A DNA stretch of 64,000 bases, taken from Hypomesus transpacificus (taxonomy: Eukaryota; Chordata; Actinopteri; Osmeriformes; Osmeridae). Under the pieces are notes generated by a model that was not told the origin of the DNA, did no database searches, and worked only from the letters and a program-made list of their open reading frames with translations. The translations under genes and the position numbers were made by a program. Shown here in pieces: positions 1 to 64,000 of this stretch (its first letter is position 1; each line of letters opens with the position of its first letter). The DNA is taken from the NCBI RefSeq assembly GCF_021917145.1, contig NW_025813750.1:1-64000 (forward strand), written 5' to 3'.

Positions 1-432
1 AATGATTCTGTTCCATTTCTTAGCAAAACATACAGTCTATTTACTTCACCGATCTATCTGCTCCCAATGCGTCACAGATCACGGGTCTCAGTAAATATGA
101 CACCCCACTCGCTGCACTGGGTTTCCAACAGGTCTTAGCTGATAGGGACCAGAGTGCTTTAATAACTACACTATGGAGTTTTTTTAAAAATCAATTTGGA
201 GCACAAAATTCGACTATATATATATACAATTTCATTCTTACCTTGTCCATCGAAAGCTGTGCCTCTTAGCTAGTCCAGAAATCCGTCACCTTTCCACCAT
301 CCCCTCCCCCCCCCAAAAAACTGGCCTCTTTTTAAACAGCCATTTTTGCTGCGAGGTTCTCCACTTGTCATGCACGTCTGCACGATTTTAGTTCTTGGTT
401 CTTGGGTTCTGGATGGTGGAATGGATGTTGGA

Positions 433-450
433 ATCCGGCTCGAAGGACCA
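433..450 (-). other. Primer binding site, tRNA-Tyr type
   Basis: Read on the minus strand, these 18 bases begin TGGTCCTTCGAGCC and are complementary to the 3' end of vertebrate tRNA-Tyr plus CCA. They lie 3 bases inside the LTR, which fixes the element's orientation as minus. Confidence 0.75.
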
Positions 451-453
451 TTG

Positions 454-992
454 TGTCAGAAGTATTAATCTATCAAGCATTGCACAGTCAGTCGGTGAAC
501 AAGTTTAAGAAAGCTTTATTGCTTGTGGCCGGCCCACAAGGAGACAAAACATCACACCCCATTGTGCTACAAGTTTGTCCGCTAGCATGTTGCGCTAGCT
601 AGCTATTAAGCAGAACCGCCCTTTACAGTCATTGGTTAAGACAAAGGCATGCAAATGTTCCATTGCTCTTCTTCATTGGCTCCTTGCATAGACCTGGCGC
701 GCGCGTGTGTGCGTGCGTGTTTGAGTGTGTGCGTGCTTGAGTGTGTGCGTGTGTGTGCCTTTTGACCCCTGTAAGCTTGACCACATGATTCACCCAACAC
801 AGATAAGGCCAGACATCTTTTATGGCCTCTTCAGTAAGAGAGAGTGGTCAGCCAGGTCACCTTGTTTACGTATGCCTCATGTTACCCAAAGTCCAGATTT
901 GGGGGTAGGCTTCTCTCTACACCACAAGGAATGCTGAACACAGAATCATTCTTATACAGGATAAATGTGTTACATCTTCAATTTCTCCAACA
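454..992 (-). repeat. LTR of endogenous retrovirus (window-start copy)
   Basis: On the + strand it starts TGTCAG and ends CAACA, so it has the TG...CA ends of an LTR. On the minus strand it holds a TATA-like TTAAATAG and an AATAAA polyadenylation signal. A GT-rich simple tract lies in the putative U3 part. Confidence 0.85.
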
Positions 993-1055
993 CCAAGGCG
1001 CTGGATTAAGGCTCCAGTCTCTCCGGAGGCGTGGGTTCGAATCCCACCGCTGCCA
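993..1055 (+). pseudogene. tRNA-Leu(AAG), 3' part behind LTR
   Basis: It starts at CCAAG of the D-loop region and keeps the AAG anticodon loop, variable arm, T arm and 3' acceptor strand. The 5' part, with the A box, is separated from it by the retroviral element. Confidence 0.85.
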
Positions 1056-1361
1056 CTTTTGTAGGGTGCTAACGGCGTCTCATTGCTTTCACGTCAGTAA
1101 GTGGGTTTGAAAGGTGAACTGTGGCTCGTTGTGTTGTGTTGTCGTTGATGCTTTCTTGGGGGCATCGTAGGTATAGTGGCTCCATCACCAGACAATACAA
1201 ACGTGAAGAGGCATTTCGTCTCTTGTGAAGGTCGAACACATCCGGAGTAGGCCAAGTGTTCCAAACTCGACAGAAGTATAAACCAGGTTTAGGGCAATCT
1301 GTTACTAGTTCAGTATCGATCAGTTTTGGGAGAAGCTCGGGTGGCCAACAGCTGACAACGG

Positions 1362-1443
1362 GGTAGCGTGGCCGAGCGGTCCAAGGCGCTGGATTTAGGC
1401 TCCAGTCTCTCCGGAGGCGTGGGTTCAAATCCGACTGCTGCCA
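1362..1443 (+). tRNA. tRNA-Leu(TAG), CCGAC subtype
   Basis: The anticodon loop is TTTAGGC. The 3' strand of the T stem is CCGAC, giving a G51-G63 mismatch, and the T loop reads TTCAAAT. A TTTT terminator follows at once. Confidence 0.75.
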
Positions 1444-1761
1444 CTTTTGTAGGGTGCTAATGCGTCTCGTTGCTTTCAAGTCAGTAAGTGGTTTTAAAGG
1501 TGAGCTGTGGCTCGAACATGTTGTCGTTGATGCTTTCTTGGGGCATCGTAGGTATAGTGGCTCCATCACCAGACAATACAAAGTGTGGGGGCATTTCGTC
1601 CCTTGTGACGGTCGAGCACATCCGGATTAGGCCAAATGTTCCAAACTCGACAGAAGTATAAACCAGGTTTATGGCAATCTCTTACTAGTTGGACGTCAGT
1701 AGGTGGTGTGAAAAATCGAACCGTGGCTCGAAAAGCTGTGCGATCATGGAGGATGTCGTGG

Positions 1762-1833
1762 GCATTGGTGGTATAGTGGCAAGCATAGCTGCCTTCCAAG
1801 CAGTTGACCCGGGTTCGATTCCCGGCCAATGCG
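1762..1833 (+). tRNA. tRNA-Gly(TCC)
   Basis: This is a 72-base type I tRNA. The acceptor GCATTGG pairs with CCAATGC, the anticodon loop is CTTCCAA, and the B box is GGTTCGATTCC. The discriminator reads G here, where most copies have A. A TTTT run lies about 20 bases downstream. Confidence 0.9.
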
Positions 1834-1961
1834 GAAGCTTGAGAAAGATGTGTTTTATCTGGTGTCATTCCACTGCTTGCGGGCATTTAGACTACTCACG
1901 TGAGCTCCTGGACGATCGATCAGCTCGGTTGGAGCTCGGCTGGCCAACAGTTGACAACGGG

Positions 1962-2045
1962 GGTAGCGTGGCCGAGCGGCTCCAAGGTGCTGGATTTAGG
2001 CTCCAGTCTCTCCGGAGGCGTGGGTTCGAATCCCCACCGCTGCCA
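1962..2045 (+). tRNA. tRNA-Leu(TAG) with two extra bases
   Basis: It is 84 bases rather than 82: one extra C in the D loop and one in the T-stem C run. Both are homopolymer-type changes confined to this part of the window, so sequencing error is as likely as gene decay. Confidence 0.7.
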
Positions 2046-2365
2046 GTTTTGTAGGGTGCTAACGCCGTCTCGTTGCTTTCATGTCAGTAAGTGGGTTTGA
2101 AAGGTGAACTGTGGCTCGACATGTTGTCGTTGATGCTTTCTTGGGGCATCGTAGGTATAGTGGCTCCATCACCAGACAATACAAAGTGTGAGAGGCATTT
2201 CGTCTCTTGTGACGGTCGAGCACATCCGGATTAGGCCAAGTGTTCCAAACTCGACAGAAGTATAAACCAGGTTTATGGCAAACTCTTACTAGTTGGACGT
2301 CAGTAGGTGGTGTGAAAAATCGAACCGTGGCTCGAAAAGCTGTGCGATCATGGAGGATGTCGTGG

Positions 2366-2436
2366 GCATTGGTGGTATAGTGGCAAGCATATCTGCCTTC
2401 CAAGCAGTTGACCCGGGTTCGATTCCGGCCAATGCA
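2366..2436 (+). tRNA. tRNA-Gly(TCC), one base short
   Basis: One C is missing in the T-stem C run. It also carries T27 in place of G27 at the top of the anticodon stem (CATATCTGCC). Confidence 0.7.
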
Positions 2437-2566
2437 GAACCTTGAGAAAGATGTGTTTTTATCTGGTGTCATTCCACTGCTTGCGGGCATTAGATATAGT
2501 CACGTGAGCTCCTGGACGATCGATCAGCTTCGGTTTGAGCTCGGCTGGCCAACAGCGTGACAACGG

Positions 2567-2647
2567 GGTAGCGTGGCCGAGCGTTCCAAGGGCCTGGATT
2601 AAGGCTCAGTCTCTCCGGAGGCGTGGGTTCGAATCCCACCGCTGCCA
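2567..2647 (+). tRNA. tRNA-Leu(AAG), several small changes
   Basis: The loop TTAAGGC gives anticodon AAG. D-loop and anticodon-stem bases differ by small insertions and a missing base compared with every other copy, which is consistent with poor base quality in this segment. Confidence 0.55.
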
Positions 2648-2965
2648 CTTTAGTAGGGTGCTAACGCCGTCTCGTTGCTTTCATGTCAGTAAGTGGGTTT
2701 GAAAGGTGAACTGTGGCTCGACATGTTGTCGTTGATGCTTTCTTGGGCATCGTAGGTATAGTGGCTCCATCACCAGACAATACAAAGTGTGAGAGGCATT
2801 TCGTCTCTTGTGACGGTCGAGCACATCCGGATTAGGCAAGTGTTCCAAACTCGACAGAAGTATAAACCAGGTTTATGGCAAACTCTTACTAGTTGGACGT
2901 CAGTAGGTGGTGTGAAAAATCGAACCGTGGCTCGAAAAGCTGTGCGATCATGGAGGATGTCGTGG

Positions 2966-3037
2966 GCATTGGTGGTATAGTGGCAAGCATATCTGCCTTC
3001 CAAGCAGTTGACCCGGGTTCGATTCCCGGCCAATGCA
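2966..3037 (+). tRNA. tRNA-Gly(TCC), T27 variant
   Basis: Full 72 bases with an intact B box. T27 opposite T43 weakens the first anticodon-stem pair. Confidence 0.85.
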
Positions 3038-3166
3038 GAACCTTGAGAAAGATGTGTTTTATCTGGTGTCATTCCACTGCTTGCGGCATTAAATATAGTC
3101 ACGTGAGCTCCTGGAGCGATCGATCAGCTTCGGTTTGAGCTCGGCTGGGCCAACAGCTGACAACGG

Positions 3167-3249
3167 GGTAGCGTGGGCCGAGCGGTCCAAGGCGCTGGAT
3201 TTAGGCTCCAGTCTCTCCGGAGGCGTGGGTTCGAATCCGACTGCTGCCA
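3167..3249 (+). tRNA. tRNA-Leu(TAG), CCGAC subtype, one extra G
   Basis: The A box region reads GTGGGCCG with one extra G, so the gene is 83 bases. The T stem carries the CCGAC mismatch. Confidence 0.65.
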
Positions 3250-3569
3250 CTTTTGTAGGGTACTAATGCCGTCTCGTTGCTTTCAAGTCAGTAAGTGGGT
3301 TTTAAAGGTGAACTGTGGCTCGACATGTTGTCGTTGATGCTTTCTTGGGGCATCGTAGGTATAGTGGCTCCATCACCAGACAATACAAAGTGTGAGAGGC
3401 ATTTCGTCTCTTGTGACGGTCGAGCACATCCGGATTAGGCCAAGTGTTCCAAACTCGACAGAAGTATAAACCAGGTTTATGGCAAACTCTTACTAGTTGG
3501 ACGTCAGTAGGTGGTGTGAAAAATCGAACCGTGGCTCGAAAAGCTGTGCGATCATGGAGGATGTCGTGG

Positions 3570-3611
3570 GTATTGGTGGTATAGTGGCAAGCATAGCTGC
3601 CTTCCACGCGG
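3570..3611 (+). pseudogene. tRNA-Gly(TCC), 5' part split by transposon copy 1
   Basis: Acceptor strand, D arm, anticodon loop CTTCCAC and CGCGG of the anticodon stem are present; then the transposon begins. The second base is T instead of C. The 3' part resumes at 11173. Confidence 0.85.
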
Positions 3612-4216
3612 CGGGCAGACGCCTGTACCTGTAAAGGGAAAAATTGGGGTACTCGTGTCGAATCCCAGTCACGACGATGTTTATTACAAATGATTTATTG
3701 TACTTCTTTCAATGATACAATAGTGGCACTGGTTATCTGCTATATATCAAACCAATGTAAAAGGCCATACTGAGATGCCTCTAATCTACATCTAAAAATT
3801 GCAGTATTGTACATTACAAATACATCATAATTGTATTCAGCCTTGTTTATTAACAAGATTGTGTATTGTCGTTGGCACTATTTTCATTGTTTGTATATTG
3901 TCTGGTTTTGATGGAATATAAAAAAAATATATTCTGGTAAAAACCTCTAATATTGGGGATTTATTTTCAGTGTAACCAGTTGCCTGGATTTGTTTGAGCC
4001 ACTAAATGAAGACATTTGTACAGATGAGTCTTAAGGGGTCAATGGTAATCAATAGTCTGATCCATCTCCATTTTCATACATCATGAACATTTATTTGATG
4101 ATTAATTGTGATACAAATAACTGAGATGAACACACAATCTTATTTTGGCCATTTATTGGAACATGTAATCAAGGCTTGTACAATAACCTAGATTAAGTGC
4201 AAAAACAGTCATATTA

Positions 4217-4222
4217 TTTATT
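4217..4222 (-). terminator. Polyadenylation signal of transposase gene, copy 1
   Basis: AATAAA on the minus strand, about 36 bases after the TAG stop codon. Confidence 0.5.
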
Positions 4223-4257
4223 TGAACTATTTACAACAATTTTTATGTACAGTTTGC

Positions 4258-7200
4258 CTACTTCCCCTTCTCCTCAGCCCACCTCTTCTTCTCTGCCTTG
4301 TAGAAGGCTGATTGTTGAAACTCCCCCCAGGTCATTTCAGCATTCATTCCGTCTGCCTTGTACAGGGACAGCACCCTGGTAGGACAGTAAATGTACCTGC
4401 CCGCCACACCCCGGAACGAATGGTACACATGGGGCTTTCTGGCCCCTGCTTGATGGGCTTGCGGCAGAACTTGCAGAGCCGACCGGTGGGCTGCTGTTCT
4501 GCCGCCCTCCGTTTCCCCCGCAGATCAGCCAACCTCCGTGCCTCTGCTGACCTGAGCTTGGCTGCCTCAAGCTCTTTCCCAAAGAAAGGGGTGTCCGCAA
4601 AGTCCTCAAACGGCATTCTGGGGTCATTCAGGCCTTCTGCTGCATAGAGCTTGTGGACTCTTTGTGAGCAGTAAAAAGTACTTGACCTCCCAGACTGGTA
4701 GAAGAGGTGGATGGAGGAACCGTCTCCCTGGTATCGCGACTTCGGCTGGCCACAGGCAAGACAGTTCCCTCGTCTTCTTTTTGCCCAGCTGCTGCTGCTG
4801 CTGTTGTTGCAGTGCCGTCTGCTTCTGGACTATGTCCCGCACCATGTCCTCGATAGCAGCCTTGGTCAGAGGGGCCTCCTGGGGATCTCTCCCAGGTGGA
4901 TTGACCGCAGCGGGTGGTATGGTCACCACCGGCACGCTCTTGGTCTCACTCTCTGCCGTCAGGTGCTGCCACAGCTGCTGCGTCTCCAGAAGTTTCTCTG
5001 GGCTGGTGTTCAGGGACGTGCTGGCGTTGGTCCGCTTTGCCCCAATGCTTCACATACTGTGAAATGTGTTGCTTTGTTGTTGGATGCAACAGGCTATTGG
5101 GATCACGGGAAGCAGCCCTGCACCAAGCCAGCGTAGTCACTGTCCACCCTCCTGCAGGAAATCCTTCGACCCTTGGTGGATTCCTATGAGGCCGTCGATG
5201 ACCTCCTTCATGGCCTCTGTCCACCGGGAATGGTCCAAGACGTACAGAAGCCCGCCTGCCTTGATGGACATTGTGCGAGCAGCACGCGGGTTTGCTGTAA
5301 TGGGCAGTGCAGGTGTCGTTGGCAGACCTGAAGACAAGTAGAAATAACACATAATAAATATAAAATCTTGCTCTATCAAGCATCAGTGCAACTTGAGTGT
5401 TGCATCTCATTCACATTTTACTAGCAGATGTGTAAAATGAGGGATATTTGCAAAATTACCTTGAGTGGAGGTTGATTGGACTGGCTGGACTGTGGTCTGG
5501 GGCAAGACTCCAGAAGCCTCACCAAAGACGTCATCCTGCAACAGAGGAAGTACATGCATTTCAATTATTTAAACATGTGTGCTTAGTCTGCAGGTATAAC
5601 CTGTGTAAGTTTGAAAGGGTAAATTACAAAGTGCTATCAATGCAACTTACATTGTCTTCTGGCGTGATGAAGGGCTGGTCGGCGACCACCCGGTCAGCCT
5701 CCTCTTCCTGAGCTCCCCTCTTCATCAGCCCCCTGGGACCTGTTCTTGAACCAGTCCAGAGGCACAGGGCGACAGCCTGGCTCCACATACTGCAGGCCAA
5801 ATCTCTCCCCTGTGTCTCTGTGGCTCAACTGCAGTGCAGGGTATTTGGCATGGCGGTCACCCTCTCCGATGCCACGTTCAGCTGCATGATGAGCACTGGG
5901 TCAAAGGACTGCAGGTAGCTTCACGTCCGGTAACTTCAGATCCACCAATCTCTGAAAGTTCCACCGTGCCATGCCCATCATGCCTTGAGCCTGGAAGAGC
6001 TCGGAGGAAACACAGTTGCCTGTGATCCACCGTGCCTGATGCGCATGGAAACCCTCCCTGTTGGGAGGTGCCTCTCACAGGGATCCACACTGGGGAACAG
6101 CTGCTCCTTCACCCTTGACGTGGTTGAGCTGCACTGTTCTCCGTGTCTGTAAAGGATCCCGTCCTCCTCCTCTGGATCACTCAGGCAGCCTCTCAGGATG
6201 TGCACCCTCTGGAGTCTCCACAGCTTTAGCATGGACGGCTTGAAGAGGTAGACACCATTGGGATCTGTCTCTAGGAAGAACTGTTTGAGGACGCTCTCCA
6301 CTCTCTCCAGCAGCTCTGTAGGTTGTGGTACCTTACAATTGAAAAAAGGATTACAGATGATTTCATATGCATTAACGGAATACAGAAATGAAATTACGTA
6401 TTTTTCTTATTTATGTTATAACATAACAAGCATTATTAATGTTATGAACATTCAAAAGTACCTTGGTCCGGCAGTGTTCCCGGATATGCTGCTTTGTGGG
6501 ATTGGCAGGCCTGATCCCACAGAAGGCGTATGCCTCCGTCAGCCTCTGCAGGTCAGTCTGGTCCACCACACAGAATGCAGCACTGAGGAACCGGCAGAAA
6601 GTGCTGTGGAGTGTATGGTGCTCTGACACGCACTCCCTTGAGAACCGCCGCATGCAATGGAAAAGGTCCAGTTTGACAGTGATGTCGCTGCTGTACTTTC
6701 CCCGGGAGGCACATGAGTTGGTCAGGTTCCCAGATGTTGCCCCCGTCACCACAGCTTCCGTGGTTTTCCATGAATCCCAGTGGAGGTGCTCCCTGGGGGT
6801 CAAGGTTTGGGATCCGGAAATCACCACAGCAGTCCCTGCTCACACAGTGAGAGAGAGAGAGAGAAAAACACAAATTAATGATAGGCTTTGAGTTTCTATG
6901 TCACCTGCATACAATCCCCTGTAACTATATAGTATATTATATTTTGCTAAATGTTTCTGTCCTGTGTAAAATTGAATACAAAAGCTGTGATCTGGCTTTT
7001 ACCTGTCCACCCACTGGTACTTTGCCTTCGGCAGTCCAGCTGAGTCGTAGCGATGAGACAGCCCCTCGTACATGGGTTCCAGCGACCGGTCACTCTCTGA
7101 CTGAAGCATCACCCAGGGACAGGATCATCCAGTTCCTCATTCATCACGAGGACATGGTTCCGGATGAGAGCACCACCTTCCGGGCCACCTTCCGTGTGTG

Positions 7201-10200
7201 GTCAGCTCGAATGACCTGCCCAAAAGTGCCTTGCAGGACAAAAGTGAGGGTCTTCTCCTTACGGTGGTACTCATGTACGAGGCAGTCTACTAGGTAGCGG
7301 GGACTGATGGCTACCCCACACCCAGCCATTGGTCAAGTCGTAGGTACCAAAGGGATCAGGGGTGTTGTCCTTCCGCATGGTGCCTGTGATGGTCTTCTGC
7401 CCATACAGGCCGGAGTCACCATCCTGCACATTCTGTACAGTCAACAGATAGGCAAGGTGTGCCCTCTCGTACCGTAGGTGCAGAGCCTCATTCAGCTGAT
7501 TTGCCATGTCTGTGGCGACCTCCCTGTGCGACATAGCTCATCCATTACCGTTTTGCAGATGGCTTTTTTGTGGGTGAGAAATGCTGGCAGGATGTTGCAG
7601 AAGAGTTGTGGCAGCATTTCCATCCACTGGGGTTTGTCAGCGAACCAGTACCTCTTGCATGTTTTGCAGTTCAGCCGAGAGGCCAAGATGTAGTACTGGC
7701 CGCTGGTCCCAATAATGACCCGGGGTCGCCCCAACTCCTGCCGAAACCACATGGGGAGTGGAGCAGCCGTAGAGGCAGGGTAAAATGTAATTGTTCCTCA
7801 CTCTCTCCATAATTGCATGCTCCGGTTTCCAAATGAAAAATGGATGTAGCTGGAAGTACTTGGGAGATGGCATATCATAGACTGGATCTATGAGTTCTGG
7901 TTGGGGTGGATGACGCCACAAGGAGATCATACCCATCAGATGTCGTACAGGTCGAGATCCTGGCCAAAGTCCCAAAGATTCCATCTCCGTTTTCATCCAC
8001 ATCTTCTGGTTTTGGGAGCAGTTCCACTGGCTGACGTCTTGGTCCTTCCTATGGAGTGGTGGTGGGATGGTAGACGGAGCTGGGGTAGGTAGCGCACCAG
8101 CTGCGGCTGGAACAGGACAGGGTAGAGCGACAGCAGCAGACGTGGCAGGAGATGGGAGCAGAGTGCGGTGGCATGGTGGCTGCAGACAGCACAGGAGCCA
8201 GTCGGGGAGAGGCTGCAGGATGACAGATGATAATGATGAGCAACTACATTCTGTAAACAACAGACTAAATACATAGATTTTTAAACATATAAAATATTTT
8301 TAAATACTTTCAAGTAATTATATTATTAAATAATAGTGACTCATACCTTTTGAGATAGCAGTGTTTGCTGACTCTGTACACAGGCCCAGTGCAAGCAACT
8401 CGGCGGAACTGGCACTGGAGCCTTCACTGGAACTGGGGGATCTAATGACAAAATATGTATATAGCTCACAACCTGTCTTTTTGCTACCGAGGACTGCAGT
8501 GAGAGATGACTTTCAATCACAGGCTAAGAGTTAAATGAGGTAAGTAAGTTATGTTTGATTAAATCTTGTATCTAGTTAGGCCGCATGTAGACATCAATAT
8601 TAACCTGGCAACAAAGAAGTGAGTCCATCACCCTGGTCTGGTCTGGAGAGTGTGGCTGCTGGTTTACTCTTTTCTATTACAGAAAGCACAATGTTATTCT
8701 CAACATCTAACATAGTAGCTCATGCAAAACACAACATATTGTTTGTAGTATGTTTTTAAATTGCAAGAGATTCAGATGTAGTCCTAGGAACATGATCATT
8801 TTACCTTGAGCAGTGCTGGGGTCCAGTCTGTTACCAGGCAGTTTAGACTGAGCAGCGGATGGATTCTTATATCCTGAAAAAAAGGACAAAGTTAGTCACC
8901 GTGTAAAAGTTATATTTCAGACTGACAGAGGCAAATTGCATGTGTGCTTTGTTTGCATGTAAGAACTTCTCTCAATTGGATCTGTCAGCAACTATCAAAC
9001 AGCTTTAATCCTAAATAAATAATTTTGTTCAAAAACCTGTTAAGCAAACAATGCAAACGGTGGCATGCACATTCATGCAGTCATCATGCAGAGTATAAGA
9101 CAAATAACACTTACCCTCAACGAAGAGCCTGTAAATTCATAATGGGAATCATGCAGAGTATAAGAAAAAAAACACTTACCATCAACGATGGAGAGGATGT
9201 AAATTCATGATTGGAGTTTTGAAAGGCAGAACACCATAAACATTGAACAAGGCCAGAAACGTGGCATGAACATTGAACAAGGCCAGGAACGTGGCATGAA
9301 CATTGACCAAGAGTCATGTCTTGGTCCCAACAACTGATATGCAAAGAGACCTCGGCCTGCTGGTCTCTTATTCCTGGGAGATGAAGATGCACCCGAAGAC
9401 AGGGCAGCAGCTAGTGACAAAGCAGAGATGAAAAGATGTACAACATGCTGTCAAGTAGCAGTTCAAAAGCATATTGCTTTAAATGTGTCCTCAGTCACAC
9501 ACAACAAGGCCCACAAAGGAACATTCACTTACAGCTCTGCTTGACCATCTTGGAGGGGGAGATGTTCAGCATGGCTTGCTCCAGGTCTTCATCTTCATCC
9601 ATGACTGTGGTGCAAACAGGAAAGAAATATAAGAATGTATTCCTTTCACTGTACAATAGTTACATTTATATCCTATCTGTTACATGCATCAAATGAAAGT
9701 TAACCATAATCACAAGCATTAAATTACTTATAATATTTAATTAATACTGATGACCTACCCACGGCTTGGCTGGAGGCGAGCAGAGGAGAGGACATGGATG
9801 CCTCCTGGGTCTTCTTGGTCAGGTACCGCTTCAGTTTGTCCATGCTAGTTCCCGGAGTGGTGGTCCGGGACAGAACGAACGCTGCAAAGCCATCTGCCCT
9901 ACCCTCCCAGACGTCACCCCAGGTCCTTGTTGGCATGCGGCCAAAGCCGACCTGTTGGTCCTCCTCCACTGAGCTGACAGCCCCGGTCCTCCTGGCCTCG
10001 TACTCCAGCACTGCCTTGATTTCCTTGAAGGAATTGGCATACCCTACAAAGGACCGCAGGCTGTCTTTGCTGGGCCCATCCAAAGGCATGCCAGCCATTT
10101 GCTCCTTTTCAAATTGTTTAATGAGGTACAGAGTGTACCCCACATCATTTTCAAGGAGCCATCTGACCAATTTCCCCTTATACTTTCCAAACTGTAAAGT

Positions 10201-10440
10201 ATACTCCCCCAACACCTCAGTTTGATCAGACACATCCCCCCCTCGGTCACGGACCAAAGAGCACGCCCTTGCCCTCATCTGCTCCTCCTTTATGGGTGCT
10301 GACTTGTCCTTCAGAGAGACAGAGGAGTCCTTCCAACGCTTGGCTTCCTCAGTTGCATCTTGGAGAAGGTAGCCATGTGACCCCTTCCGAAAGACCACCA
10401 CCACTCTCCCAGGATAAAAACTAAAAACTTGCTTAGACAT
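4258..10440 (-). CDS. Dada-like DDE transposase, multi-exon, copy 1
   Basis: Same gene as at 56253-62423, where the domains are described. Exons read from splice signals on the minus strand are 10440-9759, 9604-9533, an uncertain exon near 9410, 8873-8805, 8441-8347, 8212-7003, 6835-6462, 6331-5651, 5535-5460 and 5327-4258. Several exons differ from copies 2 and 3 by one to a few bases that do not keep the frame: +3 net in the last exon, +4 in the large central exon, +3 in the exon at 5651, and -1 in the proline-rich exon at 8347. Nearly all lie in C or G runs. Either this copy is decaying or, more likely, this stretch has uncorrected sequencing errors. Confidence 0.6.
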
Positions 10441-11172
10441 CTGTATTTAAAAGAAATAACACATTCAATAATTACAACAAATTACATGTCAAGAGGGGGT
10501 GGTAGCCAGAGTATTTTCAAACAACACTGCCCTACAGTAGATCTGTATCTATTCGATGAGTGTGCTTACTTGAGGTGAATGTGCCTCATCTCAACTCCCC
10601 CATCCTCCCCCATCCCCCAACAATCCCCCTCAATGTCCTTTGTCTTGGAATGTGTATTAGCTGCGAACAGCTCTCTTCTAACATGACTTTTATTCACGAT
10701 TCACTATTAATTTTACATAACATGCTGGCAAACCATTGTCGGTATATTGTTAGTAACTAACGTTACTGAATAACTTTGGGAAGTTATAGTAGTACCAACG
10801 TAACATTGCATTAGTGGCTACTGTACATACAGTTTCATTCATTCATACTGTTAGACTGAGAGTCATAGCGTGCTCAATGTTGAGTTTTCACAAAGCAGAG
10901 ATGAGTAAAATAACATGTTCATTCATGATTTAGCTAGCTATTTTTAGATCTATCCAGATGGATATCTTACCTCAGTGCAGATCTACGTGTACTGTTCTCT
11001 CAAAAAATATTCTGATCTGAGACGCTTCTCTATCTCGTAAGAAAACCGCGAAACAGCGCCCCCCAAATCCCCATAGTGGCCACAAATGGTAGTATTCGAT
11101 ATGGTTAAGGATAGCCATAGAGAATGAATGGGAAAAGTTAAGGAAGTTAAGACCATTCATCGCAGCCTCCCG

Positions 11173-11207
11173 CGCGGCTGACCCGGGTTCGATTCCCGGC
11201 CAATGCA
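11173..11207 (+). pseudogene. tRNA-Gly, 3' part split by transposon copy 1
   Basis: CGCGGCTGACC restores the 3' side of the anticodon stem, followed by an intact T arm and acceptor strand. It is the partner of 3570-3611. Confidence 0.85.
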
Positions 11208-11335
11208 GAACCTTGAGAAAAATGTATTTTATCTGGTGTCATTCCACTGCTTGCGGGCATTAGATATAGTCACGTGAGCTCCTGGACGATCGATCAGCTT
11301 CGGTTCGAGCTCGGCTGGCCAACAGTTGACAACAG

Positions 11336-11417
11336 GGTAGCGTGGCCGAGCGGTCCAAGGCGCTGGATTAAGGCTCCAGTCTCTCCGGAGGCGTGGGTTC
11401 GAATCCCACCGCTGCCA
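11336..11417 (+). tRNA. tRNA-Leu(AAG)
   Basis: An 82-base type II tRNA. The acceptor GGTAGCG pairs with CGCTGCC, the A box is GTGGCCGAGCGG, the anticodon loop is TTAAGGC, the variable arm is long (TCTCTCCGGAGGC), and the B box is GGTTCGAATCC. A TTTT terminator follows. Confidence 0.95.
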
Positions 11418-11728
11418 CTTTTGTAGGGTGCTAACGGCGTCTCATTGCTTTCACGTGAGTAAGTGGGTTTGAAAGGTGAACTGTGGCTCGACGTGTTGTG
11501 TTGTGTTGTCGTTGATGCTTTCTTGGGGCATCGTAGGTATAGTGGCTCCATCACCAGACAATACAAACCGTGAAGAGGCATTTCGTCTCTTGTGACGGTC
11601 GAACACATCCGGAGTAGGCCAAGTGTTCCAAACTCGACAGAAGTATAAACCAGGTTTAGGGCAATCTGTTACTAGTTCAGTATCGATCAGTTTTGGGAGA
11701 AGCTCGGGTGGCCAACAGCTGACAACGG

Positions 11729-11810
11729 GGTAGCGTGGCCGAGCCGTCCAAGGCGCTGGATTTAGGCTCCAGTCTCTCCGGAGGCGTGGGTTAGAATCCG
11801 ACTGCTGCCA
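11729..11810 (+). pseudogene. tRNA-Leu(TAG), degenerate
   Basis: The T loop reads TTAGAAT, replacing the invariant C56 by A inside the B box. The D arm reads GAGCCG and the T stem has the CCGAC mismatch. Transcription or folding is probably impaired. Confidence 0.75.
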
Positions 11811-12130
11811 TTTTTGTAGGGTGATAATGCCGTCTCGTTGCTTTCAAGTCAGTAAGTGGGTTTTAAAGTTGAATTATGGCTCGACATGTTGTCGTTGATG
11901 CTTTCTTGGGGCATCGTAGGTATAGTGGCTCCATCACCAGACAATACAAAGTGTGAGAGGCATTTCGTCTCTTGTGACGGTCGAGCACATCCGGATTAGG
12001 CCAAGTGTTCCAAACTCGACAGAAGTATAAACCAGGTTTATGGCAATCTCTTACTAGTTGGACGTCAGTAGGTGGTGTGAAAAATCGAACCGTGGCTCGA
12101 AAACCTGTGCGATCATGGAGGATGTCGTGG

Positions 12131-12202
12131 GCATTGGTGGTATAGTGGCAAGCATAGCTGCCTTCCAAGCAGTTGACCCGGGTTCGATTCCCGGCCAATG
12201 CA
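12131..12202 (+). tRNA. tRNA-Gly(TCC)
   Basis: Consensus sequence of the array, 72 bases, with all stems paired. Confidence 0.95.
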
Positions 12203-12330
12203 GAACCTTGAGAAAAATGTGTTTTATCTGGTGTCATTCCACTGCTTGCGGGCATTAGATATAGTAACGTGAGCTCCTGGACGATCGATCAGCTTCGGTT
12301 CGAGCTCGGCTGGCCAACAGTTGACAACGG

Positions 12331-12412
12331 GGTAGCGTGGCCGAGCGGTCCAAGGCACTGGATTAAGGCTCCAGTCTCTCCGGAGGCGTGGGTTCGAATC
12401 CCACCGCTGCTA
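12331..12412 (+). tRNA. tRNA-Leu(AAG)
   Basis: Consensus except GCACTGG at the anticodon-stem base and CTGCTA at the 3' end, where the last acceptor pair is G1-T72. Confidence 0.85.
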
Positions 12413-12723
12413 CTTTTGTAGGGTGCTAACGGCGTCTCATTGCTTTCACGTCAGTAAGTGGGTTTGAAAGGTGAACTGTGGCTCGACGTGTTGTGTTGTG
12501 TTGTCGTTGATGCTTTCTTGGGGCATCGTAGGTATAGTGGCTCCATCACCAGACAATACAAACCGTGAAGAGGCATTTCGTCTCTTGTGACGGTCGAACA
12601 CATCCGGAGTAGGCCAAGTGTTCCAAACTCGACAGAAGTATAAACCAGGTTTAGGGCAATCTGTTACTAGTTCAGTATCGATCAGTTTTGGGAGAAGCTC
12701 GGGTGGCCAACAGCTGACAACGG

Positions 12724-12805
12724 GGTAGCGTGGCCGAGCCGTCCAAGGCGCTGGATTTAGGCTCCAGTCTCTCCGGAGGCGTGGGTTAGAATCCGACTGC
12801 TGCCA
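12724..12805 (+). pseudogene. tRNA-Leu(TAG), degenerate
   Basis: Same C56A, GAGCCG and CCGAC changes as the locus at 11729, so it is a copy of that locus. Confidence 0.75.
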
Positions 12806-13125
12806 TTTTTGTAGGGTGATAATGCCGTCTCGTTGCTTTCAAGTCAGTAAGTGGGTTTTAAAGTTGAATTATGGCTCGACATGTTGTCGTTGATGCTTTC
12901 TTGGGGCATCGTAGGTATAGTGGCTCCATCACCAGACAATACAAAGTGTGAGAGGCATTTCGGCTCTTGTGACGGTCGAGCACATCCGGATTAGGCCAAG
13001 TGTTCCAAACTCGACAGAAGTATAAACCAGGTTTATGGCAATCTCTTACTAGTTGGACGTCAGTAGGTGGTGTGAAAAATCGAACCGTGGCTCGAAAAGC
13101 TGTGCGATCATGGAGGATGTTGTGG

Positions 13126-13197
13126 GCATTGGTGGTATAGTGGCAAGCATAGCTGCCTTCCAAGCAGTTGACCCGGGTTCGATTCCCGGCCAATGCA
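13126..13197 (+). tRNA. tRNA-Gly(TCC)
   Basis: Consensus, 72 bases. Confidence 0.95.
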
Positions 13198-13325
13198 GAA
13201 CCTTGAGAAAGATGTGTTTTATCTGGTGTCATTCCACTGCTTGCGGGCATTAGATATAGTCACGTGAGCTCCTGGACGATCGATCAGCTTCAGTTTGAGC
13301 TCGGCTGGCCAATAGCTGACAACGG

Positions 13326-13407
13326 GGTAGCGTGGCCGAGCGGTCCAAGGCGCTGGATTAAGGCTCCAGTCTCTCCGGAGGCGTGGGTTCGAATCCCACC
13401 GCTGCCG
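13326..13407 (+). tRNA. tRNA-Leu(AAG)
   Basis: Consensus body. The discriminator reads G (CTGCCG) instead of A, which may reduce leucylation. Confidence 0.9.
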
Positions 13408-13713
13408 CTTTTGTAGGGTGCTAACGGCGTCTCATTGCTTTCACGTCAGTAAGTGGGTTTGAAAGGTGAACTGTGGCTCGACGTGTTGTGTTGTCGTTGA
13501 TGCTTTCTTGGGGCATCGTAGGTATAGTGGCTCCATCACCAGACAATACAAACCGTGAAGAGGCATTTCGTCTCTTGTGACGGTCGAACACATCCGGAGT
13601 AGGCCAAGTGTTCCAAACTCGACAGAAGTATAAACCAGGTTTAGGGCAATCTGTTACTAGTTCAGTATCGATCAGTTTTGGGAGAAGCTCGGGTGGCCAA
13701 CAGCTGACAACGG

Positions 13714-13795
13714 GGTAGCGTGGCCGAGCCGTCCAAGGCGCTGGATTTAGGCTCCAGTCTCTCCGGAGGCGTGGGTTAGAATCCGACTGCTGCCA
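13714..13795 (+). pseudogene. tRNA-Leu(TAG), degenerate
   Basis: Third copy of the C56A type in this segment. Confidence 0.75.
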
Positions 13796-14115
13796 TTTTT
13801 GTAGGGTGATAATGCCGTCTCGTTGCTTTCAAGTCAGTAAGTGGGTTTGAAAGTTGAATTATGGCTCGACATGTTGTCGTTGATGCTTTCTTGGGGCATC
13901 GTAGGTATAGTGGCTCCATCACCAGACAATACAAAGTGTGAGAGGCATTTCGTCTCTTGTGACGGTCGAGCACATCCGGATTAGGCCAAGTGTTCCAAAC
14001 TCGACAGAAGTATAAACCAGGTTTATGGCAATCTCTTACTAGTTGGACGTCAGTAGGTGGTGTGAAAAATCGAACCGTGGCTCGAAATACTGTGCGATCA
14101 TGGAGGATGTTGTGG

Positions 14116-14157
14116 GCATTGGTGGTATAGTGGCAAGCATAGCTGCCTTCCACGCGG
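14116..14157 (+). pseudogene. tRNA-Gly(TCC), 5' part split by transposon copy 2
   Basis: Ends CTTCCACGCGG at the same base as the other two split copies. The partner is 21702-21736. Confidence 0.85.
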
Positions 14158-14763
14158 CGGGCAGACGCCTGTACCTGTAAAGGGAAAAATTGGGGTACTC
14201 GTGTCGAATCCCAGTCACGACGATGTTTATTACAAATGATTTATTGTACTTCTTTCAATGATACAATATAGTGGCACTGGTTATCTGCTATATATCAAAC
14301 CAATGTAAAAGGCCATACTGAGATGCCTCTAATCTACATCTAAAATTGCAGTATTGTACATTACAAATACATCACAATTGTATTTAGCCTTGTTTATTAA
14401 CAAGATTGTGTATTGTCCGTTGGCACTATTTTCATTGTTTGTATATTGTCTGGTTTTGATGGAATATAAAAAAATATATTCTGGTAAAAACCTCTAATAT
14501 TGGGGATTTATTTTCAGTGTAACCAGTTGCCTGGATTTGTTTGCGCCACTAAATGAAGACATTTGTACAGATGAGTCTTAAGGGGTCAATGGTAATCAAT
14601 AGTCTGATCCATCTCCATTTTCATACATCATGAACATTTATTTGATGATTAATTGTGATACAAATAACTGAGATGAACACACAATCTTATTTTGGCCATT
14701 TATTGGAACATGTAATCAAGGCTTGTACAAATAACCTAGATTAAGTGCAAAACAGTCATATTA

Positions 14764-14769
14764 TTTATT
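14764..14769 (-). terminator. Polyadenylation signal of transposase gene, copy 2
   Basis: AATAAA on the minus strand shortly after the stop codon. Confidence 0.5.
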
Positions 14770-14804
14770 TGAACTATTTACAACAATTTTTATGTACAGT
14801 TTGC

Positions 14805-17800
14805 CTACTTCCCCTTCTCCTCAGCCCACCTCTTCTTCTCTGCCTTGTAGAAGGCTGATTGTTGAAACTCCCCCCAGGTCATTTCAGCATTCATTCCGTC
14901 TGCCTTGTACAGGGACAGCACCCTGGTAGGACAGTAAATGTACCTGCCCGCCACACCCCGGAACGAATGGTACACATGGGGGCTTTCTGGCCCCTGCTTG
15001 ATGGGCTTGCGGCAGAACTTGCAGAGCCGACCGGTGGGCTGCTGTTCTGCCGCCCTCCATTTCCCCCGCAGATCAGCCAACCTCCGTGCCTCTGCTGACC
15101 TGAGCTTGGCTGCCTCAAGCTCTTTCCCAAAGAAAGGGGTGTCCGCAAAGTCCTCAAACGGCATTCTGGGGTCATTCAGGCCTTCTGCTGCATAGAGCTT
15201 GTGGACTCTTTGTGAGCAGTAAAAGTACTTGACCTCCCCAGACTGGTAGAAGAGGTGGATGGAGGAACCGTCTCCCTGGTGTCGCGACTTCGGCTGGCCA
15301 CAGGCAAGACAGTTCCTCGTCTTCTTTTTGCCCAGCTGCTGCTGCTGCTGTTGTTGCAGTGCCGTCTGCTTCTGGACTATGTCCCGCACCATGTCCTCGA
15401 TAGCAGCCTTGGTCAGAGGGGCCTCCTGGGGATCTCTCCCAGGTGGATTGACCGCAGCGGGTGGTATGGTCACCACCGGCACGCTCTTGGTCTCACTCTC
15501 TGCCGTCAGGTGCTGCCACAGCTGCTGCGTCTCCAGGAGTTTCTGTGGGCTGGTGTTCAGGGACGTGCTGGCGTTGGTCCGCTTTGCCCAATGCTTCACA
15601 TACTGTGAAATGTGTTGCTTTGTTGTTGGATGCAACAGGCTATTGGGATCACGGGAAGCAGCCTGCACCAAGCCAGCGTAGTCACTGTCCACCCTCTGCA
15701 GGAAATCCTTCGACCCTTGGTGGATTCCTATGAGGCCGTCGATGACCTCCTTCATGGCCTCTGTCCACCGGGAATGGTCCAAGACGTACAGAAGCCCGCC
15801 TGCCTTGATGGACATTGTGCGAGCAGCACGCGGGTTTGCTGTGATGGGCAGTGCAGGTGTCGTTGGCAGACCTGAAGACAAGTAGAAATAACACATAATA
15901 AATATAAAATCTTGCTCTATCAAGCATCAGTGCAACTTGAGTGTTGCATCTCATTCACATTTTACTAGCAGATGTGTAAAATGAGGGATATTTGCAAAAT
16001 TACCTTGAGTGGAGGTTGATTGGACTGGCTGGACTGTGGTCTGGGGCAAGACTCCAGAAGCCTCACCAAAGACGTCATCCTGCAACAGAGGAAGTACATG
16101 CATTTCAATTATTTAAACATGTGTTCTTAGTCTGCAGGTATAACCTGTGTAAGTTTGAAAGTGTAAATTACAAAGTGCTATCAATGCAACTTACATTGTC
16201 TTCTGGCGTGATGAAGGGCTGGTCGGCGACCACCCGGTCAGCCTCCTCTTCCTCAGCTCCCTCTTCATCAGCCCCCTGGGACCTGTTCTTGAACCAGTCC
16301 AGAGGCACAGGGCGACAGCCTGGCTCCACATACTGCAGGCCAAATCTCTCCCCTGTGTCTCTGTGGCATTCAGGGTATTTGGCATGGCCGGTCACCCTCT
16401 CCGATGCCACGTTCAGCTGCATGATGAGCACTGGGTCAAAGACTGCAGGTAGCTTCACGTCCGGTAACTTCAGATCCACCAATCTCTGAAAGTTCCACCG
16501 TGCCATGCCCATCATGCCTTGAGCCTGGAAGAGCTCGGAGGAAACACAGTTGCCTGTGATCCACCGTGCCTGATGCGCATGGAAACCCTCCTGTTGGGAG
16601 GTGCCTCTCACAGGGATCCACACTGGGACAGCTGCTCCTTCACCCTTGACGTGGTTGAGCTGCACTGTTCCTCCGTGTCTGTAAAGGATCCCGTCCTCCT
16701 CCTCTGGATCACTCAGGCAGCCTCTCAGGATGTGCACCCTCTGGAGTCTCCACAGCTTTAGCATGGACGGCTTGAAGAGGTAGACACCATTGGGATCTGT
16801 CTCTAGGAAGAACTGTTTGAGGACGCTCTCCACTCTCTCCAGCAGCTCTGTAGGTTGTGGTACCTTACAATTGAAAAAAGGATTACAGATGATTTCATAT
16901 GCATTAACGGAATACAGAAATGAAATTACGTATTTTTCTTATTTATGTTATAACATAACAAGCATTATTAATGTTATGAACATTCAAAAGTACCTTGGTC
17001 CGGCAGTGTTCCCGGATATGCTGCTTTGTGGGATTGGCAGGCCTGATCCCACAGAAGGCGTATGCCTCCGTCAGCCTCTGCAGGTCAGTCTGGTCCACCA
17101 CACAGAATGCAGCACTGAGGAACCGGCAGAAAGTGCTGTGGAGTGTATGGTGCTCTGACACGCACTCCCTTGAGAACCGCCGCATGCAATGGAAAAGGTC
17201 CAGTTTGACAGTGATGTCGCTGCTGTACTTTCCCCGGGAGGCACATGAGTTGGTCAGGTTCCCAGATGTTGCCCCCGTCACCACAGCTTCCGTGGTTTTC
17301 CATGAATCCCAGTGGAGGTGCTCCTGGGGGTCAAGGTTTGGGATCCGGAAATCACCACAGCAGTCCCTGCTCACACAGTGAGAGAGAGAGAGAGAAAAAC
17401 ACAAATTAATGATAGGCTTTGAGTTTCTATGTCACCTGCATACAATCCCCTGTAACTATATAGTATATTATATTTTGCTAAATGTTTCTGTCCTGTGTAA
17501 AATTGAATACAAAAGCTGTGATCTGGCTTTTACCTGTCCACCCACTGGTACTTTGCCTTCGGCAGTCCAGCTGAGTCGTAGCGATGAGACAGCCCCTCGT
17601 ACATGGGTTCCAGCGACCGGTCACTCTCTGACTGAAGCATCACCCAGGACAGGATCATCCAGTTCTCATTCATCACGAGGACATGGTTCCGGATGAGAGC
17701 ACCACCTTCCGGGCCACCTTCCGTGTGTGGTCAGCTCGAATGACCTGCCCAAAAGTGCCTTGCAGGACAAGAGTGAGGGTCTTCTCCTTACGGTGGTACT

Positions 17801-20800
17801 CATGTACGAGGCAGTCTACTAGGTAGCGGGGACTGATGGCTACCCCACACCAGCCATTGGTCAAGTCGTAGGTACCAAAGGGATCAGGGGTGTTGTCCTT
17901 CCGCATGGTGCCTGTGATGGTCTTCTGCCCATACAGGCCGGAGTCACCATCCTGCACATTCTGTACAGTCAACAGATAGGCAAGGTGTGCCCTCTCGTAC
18001 CGTAGGTGCAGAGCCTCATTCAGCTGATTTGCCATGTCTGTGGCCGACCTCCCTGTGCGACATAGCTCATCCATTACCGTTTTGCAGATGGCTTTTTTGT
18101 GGGTGAGAAATGCTGGCAGGATGTTGCAGAAGAGTTGTGGCAGCATTTCCATCCACTGGGGTTTGTCAGCGAACCAGTACCTCTTGCATGTTTTGCAGTT
18201 CAGCCGAGAGGCCAAGATGTAGTACTGGCCGCTGGTCCCAATAATGACCCGGGGTCGCCCAACTCCTGCCGAAACCTCATGGGGAGTGGAGCAGCCGTAG
18301 AGGCAGGGTAAAATGTAATTGTTCCTCACTCTCTCCATAATTGCATGCTCCGGTTTCCAAATGAAAAATGGATGTAGCTGGAAGTACTTGGGAGATGGCA
18401 TATCATAGACTGGATCTATGAGTTCTGGTTGGGGTGGATGACGCCACAAGGAGATCATACCCATCAGATGTCGTACAGGTCGAGATCCTGGCCAAAGTCC
18501 CAAAGATTCCATCTCCGTTTTCATCCACATCTTCTGGTTTTGGGAGCAGTTCCACTGGCTGACGTCTTGGTCCTTCCTATGGAGTGGTGGTGGGATGGTA
18601 GACGGAGCTGGGGTAGGTAGCGCACCAGCTGCGGCTGGAACAGGACAGGGTAGAGCGACAGCAGCAGACGTGGCAGGAGATGGAGCAGAGTGCGGTGGCA
18701 TGGTGGCTGCAGACAGCACAGGAGCCAGTCGGGGAGAGGCTGCAGGATGACAGATGATAATGATGAGCAACTAAATTCTGTAAACAACAGACTAAATACA
18801 TAGATTTTTAAACATATAAAATATTTTTAAATACTTTCAAGTAATTATATTATTAAATAATAGTGACTCATACCTTTTGAGATAGCAGTGTTTGCTGACT
18901 CTGTACACAGGCCCAGTGCAAGCAACTCGGGCGGAACTGGCACTGGAGCCTTCACTGGAACTGGGGGATCTAATGACAAAATATGTATATAGCTCACAAC
19001 CTGTCTTTTTGCTACCGGGACTGCAGTGAGAGATGACTTTCAATCACAGGCTAAGAGTTAAATGAGGTAAGTAAGTTATGTTTGATTAAATCTTGTATCT
19101 AGTTAGGCGCATGTAGACATCAATATTAACCTGGCAACAAAGAAGTGAGTCCATCACCCTGGTCTGGTCTGGAGAGTGTGGCTGCTGGTTTACTCTTTTC
19201 TATTACAGAAAGCACAATGTTATTCTCAACATCTAACATAGTAGCTCATGCAAAACACAACATATTGTTTGTAGTATGTTTTTAAATTGCAAGAGATTCA
19301 GATGTAGTCCTAGCAACATGATCATTTTACCTTGAGCAGTGCTGGGGTCCAGTCTGTTACCAGGCAGTTTAGACTGAGCAGCGGATGGATTCTTATATCC
19401 TGAAAAAAAGGACAAAGTTAGTCACCGTGTAAAAGTTATATTTCAGACTGACAGAGGCAAATTGCATGTGTGCTTTGTTTGCATGTAAGAACTTCTCTCA
19501 ATTGGATCTGTCAGCAACTATCAAACAGCTTTAATCCTAAATAAATAATTTTGTTCAAAAACCTGTTAAGCAAACAATGCAAACGGTGGCATGCACATTC
19601 ATGCAGTCATCATGCAGAGTATAAGACAAATAACACTTACCCTCAACGAAGAGCCTGTAAATTCATAATGGGAATCATGCAGAGTATAAGAAAAAAAAAC
19701 ACTTACCATCAACGATGGAGAGGATGTAAATTCATGATTGGAGTTTTGAAAGGCAGAACACCATAAACATTGAACAAGGCCAGAAACGTGGCATGAACAT
19801 TGAACAAGGCCAGGAATGTGGCATGAACATTGACCAAGAGTCATGTCTTGGTCCCAACAACTGATATGCAAAGAGACCTCGGCCTGCTGGTCTCTTATTC
19901 CTGGGAGATGAAGATGCACCCGAAGACAGGGCAGCAGCTAGTGACAAAGCAGAGATGAAAAGATGTACAACATGCTGTCAAGTAGCAGTTCAAAAGCATA
20001 TTGCTTTAAATGTGTCCTCAGTCACACACAACAAGGCCCACAAAGGAACATTCACTTACAGCTCTGCTTGACCATCTTGGAGGGGGAGATGTTCAGCATG
20101 GCTTGCTCCAGGTCTTCATCTTCATCCATGACTGTGGTGCAAACAGGAAAGAAACATAAGAATGTATTCCTTTCACTGTACAATAGTTACATTTATATCC
20201 TATCTGTTACATGCATCAAATGAAAGTTAACCATAATCACAAGCATTAAATTACTTATAATATTTAATTAATACTGATGACCTACCCACGGCTTGGCTGG
20301 AGGCGAGCAGAGGAGAGGACATGGATGCCTCCTGGGTCTTCTTGGTCAGGTACCGCTTCAGTTTGTCCATGCTAGTTCCCGGAGTGGTGGTCCGGGACAG
20401 AACGAACGCTGCAAAGCCATCTGCCCTACCCTCCCAGACGTCACCCCAGGTCCTTGTTGGCATGCGGCCAAAGCCGACCTGTTGGTCCTCCTCCACTGAG
20501 CTGACAGCCCCGGTCCTCCTGGCCTCGTACTCCAGCACTGCCTTGATTTCCTTGAAGGAATTGGCATACCCTACAAAGGACCGCAGGCTGTCTTTGCTGG
20601 GCCCATCCAAAGGCATGCCAGCCATTTGCTCCTTTTCAAATTGTTTAATGAGGTACAGAGTGTACCCCACATCATTTTCAAGGAGCCATCTGACCAATTT
20701 CCCCATATACTTTCCAAACTGTAAAGTATACTCCCCCAACACCTCAGTTTGATCAGACACATCCCCCCCTCGGTCACGGACCAAAGAGCACGCCCTTGCC

Positions 20801-20967
20801 CTCATCTGCTCCTCCTTTATGGGTGCTGACTTGTCCTTCAGAGAGACAGAGGAGTCCTTCCAACGCTTGGCTTCCTCAGTTGCATCTTGGAGAAGGTAGC
20901 CATGTGACCCCTTCCGAAAGACCACCACCACTCTCCCAGGATAAAAACTAAAAACTTGCTTAGACAT
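14805..20967 (-). CDS. Dada-like DDE transposase, multi-exon, copy 2
   Basis: Exons on the minus strand are 20967-20286, 20131-20060, an uncertain exon near 19935, 19399-19331, 18969-18874, 18739-17534, 17366-16994, 16863-16195, 16079-16004 and 15871-14805. Exon lengths and phases match copy 3 except the exon at 16195, which is 9 bases shorter and stays in frame. The catalytic-type motifs DHT, VDRDCC, DLFH and QQEGFH are all present. In the first exon the FGKYKG motif reads FGKYMG. The frame change near the end of the 1,206-base exon, next to the MNENW motif, is shared with copies 1 and 3, so it predates the duplications or marks a splice variant I cannot see. Confidence 0.7.
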
Positions 20968-21701
20968 CTGTATTTAAAAGAAATAACACATTCAATAATT
21001 TCAACAAATTACATGTCAAGAGGGGGTGGTAGCCAGAGTATTTTCAAACAACACTGCCCTACAGTAGATCTGTATCTATTCGATGAGTGTGCTTACTTGA
21101 GGTGAATGTGCCTCATCTCAACTCCCCCATCCTCCCCCATCCCCCAACAATCCCCCTCAATGTCCTTTGTCTTGGAATGTGTATTAGCTGCGAACAGCTC
21201 TCTTCTAACATGACTTTTATTCACGATTCACTATTAATTTTACATAACATGCTGGCAAACCATTGTCGGTATATTGTTAGTAACTAACGTTACTGAATAA
21301 CTTTGGGAAGTTATAGTAGTACCAACGTAACATTGCATTAGTGGCTACTGTACATACAGTTTCATTCATTCATAATGTTAGACTGAGAGTCATAGCGTGC
21401 TCAATGTTGAGTTTTCACAAAGCAGAGATGAGTAAAATAACATGTTCATTCATGATTTAGCTAGCTATTTTTAGATCTATCCAGATGGATATCTTACCTC
21501 AGTGCAGATCAACGTGTACTGTTCTCTCAAACAATATATTCTGATCTGAGACGCTTCTCTATCTCGTAAGAAAACCGCGAAACAGCGCCCCCCAAATCCC
21601 CATAGTGGCCACAAATGGTAGTATTCGATATGGTTAAGGATAGCCATAGAGAATGAATGGGAAAAGTTAAGGAAGTTAAGACCATTCATAGCAGCCTGCC
21701 G

Positions 21702-21736
21702 CGCGGCTGACCCGGGTTCGATTCCCGGCCAATGCA
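21702..21736 (+). pseudogene. tRNA-Gly, 3' part split by transposon copy 2
   Basis: The 3' side of the anticodon stem, T arm and acceptor strand are intact. Confidence 0.85.
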
Positions 21737-21864
21737 GAACCTTGAGAAAAATGTGTTTTATCTGGTGTCATTCCACTGCTTGCGGGCATTAGATATAGTC
21801 ACGTGAGCTCCTGGACGATCGATCAGCTTCGGTTCGAGCTCAGCTGGCCAACAGCTGACAACGG

Positions 21865-21946
21865 GGTAGCGTGGCCGAGCGGTCCAAGGCGCTGGATTAA
21901 GGCTCCAGTCTCTCCGGAGGCGTGGGTTCGAATCCCACCGCTGCCA
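21865..21946 (+). tRNA. tRNA-Leu(AAG)
   Basis: Consensus, 82 bases, with a TTTT terminator. Confidence 0.95.
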
Positions 21947-22247
21947 CTTTTGTAGGGTGCTAACGGCGTCTCATTGCTTTCACGTCAGTAAGTGGGTTTG
22001 AAAGGTGAACTGTGGCTCGTTGTGTTGTCGTTGATGCTTTCTTGGGGGATCGTAGGTATAGTTGCTCCATCACCAGACAATACAAACCGTGAAGAGGCAT
22101 TTCGTCTCTTGTGACGGTCGAACACATCCGGAGTAGGCCAAGTGTTCCAAACTCGACAGAAGTATAAACCAGGTTTAGGGCAATCTGTTACTAGTTCAGT
22201 ATCGATCAGTTTTGGGAGAAGCTCGGGTGGCCAACAGCTGACAACGG

Positions 22248-22329
22248 GGTAGCGTGGCCGAGCGGTCCAAGGCGCTGGATTTAGGCTCCAGTCTCTCCGG
22301 AGGCGTGGGTTCGAATCCGACTGCTGCCA
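22248..22329 (+). tRNA. tRNA-Leu(TAG), CCGAC subtype
   Basis: Intact B box TTCGAAT. One T-stem mismatch (G51-G63) and a G7-T66 wobble. Confidence 0.8.
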
Positions 22330-22630
22330 CTTTTGTAGGGTGCTAACGGCGTCTCATTGCTTTCACGTCAGTAAGTGGGTTTGAAAGGTGAACTGTGGCT
22401 CGTTGTGTTGTCGTTGATGCTTTCTTGGGGGATCGTAGGTATAGTTGCTCCATCACCAGACAATACAAACCGTGAAGAGGCATTTCGTCTCTTGTGACGG
22501 TCGAACACATCCGGAGTAGGCCAAGTGTTCCAAACTCGACAGAAGTATAAACCAGGTTTAGGGCAATCTGTTACTAGTTCAGTATCGATCAGTTTTGGGA
22601 GAAGCTCGGGTGGCCAACAGCTGACAACGG

Positions 22631-22712
22631 GGTAGCGTGGCCGAGCGGTCCAAGGCGCTGGATTTAGGCTCCAGTCTCTCCGGAGGCGTGGGTTCGAATC
22701 CGACTGCTGCCA
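22631..22712 (+). tRNA. tRNA-Leu(TAG), CCGAC subtype
   Basis: Direct repeat of the gene at 22248, with an identical body. Confidence 0.8.
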
Positions 22713-22770
22713 CTTTTGTAGGGTGCTAATGCCGTCTCGTTGCTTTCAAGTCAGTAAGTGGGTTTTAAAG

Positions 22771-23890
22771 TCAAATCAAATCAAATCAAATTTATTTGTA
22801 TAGCCCTTTTTACACGCAAGCATGTCACAGAGGGCTTCACATGCGCCCATAGAACTGCCCCTCAACCAACCTAAACCCTCAAGGAAGACAAGGAAAAACT
22901 CCCAGAAAAACTCCCACCGGGAGAAAAAATGGAAGAAACCTTGGGAGGAGCAATTCAGAGAGGGATCCCCTCCTCCAGAGACGGTTGGTAAGAGAGAGGA
23001 GCAGAACACAAGCTAAACATAGTCATACAGTGTCAATGGGATTTGAAACACCAAAATCCATTGTTCGGCTTTATAGACGTTGGATGGGACCGGGAAACTC
23101 GCTGTTGGCCGTCATGGAGACTGGATTCCGGGTGACGACCTGGTTCAGCGTTGGCAGACCGACGACCAAGCAGGTCCTGACAGCTCAAACCCCCCACACC
23201 ACAGGGAATGTGTGGGGGGGGGACAGAGAGGAGAGCAGGGATTAGAGAATGCCAGGAGCAGCTAACAGTTACAGTCAAAATAGAATGAGATCCCCACCGG
23301 TCAAGTGTGGACTAGTGCAGCAATTTAACAGAGCAAAAAGGGTATTTGATGCAGCCCCACACACCAAAACAACGACAGCCCCCCTCAGTTGGAACATGAA
23401 ATCTGTTCCAGGGGAAAGAGCTCTAAAGTAGGTTATACTTATACGAATAAGGATGAAAACAGCCAGTCCCCCGTTGTCTCCAACTAGTAATAAAAACTAT
23501 AACAGTAACAATATACAGCAACGGAACTATAATAATAATAATACTAACAATATACAGTAACAGGTTTACTTTATTTGTAACATCTAGCTGGGCAATGTGA
23601 ACATAAGCTATAATTAAAATTTAAAAGTTACATGTGATACACACATAGGCAAGCACACATCCCAGGTTTACATAGAAAGTACACACATACTTCCCTTTAA
23701 CAATCATAGAATTGACTAAACAAGAACGTTTTTAATCTAGTTTTAAATGTCGAGACAGTATCAGCTTCCTTAATTGAGATGGGTAATTTGTTCCAAAGAA
23801 GAGGTGCTCTATATGAGAACGCCCTACCTCCAGCAGTTTTTTTCTTAACTTTGGGTATTACCAGATAGCCGGCATTTTGAGATCTTAGAG
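22771..23890 (-). mobile_element. Retroposon-like insertion with TTTGA-type tail
   Basis: It begins on the + strand with four TCAAA units, then ATTTATTTGTATAGCCC. Read on the minus strand this is a LINE/SINE-like 3' end with a TTTGA repeat tail, as in fish L2-type elements. The left flank ends TTTTAAAG and the right flank resumes AGGTGAACTG, so it sits within the spacer motif TTTTAAAGGTGAACTG with at most a 2-3 base duplication. No long reading frame is present. The inner sequence resembles a repeat common in teleost genomes, but I cannot name the family. It occurs once in the window. Confidence 0.6.
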
Positions 23891-24154
23891 AGGTGAACTG
23901 TGGCTCGACATGTTGTCGTTGATGCTTTCTTGGGGCATCGTAGGTATAGTGGCTCCATCACCAGACAATACAAAGTGTGAGAGGCATTTCGTCTCTTGTG
24001 ACGGTCGAGCACATCCGGATTAGGCCAAGTGTTCCAAACTCGACAGAAGTATAAACCAGGTTTATGCCAAACTCTTACTAGTTGGACGTCAGTAGGTGGT
24101 GTGAAAAATCTAACCGTGGCTCGAAAAGCTGTGCGATCATGGAGGATGTCGTGG

Positions 24155-24226
24155 GCATTGGTGGTATAGTGGCAAGCATAGCTGCCTTCCAAGCAGTTGA
24201 CCCGGGTTAGATTCCCGGCCAATGCA
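24155..24226 (+). pseudogene. tRNA-Gly(TCC) with C56A
   Basis: Anticodon arm intact. The T loop reads TTAGATT, so the B box has lost its invariant C. Confidence 0.7.
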
Positions 24227-24353
24227 GAACCTTGAGAAAGATGTGTTTTATCTGGTGTCATTCCACTGCTTGCAGGCATTAGACTAGTCACGTGAGCTCC
24301 TGGACGATCGATCAGCTTCGGTTGGAGCTCGGCTGGCCAACAGTTGACAACGG

Positions 24354-24435
24354 GGTAGCGTGGCCGAGCGGTCCAAGGTGCTGGATTTAGGCTCCAGTCT
24401 CTCCGGAGGCGTGGGTTCGAATCCCAACGCTGCCA
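24354..24435 (+). tRNA. tRNA-Leu(TAG)
   Basis: The T stem reads CCCAA, giving one terminal mismatch at 49-65. B box intact. Confidence 0.85.
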
Positions 24436-24755
24436 GTTTTGTAGGGTGCTAACGCCGTCTCGTTGCTTTCAAGTCAGTAAGTGGGTTTGAAAGGTGAACT
24501 GTGGCTCGACATGTTGTCGTTGATGCTATCTTGGGGCATGGTAGGTATAGTGGCTCCATCACCAGACAATACAAAGTGTGAGAGGCATTTCGTCTCTTGT
24601 GACGGTCGAGCACATCCGGATTAGGCCAAGTGTTCCAAACTCGACAGAAGTATAAACCAGGTTTATGGCAATCTCTTACTAGTTGGACGTCAGTAGGTGG
24701 TGTGAAAAATCGAACCGTGGCTCGAAAAGCTGTGCGATCATGGAGGATGTCGTGG

Positions 24756-24827
24756 GCATTGGTGGTATAGTGGCAAGCATAGCTGCCTTCCAAGCAGTTG
24801 ACCCGGGTTCGATTCCCGGCCAATGCA
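24756..24827 (+). tRNA. tRNA-Gly(TCC)
   Basis: Consensus, 72 bases. Confidence 0.95.
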
Positions 24828-24954
24828 GAACCTTGAGAAAGATGTGTTTTATCTGGTGTCATTCCACTGCTTGCGGGCATTAGACTAGTCACGTGAGCTC
24901 CTGGACGATCGATCAGCTTCGGTTGGAGCTCGGCTGGCCAACAGCTGACAACGG

Positions 24955-25036
24955 GGTAGCGTGGCCGAGCGGTCCAAGGCGCTGGATTTAGGCTCCAGTC
25001 TCTCCGGAGGCGTGGGTTCAAATCCCACCCCTGCCA
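24955..25036 (+). tRNA. tRNA-Leu(TAG)
   Basis: The T loop is TTCAAAT. The acceptor 3' strand reads CCCTGCC, giving one mismatch at pair 6-67. Confidence 0.8.
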
Positions 25037-25356
25037 GTTTTGTAGGGTGCTAACGCCGTCTCGTTGCTTTCAAGTCAGTAAGTGGGTTTGAAAGGTGAAC
25101 TGTGGCTCGACATGTTGTCGTTGATGCTTTCTTGGGGCATCGTAGGTATAGTGGCTCCATCACCAGACAATACAAAGTGTGAGAGGCATTTCGTCTCTTG
25201 TGACGGTCGAGCACATCCGGATTAGGCCAAGTGTTCCAAACTCGACAGAAGTATAAACCAGGTTTATGGCAAACTCTTACTAGTTGGACGTCAGTAGGTG
25301 GTGTGAAAAATCGAACCGTGGCTCGAAAAGCTGTGCGATCATGGAAGATGTCGTGG

Positions 25357-25428
25357 GCATTGGTGGTATAGTGGCAAGCATAGCTGCTTTCCAAGCAGTT
25401 GACCTGGGTTCGATTTCCGGCCAATGCA
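25357..25428 (+). tRNA. tRNA-Gly(TCC), CTGGG/TCCGG variant
   Basis: The anticodon loop is TTTCCAA and the T stem is kept by G-T wobbles. Shared with 32251, 34451 and 36264. Confidence 0.85.
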
Positions 25429-25555
25429 GAACCTTGAGAAAGATGTGTTTTATCTGGTGTCATTCCACTGCTTGCGGGCATTAGACTAGTCACGTGAGCT
25501 CCTGGACGATCAATCAGCTTCGGTTGGAGCTCGGCTGGCCAACAGTTGACAACGG

Positions 25556-25637
25556 GGTAGCGTGGCCGAGCGGTCCAAGGTGCTGGATTTAGGCTCCAGT
25601 CTCTCCGGAGGCATGGTTTCGAATCCCACCGCTGCCA
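25556..25637 (+). tRNA. tRNA-Leu(TAG), GCATGGTTTCG variant
   Basis: G49A and G53T disturb both ends of the T stem and weaken the B box. The anticodon arm is intact. The same variant is at 32450, 34650 and 36463. Confidence 0.7.
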
Positions 25638-25966
25638 CTTTTGTAGGGTGCTAACGGCGTCTCATTGCTTTCACGTCAGTAAGTGGGTTTGAAAGGTGAA
25701 CTGTGGCTCGACGTGTTGTGTTGTGTTGTCGTTGATGCTTTCTTGGGGCATCGTAGGTATAGTGGCTCCATCACCAGACAATACAAAGTGTGATAGGCAT
25801 TTCGTCTCTTGTAACGTCGAGCACATCCGGATTAGGCCAAGTGTTCCAAACTCGACAGAAGTATAAACCAGGTTTATGGCAATCTCTTACTAGTTGGACG
25901 TCAGTAGGTGGTGTGAAAAATGGAACCGTGGCTCGAAAATCTGTGCGATCATGGAGGATGTCGTGG

Positions 25967-26038
25967 GCATTGGTGGTATAGTGGCAAGCATAGCTGCCTT
26001 CCAAGCAGTTGACCCGGGTTCGATTCCCGGCCAATGCA
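25967..26038 (+). tRNA. tRNA-Gly(TCC)
   Basis: Consensus, 72 bases. Confidence 0.95.
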
Positions 26039-26165
26039 GAACCTTGAGAAAGATGTGTTTTATCTGGTGTCATTCCACTGCTTGCGGGCATTAGACTAGT
26101 CACGTGAGCTCCTGGACGATCGATCAGCTTCGGTTGGAGCTCGGCTGGCCAACAGTTGACAACGG

Positions 26166-26247
26166 GGTAGCGTGGCCGAGCGGTCCAAGGTGCTGGATTT
26201 AGGCTCCAGTCTCTCCGGAGGCGTGGGTTCGAATCCCACCGCTGCCA
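26166..26247 (+). tRNA. tRNA-Leu(TAG)
   Basis: Consensus with AAGGTGCTGG at the D-arm/anticodon junction; all stems pair. Confidence 0.95.
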
Positions 26248-26567
26248 GTTTTGTAGGGTGCTAACGCCGTCTCGTTGCTTTCAAGTCAGTAAGTGGGTTT
26301 GAAAGGTGAACTGTGGCTCGACATGTTGTCGTTGATGCTTTCTTGGGGCATCGTAGGTATAGTGGCTCCATCACCAGACAATACAAAGTGTGAGAGGCAT
26401 TTCGTCTCTTGTGACGGTCGAGCACATCCGGATTAGGCCAAGTGTTCCAAACTCGACAGAAGTATAAACCAGGTTTATGGCAAACTCTTACTAGTTGGAC
26501 GTCAGTAGGTGGTGTGAAAAATCGAACCGTGGCTCGAAAAGCTGTGCGATCATGGAGGATGTCGTGG

Positions 26568-26639
26568 GCATTGGTGGTATAGTGGCAAGCATATCTGCCT
26601 TCCAAGCAGTTGACCCGGGTTCGATTCCCGGCCAATGCA
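26568..26639 (+). tRNA. tRNA-Gly(TCC), T27 variant
   Basis: CATATCTGCC replaces CATAGCTGCC; otherwise consensus. Confidence 0.85.
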
Positions 26640-26767
26640 GAACCTTGAGAAAGATGTGTTTTATCTGGTGTCATTCCACTGCTTGCGGGCATTAGATATA
26701 GTCACGTGAGCTCCTGGACGATCGATCAGCTTCGGTTTGAGCTCGGCTGGCCAACAGCTGACAACGG

Positions 26768-26849
26768 GGTAGCATGGCCGAGCGGTCCAAGGCGCTGGAT
26801 TTAGGCTCCAGTCTCTCCGGAGGCGTGGGTTCGAATCCCACCGCTGCCA
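26768..26849 (+). tRNA. tRNA-Leu(TAG)
   Basis: One A-box change (AGCATGG instead of AGCGTGG). T arm intact. Confidence 0.85.
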
Positions 26850-27155
26850 GTTTTGTAGGGTGCTAACGGCGTCTCGTTGCTTTCACGTCAGTAAGTGGGT
26901 TTGAAAGGTGAACTGTGGCTCGACGTGTTGTGTTGTCGTTGATGCTTTCTTGGGGCATCGTAGGTATAGTGGCTCCATCACCAGACAATACAAACCGTGA
27001 AGAGGCATTTCGTCTCTTGTGATGGTCGAACACATCCGGATTATGCCAAGTGTTCCAAACTCGACAGAAGTATAAACCAGGTTTAGGGCAATCTGTTACT
27101 AGTTCAGTATCGATCAGTTTTGGGAGAAGCTCGGGTGGCCAACAGCTGACAACGG

Positions 27156-27237
27156 GGTAGCGTGGCCGAGCGGTCGAAGGCGCTGGATTAAGGCTCCAGT
27201 CTCTCCGGAGGCGTGGGTTCGAATCCCACCGCTGCCA
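27156..27237 (+). tRNA. tRNA-Leu(AAG)
   Basis: The D loop reads GGTCGAAGG; otherwise consensus. Confidence 0.9.
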
Positions 27238-27557
27238 CTTTTGTAGGGTGCTAACGCCGTCTCGTTGCTTTCAAGTCAGTAAGTGGGTTTTAAAGTTGAA
27301 TTATGGCTCGACATGTTGTCGTTGATGCTTTCTTGGGGCATCGTAGGTATAGTGGCTCCATCACCAGACAATACAAAGTGTGAGAGGCATTTCGTCTCTT
27401 GTGACGGTCGAGCACATCCGGATTAGGCCAAGTGTTCCAAACTCGACAGAAGTATAAACCAGGTTTATGGCAATCTCTTACTAGTTGGACGTCAGTAGGT
27501 GGTGTGAAAAATTGAACCGTGGCTCGAAAAGCTGTGCGATCATGGAGGATGTCGTGG

Positions 27558-27629
27558 GCATTGGTGGTATAGTGGCAAGCATAGCTGCCTTCCAAGCAGT
27601 TGACCTGGGTTCGTTTCCCGGCCAATGCA
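27558..27629 (+). tRNA. tRNA-Gly(TCC), A58T variant
   Basis: The T loop reads TTCGTTT, replacing the conserved A58, so function is doubtful. Shared with 39065 and 40819. Confidence 0.7.
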
Positions 27630-27757
27630 GAACCTTGAGAAAAATGTGTTTTATCTGGTGTCATTCCACTGCTTGCGGGCATTAGATATAGTCACGTGAG
27701 CTCCTGGACGATCGATCAGCTTCGGTTCGAGCTCGGCTGGCCAACAGTTGACAACGG

Positions 27758-27781
27758 GGTAGCGTAGCCTAGCGGTCCAAG
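27758..27781 (+). pseudogene. tRNA-Leu, 5' part split by retrovirus
   Basis: Acceptor strand and A box (with AGCCTAGCGG) up to CCAAG; then the LTR begins. The partner 3' part is at 31480. Confidence 0.85.
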
Positions 27782-28321
27782 TGTCAGAAGTATTAATCTA
27801 TCAAGCATTGCTCAGTCAGTCGGTGAACAAGTTTAAGAAAGCTTTATTGCTTGTGGCCGGCCCACAAGGAGACAAAACATCACACCCCATTGTGCTACAA
27901 GTTTGTCCGCTAGCATGTTGCGCTAGCTAGCTATTTAAGCAGAACCGCCCTTTACAGTCATTGGTTAAGACAAAGGCATGCAAATGTTCCATTGCTCTTC
28001 TTCATTGGCTTCTTGCATAGACCTGGCGCGCGCGTGTGTGCGTGCGTGTTTGAGTGTGTGCGTGCTTGAGTGTGTGCGTGTGTGTGCCTTTTGACCCCTG
28101 TAAGCTTGACCACATGATTCACCCAACACAGATAAGGCCAGACATCTTTTATGGCCTCTCCAGTAAGAGAGAGTGGTCAGCCCAGGTCACCTTGTTTACG
28201 TATGCCTCATGTTACCCAAAGTCCAGATTTGGGGGTAGGCTTCTCTCTACACACAAGGAATGCTGAACACAGAATCATTCTTATACAGGATAAATGTGTT
28301 ACATCTTCAATTTCTCCAACA
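27782..28321 (-). repeat. LTR, left
   Basis: 540 bases, the 3' LTR in element orientation. The purine-rich tract GGAGGG lies just inside it on the minus strand, as expected for a polypurine tract. Confidence 0.85.
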
Positions 28322-30918
28322 TATCCCTCCTGTTTATCCTGAATAAAATGTGTCATTCCAAAGCCACGCCTACACACAGTCAATAAAATCAAAAATACAT
28401 AAAATAAAAATAATTCATAAAATCAAAAATGTGTAATATTCAATAAGACTACACAGCATTATAGTCTAGCAGTGTGAATGCTTGGACATGACGGTAGCCC
28501 ATGGTATTGGGTAAAACCCGTCATCACTTAGCAGAATGGTCATTTGACGTCTGATGAGTTGGACCTCATCTCAGATCTCCTTCACACAAAATCAAATAGA
28601 AACAAAGATTGCAACAAAGAATTCAATACAGAAATTATCAGGATATAAGAACATGCCTACTTGTTGTCTACCTGGTCATCTCTAAAACCATCAAACATTC
28701 AGTAGACTGTCAGTCAGGTTTTTCTAAGACAGGCCCTGATTGTGCTCTTCCTCTCCAGGTTAGGTGATAAGCATTTCTGTCCAAGTCAGGGAGTCATAAA
28801 CCTCAGTTAACCAAACAAAAACCTGTTTAACCCTTAAGTCACCCCAGATTCTGTCTCCAAATGCACTCTCCCACAACTTATCTCCATTTTATAGATGGCA
28901 AAAGAAGCTCACCCTCCCCCGAAGGTGATCTCCTACAGCGCAGTCAGGACTCTAAATCAACAGACATTTCTCTCCAGCCTCCTGCTAACTCTTTTACAAC
29001 CTCTTCATGATAAAAGATCACTTTTGCACATCTCCTGAAATCTCCTTACATGTTCTCAATTTCTGTTTTCAAATTAATATCAACTTTCTGTGATGCAACC
29101 AAGTTTCTCAAAAGCAAAACATCAAGCTTTAATGCAACTCCCAAATAATACTTAATCAAGTCATATAAATGAAGTATTGTAGTATCATGGTCACAGTATT
29201 GTTATCTCCTCTTCCGACAGTCAATAACTGTTCTCAAAACATTCAAACTTCTGCCCTGGAACATAACATATCAACTGGACATCTTTACATAACTGGTAGA
29301 ACGTATCATGATAGGAGTGTTTGTACCTAAATTTTATTCCACAGAAAAGTTTCTTACGTATCTCAAGATTAAAACAACACTTCTGAATCTGTTTAACATT
29401 TGCATTGTTATCAATTAAACAGTTAAATCATATCTGTAGTCATAGCACCATGTAGTTCCTACATATTTCAACATCCAAAACGGAACATCATTCTCAAGAC
29501 AATTCCCCTTGTTTCTCAAAGTCCAATTTCCTGAAACTGATGCCATGATTGTGTGCATGGTGATTGTGTAATCTTCTCATAGAAAATGTAGTCTAGTTGA
29601 TCAAAACGGCAACCTCAACGCACTGTTTTCCTTATTTTGCCATCATCAAACAAAGTGCACGCTTGACTCACGTGTACCATGCCATTTCCTCTCTGAAACT
29701 AGCCAGGAATGACCCTGTTCACCTTGGGTCATTTTCCAGGACTTAACGTGTCAAATCCGTCACCACAATCCAGTCTCCTTAGGTCAGGGACCTCTCACTG
29801 GATTGAGACAGCATCTCTCTCCTGTCTGCGAATTTCAGAACAAAGTAGACTACACAGTAATTAAAATTACATTCTCACAGAGGTCAGTTGAAGGCAACTG
29901 ACTCGTCGTTGGTCCATTCCTGAATCTTTACATTTCTTTAGCTCAATAAAGTTCATGCATATCTTGTTCTCTCTCAAAGTATGCTAAAAAAGTTTTGTCT
30001 TAAAGTTTCCTTGAATAGTTTGCAAATCCATATACTGTGAACACTCTTTCGTTATCATTCCCTCCTGTTGAGACATGATCAATCTCATGGCTCAATATTA
30101 TAGCATAACGAAATAGATTCTTCAGTAACATAAGTTCCTCCTGTGAATTTACACAACCCATCATTTGTGACACTCCTTGCATTTCTCTCAAGACAGTCTC
30201 ATCCACATTATACCTTTCCTAATGTTAAGACACCTGTATGGCTGCCTCTTTTGCTGCCACATCTGCTTTAGCATTCCCAGAAAAATAAAATCTATGTTAT
30301 CAGTATGAACTTTTAGTAGACCAAACACATTTTTCACAATCGCCATCTTTCCTTGTAGATAGTCACTGAGGTTAAAAGATTGCATCTTTTAACCATAGGG
30401 AACAGCAAAGTAAACATTATCCATTCCAACCACTAATTTTCAGTCATTAAATCCAGTTCTTAATACTAGTTCGTTTTGCTCGTCTCAGCGGTGTTGTCTT
30501 TATCTGTCTTATTGTTTCCACTAGTGGCATCATACAGGAGCAATCACCTTTTCAAACCATAGTATAGGGAAGACTATTATGAATATTAGCAACAGTAAGC
30601 TACATATGGTACCAACAGGTCTTAGCTGATAGGGACCAGAGTGCTTTAATAACTACACTATGGAGTTTTTTTAAAAATCAATTTGGAGCACAAAATTCGA
30701 CTATATATATATACAATTTCATTCTTACCTTGTCCATCGAAAGCTGTGCCTCTTAGCTAGTCCAGAAATCCGTCACCTTTCCACCATCCCCTCCCCCCCC
30801 CAAAAAACTGGCCTCTTTTTAAACATCCATTTTTGCTGCGAGGTTCTCCATTGTCATGCACGTCTGCACGATTTTAGTTCTTGGTTCTTGGGTTCTGGAT
30901 GGTGGAATGGATGTTGGA

Positions 30919-30936
30919 ATCCGGCTCGAAGGACCA
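30919..30936 (-). other. Primer binding site, tRNA-Tyr type
   Basis: 18 bases complementary to the tRNA-Tyr 3' end, 3 bases from the right LTR. Confidence 0.75.
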
Positions 30937-30939
30937 TTG

Positions 30940-31479
30940 TGTCAGAAGTATTAATCTATCAAGCATTGCACAGTCAGTCGGTGAACAAGTTTAAGAAAGC
31001 TTTATTGCTTGTGGCCGGCCCACAAGGAGACAAAACATCACACCCCATTGTGCTACAAGTTTGTCCGCTAGCATGTTGCGCTAGCTAGCTATTTAAGCAG
31101 AACCGCCCTTTACAGTCATTGGTTAAGACAAAGGCATGCAAATGTTCCATTGCTCTTCTTCATTGGCTCCTTGCATAGACCTGGCGCGCGCGTGTGTGCG
31201 TGCGTGTTTGAGTGTGTGCGTGCTTGAGTGTGTGCGTGTGTGTGCCTTTTGACCCCTGTAAGCTTGACCACATGATTCACCCAACACAGATAAGGCCAGA
31301 CATCTTTTATGGCCTCTTCAGTAAGAGAGAGTGGTCAGCCCAGGTCACCTTGTTTACGTATGCCTCATGTTACCCAAAGTCCAGATTTGGGGGTAGGCTT
31401 CTCTCTACACACAAGGAATGCTGAACACAGAATCATTCTTATACAGGATAAATGTGTTACATCTTCAATTTCTCCAACA
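30940..31479 (-). repeat. LTR, right
   Basis: 540 bases, the 5' LTR in element orientation. TATA-like TTAAATAG and AATAAA are present on the minus strand. Confidence 0.85.
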
Positions 31480-31542
31480 CCAAGGCGCTGGATTAAGGCT
31501 CCAGTCTCTCCGGAGGCGTGGGTTCGAATCCCACCGCTGCCA
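31480..31542 (+). pseudogene. tRNA-Leu(AAG), 3' part split by retrovirus
   Basis: From CCAAG to the discriminator; sequence intact apart from the loss of its 5' part. Confidence 0.85.
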
Positions 31543-31848
31543 CTTTTGTAGGGTGCTAACGGCGTCTCATTGCTTTCACGTCAGTAAGTGGGTTTGAAAG
31601 GTGAACTGTGGCTCGTTGTGTTGTGTTGTCGTTGATGCTTTCTTGGGGCATCGTAGGTATAGTGGCTCCATCACCAGACAATACAAACCGTGAAGAGGCA
31701 TTTCGTCTCTTGTGAAGGTCGAACACATCCGGAGTAGGCCAAGTGTTCCAAACTCGACAGAAGTATAAACCAGGTTTAGGGCAATCTGTTACTAGTTCAG
31801 TATCGATCAGTTTTGGGAGAAGCTCGGGTGGCCAACAGCTGACAACGG

Positions 31849-31930
31849 GGTAGCGTGGCCGAGCGGTCCAAGGCGCTGGATTTAGGCTCCAGTCTCTCCG
31901 GAGGCGTGGGTTCAAATCCGACTGCTGCCA
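31849..31930 (+). tRNA. tRNA-Leu(TAG), CCGAC subtype
   Basis: T loop TTCAAAT and one T-stem mismatch, as at 1362, whose context it duplicates. Confidence 0.75.
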
Positions 31931-32250
31931 CTTTTGTAGGGTGCTAATGCCGTCTCGTTGCTTTCAAGTCAGTAAGTGGGTTTTAAAGGTGAACTGTGGC
32001 TCGACATGTTGTTGTTGATGCTTTCTTGGGGCATCGTAGGTATAGTGGCTCCATCACCAGACAATACAAAGTGTGAGAGGCATTTCGTCCCTTGTGACGG
32101 TCGAGCACATCCGGCTTAGGCCAAGTGTTCCAAACTCGACAGAAGTATAAACCAGGTTTATGGCAAACTCTTACTAGTTGGACGTCAGTAGGTGGTGTGA
32201 AAAATCGAACCGTGGCTCGAAAAGCTGTGCGATCATGGAAGATGTTGTGG

Positions 32251-32322
32251 GCATTGGTGGTATAGTGGCAAGCATAGCTGCTTTCCAAGCAGTTGACCTG
32301 GGTTCGATTTCCGGCCAATGCA
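32251..32322 (+). tRNA. tRNA-Gly(TCC), CTGGG/TCCGG variant
   Basis: Wobble-paired T stem; anticodon loop TTTCCAA. Confidence 0.85.
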
Positions 32323-32449
32323 GAACCTTGAGAAAGATGTGTTTTATCTGGTGTCATTCCACTGCTTGCGGGCATTAGACTAGTCACGTGAGCTCCTGGA
32401 CGATCGATCAGCTTCGGTTGGAGCTCGGCTGGCCAACAGTTGACAACGG

Positions 32450-32531
32450 GGTAGCGTGGCCGAGCGGTCCAAGGTGCTGGATTTAGGCTCCAGTCTCTCC
32501 GGAGGCATGGTTTCGAATCCCACCGCTGCCA
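32450..32531 (+). tRNA. tRNA-Leu(TAG), GCATGGTTTCG variant
   Basis: Weak T stem ends and B box. Confidence 0.7.
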
Positions 32532-32860
32532 CTTTTGTAGGGTGCTAACGGCGTCTCATTGCTTTCACGTCAGTAAGTGGGTTTGAAAGGTGAACTGTGG
32601 CTCGACGTGTTGTGTTGTGTTGTCGTTGATGCTTTCTTGGGGCATCGTAGGTATAGTGGCTCCATCACCAGACAATACAAAGTGTGATAGGCATTTCGTC
32701 TCTTGTAACGTCGAGCACATCCGGATTAGGCCAAGTGTTCCAAACTCGACAGAAGTATAAACCAGGTTTATGGCAATCTCTTACTAGTTGGACGTCAGTA
32801 GGTGGTGTGAAAAATCGAACCGTGGCTCGAAAATCTGTGCGATCATGGAGGATGTCGTGG

Positions 32861-32932
32861 GCATTGGTGGTATAGTGGCAAGCATAGCTGCCTTCCAAGC
32901 AGTTGACCCGGGTTCGATTCCCGGCCAATGCA
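32861..32932 (+). tRNA. tRNA-Gly(TCC)
   Basis: Consensus. Confidence 0.95.
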
Positions 32933-33059
32933 GAACCTTGAGAAAGATGTGTTTTATCTGGTGTCATTCCACTGCTTGCGGGCATTAGACTAGTCACGTG
33001 AGCTCCTGGACGATCGATCAGCTTCGGTTGGAGCTCGGCTGGCCAACAGTTGACAACGG

Positions 33060-33141
33060 GGTAGCGTGGCCGAGCGGTCCAAGGTGCTGGATTTAGGCTC
33101 CAGTCTCTCCGGAGGCGTGGGTTCGAATCCCACCGCTGCCA
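33060..33141 (+). tRNA. tRNA-Leu(TAG)
   Basis: Consensus with the AAGGTGCTGG junction. Confidence 0.95.
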
Positions 33142-33461
33142 GTTTTGTAGGGTGCTAACGCCGTCTCGTTGCTTTCAAGTCAGTAAGTGGGTTTGAAAGG
33201 TGAACTGTGGCTCGACATGTTGTCGTTGATGCTTTCTTGGGGCATCGTAGGTATAGTGGCTCCATCACCAGACAATACAAAGTGTGAGAGGCATTTCGTC
33301 TCTTGTGACGGTCGAGCACATCCGGATTAGGCCAAGTGTTCCAAACTCGACAGAAGTATAAACCAGGTTTATGGCAAACTCTTACTAGTTGGACGTCAGT
33401 AGGTGGTGTGAAAAATCGAACCGTGGCTCGAAAAGCTGTGCGATCATGGAGGATGTCGTGG

Positions 33462-33533
33462 GCATTGGTGGTATAGTGGCAAGCATATCTGCCTTCCAAG
33501 CAGTTGACCCGGGTTCGATTCCCGGCCAATGCA
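33462..33533 (+). tRNA. tRNA-Gly(TCC), T27 variant
   Basis: T27-T43 mismatch only. Confidence 0.85.
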
Positions 33534-33661
33534 GAACCTTGAGAAAGATGTGTTTTATCTGGTGTCATTCCACTGCTTGCGGGCATTAGATATAGTCACG
33601 TGAGCTCCTGGACGATCGATCAGCTTCGGTTTGAGCTCGGCTGGCCAACAGCTGACAACGG

Positions 33662-33743
33662 GGTAGCGTGGCCGAGCGGTCCAAGGCGCTGGATTTAGGC
33701 TCCAGTCTCTCCGGAGGCGTGGGTTCAAATCCCACCGCTGCCA
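33662..33743 (+). tRNA. tRNA-Leu(TAG)
   Basis: T loop TTCAAAT; stems paired. Confidence 0.9.
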
Positions 33744-34048
33744 GTTTTGTAGGGTGCTAACGGCGTCTCGTTGCTTTCACGTCAGTAAGTGGGTTTGAAA
33801 GGTGAACTGTGGCTCGACGTGTTGTGTTGTCGTTGATGCTTTCTTGGGGCATCGTAGGTATAGTGGCTCCATCACCAGACAATACAAAGTGTGAGAGGCA
33901 TTTCGTCTCTTGTGACGGTCGAGCACATCCGGATTAGGCCAAGTGTTCCAAACTCGACAGAAGTATAAACCAGGTTTAGGGCAATCTGTTACTAGTTCAG
34001 TATCGATCAGTTTTGGGAGAAGCTCGGGTGGCCAACAGCTGACAACGG

Positions 34049-34130
34049 GGTAGCGTGGCCGAGCGGTCGAAGGCGCTGGATTAAGGCTCCAGTCTCTCCG
34101 GAGGCGTGGGTTCGAATCCCACCGCTGCCA
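34049..34130 (+). tRNA. tRNA-Leu(AAG), no adjacent T-run
   Basis: Body near consensus (GGTCGAAGG in the D loop). The 3' flank reads CTATTGTAGG, so the usual TTTT terminator directly after the gene is lost. Confidence 0.9.
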
Positions 34131-34450
34131 CTATTGTAGGGTGCTAACGCCGTCTCGTTGCTTTCAAGTCAGTAAGTGGGTTTGAAAGGTGAACTGTGGC
34201 TCGACATGTTGTCGTTGATGCTTTCTTGGGGCATCGTAGGTATAGTGGCTCCATCACCAGACAATACAAAGTGTGAGAGGCATTTCGTCTCTTGTGACGG
34301 TCGAGCACATCCGGATTAGGCCAAGTGTTCCAAACTCGACAGAAGTATAAACCAGGTTTATGGCAAACTCTTACTAGTTGGACGTCAGTAGGTGGTGTGA
34401 AAAATCGAACCGTGGCTCGAAAAGCTGTGCGATCATGGAAGATGTTGTGG

Positions 34451-34522
34451 GCATTGGTGGTATAGTGGCAAGCATAGCTGCTTTCCAAGCAGTTGACCTG
34501 GGTTCGATTTCCGGCCAATGCA
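34451..34522 (+). tRNA. tRNA-Gly(TCC), CTGGG/TCCGG variant
   Basis: First Gly of repeat unit 1. Confidence 0.85.
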
Positions 34523-34649
34523 GAACCTTGAGAAAGATGTGTTTTATCTGGTGTCATTCCACTGCTTGCGGGCATTAGACTAGTCACGTGAGCTCCTGGA
34601 CGATCAATCAGCTTCGGTTGGAGCTCGGCTGGCCAACAGTTGACAACGG

Positions 34650-34731
34650 GGTAGCGTGGCCGAGCGGTCCAAGGTGCTGGATTTAGGCTCCAGTCTCTCC
34701 GGAGGCATGGTTTCGAATCCCACCGCTGCCA
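34650..34731 (+). tRNA. tRNA-Leu(TAG), GCATGGTTTCG variant
   Basis: First Leu of repeat unit 1. Confidence 0.7.
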
Positions 34732-35060
34732 CTTTTGTAGGGTGCTAACGGCGTCTCATTGCTTTCACGTCAGTAAGTGGGTTTGAAAGGTGAACTGTGG
34801 CTCGACGTGTTGTGTTGTGTTGTCGTTGATGCTTTCTTGGGGCATCGTAGGTATAGTGGCTCCATCACCAGACAATACAAAGTGTGATAGGCATTTCGTC
34901 TCTTGTAACGTCGAGCACATCCGGATTAGGCCAAGTGTTCCAAACTCGACAGAAGTATAAACCAGGTTTATGGCAATCTCTTACTAGTTGGACGTCAGTA
35001 GGTGGTGTGAAAAATCGAACCGTGGCTCGAAAATCTGTGCGATCATGGAGGATGTCGTGG

Positions 35061-35132
35061 GCATTGGTGGTATAGTGGCAAGCATAGCTGCCTTCCAAGC
35101 AGTTGACCCGGGTTCGATTCCCGGCCAATGCA
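35061..35132 (+). tRNA. tRNA-Gly(TCC)
   Basis: Consensus; second Gly of unit 1. Confidence 0.95.
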
Positions 35133-35259
35133 GAACCTTGAGAAAGATGTGTTTTATCTGGTGTCATTCCACTGCTTGCGGGCATTAGACTAGTCACGTG
35201 AGCTCCTGGACGATCGATCAGCTTCGGTTGGAGCTCGGCTGGCCAACAGTTGACAACGG

Positions 35260-35341
35260 GGTAGCGTGGCCGAGCGGTCCAAGGTGCTGGATTTAGGCTC
35301 CAGTCTCTCCGGAGGCGTGGGTTCGAATCCTACCGCTGCCA
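35260..35341 (+). tRNA. tRNA-Leu(TAG)
   Basis: One change, CCTACCG in the T stem 3' strand, leaving a G-T wobble. Confidence 0.9.
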
Positions 35342-35661
35342 GTTTTGTAGGGTGCTAACGCCGTCTCGTTGCTTTCAAGTCAGTAAGTGGGTTTGAAAGG
35401 TGAACTGTGGCTCGACATGTTGTCGTTGATGCTTTCTTGGGGCATCGTAGGTATAGTGGCTCCATCACCAGACAATACAAAGTGTGAGAGGCATTTCGTC
35501 TCTTGTGACGGTCGAGCACATCCGGATTAGGCCAAGTGTTCCAAACTCGACAGAAGTATAAACCAGGTTTATGGCAAACTCTTACTAGTTGGACGTCAGT
35601 AGGTGGTGTGAAAAATCGAACCGTGGCTCGAAAAGCTGTGCGATCATGGAGGATGTCGTGG

Positions 35662-35733
35662 GCATTGGTGGTATAGTGGCAAGCATATCTGCCTTCCAAG
35701 CAGTTGACCCGGGTTCGATTCCCGGCCAATGCA
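35662..35733 (+). tRNA. tRNA-Gly(TCC), T27 variant
   Basis: Third Gly of unit 1. Confidence 0.85.
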
Positions 35734-35861
35734 GAACCTTGAGAAAGATGTGTTTTATCTGGTGTCATTCCACTGCTTGCGGGCATTAGATATAGTCACG
35801 TGAGCTCCTGGACGATCGATCAGCTTCGGTTTGAGCTCGGCTGGCCAACAGCTGACAACGG

Positions 35862-35943
35862 GGTAGCGTGGCCGAGCGGTCGAAGGCGCTGGATTAAGGC
35901 TCCAGTCTCTCCGGAGGCGTGGGTTCGAATCCCACCGCTGCCA
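35862..35943 (+). tRNA. tRNA-Leu(AAG), no adjacent T-run
   Basis: The 3' flank CTATTGTAGG lacks TTTT, as at 34049. Confidence 0.9.
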
Positions 35944-36263
35944 CTATTGTAGGGTGCTAACGCCGTCTCGTTGCTTTCAAGTCAGTAAGTGGGTTTGAAA
36001 GGTGAACTGTGGCTCGACATGTTGTCGTTGATGCTTTCTTGGGGCATCGTAGGTATAGTGGCTCCATCACCAGACAATACAAAGTGTGAGAGGCATTTCG
36101 TCTCTTGTGACGGTCGAGCACATCCGGATTAGGCCAAGTGTTCCAAACTCGACAGAAGTATAAACCAGGTTTATGGCAAACTCTTACTAGTTGGACGTCA
36201 GTAGGTGGTGTGAAAAATCGAACCGTGGCTCGAAAAGCTGTGCGATCATGGAAGATGTTGTGG

Positions 36264-36335
36264 GCATTGGTGGTATAGTGGCAAGCATAGCTGCTTTCCA
36301 AGCAGTTGACCTGGGTTCGATTTCCGGCCAATGCA
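36264..36335 (+). tRNA. tRNA-Gly(TCC), CTGGG/TCCGG variant
   Basis: First Gly of unit 2. Confidence 0.85.
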
Positions 36336-36462
36336 GAACCTTGAGAAAGATGTGTTTTATCTGGTGTCATTCCACTGCTTGCGGGCATTAGACTAGTCAC
36401 GTGAGCTCCTGGACGATCAATCAGCTTCGGTTGGAGCTCGGCTGGCCAACAGTTGACAACGG

Positions 36463-36544
36463 GGTAGCGTGGCCGAGCGGTCCAAGGTGCTGGATTTAGG
36501 CTCCAGTCTCTCCGGAGGCATGGTTTCGAATCCCACCGCTGCCA
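36463..36544 (+). tRNA. tRNA-Leu(TAG), GCATGGTTTCG variant
   Basis: First Leu of unit 2. Confidence 0.7.
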
Positions 36545-36873
36545 CTTTTGTAGGGTGCTAACGGCGTCTCATTGCTTTCACGTCAGTAAGTGGGTTTGAA
36601 AGGTGAACTGTGGCTCGACGTGTTGTGTTGTGTTGTCGTTGATGCTTTCTTGGGGCATCGTAGGTATAGTGGCTCCATCACCAGACAATACAAAGTGTGA
36701 TAGGCATTTCGTCTCTTGTAACGTCGAGCACATCCGGATTAGGCCAAGTGTTCCAAACTCGACAGAAGTATAAACCAGGTTTATGGCAATCTCTTACTAG
36801 TTGGACGTCAGTAGGTGGTGTGAAAAATCGAACCGTGGCTCGAAAATCTGTGCGATCATGGAGGATGTCGTGG

Positions 36874-36945
36874 GCATTGGTGGTATAGTGGCAAGCATAG
36901 CTGCCTTCCAAGCAGTTGACCCGGGTTCGATTCCCGGCCAATGCA
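36874..36945 (+). tRNA. tRNA-Gly(TCC)
   Basis: Consensus. Confidence 0.95.
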
Positions 36946-37072
36946 GAACCTTGAGAAAGATGTGTTTTATCTGGTGTCATTCCACTGCTTGCGGGCATTA
37001 GACTAGTCACGTGAGCTCCTGGACGATCGATCAGCTTCGGTTGGAGCTCGGCTGGCCAACAGTTGACAACGG

Positions 37073-37154
37073 GGTAGCGTGGCCGAGCGGTCCAAGGTGC
37101 TGGATTTAGGCTCCAGTCTCTCCGGAGGCGTGGGTTCGAATCCCACCGCTGCCA
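37073..37154 (+). tRNA. tRNA-Leu(TAG)
   Basis: Consensus; differs from its unit 1 partner by the CCCACCG T-stem base. Confidence 0.95.
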
Positions 37155-37474
37155 GTTTTGTAGGGTGCTAACGCCGTCTCGTTGCTTTCAAGTCAGTAAG
37201 TGGGTTTGAAAGGTGAACTGTGGCTCGACATGTTGTCGTTGATGCTTTCTTGGGGCATCGTAGGTATAGTGGCTCCATCACCAGACAATACAAAGTGTGA
37301 GAGGCATTTCGTCTCTTGTGACGGTCGAGCACATCCGGATTAGGCCAAGTGTTCCAAACTCGACAGAAGTATAAACCAGGTTTATGGCAAACTCTTACTA
37401 GTTGGACGTCAGTAGGTGGTGTGAAAAATCGAACCGTGGCTCGAAAAGCTGTGCGATCATGGAGGATGTCGTGG

Positions 37475-37546
37475 GCATTGGTGGTATAGTGGCAAGCATA
37501 TCTGCCTTCCAAGCAGTTGACCCGGGTTCGATTCCCGGCCAATGCA
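37475..37546 (+). tRNA. tRNA-Gly(TCC), T27 variant
   Basis: Third Gly of unit 2. Confidence 0.85.
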
Positions 37547-37674
37547 GAACCTTGAGAAAGATGTGTTTTATCTGGTGTCATTCCACTGCTTGCGGGCATT
37601 AGATATAGTCACGTGAGCTCCTGGACGATCGATCAGCTTCGGTTTGAGCTCGGCTGGCCAACAGCTGACAACGG

Positions 37675-37756
37675 GGTAGCGTGGCCGAGCGGTCCAAGGC
37701 GCTGGATTTAGGCTCCAGTCTCTCCGGAGGCGTGGGTTCAAATCCCACCCCTGCCA
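37675..37756 (+). tRNA. tRNA-Leu(TAG)
   Basis: T loop TTCAAAT and acceptor CCCTGCC mismatch, matching the gene at 24955. Confidence 0.8.
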
Positions 37757-38076
37757 GTTTTGTAGGGTGCTAACGCCGTCTCGTTGCTTTCAAGTCAGTA
37801 AGTGGGTTTGAAAGGTGAACTGTGGCTCGACATGTTGTCGTTGATGCTTTCTTGGGGCATCGTAGGTATAGTGGCTCCATCACCAGACAATACAAAGTGT
37901 GAGAGGCATTTCGTCTCTTGTGACGGTCGAGCACATCCGGATTAGGCCAAGTGTTCCAAACTCGACAGAAGTATAAACCAGGTTTATGGCAAACTCTTAC
38001 TAGTTGGACGTCAGTAGGTGGTGTGAAAAATCGAACCGTGGCTCGAAAAGCTGTGCGATCATGGAAGATGTTGTGG

Positions 38077-38148
38077 GCATTGGTGGTATAGTGGCAAGCA
38101 TAGCTGCTTTCCAAGCAGTTGACCCGGGTTCGGTTCCCGGCCAATGCA
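38077..38148 (+). tRNA. tRNA-Gly(TCC), A58G variant
   Basis: The T loop reads TTCGGTT, replacing the conserved A58; possible pseudogene. Confidence 0.7.
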
Positions 38149-38275
38149 TAACCTTGAGAAAGATGTGTTTTATCTGGTGTCATTCCACTGCTTGCGGGCA
38201 TTAGACTAGTCACGTGAGCTCCTGGACGATCGATCAGCTTCGGTTGGAGCTCGGCTGGCCAACAGTTGACAATGG

Positions 38276-38357
38276 GGTAGCGTGGCCGAGCGGTCCAAGG
38301 TGCTGGATTAAGGCTCCAGTCTCTCCGGAGGCGTGGGTTCGAATCCCACCGCTGCCA
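38276..38357 (+). tRNA. tRNA-Leu(AAG)
   Basis: AAG loop on the AAGGTGCTGG background otherwise seen with TAG, so it looks mosaic. Confidence 0.9.
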
Positions 38358-38662
38358 GTTTTGTAGGGTGCTAACGGCGTCTCGTTGCTTTCACGTCAGT
38401 AAGTGGGTTTGAAAGGTGAACTGTGGCTCGACGTGTTGTGTTGTCGTTGATGCTTTCTTGGGGCATCGTAGGTATAGTGGCTCCATCACCAGACAATACA
38501 AAATGTGAGAGGCATTTCGTCTCTTGTGACGGTCGAGCACATCCGGATTAGGCCAAGTGTTCCAAACTCGACAGAAGTATAAACCAGGTTTAGGGCAATC
38601 TGTTACTAGTTCTGTATCGATCAGTTTTGGGAGAAGCTCGGGTGGCCAACAGCTGACAACGG

Positions 38663-38744
38663 GGTAGCGTGGCCGAGCGGTCGAAGGCGCTGGATTAAGG
38701 CTCCAGTCTCTCCGGAGGCGTGGGTTCGAATCCCACCGCTGCCA
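38663..38744 (+). tRNA. tRNA-Leu(AAG), no adjacent T-run
   Basis: GGTCGAAGG D loop; 3' flank CTATTG. Confidence 0.9.
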
Positions 38745-39064
38745 CTATTGTAGGGTGCTAACGCCGTCTCGTTGCTTTCAAGTCAGTAAGTGGGTTTTAA
38801 AGTTGAATTATGGCTCGACATGTTGTCGTTGATGCTTTCTTGGGGCATCGTAGGTATAGTGGCTCCATCACCAGACAATACAAAGTGTGAGAGGCATTTC
38901 GTCTCTTGTGACGGTCGAGCACATCCGGATTAGGCCAAGTGTTCCAAACTCGACAGAAGTATAAACCAGGTTTATGGCAATCTCTTACTAGTTGGACGTC
39001 AGTAGGTGGTGTGAAAAATCGAACCGTGGCTCGAAAAGCTGTGCGATCATGGAGGATGTCGTGG

Positions 39065-39136
39065 GCATTGGTGGTATAGTGGCAAGCATAGCTGCCTTCC
39101 AAGCAGTTGACCTGGGTTCGTTTCCCGGCCAATGCA
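39065..39136 (+). tRNA. tRNA-Gly(TCC), A58T variant
   Basis: T loop TTCGTTT, as at 27558; the flanks are also a copy of that locus, offset by 11,507 bases. Confidence 0.7.
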
Positions 39137-39264
39137 GAACCTTGAGAAAAATGTGTTTTATCTGGTGTCATTCCACTGCTTGCGGGCATTAGATATAGTC
39201 ACGTGAGCTCCTGGACGATCGATCAGCTTCGGTTCGAGCTCGGCTGGCCAACAGTTGACAACGG

Positions 39265-39288
39265 GGTAGCGTAGCCTAGCGGTCCAAG
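39265..39288 (+). pseudogene. tRNA-Leu, 5' part split by solo LTR
   Basis: Acceptor strand and AGCCTAGCGG up to CCAAG. The partner is 39829. Confidence 0.85.
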
Positions 39289-39828
39289 TGTCAGAAGTAT
39301 TAATCTATCAAGCATTGCACAGTCAGTCGGTGAACAAGTTTAAGAAAGCTTTATTGCTTGTGGCCGGCCCACAAGGAGACAAAACATCACACCCCATTGT
39401 GCTACAAGTTTGTCCGCTAGCATGTTGCGCTAGCTAGCTATTTAAGCAGAACCGCCCTTTACAGTCATTGGTTAAGACAAAGGCATGCAAATGTTCCATT
39501 GCTCTTCTTCATTGGCTCCTTGCATAGACCTTGCGCGCGCGTGTGTGCGTGCGTGTTTGAGTGTGTGCGTGCTTGAGTGTGTGCGTGTGTGTGCCTTTTG
39601 ACCCCTGTAAGCTTGACCACATGATTCACCCAACACAGATAAGGCCAGACATCTTTTATGGCCTCTCCAGTAAGAGAGAGTGGTCAGCCCAGGTCACCTT
39701 GTTTACGTATGCCTCATGTTACCCAAAGTCCAGATTTGGGGGTAGGCTTCTCTCTACACACAAGGAATGCTGAACACAGAATCATTCTTATACAGGATAA
39801 ATGTGTTACATCTTCAATTTCTCCAACA
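39289..39828 (-). mobile_element. Solo LTR of endogenous retrovirus
   Basis: A single 540-base LTR lies between CCAAG repeats (39284-39288 and 39829-39833) with no interior, the usual product of LTR-LTR recombination. Its left flank is the same as at 27782 and its right flank the same as at 31480. Confidence 0.9.
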
Positions 39829-39891
39829 CCAAGGCGCTGGATTAAGGCTCCAGTCTCTCCGGAGGCGTGGGTTCGAATCCCACCGCTGCCA
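39829..39891 (+). pseudogene. tRNA-Leu(AAG), 3' part split by solo LTR
   Basis: Intact 3' two thirds of the gene, from CCAAG to the discriminator. Confidence 0.85.
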
Positions 39892-40217
39892 CTTTTGTAG
39901 GGTGCTAACGGCGTCTCATTGCTTTCACGTCAGTAAGTGGGTTTGAAAGGTGAACTGTGGCTCGTTGTGTTGTGTTGTCGTTGATGCTTTCTTGGGGCAT
40001 CGTAGGTATAGTGGCTCCATCACCAGACAATACAAACCGTGAAGAGGCATTTCGTCTCTTGTGAAGGTCGAACACATCCGGAGTAGGCCAAGTGTTCCAA
40101 ACTCGACAGAAGTATAAACCAGGTTTAGGGCAATCTGTTACTAGTTGGACGTCAGTAGGTGGTGTGAAAAATCGAACCGTGGCTCGAAATACTGTGCGAT
40201 CATGGAGGATGTTGTGG

Positions 40218-40289
40218 GCATTGGTGGTATAGTGGCAAGCATAGCTGCCTTCCAAGCAGTTGACCCGAGTTCGATTCCCGGCCAATGCA
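40218..40289 (+). tRNA. tRNA-Gly(TCC)
   Basis: CCCGAGTTCG gives one T-stem mismatch; the rest is consensus. Confidence 0.8.
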
Positions 40290-40416
40290 TAACCTTGAGA
40301 AAGATGTGTTTTATCTGGTGTCATTCCACTGCTTGCGGGCATTAGACTAGTCACGTGAGCTCCTGGACGATCGATCAGCTTCGGTTGGAGCTCGGCTGGC
40401 CAACAGTTGACAATGG

Positions 40417-40498
40417 GGTAGCGTGGCCGAGCGGTCCAAGGTGCTGGATTAAGGCTCCAGTCTCTCCGGAGGCGTGGGTTCGAATCCCACCGCTGCCA
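40417..40498 (+). tRNA. tRNA-Leu(AAG)
   Basis: AAGGTGCTGG background; TTTT terminator present. Confidence 0.9.
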
Positions 40499-40818
40499 CT
40501 TTTGTAGGGTGCTAACGCCGTCTCGTTGCTTTCAAGTCAGTAAGTGGGTTTTAAAGTTGAATTATGGCTCGACATGTTGTCGTTGATGCTTTCTTGGGGC
40601 ATCGTAGGTATAGTGGCTCCATCACCAGACAATACAAAGTGTGAGAGGCATTTCGTCTCTTGTGACGGTCGAGCACATCCGGATTAGGTCAAGTGTTCCA
40701 AACTCGACAGAAGTATAAACCAGGTTTATGGCAATCTCTTACTAGTTGGACGTCAGTAGGTGGTGTGAAAAATCGAACCGTGGCTCGAAAAGCTGTGCGA
40801 TCATGGAGGATGTCGTGG

Positions 40819-40890
40819 GCATTGGTGGTATAGTGGCAAGCATAGCTGCCTTCCAAGCAGTTGACCTGGGTTCGTTTCCCGGCCAATGCA
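40819..40890 (+). tRNA. tRNA-Gly(TCC), A58T variant
   Basis: T loop TTCGTTT. Confidence 0.7.
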
Positions 40891-41018
40891 GAACATTGAG
40901 AAAAATGTGTTTTATCTGGTGTCATTCCACTGCTTGCGGGCATTAGATATAGTCACGTGAGCTCCTGGACGATCGATCAGCTTCGGTTCGAGCTCGGCTG
41001 GCCAACAGTTGACAACGG

Positions 41019-41042
41019 GGTAGCGTGGCCTAGCGGTCCAAG
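41019..41042 (+). pseudogene. tRNA-Leu, 5' part split by retrovirus
   Basis: Reads GGCCTAGCGG here. The partner 3' part is at 49095, 8 kb away. Confidence 0.85.
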
Positions 41043-41582
41043 TGTCAGAAGTATTAATCTATCAAGCATTGCACAGTCAGTCGGTGAACAAGTTTAAGAA
41101 AGCTTTATTGCTTGTGGCCGGCCCACAAGGAGACAAAACATCACACCCCATTGTGCTACAAGTTTGTCCGCTAGCATGTTGCGCTAGCTAGCTATTTAAG
41201 CAGAACCGCCCTTTACAGTCATTGGTTAAGACAAAGGCATGCAAATGTTCCATTGCTCTTCTTCATTGGCTTCTTGCATAGACCTGGCGCGCGCGTGTGT
41301 GCGTGCGTGTTTGAGTGTGTGCGTGCTTGAGTGTGTGCGTGTGTGTGCCTTTTGACCCCTGTAAGCTTGACCACATGATTCACCCAACACAGATAAGGCC
41401 AGACATCTTTTATGGCCTCTCCAGTAAGAGAGAGTGGTCAGCCCAGGTCACCTTGTTTACGTATGCCTCATGTTACCCAAAGTCCAGATTTGGGGGTAGG
41501 CTTCTCTCTACACACAAGGAATGCTGAACACAGAATCATTCTTATACAGGATAAATGTGTTACATCTTCAATTTCTCCAACA
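41043..41582 (-). repeat. LTR, left
   Basis: 540 bases; the 3' LTR in element orientation. Confidence 0.85.
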
Positions 41583-44199
41583 TATCCCTCCTGTTTATCC
41601 TGAATAAAATGTGTCATTCCAAAGCCACGCCTACACACAGTCAATAAAATCAAAAATACATAAAATAAAAATAATTCATAAAATCAAAAATGTGTAATAT
41701 TCAATAAGACTACACAGCATTATAGTCTAGCAGTGTGAATGCTTGGACATGACGGTAGCCCATGGTATTGGGTAAAACCCGTCATCACTTAGCAGAATGG
41801 TCATTTGACGTCTGATGAGTTGGACCTCATCTCAGATCTCCTTCACCCAAAATCAAATAGAAACAAAGATTGCAACAAAGAATTCAATACAGAAATTATC
41901 AGGATATAAGAACATGCCTACTTGTTGTCTACCTGGTCATCTCTAAAACCATCAAACATTCAGTAGACTGTCAGTCAGGTTTTTCTAAGACAGGCCCTGA
42001 TTGTGCTCTTCCTCTCCAGGTTAGGTGATAAGCATTTCTGTCCAAGTCAGGGAGTCATAAACCTCAGTTAACCAAACAAAAACCTGTTTAACCCTTAAGT
42101 CACCCCAGATTCTGTCTCCAAATGCACTCTCCCACAACTTATCTCCATTTTATAGATGGCAAAAGAAGCTCACCCTCCCCCGAAGGTGATCTCCTACAGC
42201 GCAGTCAGGACTCTAAATCAACAGACATTTCTCTCCAGCCTCCTGCTAACTCTTTTACAACCTCTTCATGATAAAAGATCACTTTTGCACATCTCCTGAA
42301 ATCTCCTTACATGTTCTCAATTTCTGTTTTCAAATTAATATCAACTTTCTGTGATGCAACCAAGTTTCTCAAAAGCAAAACATCAAGCTTTAATGCAACT
42401 CCCAAATAATACTTAATCAAGTCATATAAATGAAGTATTGTAGTATCATGGTCACAGTATTGTTATCTCCTCTTCCGACAGTCAATAACTGTTCTCAAAA
42501 CATTCAAACTTCTGCCCTGGAACATAACATATCAACTGGACATCTTTACATAACTGGTAGAACGTATCATGATAGGAGTGTTTGTACCTAAATTTTATTC
42601 CACAGAAAAGTTTCTTACGTATCTCAAGATTAAAACAACACTTCTGAATCTGTTTAACATTTGCATTGTTATCAATTAAACAGTTAAATCATATCTGTAG
42701 TCATAGCACCATGTAGTTCCTACATATTTCAACATCCAAAACGGAACATCATTCTCAAGACAATTCCCCTAGTTTCTCAAAGTCCAATTTCCTGAAACTG
42801 ATGCCATGATTGTGTGCATGGTGATTGTGTAATCTTCTCATAGAAAATGTAGTCTAGTTGATCAAAACGGCAACCTCAACGCACTGTTTTCCTTATTTTG
42901 CCATCATCAAACAAAGTGCACGCTTGACTCACGTGTACCATGCCATTTCCTCTCTGAAACTAGCCAGGAATGACCCTGTTCACCTTGGGTCATTTTCCAG
43001 GACTTAACGTGTCAAATCCGTCACCACAATCCAGTCTCCTTAGGTCAGGGACCTCTCACTGGATTGAGACAGCATCTCTCTCCTGTCTGCGAATTTCAGA
43101 ACAAAGTAGACTACACAGTAATTAAAATTACATTCTCACAGAGGTCAGTTGAAGGCAACTGACTCGTCGTTGGTCCATTCCTGAATCTTTACATTTCTTT
43201 AGCTCAATAAAGTTCATGCATATCTTGTTCTCTCTCAAAGTATGCTAAAAAAGTTTTGTCTTAAAGTTTCCTTGAATAGTTTGCAAATCCATATACTGTG
43301 AACACTCTTTCGTTATCATTCCCTCCTGTTGAGACATGATCAATCTCATGGCTCAATATTATAGCATAACGAAATAGATTCTTCAGTAACATAAGTTCCT
43401 CCTGTGAATTTACACAACCCATCATTTGTGACACTCCTTGCATTTCTCTCAAGACAGTCTCATCCACATTATACCTTTCCTAATGTTAAGACACCTGTAT
43501 GGCTGCCTCTTTTGCTGCCACATCTGCTTTAGCATTCCCAGAAAAATAAAATCTATGTTATCAGTATGAACTTTTAGTAGACCAAACACATTTTTCACAA
43601 TCGCCATCTTTCCTTGTAGATAGTCACTGAGGTTAAAAGATTGCATCTTTTAACCATAGGGAACAGCAAAGTAAACATTATCCATTCCAACCACAAATTT
43701 TCAGTCATTAAATCCAGTTCTTAATACTAGTTCGTTTTGCTCGTCTCAGCGGTGTTGTCTTTATCTGTCTTATTGTTTCCACTAGTGGCATCATACAGGA
43801 GCAATCACCTTTTCAAACCATAGTATAGGGAAGACTATTATGAATATTAGCAACAGTAAGCTACATATGGTACCACGAAGGTCACAATACTACGGATGAG
43901 GAAATAGGTCACCCATCCTTTCTACCTTTCCCTGCTTACTGTCTCCTATCTTTTTAGCCTACACCCTATGTCTCTGTTGGCCGTTGATTTCTTCACTGAG
44001 TTTGAGACGCGCCGTTCTTTAAGAGAATGACTCCCCTTTGTAGTCAGACTTGTGCCTCAAGACTGTGGTGAGTAACTAATCTGTCCCTGTATCAATGTCC
44101 CTTCCTTACAATGTGACAAATGCATCCAAGACGTCCTCTCTGCTATTTTGACTGCAGTGGGTGTGGTGAGTAGTACCTGATACGGTCCCTCCCACCTGG

Positions 44200-47100
44200 G
44201 CTGGACCAGTTATTTCTTTTTGATAACTTTAATCAATACCCAACCTCCTGGTTTGACTCATCCACTCTTTGGTTTACTGCTTCACCTGGAACAGAATTTA
44301 GCAGAAGATCTCTTTTCTAGTTAGCATTTTGTATAAAATCGGTTAACTTTTTGATCCACTTCATCAGGAATTTGGATTACTTCTAGTAGAACCAACACAA
44401 GTTATTCAAAACTCTTATTTATCCATTGTTGAACAAACATGTATAACAAGACAATACCTCATCATTTGATATTCAACTCCTATTACTGATGTCTAGAAAT
44501 CTGTTTCTTTGTTCCCTTTTAAACAAAATCAACTGTTAGTCTAATTTCTTTCACTCCAAAAACCTTTTCTTTCTTTCAAACCCGGTAAGTTTAAGACCGA
44601 TATCATTTTAAATTCTCTGTTTAACCAAATCACACCTCTTTTTGTTAAAGATATGATAAAACCATTGTCATTATCCCAAACCAGAATTCAATCTGTATGT
44701 TTCTCAAATGAAAATATAGACCACATAATGTTCCCAATGTAGCGTTTAACAAAACTTTTTTCAAATATATTTTCCATAAAGGTCAGATAGGTAGAACTTC
44801 ATAACTTGCTTTGGCTGCAGTCCAAAACAAGCTAATTAGCACAAACCATCATAACCACAATTTATCAGACTTATGAGTCTTCCCAAATTATTTCAGAACA
44901 AAGGTTATTATAACCCTCCTTATGCACTAATACCATTTATTAATACAACCTTATCACAGCCTAACTGTTTATCCAAAACATTGTGTCAGGCTCCTGATAA
45001 AACATGCAATCAAACTTAAAGCCAAATTACAATAAAACTCAAAATAAAAATACATTTTAGTTATTTTCTCTTTCTCATTTCATAACTAAATTGCATCCAA
45101 TACCTTTATCAAAACTCTTAAAAATCCTACATTTTACTATTTTGATTTTAAATGTTTTCCCATATACCTAAAGTATATGCATAGTTCCCTTTTCAGAACA
45201 TCAAAGTGTTTAAACCAATCATCTCTTCACAACCACAAAACGTTCTCCTGTTTCATTTTATAACCTTCCATGAACCTCTTAAACCAATCTTTTATGTAAC
45301 TTTCAAATCATTTCCTCATAATGTTTTACATACATTTCTTCAAACCAAAATAAAACATTTGTGAAAACACAGCTTCAAAATAACCCAACTGGAAAAGTGC
45401 CACCAATTGATTCCATGTCAATGGATATTTGATGTGCAAGTGGTTATTATAATCAGATGTAGCTACTAAAGTTACAATTTCAAATTAAATCAAATCCTTA
45501 AACAAAACATTCCTTCGCCAAATAAAAACAACCTTCCTGTCTAAACGCAAACTTCCCATAAGTTCCCTATAACACACAAGGTTGCAATTATTAACTTAAT
45601 TTCGCCTTTGATTTCAAAATTAGCGTTCTACTAATTCTCTGAGCCACATTTTAATTTGCTTTAAACTATCGTTATCATAATGTTGTTTCATCAAATCAAT
45701 GTTCGGACAGTTAAAACTGCTCCCAGACCTTAGTCACTCATGCCAGTATTATGCTCCGTAATCACGTCAACCATGTCTTAATGTCCTTAAGACAAAAGAA
45801 AATATAAATTCGCCCTTTTTCTTTTTAAACCTTTAAATTCACAATTTAACATGAGTACCATAAGCCCGTAAAACAAAAACCTTATTCTTTAACTTCTCAA
45901 AAGTCTTATCAAAGCATACAGAGAATACTTCTTTGAATATTCCTATATTTACCAGCCATTACGCCCACAACATGCATTATGCACGGACAATTCTTCAAAT
46001 CTAATTTATGCGGACCAAAAACTCCAAATTAAGATATTTAATTGGAATATTTTGTAGTTTGTAGCCTATATAGTTTAATGTAACACTCTTCTTACTTAAT
46101 TACTTTTAGTTTTTACTTGAATGACTCAAATCTAGCACATTGTATCCATCAGCGCCCGCTTCAAACTCGAATCAAACAAACAGCGCACTCTGGAACAGGC
46201 AAAAACCTTTTTTTTTCCCTCTTTGAACAACACAGATGGTTGGCGTTTACCTTCTATTCACTTAATTTTGCTCTATAACTCTTGCGATTGTATTGGAACC
46301 AATTTATAAACCAGGGGTTCAATTTCTGCATTCTTATTGAATACCATAACACATCAAAGATATGACGCTTTTAAATACAAGTTCTGGTCGGAAAGGCTTC
46401 AAAAAACCTCCCTGTTTGGCTAGGAATTACAACAAATGTTTATCATGCATTTGTTAACCACCAAACTTCGAATTCTTCCAAACGGACACATCTCTCAGCA
46501 TTAATACTCACATAATTATGCAGAATTACCCTCTGGGATCACCTTTGCAAAACTTCAACGTAACGGGACTCTTAGCCCCCACCTTTCCTCGGAATTTCTG
46601 AAACTCATGTAAAATGTACTCGAACAACCAAAAACCTTGTTAGCAAATGTATCAAAATAGGCTACTCTTCACTTAATATATTTCAAAAGTAACCAAATTA
46701 ATGTGTAAATTCGCTCCAAATTCATCTATTTCTCTAAATTTGCGTATTTTCAATCTCTCAATTTCTTATTAGTCTGCGCATGCGTCATGTGGTTACTCAT
46801 CTGGATCTCAAATGTCAAGCTGCAATACCTTTACTAGCCTGTACCCGCCGCCATCGCTGTTGAGTCTGTATGCAAGTTTGTTAGCTACAAATGTTGTTGC
46901 CATAGTTGCAAATTCAACTTCCTGGACTCTCCTTGGTCTCAGGACAGAGCAAAATCTCTGGCAAAATGCACTTTCTCTATGTTTTCACCATTAGCCATTA
47001 GCTAACAAAGTCACAGCTTGGATCTTTTCCTCTCAGATCCCAACAATTTGTAAAAGACTTTGTTCAACAGACAGCGGATTGGCAAATTCACTAGAATCAT

Positions 47101-48230
47101 GTCAGCCTTCTTTTAGACACATTTGAAACAAAAATTACCACATTCTCTTCACTACTCTTTAACTTAAACAATTGGAACTTCAATTTCACCATTGAACTTG
47201 AATTTTGGTTTCCATATTTCTAAGCATTTCACAATTCCTCTGTACAACTTTTAAAACAATTAACCATGGTTATATATACACAATAGGTCCGCGGTTTATA
47301 CAATTATACAATTAGTCCTCATCGACTAATATAATTAGTCCTCGTCGACTAATGTAGTACTATCTTTTACGTGCGCACGGAGTCATTTAATCCTGTAGTC
47401 TTCTCACAGCGACTGTGGACGGCCCATTTACCTCAATGGCTTTCTACAGAATTTAGCAAAATAGGTTACTACGCTGTTCCCGGTACCCCCGGCGCCATAT
47501 GTTAGTAAACGTGGCTTCTGTGATTAGCCTGCACCATCTCACAACTGGATCTGAATTAAGCAAATGTAGATGATAGAACTGCACGTCTAATTTATCTTTA
47601 ACTTAAAAATCGAGAGTCCAAATTCTGCATTGTACACTGAAAAGTCCTATCTTATGTTCACACATACATCTGAGTCCTGGTCGCCCAGGCCTTTTCAACC
47701 TGTTCGTTTGGCTAGGATTTAATAACACATGTTTGTAAGGCACGTGTCTACCACCAGACCCAGATCTATCAAAACAAACACATTTCAGCAACAATAAACG
47801 CACTTATGTAGAACTCCACTCTCTAATGGCATGTCAAACGCCTTTACCATGTGTAGATTACAATTCCCAATTCATCAGCAATAACAATCAGTTATTATGT
47901 CAATTTCAACCAATATACATTTACAGGTCAGGATCCATTGTGAGTTTAGTTCACGACTTCACAGCGGAGTATTTCATCCAACTCTGTTATACTGCAATGG
48001 CATTCCCACAGAAATCAGCAATAATCTTTCCATTTGGTTAGGTATTTAACTACCACCAAACTCAGATATATTTCAAATATCTCAGTTCTGGTCGGTCAGG
48101 CCGTAACTGATTCTGTTCCATTTCTTAGCAAAACATACAGTCTATTTACTTCACCGATCTATCTGCTCCCAATGCGTCACAGATCACGGGTCTCAGTAAA
48201 TATGACACCCCAATCGCTGCACTGGGTTTC
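44200..48230. other. AT-rich retroviral interior without recognisable gene
   Basis: About 4 kb with poly-A/T-rich composition and only short open frames. A motif resembling GTTTGGCTAGGAATTA recurs in degenerate form near 46.4, 47.7 and 48.0 kb next to TCTGGTCGG-like words, suggesting old internal duplications. I can assign no gene to it. Confidence 0.6.
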
Positions 48231-48533
48231 CAACAGGTCTTAGCTGATAGGGACCAGAGTGCTTTAATAACTACACTATGGAGTTTTTTTTTAAATCAAT
48301 TTGGAGCAAAATTCGACTATATATATATACAATTTCATTCTTACCTTGTCCATCGAAAGCTGTGCCTCTTAGCTAGTCCAGAAATCCGTCACCTTTCCAC
48401 CATCCCCTCCCCCCCCAAAAAACTGGCCTCTTTTTAAACAGCCATTTTTGCTGCGAGGTTCTCCATTGTCATGCACGTCTGCACGATTTTAGTTCTTGGT
48501 TCTTGGGTTCTGGATGGTGGAATGGATGTTGGA

Positions 48534-48551
48534 ATCCGGCTCGAAGGACCA
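48534..48551 (-). other. Primer binding site, tRNA-Tyr type
   Basis: 18 bases complementary to the tRNA-Tyr 3' end with CCA, 3 bases from the LTR at 48555. Confidence 0.75.
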
Positions 48552-48554
48552 TTG

Positions 48555-49094
48555 TGTCAGAAGTATTAATCTATCAAGCATTGCACAGTCAGTCGGTGAA
48601 CAAGTTTAAGAAAGCTTTATTGCTTGTGGCCGGCCCACAAGGAGACAAAACATCACACCCCATTGTGCTACAAGTTTGTCCGCTAGCATGTTGCGCTAGC
48701 TAGCTATTTAAGCAGAACCGCCCTTTACAGTCATTGGTTAAGACAAAGGCATGCAAATGTTCCATTGCTCTTCTTCATTGGCTCCTTGCATAGACCTGGC
48801 GCGCGCGTGTGTGCGTGCGTGTTTGAGTGTGTGCGTGCTTGAGTGTGTGCGTGTGTGTGCCTTTTGACCCCTGTAAGCTTGACCACATGATTCACCCAAC
48901 ACAGATAAGGCCAGACATCTTTTAGGGCCTCTTCAGTAAGAGAGAGTGGTCAGCCCAGGTCACCTTGTTTACGTATGCCTCATGTTACCCAAAGTCCAGA
49001 TTTGGGGGTAGGCTTCTCTCTACACACAAGGAATGCTGAACACAGAATCATTCTTATACAGGATAAATGTGTTACATCTTCAATTTCTCCAACA
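48555..49094 (-). repeat. LTR, right
   Basis: The 5' LTR in element orientation. On the minus strand TAAATA at 48715-48720 is a candidate TATA box and AATAAA at 48616-48621 a candidate polyadenylation signal. A GC/GT alternating tract lies between about 48.80 and 48.86 kb. Confidence 0.85.
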
Positions 49095-49157
49095 CCAAGG
49101 CGCTGGATTAAGGCTCCAGTCTCTCCGGAGGCGTGGGTTCGAATCCCACCGCTGCCA
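49095..49157 (+). pseudogene. tRNA-Leu(AAG), 3' part split by retrovirus
   Basis: Same start point as 993, 31480 and 39829. Confidence 0.85.
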
Positions 49158-49483
49158 CTTTTGTAGGGTGCTAACGGCGTCTCATTGCTTTCACGTCAGT
49201 AAGTGGGTTTGAAAGGTGAACTGTGGCTCGTTGTGTTGTGTTGTCGTTGATGCTTTCTTGGGGCATCGTAGGTATAGTGGCTCCATCACCAGACAATACA
49301 AACCGTGAAGAGGCATTTCGTCTCTTGTGAAGGTCGAACACATCCGGAGTAGGCCAAGTGTTCCAAACTCGACAGAAGTATAAACCAGGTTTATGGTAAT
49401 CTCTTACTAGTTGGACGTCAGTAGGTGGTGTGAAAAGTCGAACCGTGGCTCGAAATGCTGTGCGATCATGGAGGATGTCGTGG

Positions 49484-49555
49484 GCATTGGTGGTATAGTG
49501 GCAAGCATAGCTGCGTTCCAAGCAGTTGACCCGGGTTAGATTCCCGGCCAATGCA
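49484..49555 (+). pseudogene. tRNA-Gly(TCC) with C56A
   Basis: T loop TTAGATT; the anticodon loop starts GTTCCAA, so position 32 is also changed. Confidence 0.7.
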
Positions 49556-49682
49556 GAACCTTGAGAAAGATGTGTTTTATCTGGTGTCATTCCACTGCTT
49601 GCAGGCATTAGACTAGTCACGTGAGCTCCTGGACGATCGATCAGCTTCGGTTGGAGCTCGGCTGGCCAACAGTTGACAACGG

Positions 49683-49764
49683 GGTAGCGTGGCCGAGCGG
49701 TCCAAGGTGCTGGATTTAGGCTCCAGTCTCTCCGGAGGCGTGGGTTCGAATCCCACCGCTGCCA
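49683..49764 (+). tRNA. tRNA-Leu(TAG)
   Basis: Consensus with AAGGTGCTGG. Confidence 0.95.
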
Positions 49765-50084
49765 GTTTTGTAGGGTGCTAACGCCGTCTCGTTGCTTTCA
49801 AGTCAGTAAGTGGGTTTGAAAGGTGAACTGTGTCTCGATGTGTTGTCGTTGATGCTTTCTTGGGGCATCGTAGGTATAGTGGCTCCATCACCAGACAATA
49901 CAAAGTGTGAGAGGCATTTTGTCTCTTGTGACGGTCGAGCACATCCGGATTAGGCCAAGTGTTCCAAACTCGACAGAAGTATAAACCAGGTTTATGGCAA
50001 ACTCTTACTAGTTGGACGTCAGTAGGTGGTGTGAAAAATCGAACCGTGGCTCGAAAAGCTGTGCGATCATGGAGGATGTTGTGG

Positions 50085-50156
50085 GCATTGGTGGTATAGT
50101 GGCAAGCATAGCTGCCTTCCAAGCAGTTGACCCGGGTTCGATTCCCGGCCAATGCA
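50085..50156 (+). tRNA. tRNA-Gly(TCC)
   Basis: Consensus. Confidence 0.95.
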
Positions 50157-50284
50157 GAACCTTGAGAAAGATGTGTTTTATCTGGTGTCATTCCACTGCT
50201 TGCGGGCATTAGATATAGTCACGTGAGCTCCTGGACGATCGATCAGCTTCGGTTTGAGCTCGGCTGGCCAACAGCTGACAACGG

Positions 50285-50366
50285 GGTAGCGTGGCCGAGC
50301 GGTCCAAGGCGCTGGATTTAGGCTCCAGTCTCTCCGGAGGCGTGGGTTCGAATCCGACTGCTGCCA
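50285..50366 (+). tRNA. tRNA-Leu(TAG), CCGAC subtype
   Basis: One T-stem mismatch; B box intact. Confidence 0.8.
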
Positions 50367-50662
50367 CTTTTGTAGGGTACTAATGCCGTCTCGTTGCTTT
50401 CAAGTCAGTAAGTGGGTTTTAAAGGTGAACTGTGGCTCGACATGTTGTCGTTGATGCTTTCTTGGGGCATCGTAGGTATAGTGGCTCCATCACCAGACAA
50501 TACAAAGTGTGAGAGGCATTTCGTCTCTTGTGACGGTCGAGCACATCCGGATTAGGCCAAGTGTTCCAAACTCGACAGAAGTATAAACCAGGGACGTCAG
50601 TAGGTGGTGTGAAAAGTCGAACCGTGGCTCGAAATGCTGTGCGATCATGGAGGATGTCGTGG

Positions 50663-50734
50663 GCATTGGTGGTATAGTGGCAAGCATAGCTGCCTTCCAA
50701 GCAGTTGACCCGGGTTCGATTCCAGGCCAATGCA
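50663..50734 (+). tRNA. tRNA-Gly(TCC)
   Basis: TTCCAGG in the T stem gives one mismatch. The upstream spacer is about 16 bases shorter than usual. Confidence 0.8.
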
Positions 50735-50861
50735 GAACCTTGAGAAAGATGTGTTTTATCTGGTGTCATTCCACTGCTTGCGGGCATTAGACTAGTCACG
50801 TGAGCTCCTGGACGATCGATCAGCTTCGGTTGGAGCTCGGCTGGCCAACAGTTGACAACGG

Positions 50862-50943
50862 GGTAGCCTGGCCGAGCGGTCCAAGGCGCTGGATTAAGGC
50901 TCCAGTCTCTCCGGAGGCGTGGGTTCGAATACCACCGCTGCCA
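50862..50943 (+). tRNA. tRNA-Leu(AAG)
   Basis: Changes AGCCTGG in the acceptor/A-box start and GAATACCACC at the B-box end; reduced promoter strength is likely. Confidence 0.75.
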
Positions 50944-51249
50944 CTTTTGTAGGGTGCTAACGGCGTCTCATTGCTTTCACGTCAGTAAGTGGGTTTGAAA
51001 GGTGAACTGTGGCTCGTTGTGTTGTGTTGTCGTTGATGCTTTCTTGGGGAATCGTAGGTATAGTGGCTCCATCACCAGACAATACAAACCGTGAAGAGGC
51101 ATTTCGTCTCTTGTGAAGGTCGAACACATCCGGAGTAGGCCAAGTGTTCCAAACTCGACAGAAGTATAAACCAGGTTTAGGGCAATCTGTTACTAGTTCA
51201 GTATCGATCAGTTTTGGGAGAAGCTCGGGTGGCCAACAGCTGACAACGG

Positions 51250-51331
51250 GGTAGCGTGGCCGAGCGGTCCAAGGCGCTGGATTTAGGCTCCAGTCTCTCC
51301 GGAGGCGTGGGTTCAAATCCGACTGCTGCCA
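51250..51331 (+). tRNA. tRNA-Leu(TAG), CCGAC subtype
   Basis: T loop TTCAAAT; copy of the 1362 and 31849 type. Confidence 0.75.
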
Positions 51332-51651
51332 CTTTTGTAGGGTGCTAATGCCGTCTCGTTGCTTTCAAGTCAGTAAGTGGGTTTTAAAGGTGAGCTGTGG
51401 CTCGACATGTTGTCGTTGATGCTTTCTTGGGGCATCGTAGGTATAGTGGCTCCATCACCAGACAATACAAAGTGTGAGAGGCATTTCGTCCCTTGTGACG
51501 GTCGAGCACATCCGGATTAGGCCAAATGTTCCAAACTCGACAGAAGTATAAACCAGGTTTATGGCAATCTCTTACTAGTTGGACGTCAGTAGGTGGTGTG
51601 AAAAATCGAACCGTGGCTCGAAAAGCTGTGCGATCATGGAGGATGTCGTGG

Positions 51652-51722
51652 GCATTGGTGGTATAGTGGCAAGCATAGCTGCCTTCCAAGCAGTTGACCC
51701 GGGTTCGATTCCGGCCAATGCA
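51652..51722 (+). tRNA. tRNA-Gly(TCC), one base short
   Basis: One C missing in the T-stem C run; otherwise consensus. Confidence 0.7.
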
Positions 51723-51849
51723 GAACCTTGAGAAAGATGTGTTTTATCTGGTGTCATTCCACTGCTTGCGGGCATTAGACTAGTCACGTGAGCTCCTGGA
51801 CGATCGATCAGCTTCGGTTGGAGCTCGGCTGGCCAACAGTTGACAACGG

Positions 51850-51931
51850 GGTAGCGTGGCCGAGCGGTCCAAGGCGCTGGATTTAGGCTCCAGTCTCTCC
51901 GGAGGCGTGGGTTCGAATCCCACCGCTGCCA
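51850..51931 (+). tRNA. tRNA-Leu(TAG)
   Basis: Full consensus, with AAGGCGCTGG. Confidence 0.95.
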
Positions 51932-52251
51932 CTTTTGTAGGGTGCTAACGCCGTCTCGTTGCTTTCACGTCAGTAAGTGGGTTTGAAAGGTGAACTGTGG
52001 CTCGACATGTTGTCGTTGATGCTTTCTTGGGGCATCGTAGGTATAGTGGCTCCATCACCAGACAATACAAAGTGTGAGAGGCATTTCGTCTCTTGTGACG
52101 GTCGAGCACATCCGGATTAGGCCAAGTGTTCCAAACTCGACAGAAGTATAAACCAGGTTTATGGCAATCTCTTACTAGTTGGACGTCAGTAGGTGGTGTG
52201 AAAAATCGAACCGTGGCTCGAAATGCTGTGCGATCATGGAGGATGTCGTGG

Positions 52252-52323
52252 GCATTGGTGGTATAGTGGCAAGCATATCTGCCTTCCAAGCAGTTGACCC
52301 GGGTTCGATTCCCGGCCAATGCA
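52252..52323 (+). tRNA. tRNA-Gly(TCC), T27 variant
   Basis: CATATCTGCC; otherwise consensus. Confidence 0.85.
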
Positions 52324-52450
52324 GAACCTTGAGAAAGATGTGTTTTATCTGGTGTCATTCCACTGCTTGCGGGCATTAGACTAGTCACGTGAGCTCCTGG
52401 ACGATCGATCAGCTTCGGTTGGAGCTCGGCTGGCCAACAGTTGACAACGG

Positions 52451-52532
52451 GGTAGCGTGGCCGAGCGGTCCAAGGTGCTGGATTAAGGCTCCAGTCTCTC
52501 CGGAGGCGTGGGTTCGAATCCCACCGCTGCCA
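52451..52532 (+). tRNA. tRNA-Leu(AAG)
   Basis: AAGGTGCTGG background. Confidence 0.95.
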
Positions 52533-52832
52533 GTTTTGTAGGGTGCTAACGGCGTCTCGTTGCTTTCACGTCAGTAAGTGGGTTTGAAAGGTGAACTGTG
52601 GCTCGACATGTTGTCGTTGATGCTTTCTTGGGGCATCGTAGGTATAGTGGCTCCATCACCAGACAATACAAAGTGTGAGAGGCATTTCGTCTCTTGTGAC
52701 GGTCGAGCACATCCGGATTAGGCCAAGTGTTCCAAACTCGACAGAAGTATAAACCAGGTTTAGGGCAATCTGTTACTAGTTCAGTATCGATCAGTTTTGG
52801 GAGAAGCTCGGGTGGCCAACAACTGACAACGG

Positions 52833-52914
52833 GGTAGCGTGGCCGAGCGGTCCAAGCCGCTGGATTTAGGCTCCAGTCTCTCCGGAGGCGTGGGTTCGAA
52901 TCCGACTGCTGCCA
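52833..52914 (+). tRNA. tRNA-Leu(TAG), CCGAC subtype
   Basis: AAGCCGCTGG at the D-arm/anticodon junction; TTTTT follows. Confidence 0.75.
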
Positions 52915-53219
52915 TTTTTGCAGTGTGCTAACGCCGTCTCCTTGCTTTCACGTCAGTAAGTGGGTTTGAAAGGTGAACTGTGGCTCGTTGTGTTGTGTTG
53001 TCGTTGATGCTTTCTTGGGGCATCGTAGGTATAGTGGCTCCATCACCAGACAATACAAAGTGTGAGAGGCATTTCGTCTCTTGTGACGGTCGAGCACATC
53101 CGGATTAGGCCAAGTGTTCCAAACTCGACAGAAGTATAAACCAGGTTTAGGGCAATCTGTTACTAGTTCTGTATCGATCAGTTTTGGGAGAAGCTCGGGT
53201 GGCCAACAACTGACAACGG

Positions 53220-53301
53220 GGTAGCGTGGCCGAGCGGTCCAAGGCGCTGGATTTAGGCTCCAGTCTCTCCGGAGGCGTGGGTTCGAATCCGACTGCTGCC
53301 A
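53220..53301 (+). tRNA. tRNA-Leu(TAG), CCGAC subtype
   Basis: B box intact; usual T-stem mismatch. Confidence 0.8.
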
Positions 53302-53621
53302 CTTTTGTAGGGTACTAATGCCGTCTCGTTGCTTTCAAGTCAGTAAGTGGGTTTTAAAGGTGAACTGTGGCTCGACATGTTGTCGTTGATGCTTTCTTGG
53401 GGCATCGTAGGTATAGTGGCTCCATCACCAGACAATACAAAGTGTGAGAGGCATTTCGTCTCTTGTGACGGTCGAGCACATCCGGATTAGGCCAAGTGTT
53501 CCAAACTCGACAGAAGTATAAACCAGTTTTAGGGCAATCAATTACTAGTTGGACGTCAGTAGGTGGTGTGAAAAGTCGAACCGTGGCTCGAAATGCTGTG
53601 CGATCATGGAGGATGTCGTGG

Positions 53622-53693
53622 GCATTGGTGGTATAGTGGCAAGCATAGCTGCCTTCCAAGCAGTTGACCCGGGTTCGATTCCCGGCCAATGCA
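53622..53693 (+). tRNA. tRNA-Gly(TCC)
   Basis: Consensus. Confidence 0.95.
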
Positions 53694-53821
53694 GAACCTT
53701 GAGAAAGATGTGTTTTATCTGGTGTCATTCCACTGCTTGCGGGCATTAGATATAATCACGTGAGCTCCTGGACGATCGATCAGCTTCGGTTTGAGCTCGG
53801 CTGGCCAACAGCTGACAACGG

Positions 53822-53903
53822 GGTAGCGTGGCCGAGCGGTCCAAAGCGCTGGATTAAGGCTCCAGTCTCTCCGGAGGCGTGGGTTCGAATCCCACCGCTG
53901 CCA
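53822..53903 (+). tRNA. tRNA-Leu(AAG)
   Basis: AAAGCGCTGG junction. The flank CTTTAG has only three T, so the terminator is weak. Confidence 0.85.
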
Positions 53904-54159
53904 CTTTAGTAGGGTGCTAACGGCGTCTCATTGCTTTCACGTCAGTAAGTGGGTTTGAAAGGTGAACTGTGTCTCGATGTGTTGTCGTTGATGCTTTCTT
54001 GGGGCATCGTAGGTATAGTGGCTCCATCACCAGACAATACAAAGTGTGAGAGGCATTTCGTCTCTTGTAACGTCGAGCACATCCGGATCTAGTCACGTGA
54101 GCTCCTGGACGATCGATCAGCTTCGGTTGGAGCTCGGCTGGCCAACAGTTGACAATGGG

Positions 54160-54241
54160 GGTAGCGTGGCCGAGCGGTCCAAGGTGCTGGATTAAGGCTC
54201 CAGTCTCTCCGGAGGCGTGGGTTCGAATCCCACCGCTGCCA
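54160..54241 (+). tRNA. tRNA-Leu(AAG)
   Basis: AAGGTGCTGG background; it lies just after the shortened unit. Confidence 0.95.
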
Positions 54242-54552
54242 GTTTTGTAGGGTGCTAACGGCGTCTCGTTGCTTTCACGTCAGTAAGTGGGTTTGAAAGG
54301 TGAACTGTGGCTCGACGTGTTGTGTTGTGTTGTCGTTGATGCTTTCTTGGGGCATCGTAGGTATAGTGGCTCCATCACCAGACAATACAAACCGTGAAGA
54401 GGCATTTCGTCTCTTGTGATGGTCGAACACATCCGGAGTAGGCCAAGTGTTCCAAACTCAACAGAAGTATAAACCAGGTTTAGGGCAATCTGTTACTAGT
54501 TCAGTATCGATCAGTTTTGGGAGAAGCTCGGGTGGCCAACAGCTGACAACGG

Positions 54553-54634
54553 GGTAGCGTGGCCGAGCCGTCCAAGGCGCTGGATTTAGGCTCCAGTCTC
54601 TCCGGAGGCGTGGGTTAGAATCCGACTGCTGCCA
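54553..54634 (+). pseudogene. tRNA-Leu(TAG), degenerate
   Basis: C56A, GAGCCG and CCGAC, the same decayed lineage as in segment II. Confidence 0.75.
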
Positions 54635-54954
54635 TTTTTGTAGGGTGATAATGCCGTCTCGTTGCTTTCAAGTCAGTAAGTGGGTTTTAAAGTTGAATTA
54701 TGGCTCGACATGTTGTCGTTGATGCTTTCTTGGGGCATCGTAGGTATAGTGGCTCCATCACCAGACAATACAAAGTGTGAGAGGCATTTCGTCTCTTGTG
54801 ACGGTCGAGCACATCCGGATTAGGCCAAGTGTTCCAAACTCGACAGAAGTATAAACCAGGTTTATGGCAATCTCTTACTAGTTGGACGTCAGTAGGTGGT
54901 GTGAAAAATCGAACCGTGGCTCGAAATACTGTGCGATCATGGAGGATGTTGTGG

Positions 54955-55026
54955 GCATTGGTGGTATAGTGGCAAGCATAGCTGCCTTCCAAGCAGTTGA
55001 CCCGGGTTCGATTCCCGGCCAATGCA
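54955..55026 (+). tRNA. tRNA-Gly(TCC)
   Basis: Consensus body. Confidence 0.95.
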
Positions 55027-55155
55027 TAACCTTGAGAAAGATGTGTTTTATCTGGTGTCATTCCACTGCTTGCGGGCATTAGACTAGTCCCGTGAGCTCC
55101 TGGACGATCGATCAGCTTCGGTTGGAGCTCGGCTGGCCAACAGTTGACAACGGGG

Positions 55156-55237
55156 GGTAGCGTGGCCGAGCGGTCCAAGGTGCTGGATTAAGGCTCCAGT
55201 CTCTCCGGAGGCGTGGGTTCGAATCCCACCGCTGCCA
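55156..55237 (+). tRNA. tRNA-Leu(AAG)
   Basis: Consensus stems; two extra G in the 5' flank. Confidence 0.95.
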
Positions 55238-55562
55238 GTTTTGTAGGGTGCTAACGGCGTCTCGTTGCTTTCACGTCAGTAAGTGGGTTTGAAAGGTGAA
55301 CTGTGGCTCGTTGTGTTGTGTTGTCGTTGATGCTTTCTTGGGGCATCGTAGGTATAGTGGCTCCATCACCAGACAATACAAAGTGTGAGAGGCATTTCGT
55401 CTCTTGTGACGGTCGAGCACATCCGGATTAGGCCTAGTGTTCCAAACTCGACAGAAGTATAAACCAGGTTTATGGCAAACTCTTACTAGTTGGACGTCAG
55501 TAGGTGGTGTGAAAAATCGAACCGTGGCTCGAAAAGCTGTGCGATCATGGAGGATGTCGTGG

Positions 55563-55604
55563 GCATTGGTGGTATAGTGGCAAGCATAGCTGCCTTCCAC
55601 GCGG
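55563..55604 (+). pseudogene. tRNA-Gly(TCC), 5' part split by transposon copy 3
   Basis: Consensus 5' part ending CTTCCACGCGG. The partner is 63156-63190. Confidence 0.85.
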
Positions 55605-56211
55605 CGGGCAGACGCCTGTACCTGTAAAGGGAAAAATTGGGGTACTCGTGTCGAATCCCAGTCACGACGATGTTTATTACAAATGATTTATTGTACTTCT
55701 TTCAATGATACAATATAGTGGCACTGGTTATCTGCTATATATCAAACCAATGTAAAAGGCCATACTGAGATGCCTCTAATCTACATCTAAAATTGCAGTA
55801 TTGTACATTACAAATACATCATAATTGTATTCAGCCTTGTTTATTAACAAGATTGTGTATTGTCCGTTGGCACTATTTTCATTGTTTGTATATTGTCTGG
55901 TTTTGATGGAATATAAAAAAAATATATTCTGGTAAAAACCTCTAATATTGGGGATTTATTTTCAGTGTAACCAGTTGCCTGGATTTGTTTGAGCCACTAA
56001 ATGAAGACATTTGTACAGATGAGTCTTAAGGGGTCAATGGTAATCAATAGTCTGATCCATCTCCATTTTCATACATCATGAACATTTATTTGATGATTAA
56101 TTGTGATACAAATAACTGAGATGAACACACAATCTTATTTTGGCCATTTATTGGAACATGTAATCAAGGCTTGTACAAATAACCTAGATTAAGTGCAAAA
56201 CAGTCATATTA

Positions 56212-56217
56212 TTTATT
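56212..56217 (-). terminator. Polyadenylation signal of transposase gene, copy 3
   Basis: AATAAA on the minus strand, about 36 bases after the stop codon. Confidence 0.5.
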
Positions 56218-56252
56218 TGAACTATTTACAACAATTTTTATGTACAGTTTGC

Positions 56253-59200
56253 CTACTTCCCCTTCTCCTCAGCCCACCTCTTCTTCTCTGCCTTGTAGAA
56301 GGCTGATTGTTGAAACTCCCCCCAGGTCATTTCAGCATTCATTCCGTCTGCCTTGTACAGGGACAGCACCCTGGTAGGACAGTAAATGTACCTGCCCGCC
56401 ACACCCCGGAACGAATGGTACACATGGGGGCTTTCTGGCCCCTGCTTGATGGGCTTGCGGCAGAACTTGCAGAGCCGACCGGTGGGCTGCTGTTCTGCCG
56501 CCCTCCGTTTCCCCCGCAGATCAGCCAACCTCCGTGCCTCTGCTGACCTGAGCTTGGCTGCCTCAAGCTCTTTCCCAAAGAAAGGGGTGTCCGCAAAGTC
56601 CTCAAACGGCATTCTGGGGTCATTCAGGCCTTCTGCTGCATAGAGCTTGTGGACTCTTTGTGAGCAGTAAAAGTACTTGACCTCCCCAGACTGGTAGAAG
56701 AGGTGGATGGAGGAACCGTCTCCCTGGTATCGCGACTTCGGCTGGCCACAGGCAAGACAGTTCCTCGTCTTCTTTTTGCCCAGCTGCTGCTGCTGCTGTT
56801 GTTGCAGTGCCGTCTGCTTCTGGACTATGTCCCGCACCATGTCCTCGATAGCAGCCTTGGTCAGAGGGGCCTCCTGGGGATCTCTCCCAGGTGGATTGAC
56901 CGCAGCGGGTGGTATGGTCACCACCGGCACGCTCTTGGTCTCACTCTCTGCCGTCAGGTGCTGCCACAGCTGCTGCGTCTCCAGAAGTTTCTCTGGGCTG
57001 GTGTTCAGGGACGTGCTGGCGTTGGTCCGCTTTGCCCAATGCTTCACATACTGTGAAATGTGTTGCTTTGTTGTTGGATGCAACAGGCTATTGGGATCAC
57101 GGGAAGCAGCCTGCACCAAGCCAGCGTAGTCACTGTCCACCCTCTGCAGGAAATCCTTCGACCCTTGGTGGATTCCTATGAGGCCGTCGATGACCTCCTT
57201 CATGGCCTCTGTCCACCGGGAATGGTCCAAGACGTACAGAAGCCCGCCTGCCTTGATGGACATTGTGCGAGCAGCACGCGGGTTTGCTGTGATGGGCAGT
57301 GCAGGTGTCGTTGGCAGACCTGAAGACAAGTAGAAATAACACATAATAAATATAAAATCTTGCTCTATCAAGCATCAGTGCAACTTGAGTGTTGCATCTC
57401 ATTCACATTTTACTAGCAGATGTGTAAAATGAGGGATATTTGCAAAATTACCTTGAGTGGAGGTTGATTGGACTGGCTGGACTGTGGTCTGGGGCAAGAC
57501 TCCAGAAGCCTCACCAAAGACGTCATCCTGCAACAGAGGAAGTACATGCATTTCAATTATTTAAACATGTGTGCTTAGTCTGCAGGTATAACCTGTGTAA
57601 GTTTGAAAGGGTAAATTACAAAGTGCTATCAATGCAACTTACATTGTCTTCTGGCGTGATGAAGGGCTGGTCGGCGACCACCCGGTCAGCCTCCTCTTCC
57701 TCAGCTCCCTCTTCATCAGCCCCCTGGGACCTGTTCTTGAACCAGTCCAGAGGCACAGGGCGACAGCCTGGCTCCACATACTGCAGGCCAAATCTCTCCC
57801 CTGTGTCTCTGTGGCTCAACTGCAGTGCAGGGTATTTGGCATGGCCGGTCACCCTCTCCGATGCCACGTTCAGCTGCATGATGAGCACTGGGTCAAAGAC
57901 TGCAGGTAGCTTCACGTCCGGTAACTTCAGATCCACCAATCTCTGAAAGTTCCACCGTGCCATGCCCATCATGCCTTGAGCCTGGAAGAGCTCGGAGGAA
58001 ACACAGTTGCCTGTGATCCACCGTGCCTGATGCGCATGGAAACCCTCCTGTTGGGAGGTGCCTCTCACAGGGATCCACACTGGGACAGCTGCTCCTTCAC
58101 CCTTGACGTGGTTGAGCTGCACTGTTCCTCCGTGTCTGTAAAGGATCCCGTCCTCCTCTTCTGGATCACTCAGGCAGCCTCTCAGGATGTGCACCCTCTG
58201 GAGTCTCCACAGCTTTAGCATGGACGGCTTGAAGAGGTAGACACCATTGGGATCTGTCTCTAGGAAGAACTGTTTGAGGACGCTCTCCACTCTCTCCAGC
58301 AGCTCTGTAGGTTGTGGTACCTTACAATTGAAAAAAGGATTACAGATGATTTCATATGCATTAACGGAATACAGAAATTAAATTACGTATTTTTCTTATT
58401 TATGTTATAACATAACAAGCATTATTAATGTTATGAACATTCAAAAGTACCTTGGTCCGGCAGTGTTCCCGGATATGCTGCTTTGTGGGATTGGCAGGCC
58501 TGATCCCACAGAAGGCGTATGCCTCCGTCAGCCTCTGCAGGTCAGTCTGGTCCACCACACAGAATGCAGCACTGAGGAACCGGCAGAAAGTGCTGTGGAG
58601 TGTATGGTGCTCTGACACGCACTCCCTTGAGAACCGCCGCATGCAATGGAAAAGGTCCAGTTTGACAGTGATGTCGCTGCTGTACTTTCCCCGGGAGGCA
58701 CATGAGTTGGTCAGGTTCCCAGATGTTGCCCCCGTCACCACAGCTTCCGTGGTTTTCCATGAATCCCAGTGGAGGTGCTCCTGGGGGTCAAGGTTTGGGA
58801 TCCGGAAATCAGCACAGCAGTCCCTGCTCACACAGTGAGAGAGAGAGAGAGAAAAACACAAATTAATGATAGGCTTTGAGTTTCTATGTCACCTGCATAC
58901 AATCCCCTGTAACTATATAGTATATTATATTTTGCTAAATGTTTCTGTCCTGTGTAAAATTGAATACAAAAGCTGTGATCTGGCTTTTACCTGTCCACCC
59001 ACTGGTACTTTGCCTTCGGCAGTCCAGCTGAGTCGTAGCGATGAGACAGCCCCTCGTACATGGGTTCCAGCGACCGGTCACTCTCTGACTGAAGCATCAC
59101 CCAGGACAGGATCATCCAGTTCTCATTCATCACGAGGACATGGTTCCGGATGAGAGCACCACCTTCCGGGCCACCTTCCGTGTGTGGTCAGCTCGAATGA

Positions 59201-62200
59201 CCTGCCCAAAAGTGCCTTGCAGGACAAGAGTGAGGGTCTTCTCCTTACGGTGGTACTCATGTACGAGGCAGTCTACTAGGTAGCGGGGACTGATGGCTAC
59301 CCCACACCAGCCATTGGTCAAGTCGTATGTACCAAAGGGATCAGGGGTGTTGTCCTTCCGCATGGTGCCTGTGATGGTCTTCTGCCCATACAGGCCGGAG
59401 TCACCATCCTGCACATTCTGTACAGTCAACAGATAGGCAAGGTGTGCCCTCTCGTACCGTAGGTGCAGAGCCTCATTCAGCTGATTTGCCATGTCTGTGG
59501 CCGACCTCCCTGTGCGACATAGCTCATCCATTACCGTTTTGCAGATGGCTTTTTTGTGGGTGAGAAATGCTGGCAGGATGTTGCAGAAGAGTTGTGGCAG
59601 CATTTCCATCCACTGGGGTTTGTCAGCGAACCAGTACCTCTTGCATGTTTTGCAGTTCAGCCGAGAGGCCAAGATGTAGTACTGGCCGCTGGTCCCAATA
59701 ATGACCCGGGGTCGCCCAACTCCTGCCGAAACCACATGGGGAGTGGAGCAGCCGTAGAGGCAGGGTAAAATGTAATTGTTCCTCACTCTCTCCATAATTG
59801 CATGCTCCGGTTTCCAAATGAAAAATGGATGTAGCTGGAAGTACTTGGGAGATGGCATATCATAGACTGGATCTATGAGTTCTGGTTGGGGTGGATGACG
59901 CCACAAGGAGATCATACCCATCAGATGTCGTACAGGTCGAGATCCTGGCCAAAGTCCCAAAGATTCCATCTCCGTTTTCATCCACATCTTCTGGTTTTGG
60001 GAGCAGTTCCACTGGCTGACGTCTTGGTCCTTCCTATGGAGTGGTGGTGGGATGGTAGACGGAGCTGGGGTAGGTAGCGCACCAGCTGCGGCTGGAACAG
60101 GACAGGGTAGAGCGACAGCAGCAGACGTGGCAGGAGATGGAGCAGAGTGCGGTGGCATGGTGGCTGCAGACAGCACAGGAGCCAGTCGGGGAGAGGCTGC
60201 AGGATGACAGATGATAATGATGAGCAACTACATTCTGTAAACAACAGACTAAATACATAGATTTTTAAACATATAAAATATTTTTAAATACTTTCAAGTA
60301 ATTATATTATTAAATAATAGTGACTCATACCTTTTGAGATAGCAGTGTTTGCTGACTCTGTACACAGGCCCAGTGCAAGCAACTCGGGCGGAACTGGCAC
60401 TGGAGCCTTCACTGGAACTGGGGGATCTAATGACAAAATATGTATATAGCTCACAACCTGTCTTTTTGCTACCGGGACTGCAGTGAGAGATGACTTTCAA
60501 TCACAGGCTAAGAGTTAAATGAGGTAAGTAAGTTATGTTTGATTAAATCTTGTATCTAGTTAGGCGCATGTAGACATCAATATTAACCTGGCAACAAAGA
60601 AGTGAGTCCATCACCCTGGTCTGGTCTGGAGAGTGTGGCTGCTGGTTTACTCTTTTCTATTACAGAAAGCACAATGTTATTCTCAACATCTAACATAGTA
60701 GCTCATGCAAAACACAACATATTGTTTGTAGTATGTTTTTAAATTGCAAGAGATTCAGATGTAGTCCTAGGAACATGATCATTTTACCTTGAGCAGTGCT
60801 GGGGTCCAGTCTGTTACCAGGCAGTTTAGACTGAGCAGCGGATGGATTCTTATATCCTGAAAAAAAGGACAAAGTTAGTCACCGTGTAAAAGTTATATTT
60901 CAGACTGACAGAGGCAAATTGCATGTGTGCTTTGTTTGCATGTAAGAACTTCTCTCAATTGGATCTGTCAGCAACTATCAAACAGCTTTAATCCTAAATA
61001 AATAATTTTGTTCAAAAACCTGTTAAGCAAACAATGCAAACGGTGGCATGCACATTCATGCAGTCATCATGCAGACTATAAGACAAATAACACTTACCCT
61101 CAACGAAGAGCCTGTAAATTCATAATGGGAATCATGCAGAGTATAAGAAAAAAAACACTTACCATCAACGATGGAGAGGATGTAAATTCATGATTGGAGT
61201 TTTGAAAGGCAGAACACCATAAACATTGAACAAGGCCAGAAACGTGGCATGAACATTGAACAAGGCCAGGAACGTGGCATGAACATTGACCAAGAGTCAT
61301 GTCTTGGTCCCAACAACTGATATGCAAAGAGACCTCGGCCTGCTGGTCTCTTATTCCTGGGAGATGAAGATGCACCCGAAGACAGGGCAGCAGCTAGTGA
61401 CAAAGCAGAGATGAAAAGATGTACAACATGCTGTCAAGTAGCAGTTCAAAAGCATATTGCTTTAAATGTGTCCTCAGTCACACACAACAAGGCCCACAAA
61501 GGAACATTCACTTACAGCTCTGCTTGACCATCTTGGAGGGGGAGATGTTCAGCATGGCTTGCTCCAGGTCTTCATCTTCATCCATGACTGTGGTGCAAAC
61601 AGGAAAGAAACATAAGAATGTATTCCTTTCACTGTACAATAGTTACATTTATATCCTATCTGTTACATGCATCAAATGAAAGTTAACCATAATCACAAGC
61701 ATTAAATTACTTATAATATTTAATTAATACTGATGACCTACCCACGGCTTGGCTGGAGGCGAGCAGAGGAGAGGACATGGATGCCTCCTGGGTCTTCTTG
61801 GTCAGGTACCGCTTCAGTTTGTCCATGCTAGTTCCCGGAGTGGTGGTCCGGGACAGAACGAACGCTGCAAAGCCATCTGCCCTACCCTCCCAGACGTCAC
61901 CCCAGGTCCTTGTTGGCATGCGGCCAAAGCCGACCTGTTGGTCCTCCTCCACTGAGCTGACAGCCCCGGTCCTCCTGGCCTCGTACTCCAGCACTGCCTT
62001 GATTTCCTTGAAGGAATTGGCATACCCTACAAAGGACCGCAGGCTGTCTTTGCTGGGCCCATCCAAAGGCATGCCAGCCATTTGCTCCTTTTCAAATTGT
62101 TTAATGAGGTACAGAGTGTACCCCACATCATTTTCAAGGAGCCATCTGACCAATTTCCCCTTATACTTTCCAAACTGTAAAGTATACTCCCCCAACACCT

Positions 62201-62423
62201 CAGTTTGATCAGACACATCCCCCCCTCGGTCACGGACCAAAGAGCACGCCCTTGCCCTCATCTGCTCCTCCTTTATGGGTGCTGACTTGTCCTTCAGAGA
62301 GACAGAGGAGTCCTTCCAACGCTTGGCTTCCTCAGTTGCATCTTGGAGAAGGTAGCCATGTGACCCCTTCCGAAAGACCACCACCACTCTCCCAGGATAA
62401 AAACTAAAAACTTGCTTAGACAT
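56253..62423 (-). CDS. Dada-like DDE transposase, multi-exon, copy 3 (reference copy)
   Basis: Minus-strand exons, each with GT/AG borders and matching phase: 62423-61742, 61587-61516, an uncertain exon ending near 61393, 60856-60788, 60426-60331, 60196-58991, 58823-58451, 58320-57643, 57527-57452 and 57319-56253. Exon 1 starts MSKQVF and holds FGKYKG at residues 84-89. The proline-rich linker is in the 60331 exon. The large exon has a zinc-ribbon-like part (PCLYGC ... CKTC) resembling the fish domain I know as DUF6729. A catalytic-type triad follows: D in ADHT (59187-59189), D in WVDRDCC (58993-58995), a D-x2-H motif DLFH (58655-58657), and E in QQEGFH (58045-58047), as in hAT/MuDR/P-related transposases. 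The last exon has a short polyQ run and two related CxxC zinc modules (CLACG, CKFC). One frame change near MNENW is shared by all copies, so activity is uncertain. Confidence 0.7.
61071..61198. repeat. Tandem duplication around a candidate micro-exon
   Basis: Two copies of about 64 bases each end in a splice-donor-like GGTAAGTG on the minus strand, preceded by GAATTTACA. The second copy has an A-run whose length differs among transposon copies. They may be alternative micro-exons of the transposase gene. Confidence 0.55.
61222..61294. repeat. Minisatellite of 30-base units in transposon
   Basis: About 2.4 direct copies of a unit starting AACATTGAACAAGGCC lie in or next to the uncertain third exon. 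The same repeat is in the other two transposon copies. Confidence 0.8.
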
Positions 62424-63155
62424 CTGTATTTAAAAGAAATAACACATTCAATAATTACAACAAATTACATGTCAAGAGGGGGTGGTAGCCAGAGTATTTT
62501 CAAACAACACTGCCCTACAGTAGATCTGTATCTATTCGATGAGTGTGCTTACTTGAGGTGAATGTGCCTCATCTCAACTCCCCCATCCTCCCCCATCCCC
62601 CAACAATCCCCCTCAATGTCCTTTGTCTTGGAATGTGTATTAGCTGCGAACAGCTCTCTTCTAACATGACTTTTATTCACGATTCACTATTAATTTTACA
62701 TAACATGCTGGCAAACCATTTTCGGTATATTGTTAGTAACTAACGTTACTGAATAACTTTGGGAAGTTATAGTAGTACCAACGTAACATTGCATTAGTGG
62801 CTACTGTACATACAGTTTCATTCATTCATACTGTTAGACTGAGAGTCATAGCGTGCTCAATGTTGAGTTTTCACAAAGCAGAGATGAGTAAAATAACATG
62901 TTCATTCATGATTTAGCTAGCTATTTTTAGATCTATCCAGATGGATATCTTACCTCAGTGCAGATCTACGTGTACTGTTCTCTCAAAAAATATTCTGATC
63001 TGAGACGCTTCTCTATCTCGTAAGAAAACCGCGAAACAGCGCCCCCCAAATCCCCATAGTGGCCACAAATGGTAGTATTCGATATGGTTAAGGATAGCCA
63101 TAGAGAATGAATGGGAAAAGTTAAGGAAGTTAAGACCATTCATCGCAGCCTCCCG

Positions 63156-63190
63156 CGCGGCTGACCCGGGTTCGATTCCCGGCCAATGCT
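63156..63190 (+). pseudogene. tRNA-Gly, 3' part split by transposon copy 3
   Basis: Intact T arm and acceptor strand; the discriminator reads T. Confidence 0.85.
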
Positions 63191-63319
63191 GAACCTTGAG
63201 AAAAATGTGTTTTATCTGGTGTCATTCCACTGCTTGCGGGCATTAGATATAGTCACGTGAGCTCCTGGACGATCGATCAGCTTCGGTTCGAGCTCGGCTG
63301 GCAAACAGTTGACAACGGG

Positions 63320-63401
63320 GGTAGCGTGGCCGAGCGGTCCAAGGCGCTGGATTAAGGCTCCAGTCTCTCCGGAGGCGTGGGTTCGAATCCCACCGCTGCC
63401 A
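63320..63401 (+). tRNA. tRNA-Leu(AAG)
   Basis: Consensus, 82 bases. Confidence 0.95.
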
Positions 63402-63709
63402 CTTTTGTAGGGTGCTAACGGCGTCTCATTGCTTTCAAGTCAGTAAGTGGGTTTGAAAGGTGAACTGTGGCTCGACGTGTTGTGTTGTCGTTGATGCTTT
63501 CTTGGGGGATCGTAGGTATAGTTGCTCCATCACCAGACAATACAAACCGTGAAGAGGCATTTCGTCTCTTGTGACGGTCGAACACATCCGGAGTAGGCCA
63601 AGTGTTCCAAACTCGACAGAAGTATAAACCAGGTTTAGGGCAATCTGTTACTAGTTCAGTATCGATCAGTTTTGGGAGAAGCTCGGGTGGCCAACAGCTG
63701 ACAACGGGG

Positions 63710-63791
63710 GGTAGCGTGGCCGAGCGGTCCAAGGCGCTGGATTTAGGCTCCAGTCTCTCCGGAGGCGTGGGTTCGAATCCGACTGCTGCCA
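63710..63791 (+). tRNA. tRNA-Leu(TAG), CCGAC subtype
   Basis: B box TTCGAAT intact; one T-stem mismatch. Confidence 0.8.
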
Positions 63792-64000
63792 CTTTTGTAG
63801 GGTGCTAATGCCGTCTCGTTGCTTTCAAGTCAGTAAGTGGGTTTGAAAGGTGAACTGTGGCTCGACATGTTGTCGTTGATGCTTTCTTGGGGCATCGTAG
63901 GTATAGTGGCTCCATCACCAGACAATACAAAGTGTGAGAGGCATTTCGTCTATTGTGACGGTCGAGCACATCCGGATTAGGCCAAGTGTTCCAAACTCGA

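Follow-up and report, generated by a model that had tools for sequence, protein, structure and literature searches.

A DNA transposon that very probably belongs to the tD/tV lineage of the Dada superfamily occupies one and the same base of tRNA-Gly(TCC) genes, three times over, in a Hypomesus smelt. The stretch of DNA analysed (64 kb in length; the window) holds 78 tRNA genes by the count of ARAGORN, forming a tandem array of tRNA-Leu and tRNA-Gly(TCC); intact tRNA-Gly genes number 31, with the element-interrupted genes coming on top. A sequence-only reading had placed a 7.5-kb element in the anticodon arm of a tRNA-Gly gene, and this is where it lies: nt 1-37 and nt 44-72 of the tRNA enclose 7,560 bp (copy e1 in the table below). 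BLAST of this element against the window returns two more near-full-length copies, e2 and e3, each at the identical base of the anticodon arm of another tRNA-Gly gene, which excludes a chance repeat. The orientation of the element is opposite to that of the tRNA, with transposase on the minus strand and tRNA on the plus strand.

Changes confined to e1, relative to the other two copies, comprise 28 indels and 4 substitutions. These indels, all of which fall between about 3,720 and 8,600, break the transposase frames and are probably assembly errors (unpolished sequence) rather than decay. The corresponding counts are 4 indels and 22 substitutions for e2, and 0 indels and 6 substitutions for e3.

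Table. Coordinates in the window of the three element copies, the tRNA-Gly genes that they interrupt, and the modelled transposase exons of e3.
Feature	Position	Strand	Remark
tRNA-Gly(TCC) 5' part, nt 1-37, e1	3570..3606	+	compared with 31 intact tRNA-Gly genes
Left 6-bp repeat CGCGGC (nt 38-43), e1	3607..3612	.	
Element copy e1, 7,560 bp	3613..11172	-	many single-base indels
Multi-exon transposase gene span, e1	4258..10440	-	frame broken many times
Right 6-bp repeat CGCGGC, e1	11173..11178	.	
tRNA-Gly 3' part, nt 44-72, e1	11179..11207	+	
tRNA-Gly nt 1-37, e2	14116..14152	+	
Left repeat CGCGGC, e2	14153..14158	.	
Element copy e2, 7,543 bp	14159..21701	-	long open exons
Right repeat CGCGGC, e2	21702..21707	.	
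tRNA-Gly nt 44-72, e2	21708..21736	+	
tRNA-Gly nt 1-37, e3	55563..55599	+	
Left repeat CGCGGC, e3	55600..55605	.	
Element copy e3, 7,550 bp	55606..63155	-	long open exons
e3 last coding exon	56253..57319	-	two C-terminal CCHC-like fingers; includes stop codon
e3 short exon	57452..57527	-	
e3 exon with presumed catalytic Glu	57643..58320	-	
e3 exon with DxxH motif (DLFH)	58451..58823	-	
e3 exon with DUF6729 / CCCC finger	58991..60196	-	first catalytic Asp, frame break, second Asp near end
e3 first modelled coding exon	61742..62423	-	small exons between it and 58991..60196 left out of model
Right repeat CGCGGC, e3	63156..63161	.	
tRNA-Gly nt 44-72, e3	63162..63190	+	

The hexamer CGCGGC is found, exact, on both sides of all three copies. 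The CGCGG noted earlier on the two sides of e1 is part of it, and the earlier count of 7-8 bases, one mismatch being tolerated, is right as well, the e1 repeat extending to 8 bp with one mismatch (CACGCGGC / CGCGCGGC). The same positions (nt 38-43) read AGCAGT in 31/31 intact tRNA-Gly genes of the window, from which CGCGGC differs at three bases. When the flanks of an occupied gene are joined across one repeat, the anticodon stem is fully paired and ARAGORN calls a tRNA-Gly(TCC), for 3/3 copies. The earlier claim that the joined flanks represent a real tRNA gene stands to that extent, but the pairing is no proof that CGCGG pre-existed, since AGCAGT also pairs in the anticodon stem. (Rfam, at gathering scores, gives no match over 3500-11300.) With the frame shifted two bases earlier, to nt 36-41, the left repeat becomes CACGCG and the right one CGCGCG. 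The exact smelt repeat, at nt 38-43, lies two bases further 3' than the CACGCA site of Dada-tV, which we take to be nt 36-41 of tRNA-Val. Dada-tV elements lie in the anticodon arm in opposite orientation, and CGCGCG or CGCGCA seems to have taken the place of CACGCA there (PMC8869645); the odd repeat is a trait already reported for the Dada-tV/tD group.

Compared with each other, the ends of the element match at 5-6 of 10 positions, and no matching terminal inverted repeats are apparent. The inner right end, set in register against nt 26-35 of tRNA-Gly, matches at 7/10 positions in e1 (11161-11170) and 8/10 in e2 (21690-21699), a likeness of at least 7/10 arising at 0.56% of all element positions; the left end matches the target at 6/10 only, which 2.5% of positions reach. 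The inner right end looks as if it were mimicking the tRNA target. It may have a parallel in the target-like short sub-terminal repeats of Dada-U6 and Dada-U1, which are described as having no terminal inverted repeats (PMC3706591). The idea of a Pol III B box in the left end was dropped: the element, both strands included, holds one 9/11 match, whereas random sequence of equal composition would be expected to give about 2.8 on each strand.

The transposase was modelled from e3, with exon joins placed by eye and the small N-terminal exons left out. Its product carries, in the order described for Dada, a CCCC finger (C-x3-C-x31-C-x2-C, upstream of D1), two Asp residues, DLFH, a Glu and two CCHC-like fingers, and its sole Pfam match at cut-off is the DUF6729 domain (E 6.3e-17). 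In the 15 aligned relatives D402, D469 and E686 (P0001 numbering) are invariant and DxxH is nearly so, the catalytic residues being spaced by 67 (D1-D2) and 217 (D2-E); the same residues are present in e3, in which the D-D count is blurred by a frame break. This break falls just after the first catalytic Asp in 3/3 copies (near 7147, 17676 and 59133). The relatives read through at the corresponding position, as does the H. transpacificus protein P0046 (LOC124475971, an automatic gene model), and an intact copy is likely, on these predicted sequences, to exist in the genome. DUF6729 (PF20499), a name without a stated function, is present in 15/15 relatives scanned and covers the CCCC finger region. 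An AlphaFold model of the perch relative P0007 (41 aligned sequences) has a mean pLDDT of 43.7 and is too poor to test for an RNase H-like DDE fold. Relative P0043 carries the further Pfam domains PF26138 and PF13359, the latter presumably a DDE family, and may be a chimeric gene model.

Membership of the Dada superfamily, which the sequence-only reading had proposed by inference, is well supported when judged against published feature descriptions. Agreement with these extends to the motifs and how they are spaced, to a 6-bp repeat that lies within a small-RNA gene of many copies, to the orientation, to ends that show no matching terminal inverted repeats, and to the relatives. The landmarks described for Dada-U6_DR are D567, D635, E811, DxxH, a C-x4-C-x34-C-x2-C finger and CCHC, and the traits of Dada elements include introns, lengths of 4.7-11 kb, target duplications of 6-7 bp and insertion at one constant site within multicopy genes for small RNAs (PMC3706591). 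The smelt element has a DDE triad in which DxxH follows the second Asp, CCCC and CCHC fingers, a 6-bp duplication and a fixed site (3/3 copies in the window). Its zinc-finger spacings are similar to those of Dada-U6_DR, if slightly different, and its catalytic spacings are 67 and 217 as against 68 and 176, the second being longer (PMC3706591). That the element should belong instead to another DDE superfamily with C/DxxH and be merely Dada-like is barely credible: the motif is indeed common to hAT, P, Kolobok and MuDR (PMC8869645), Pfam yields only DUF6729 at cut-off and a PDB profile search gave nothing significant (best E 0.33), but Dada is matched by the site-specific insertion into a gene for a small RNA, by the repeat of 6 bp and by both finger types (CCCC and CCHC), and at E 0.01 none of the 15 relatives scanned was hit by a transposase model of Pfam.

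The anticodon-arm site and opposite orientation are traits of Dada-tV/tD, with which the smelt element also has in common a repeat of ~6 bp, a CGCGCG-like replacement of the target and tRNA-Gly as a target, an occasional one in that group (PMC8869645). Unlike Dada-tV/tD as presented in that source, it is found in tRNA-Gly-TCC in 3/3 copies and in an osmeriform host; Osmeriformes do not occur in the main text of PMC8869645. Dada-tG_PMar of Perkinsus marinus (Kojima and Jurka 2013, PMC3706591) is also a named Dada family in tRNA-Gly, but is inserted at nt 8-13 (A box) rather than in the anticodon arm, and its host is a protist. Dada-tA (zebrafish and medaka) is alike in that a native 6-bp site in the anticodon region is replaced by a fixed foreign 6-mer; it differs in its target (tRNA-Ala), in its site, 5 bp upstream of that of tV/tD, and in belonging to a distant lineage (PMC8869645). 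The proposal of an undescribed tRNA-Gly-targeting family does not hold up, with Gly among the fish Dada targets of the 2022 abstract, 2/5 full-length copies of Dada-tV_OL in tRNA-Gly-GCC (PMC8869645) and Dada-tG_PMar named in 2013 (PMC3706591). Even 'candidate new tRNA-Gly family' overstates the case, because Dada-tV/tD elements with this site, this orientation, flank replacement and tRNA-Gly-GCC insertions are already published. What is new is the host order Osmeriformes, and the occurrence in no target other than tRNA-Gly-TCC (3 copies, one window); the kind itself has been described. Literature searches found no publication pairing Hypomesus with Dada and none mentioning DUF6729, and the titles among the matches listed included no further Dada study besides Kojima 2022 (PMC8869645). 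The smelt joins the hosts of Dada-tV/tD-like elements and leaves transposon classification unchanged. Three same-site copies beside 31 empty tRNA-Gly genes in one array constitute a useful natural test, one that bears on site choice by Dada and on the reason for the frequent replacement of its target duplication.

Relatives of the transposase occur in many fishes. In H. transpacificus, the predicted protein P0091 (LOC124489267) is 98.8% identical to the C-terminal 670 residues, with 0 mismatches and two gaps, and P0046 aligns over 150, 256 and 130 residues with 1, 0 and 7 mismatches, respectively; P0091 belongs to a 90% cluster of 29 sequences. By these matches the host is a smelt of the genus Hypomesus, which could also be H. 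nipponensis. Two further protein searches for other Dada lineages gave named matches (the best 120 of 167 in one, 104/104 in the other) that are all from fish, none labelled as any Dada lineage, and a scan of viral contigs gave 33 pattern matches with no relative among them. A tree was built from 47 named proteins, hand-picked from 151, plus the product of e3, with tV and tD labels given by host family per Table 1 of PMC8869645, read loosely. The e3 product is placed in a clade of six rows (SH-aLRT 100), together with proteins of medaka, O. javanicus, goldfish, Onychostoma and Ataeniobius, none labelled as Dada; the first three are of a species or family listed for Dada-tV (PMC8869645). Proteins of Anabas, Betta, Thunnus and Cyclopterus, labelled as tD hosts, are on the other main branch. 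The split is not clean, in that 4/13 tV-host rows lie on that other main branch and 1/6 tD rows (Anguilla) on the side of e3; the clustering of labels is reached in 13/500 shuffles. Betta, the leuciscids and the icefish relatives belong, we assume, to families without mention in Table 1.

As to how the copies arose, the transposase would recognise the DNA sequence of the anticodon arm and make a staggered 6-bp cut there, and the element would join in the orientation opposite to that of the tRNA, bringing its old flanking bases along. The carrying of old flanks is suggested because the repeat is CGCGGC instead of AGCAGT; the same has been proposed for Dada-tA and Dada-tY, and a similar replacement is reported for Dada-tV (PMC8869645). 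Since all three copies carry the same transposase frame break, e1-e3 probably owe their movement to an intact relative at another genomic location (acting in trans, if they were separately inserted). The target might alternatively have been a natural tRNA-Gly variant that already had CGCGGC, nothing being replaced at insertion. The fully paired stem of the joined flanks and their call as tRNA-Gly(TCC) are consistent with this, and the flank differences of Dada-tV are allowed, in PMC8869645 itself, to reflect divergence of tRNA genes; but CGCGGC is present in 0/31 intact genes of the window, and independent insertions would need the variant in three different array units, which makes this reading unlikely.

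Separate insertions, rather than duplication within the array, are favoured (though not proven) by sequence comparison, because the element copies are far less diverged than their flanks and because the left flank of e2 is nearly identical to an intact unit (1 mismatch in 457). Pairs of copies show 10-28 substitutions over about 7,550 positions, and their flanks 33-42 over about 1,280 (left, 14-23 of 450-456; right, 17-28 of 825-831), so that substitutions between elements are 9-19 times rarer than in flanks (Fisher p about 1e-18 or less); the flank differences start 36-42 bases to the left and 28-47 bases to the right of the repeat. These figures, and the match of e2 to an intact unit, also argue against a single Dada insertion from which unequal exchange and gene conversion in the tandem array made three copies, without site-specific transposition for copies 2 and 3. 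Such a history would account for identical repeats and for a frame break common to 3/3 copies, and the LTR element in tRNA-Leu of the same array behaves in this way; for the Dada copies we consider it rather unlikely. Homing is another way in which the outer flanks could differ: once the transposase had cut an intact tRNA-Gly gene, repair would copy an occupied unit into it, with its element, CGCGGC and internal defects, leaving distant flanks those of the recipient. The replaced and identical repeats, the shared frame break, the near-identical elements and the different outer flanks would all be covered together, but the same facts fit normal transposition in trans in which the flanks are carried along, and the tRNA bodies are too alike to reveal conversion tracts. 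We regard homing as decidedly improbable; if true, it would mean that a defective copy can spread, and that the 'replaced' target duplications of several Dada families are repair products and not true duplications.

The LTR-type element is found four times at one base of tRNA-Leu: at 1-992 (cut off at the window start), 27782-31479 (internally deleted), 39289-39828 (a solo LTR) and 41043-49094 (about 8 kb). It has TG...CA ends, 540-bp LTRs and a 5-bp CCAAG repeat, and no stop-to-stop frame of at least 200 aa overlaps the 8-kb copy. Judged by its flanks, it probably goes back to a single insertion that exchange within the array has multiplied, because three of its left flanks share a base found in 0/33 uninterrupted tRNA-Leu genes matched by pattern. 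As a control for the Dada comparison it gives a mixed picture: the left flanks differ by 1-4 of 450, while the right flanks are shuffled (0-32 mismatches of 405-450), and array exchange thus does change flanks.
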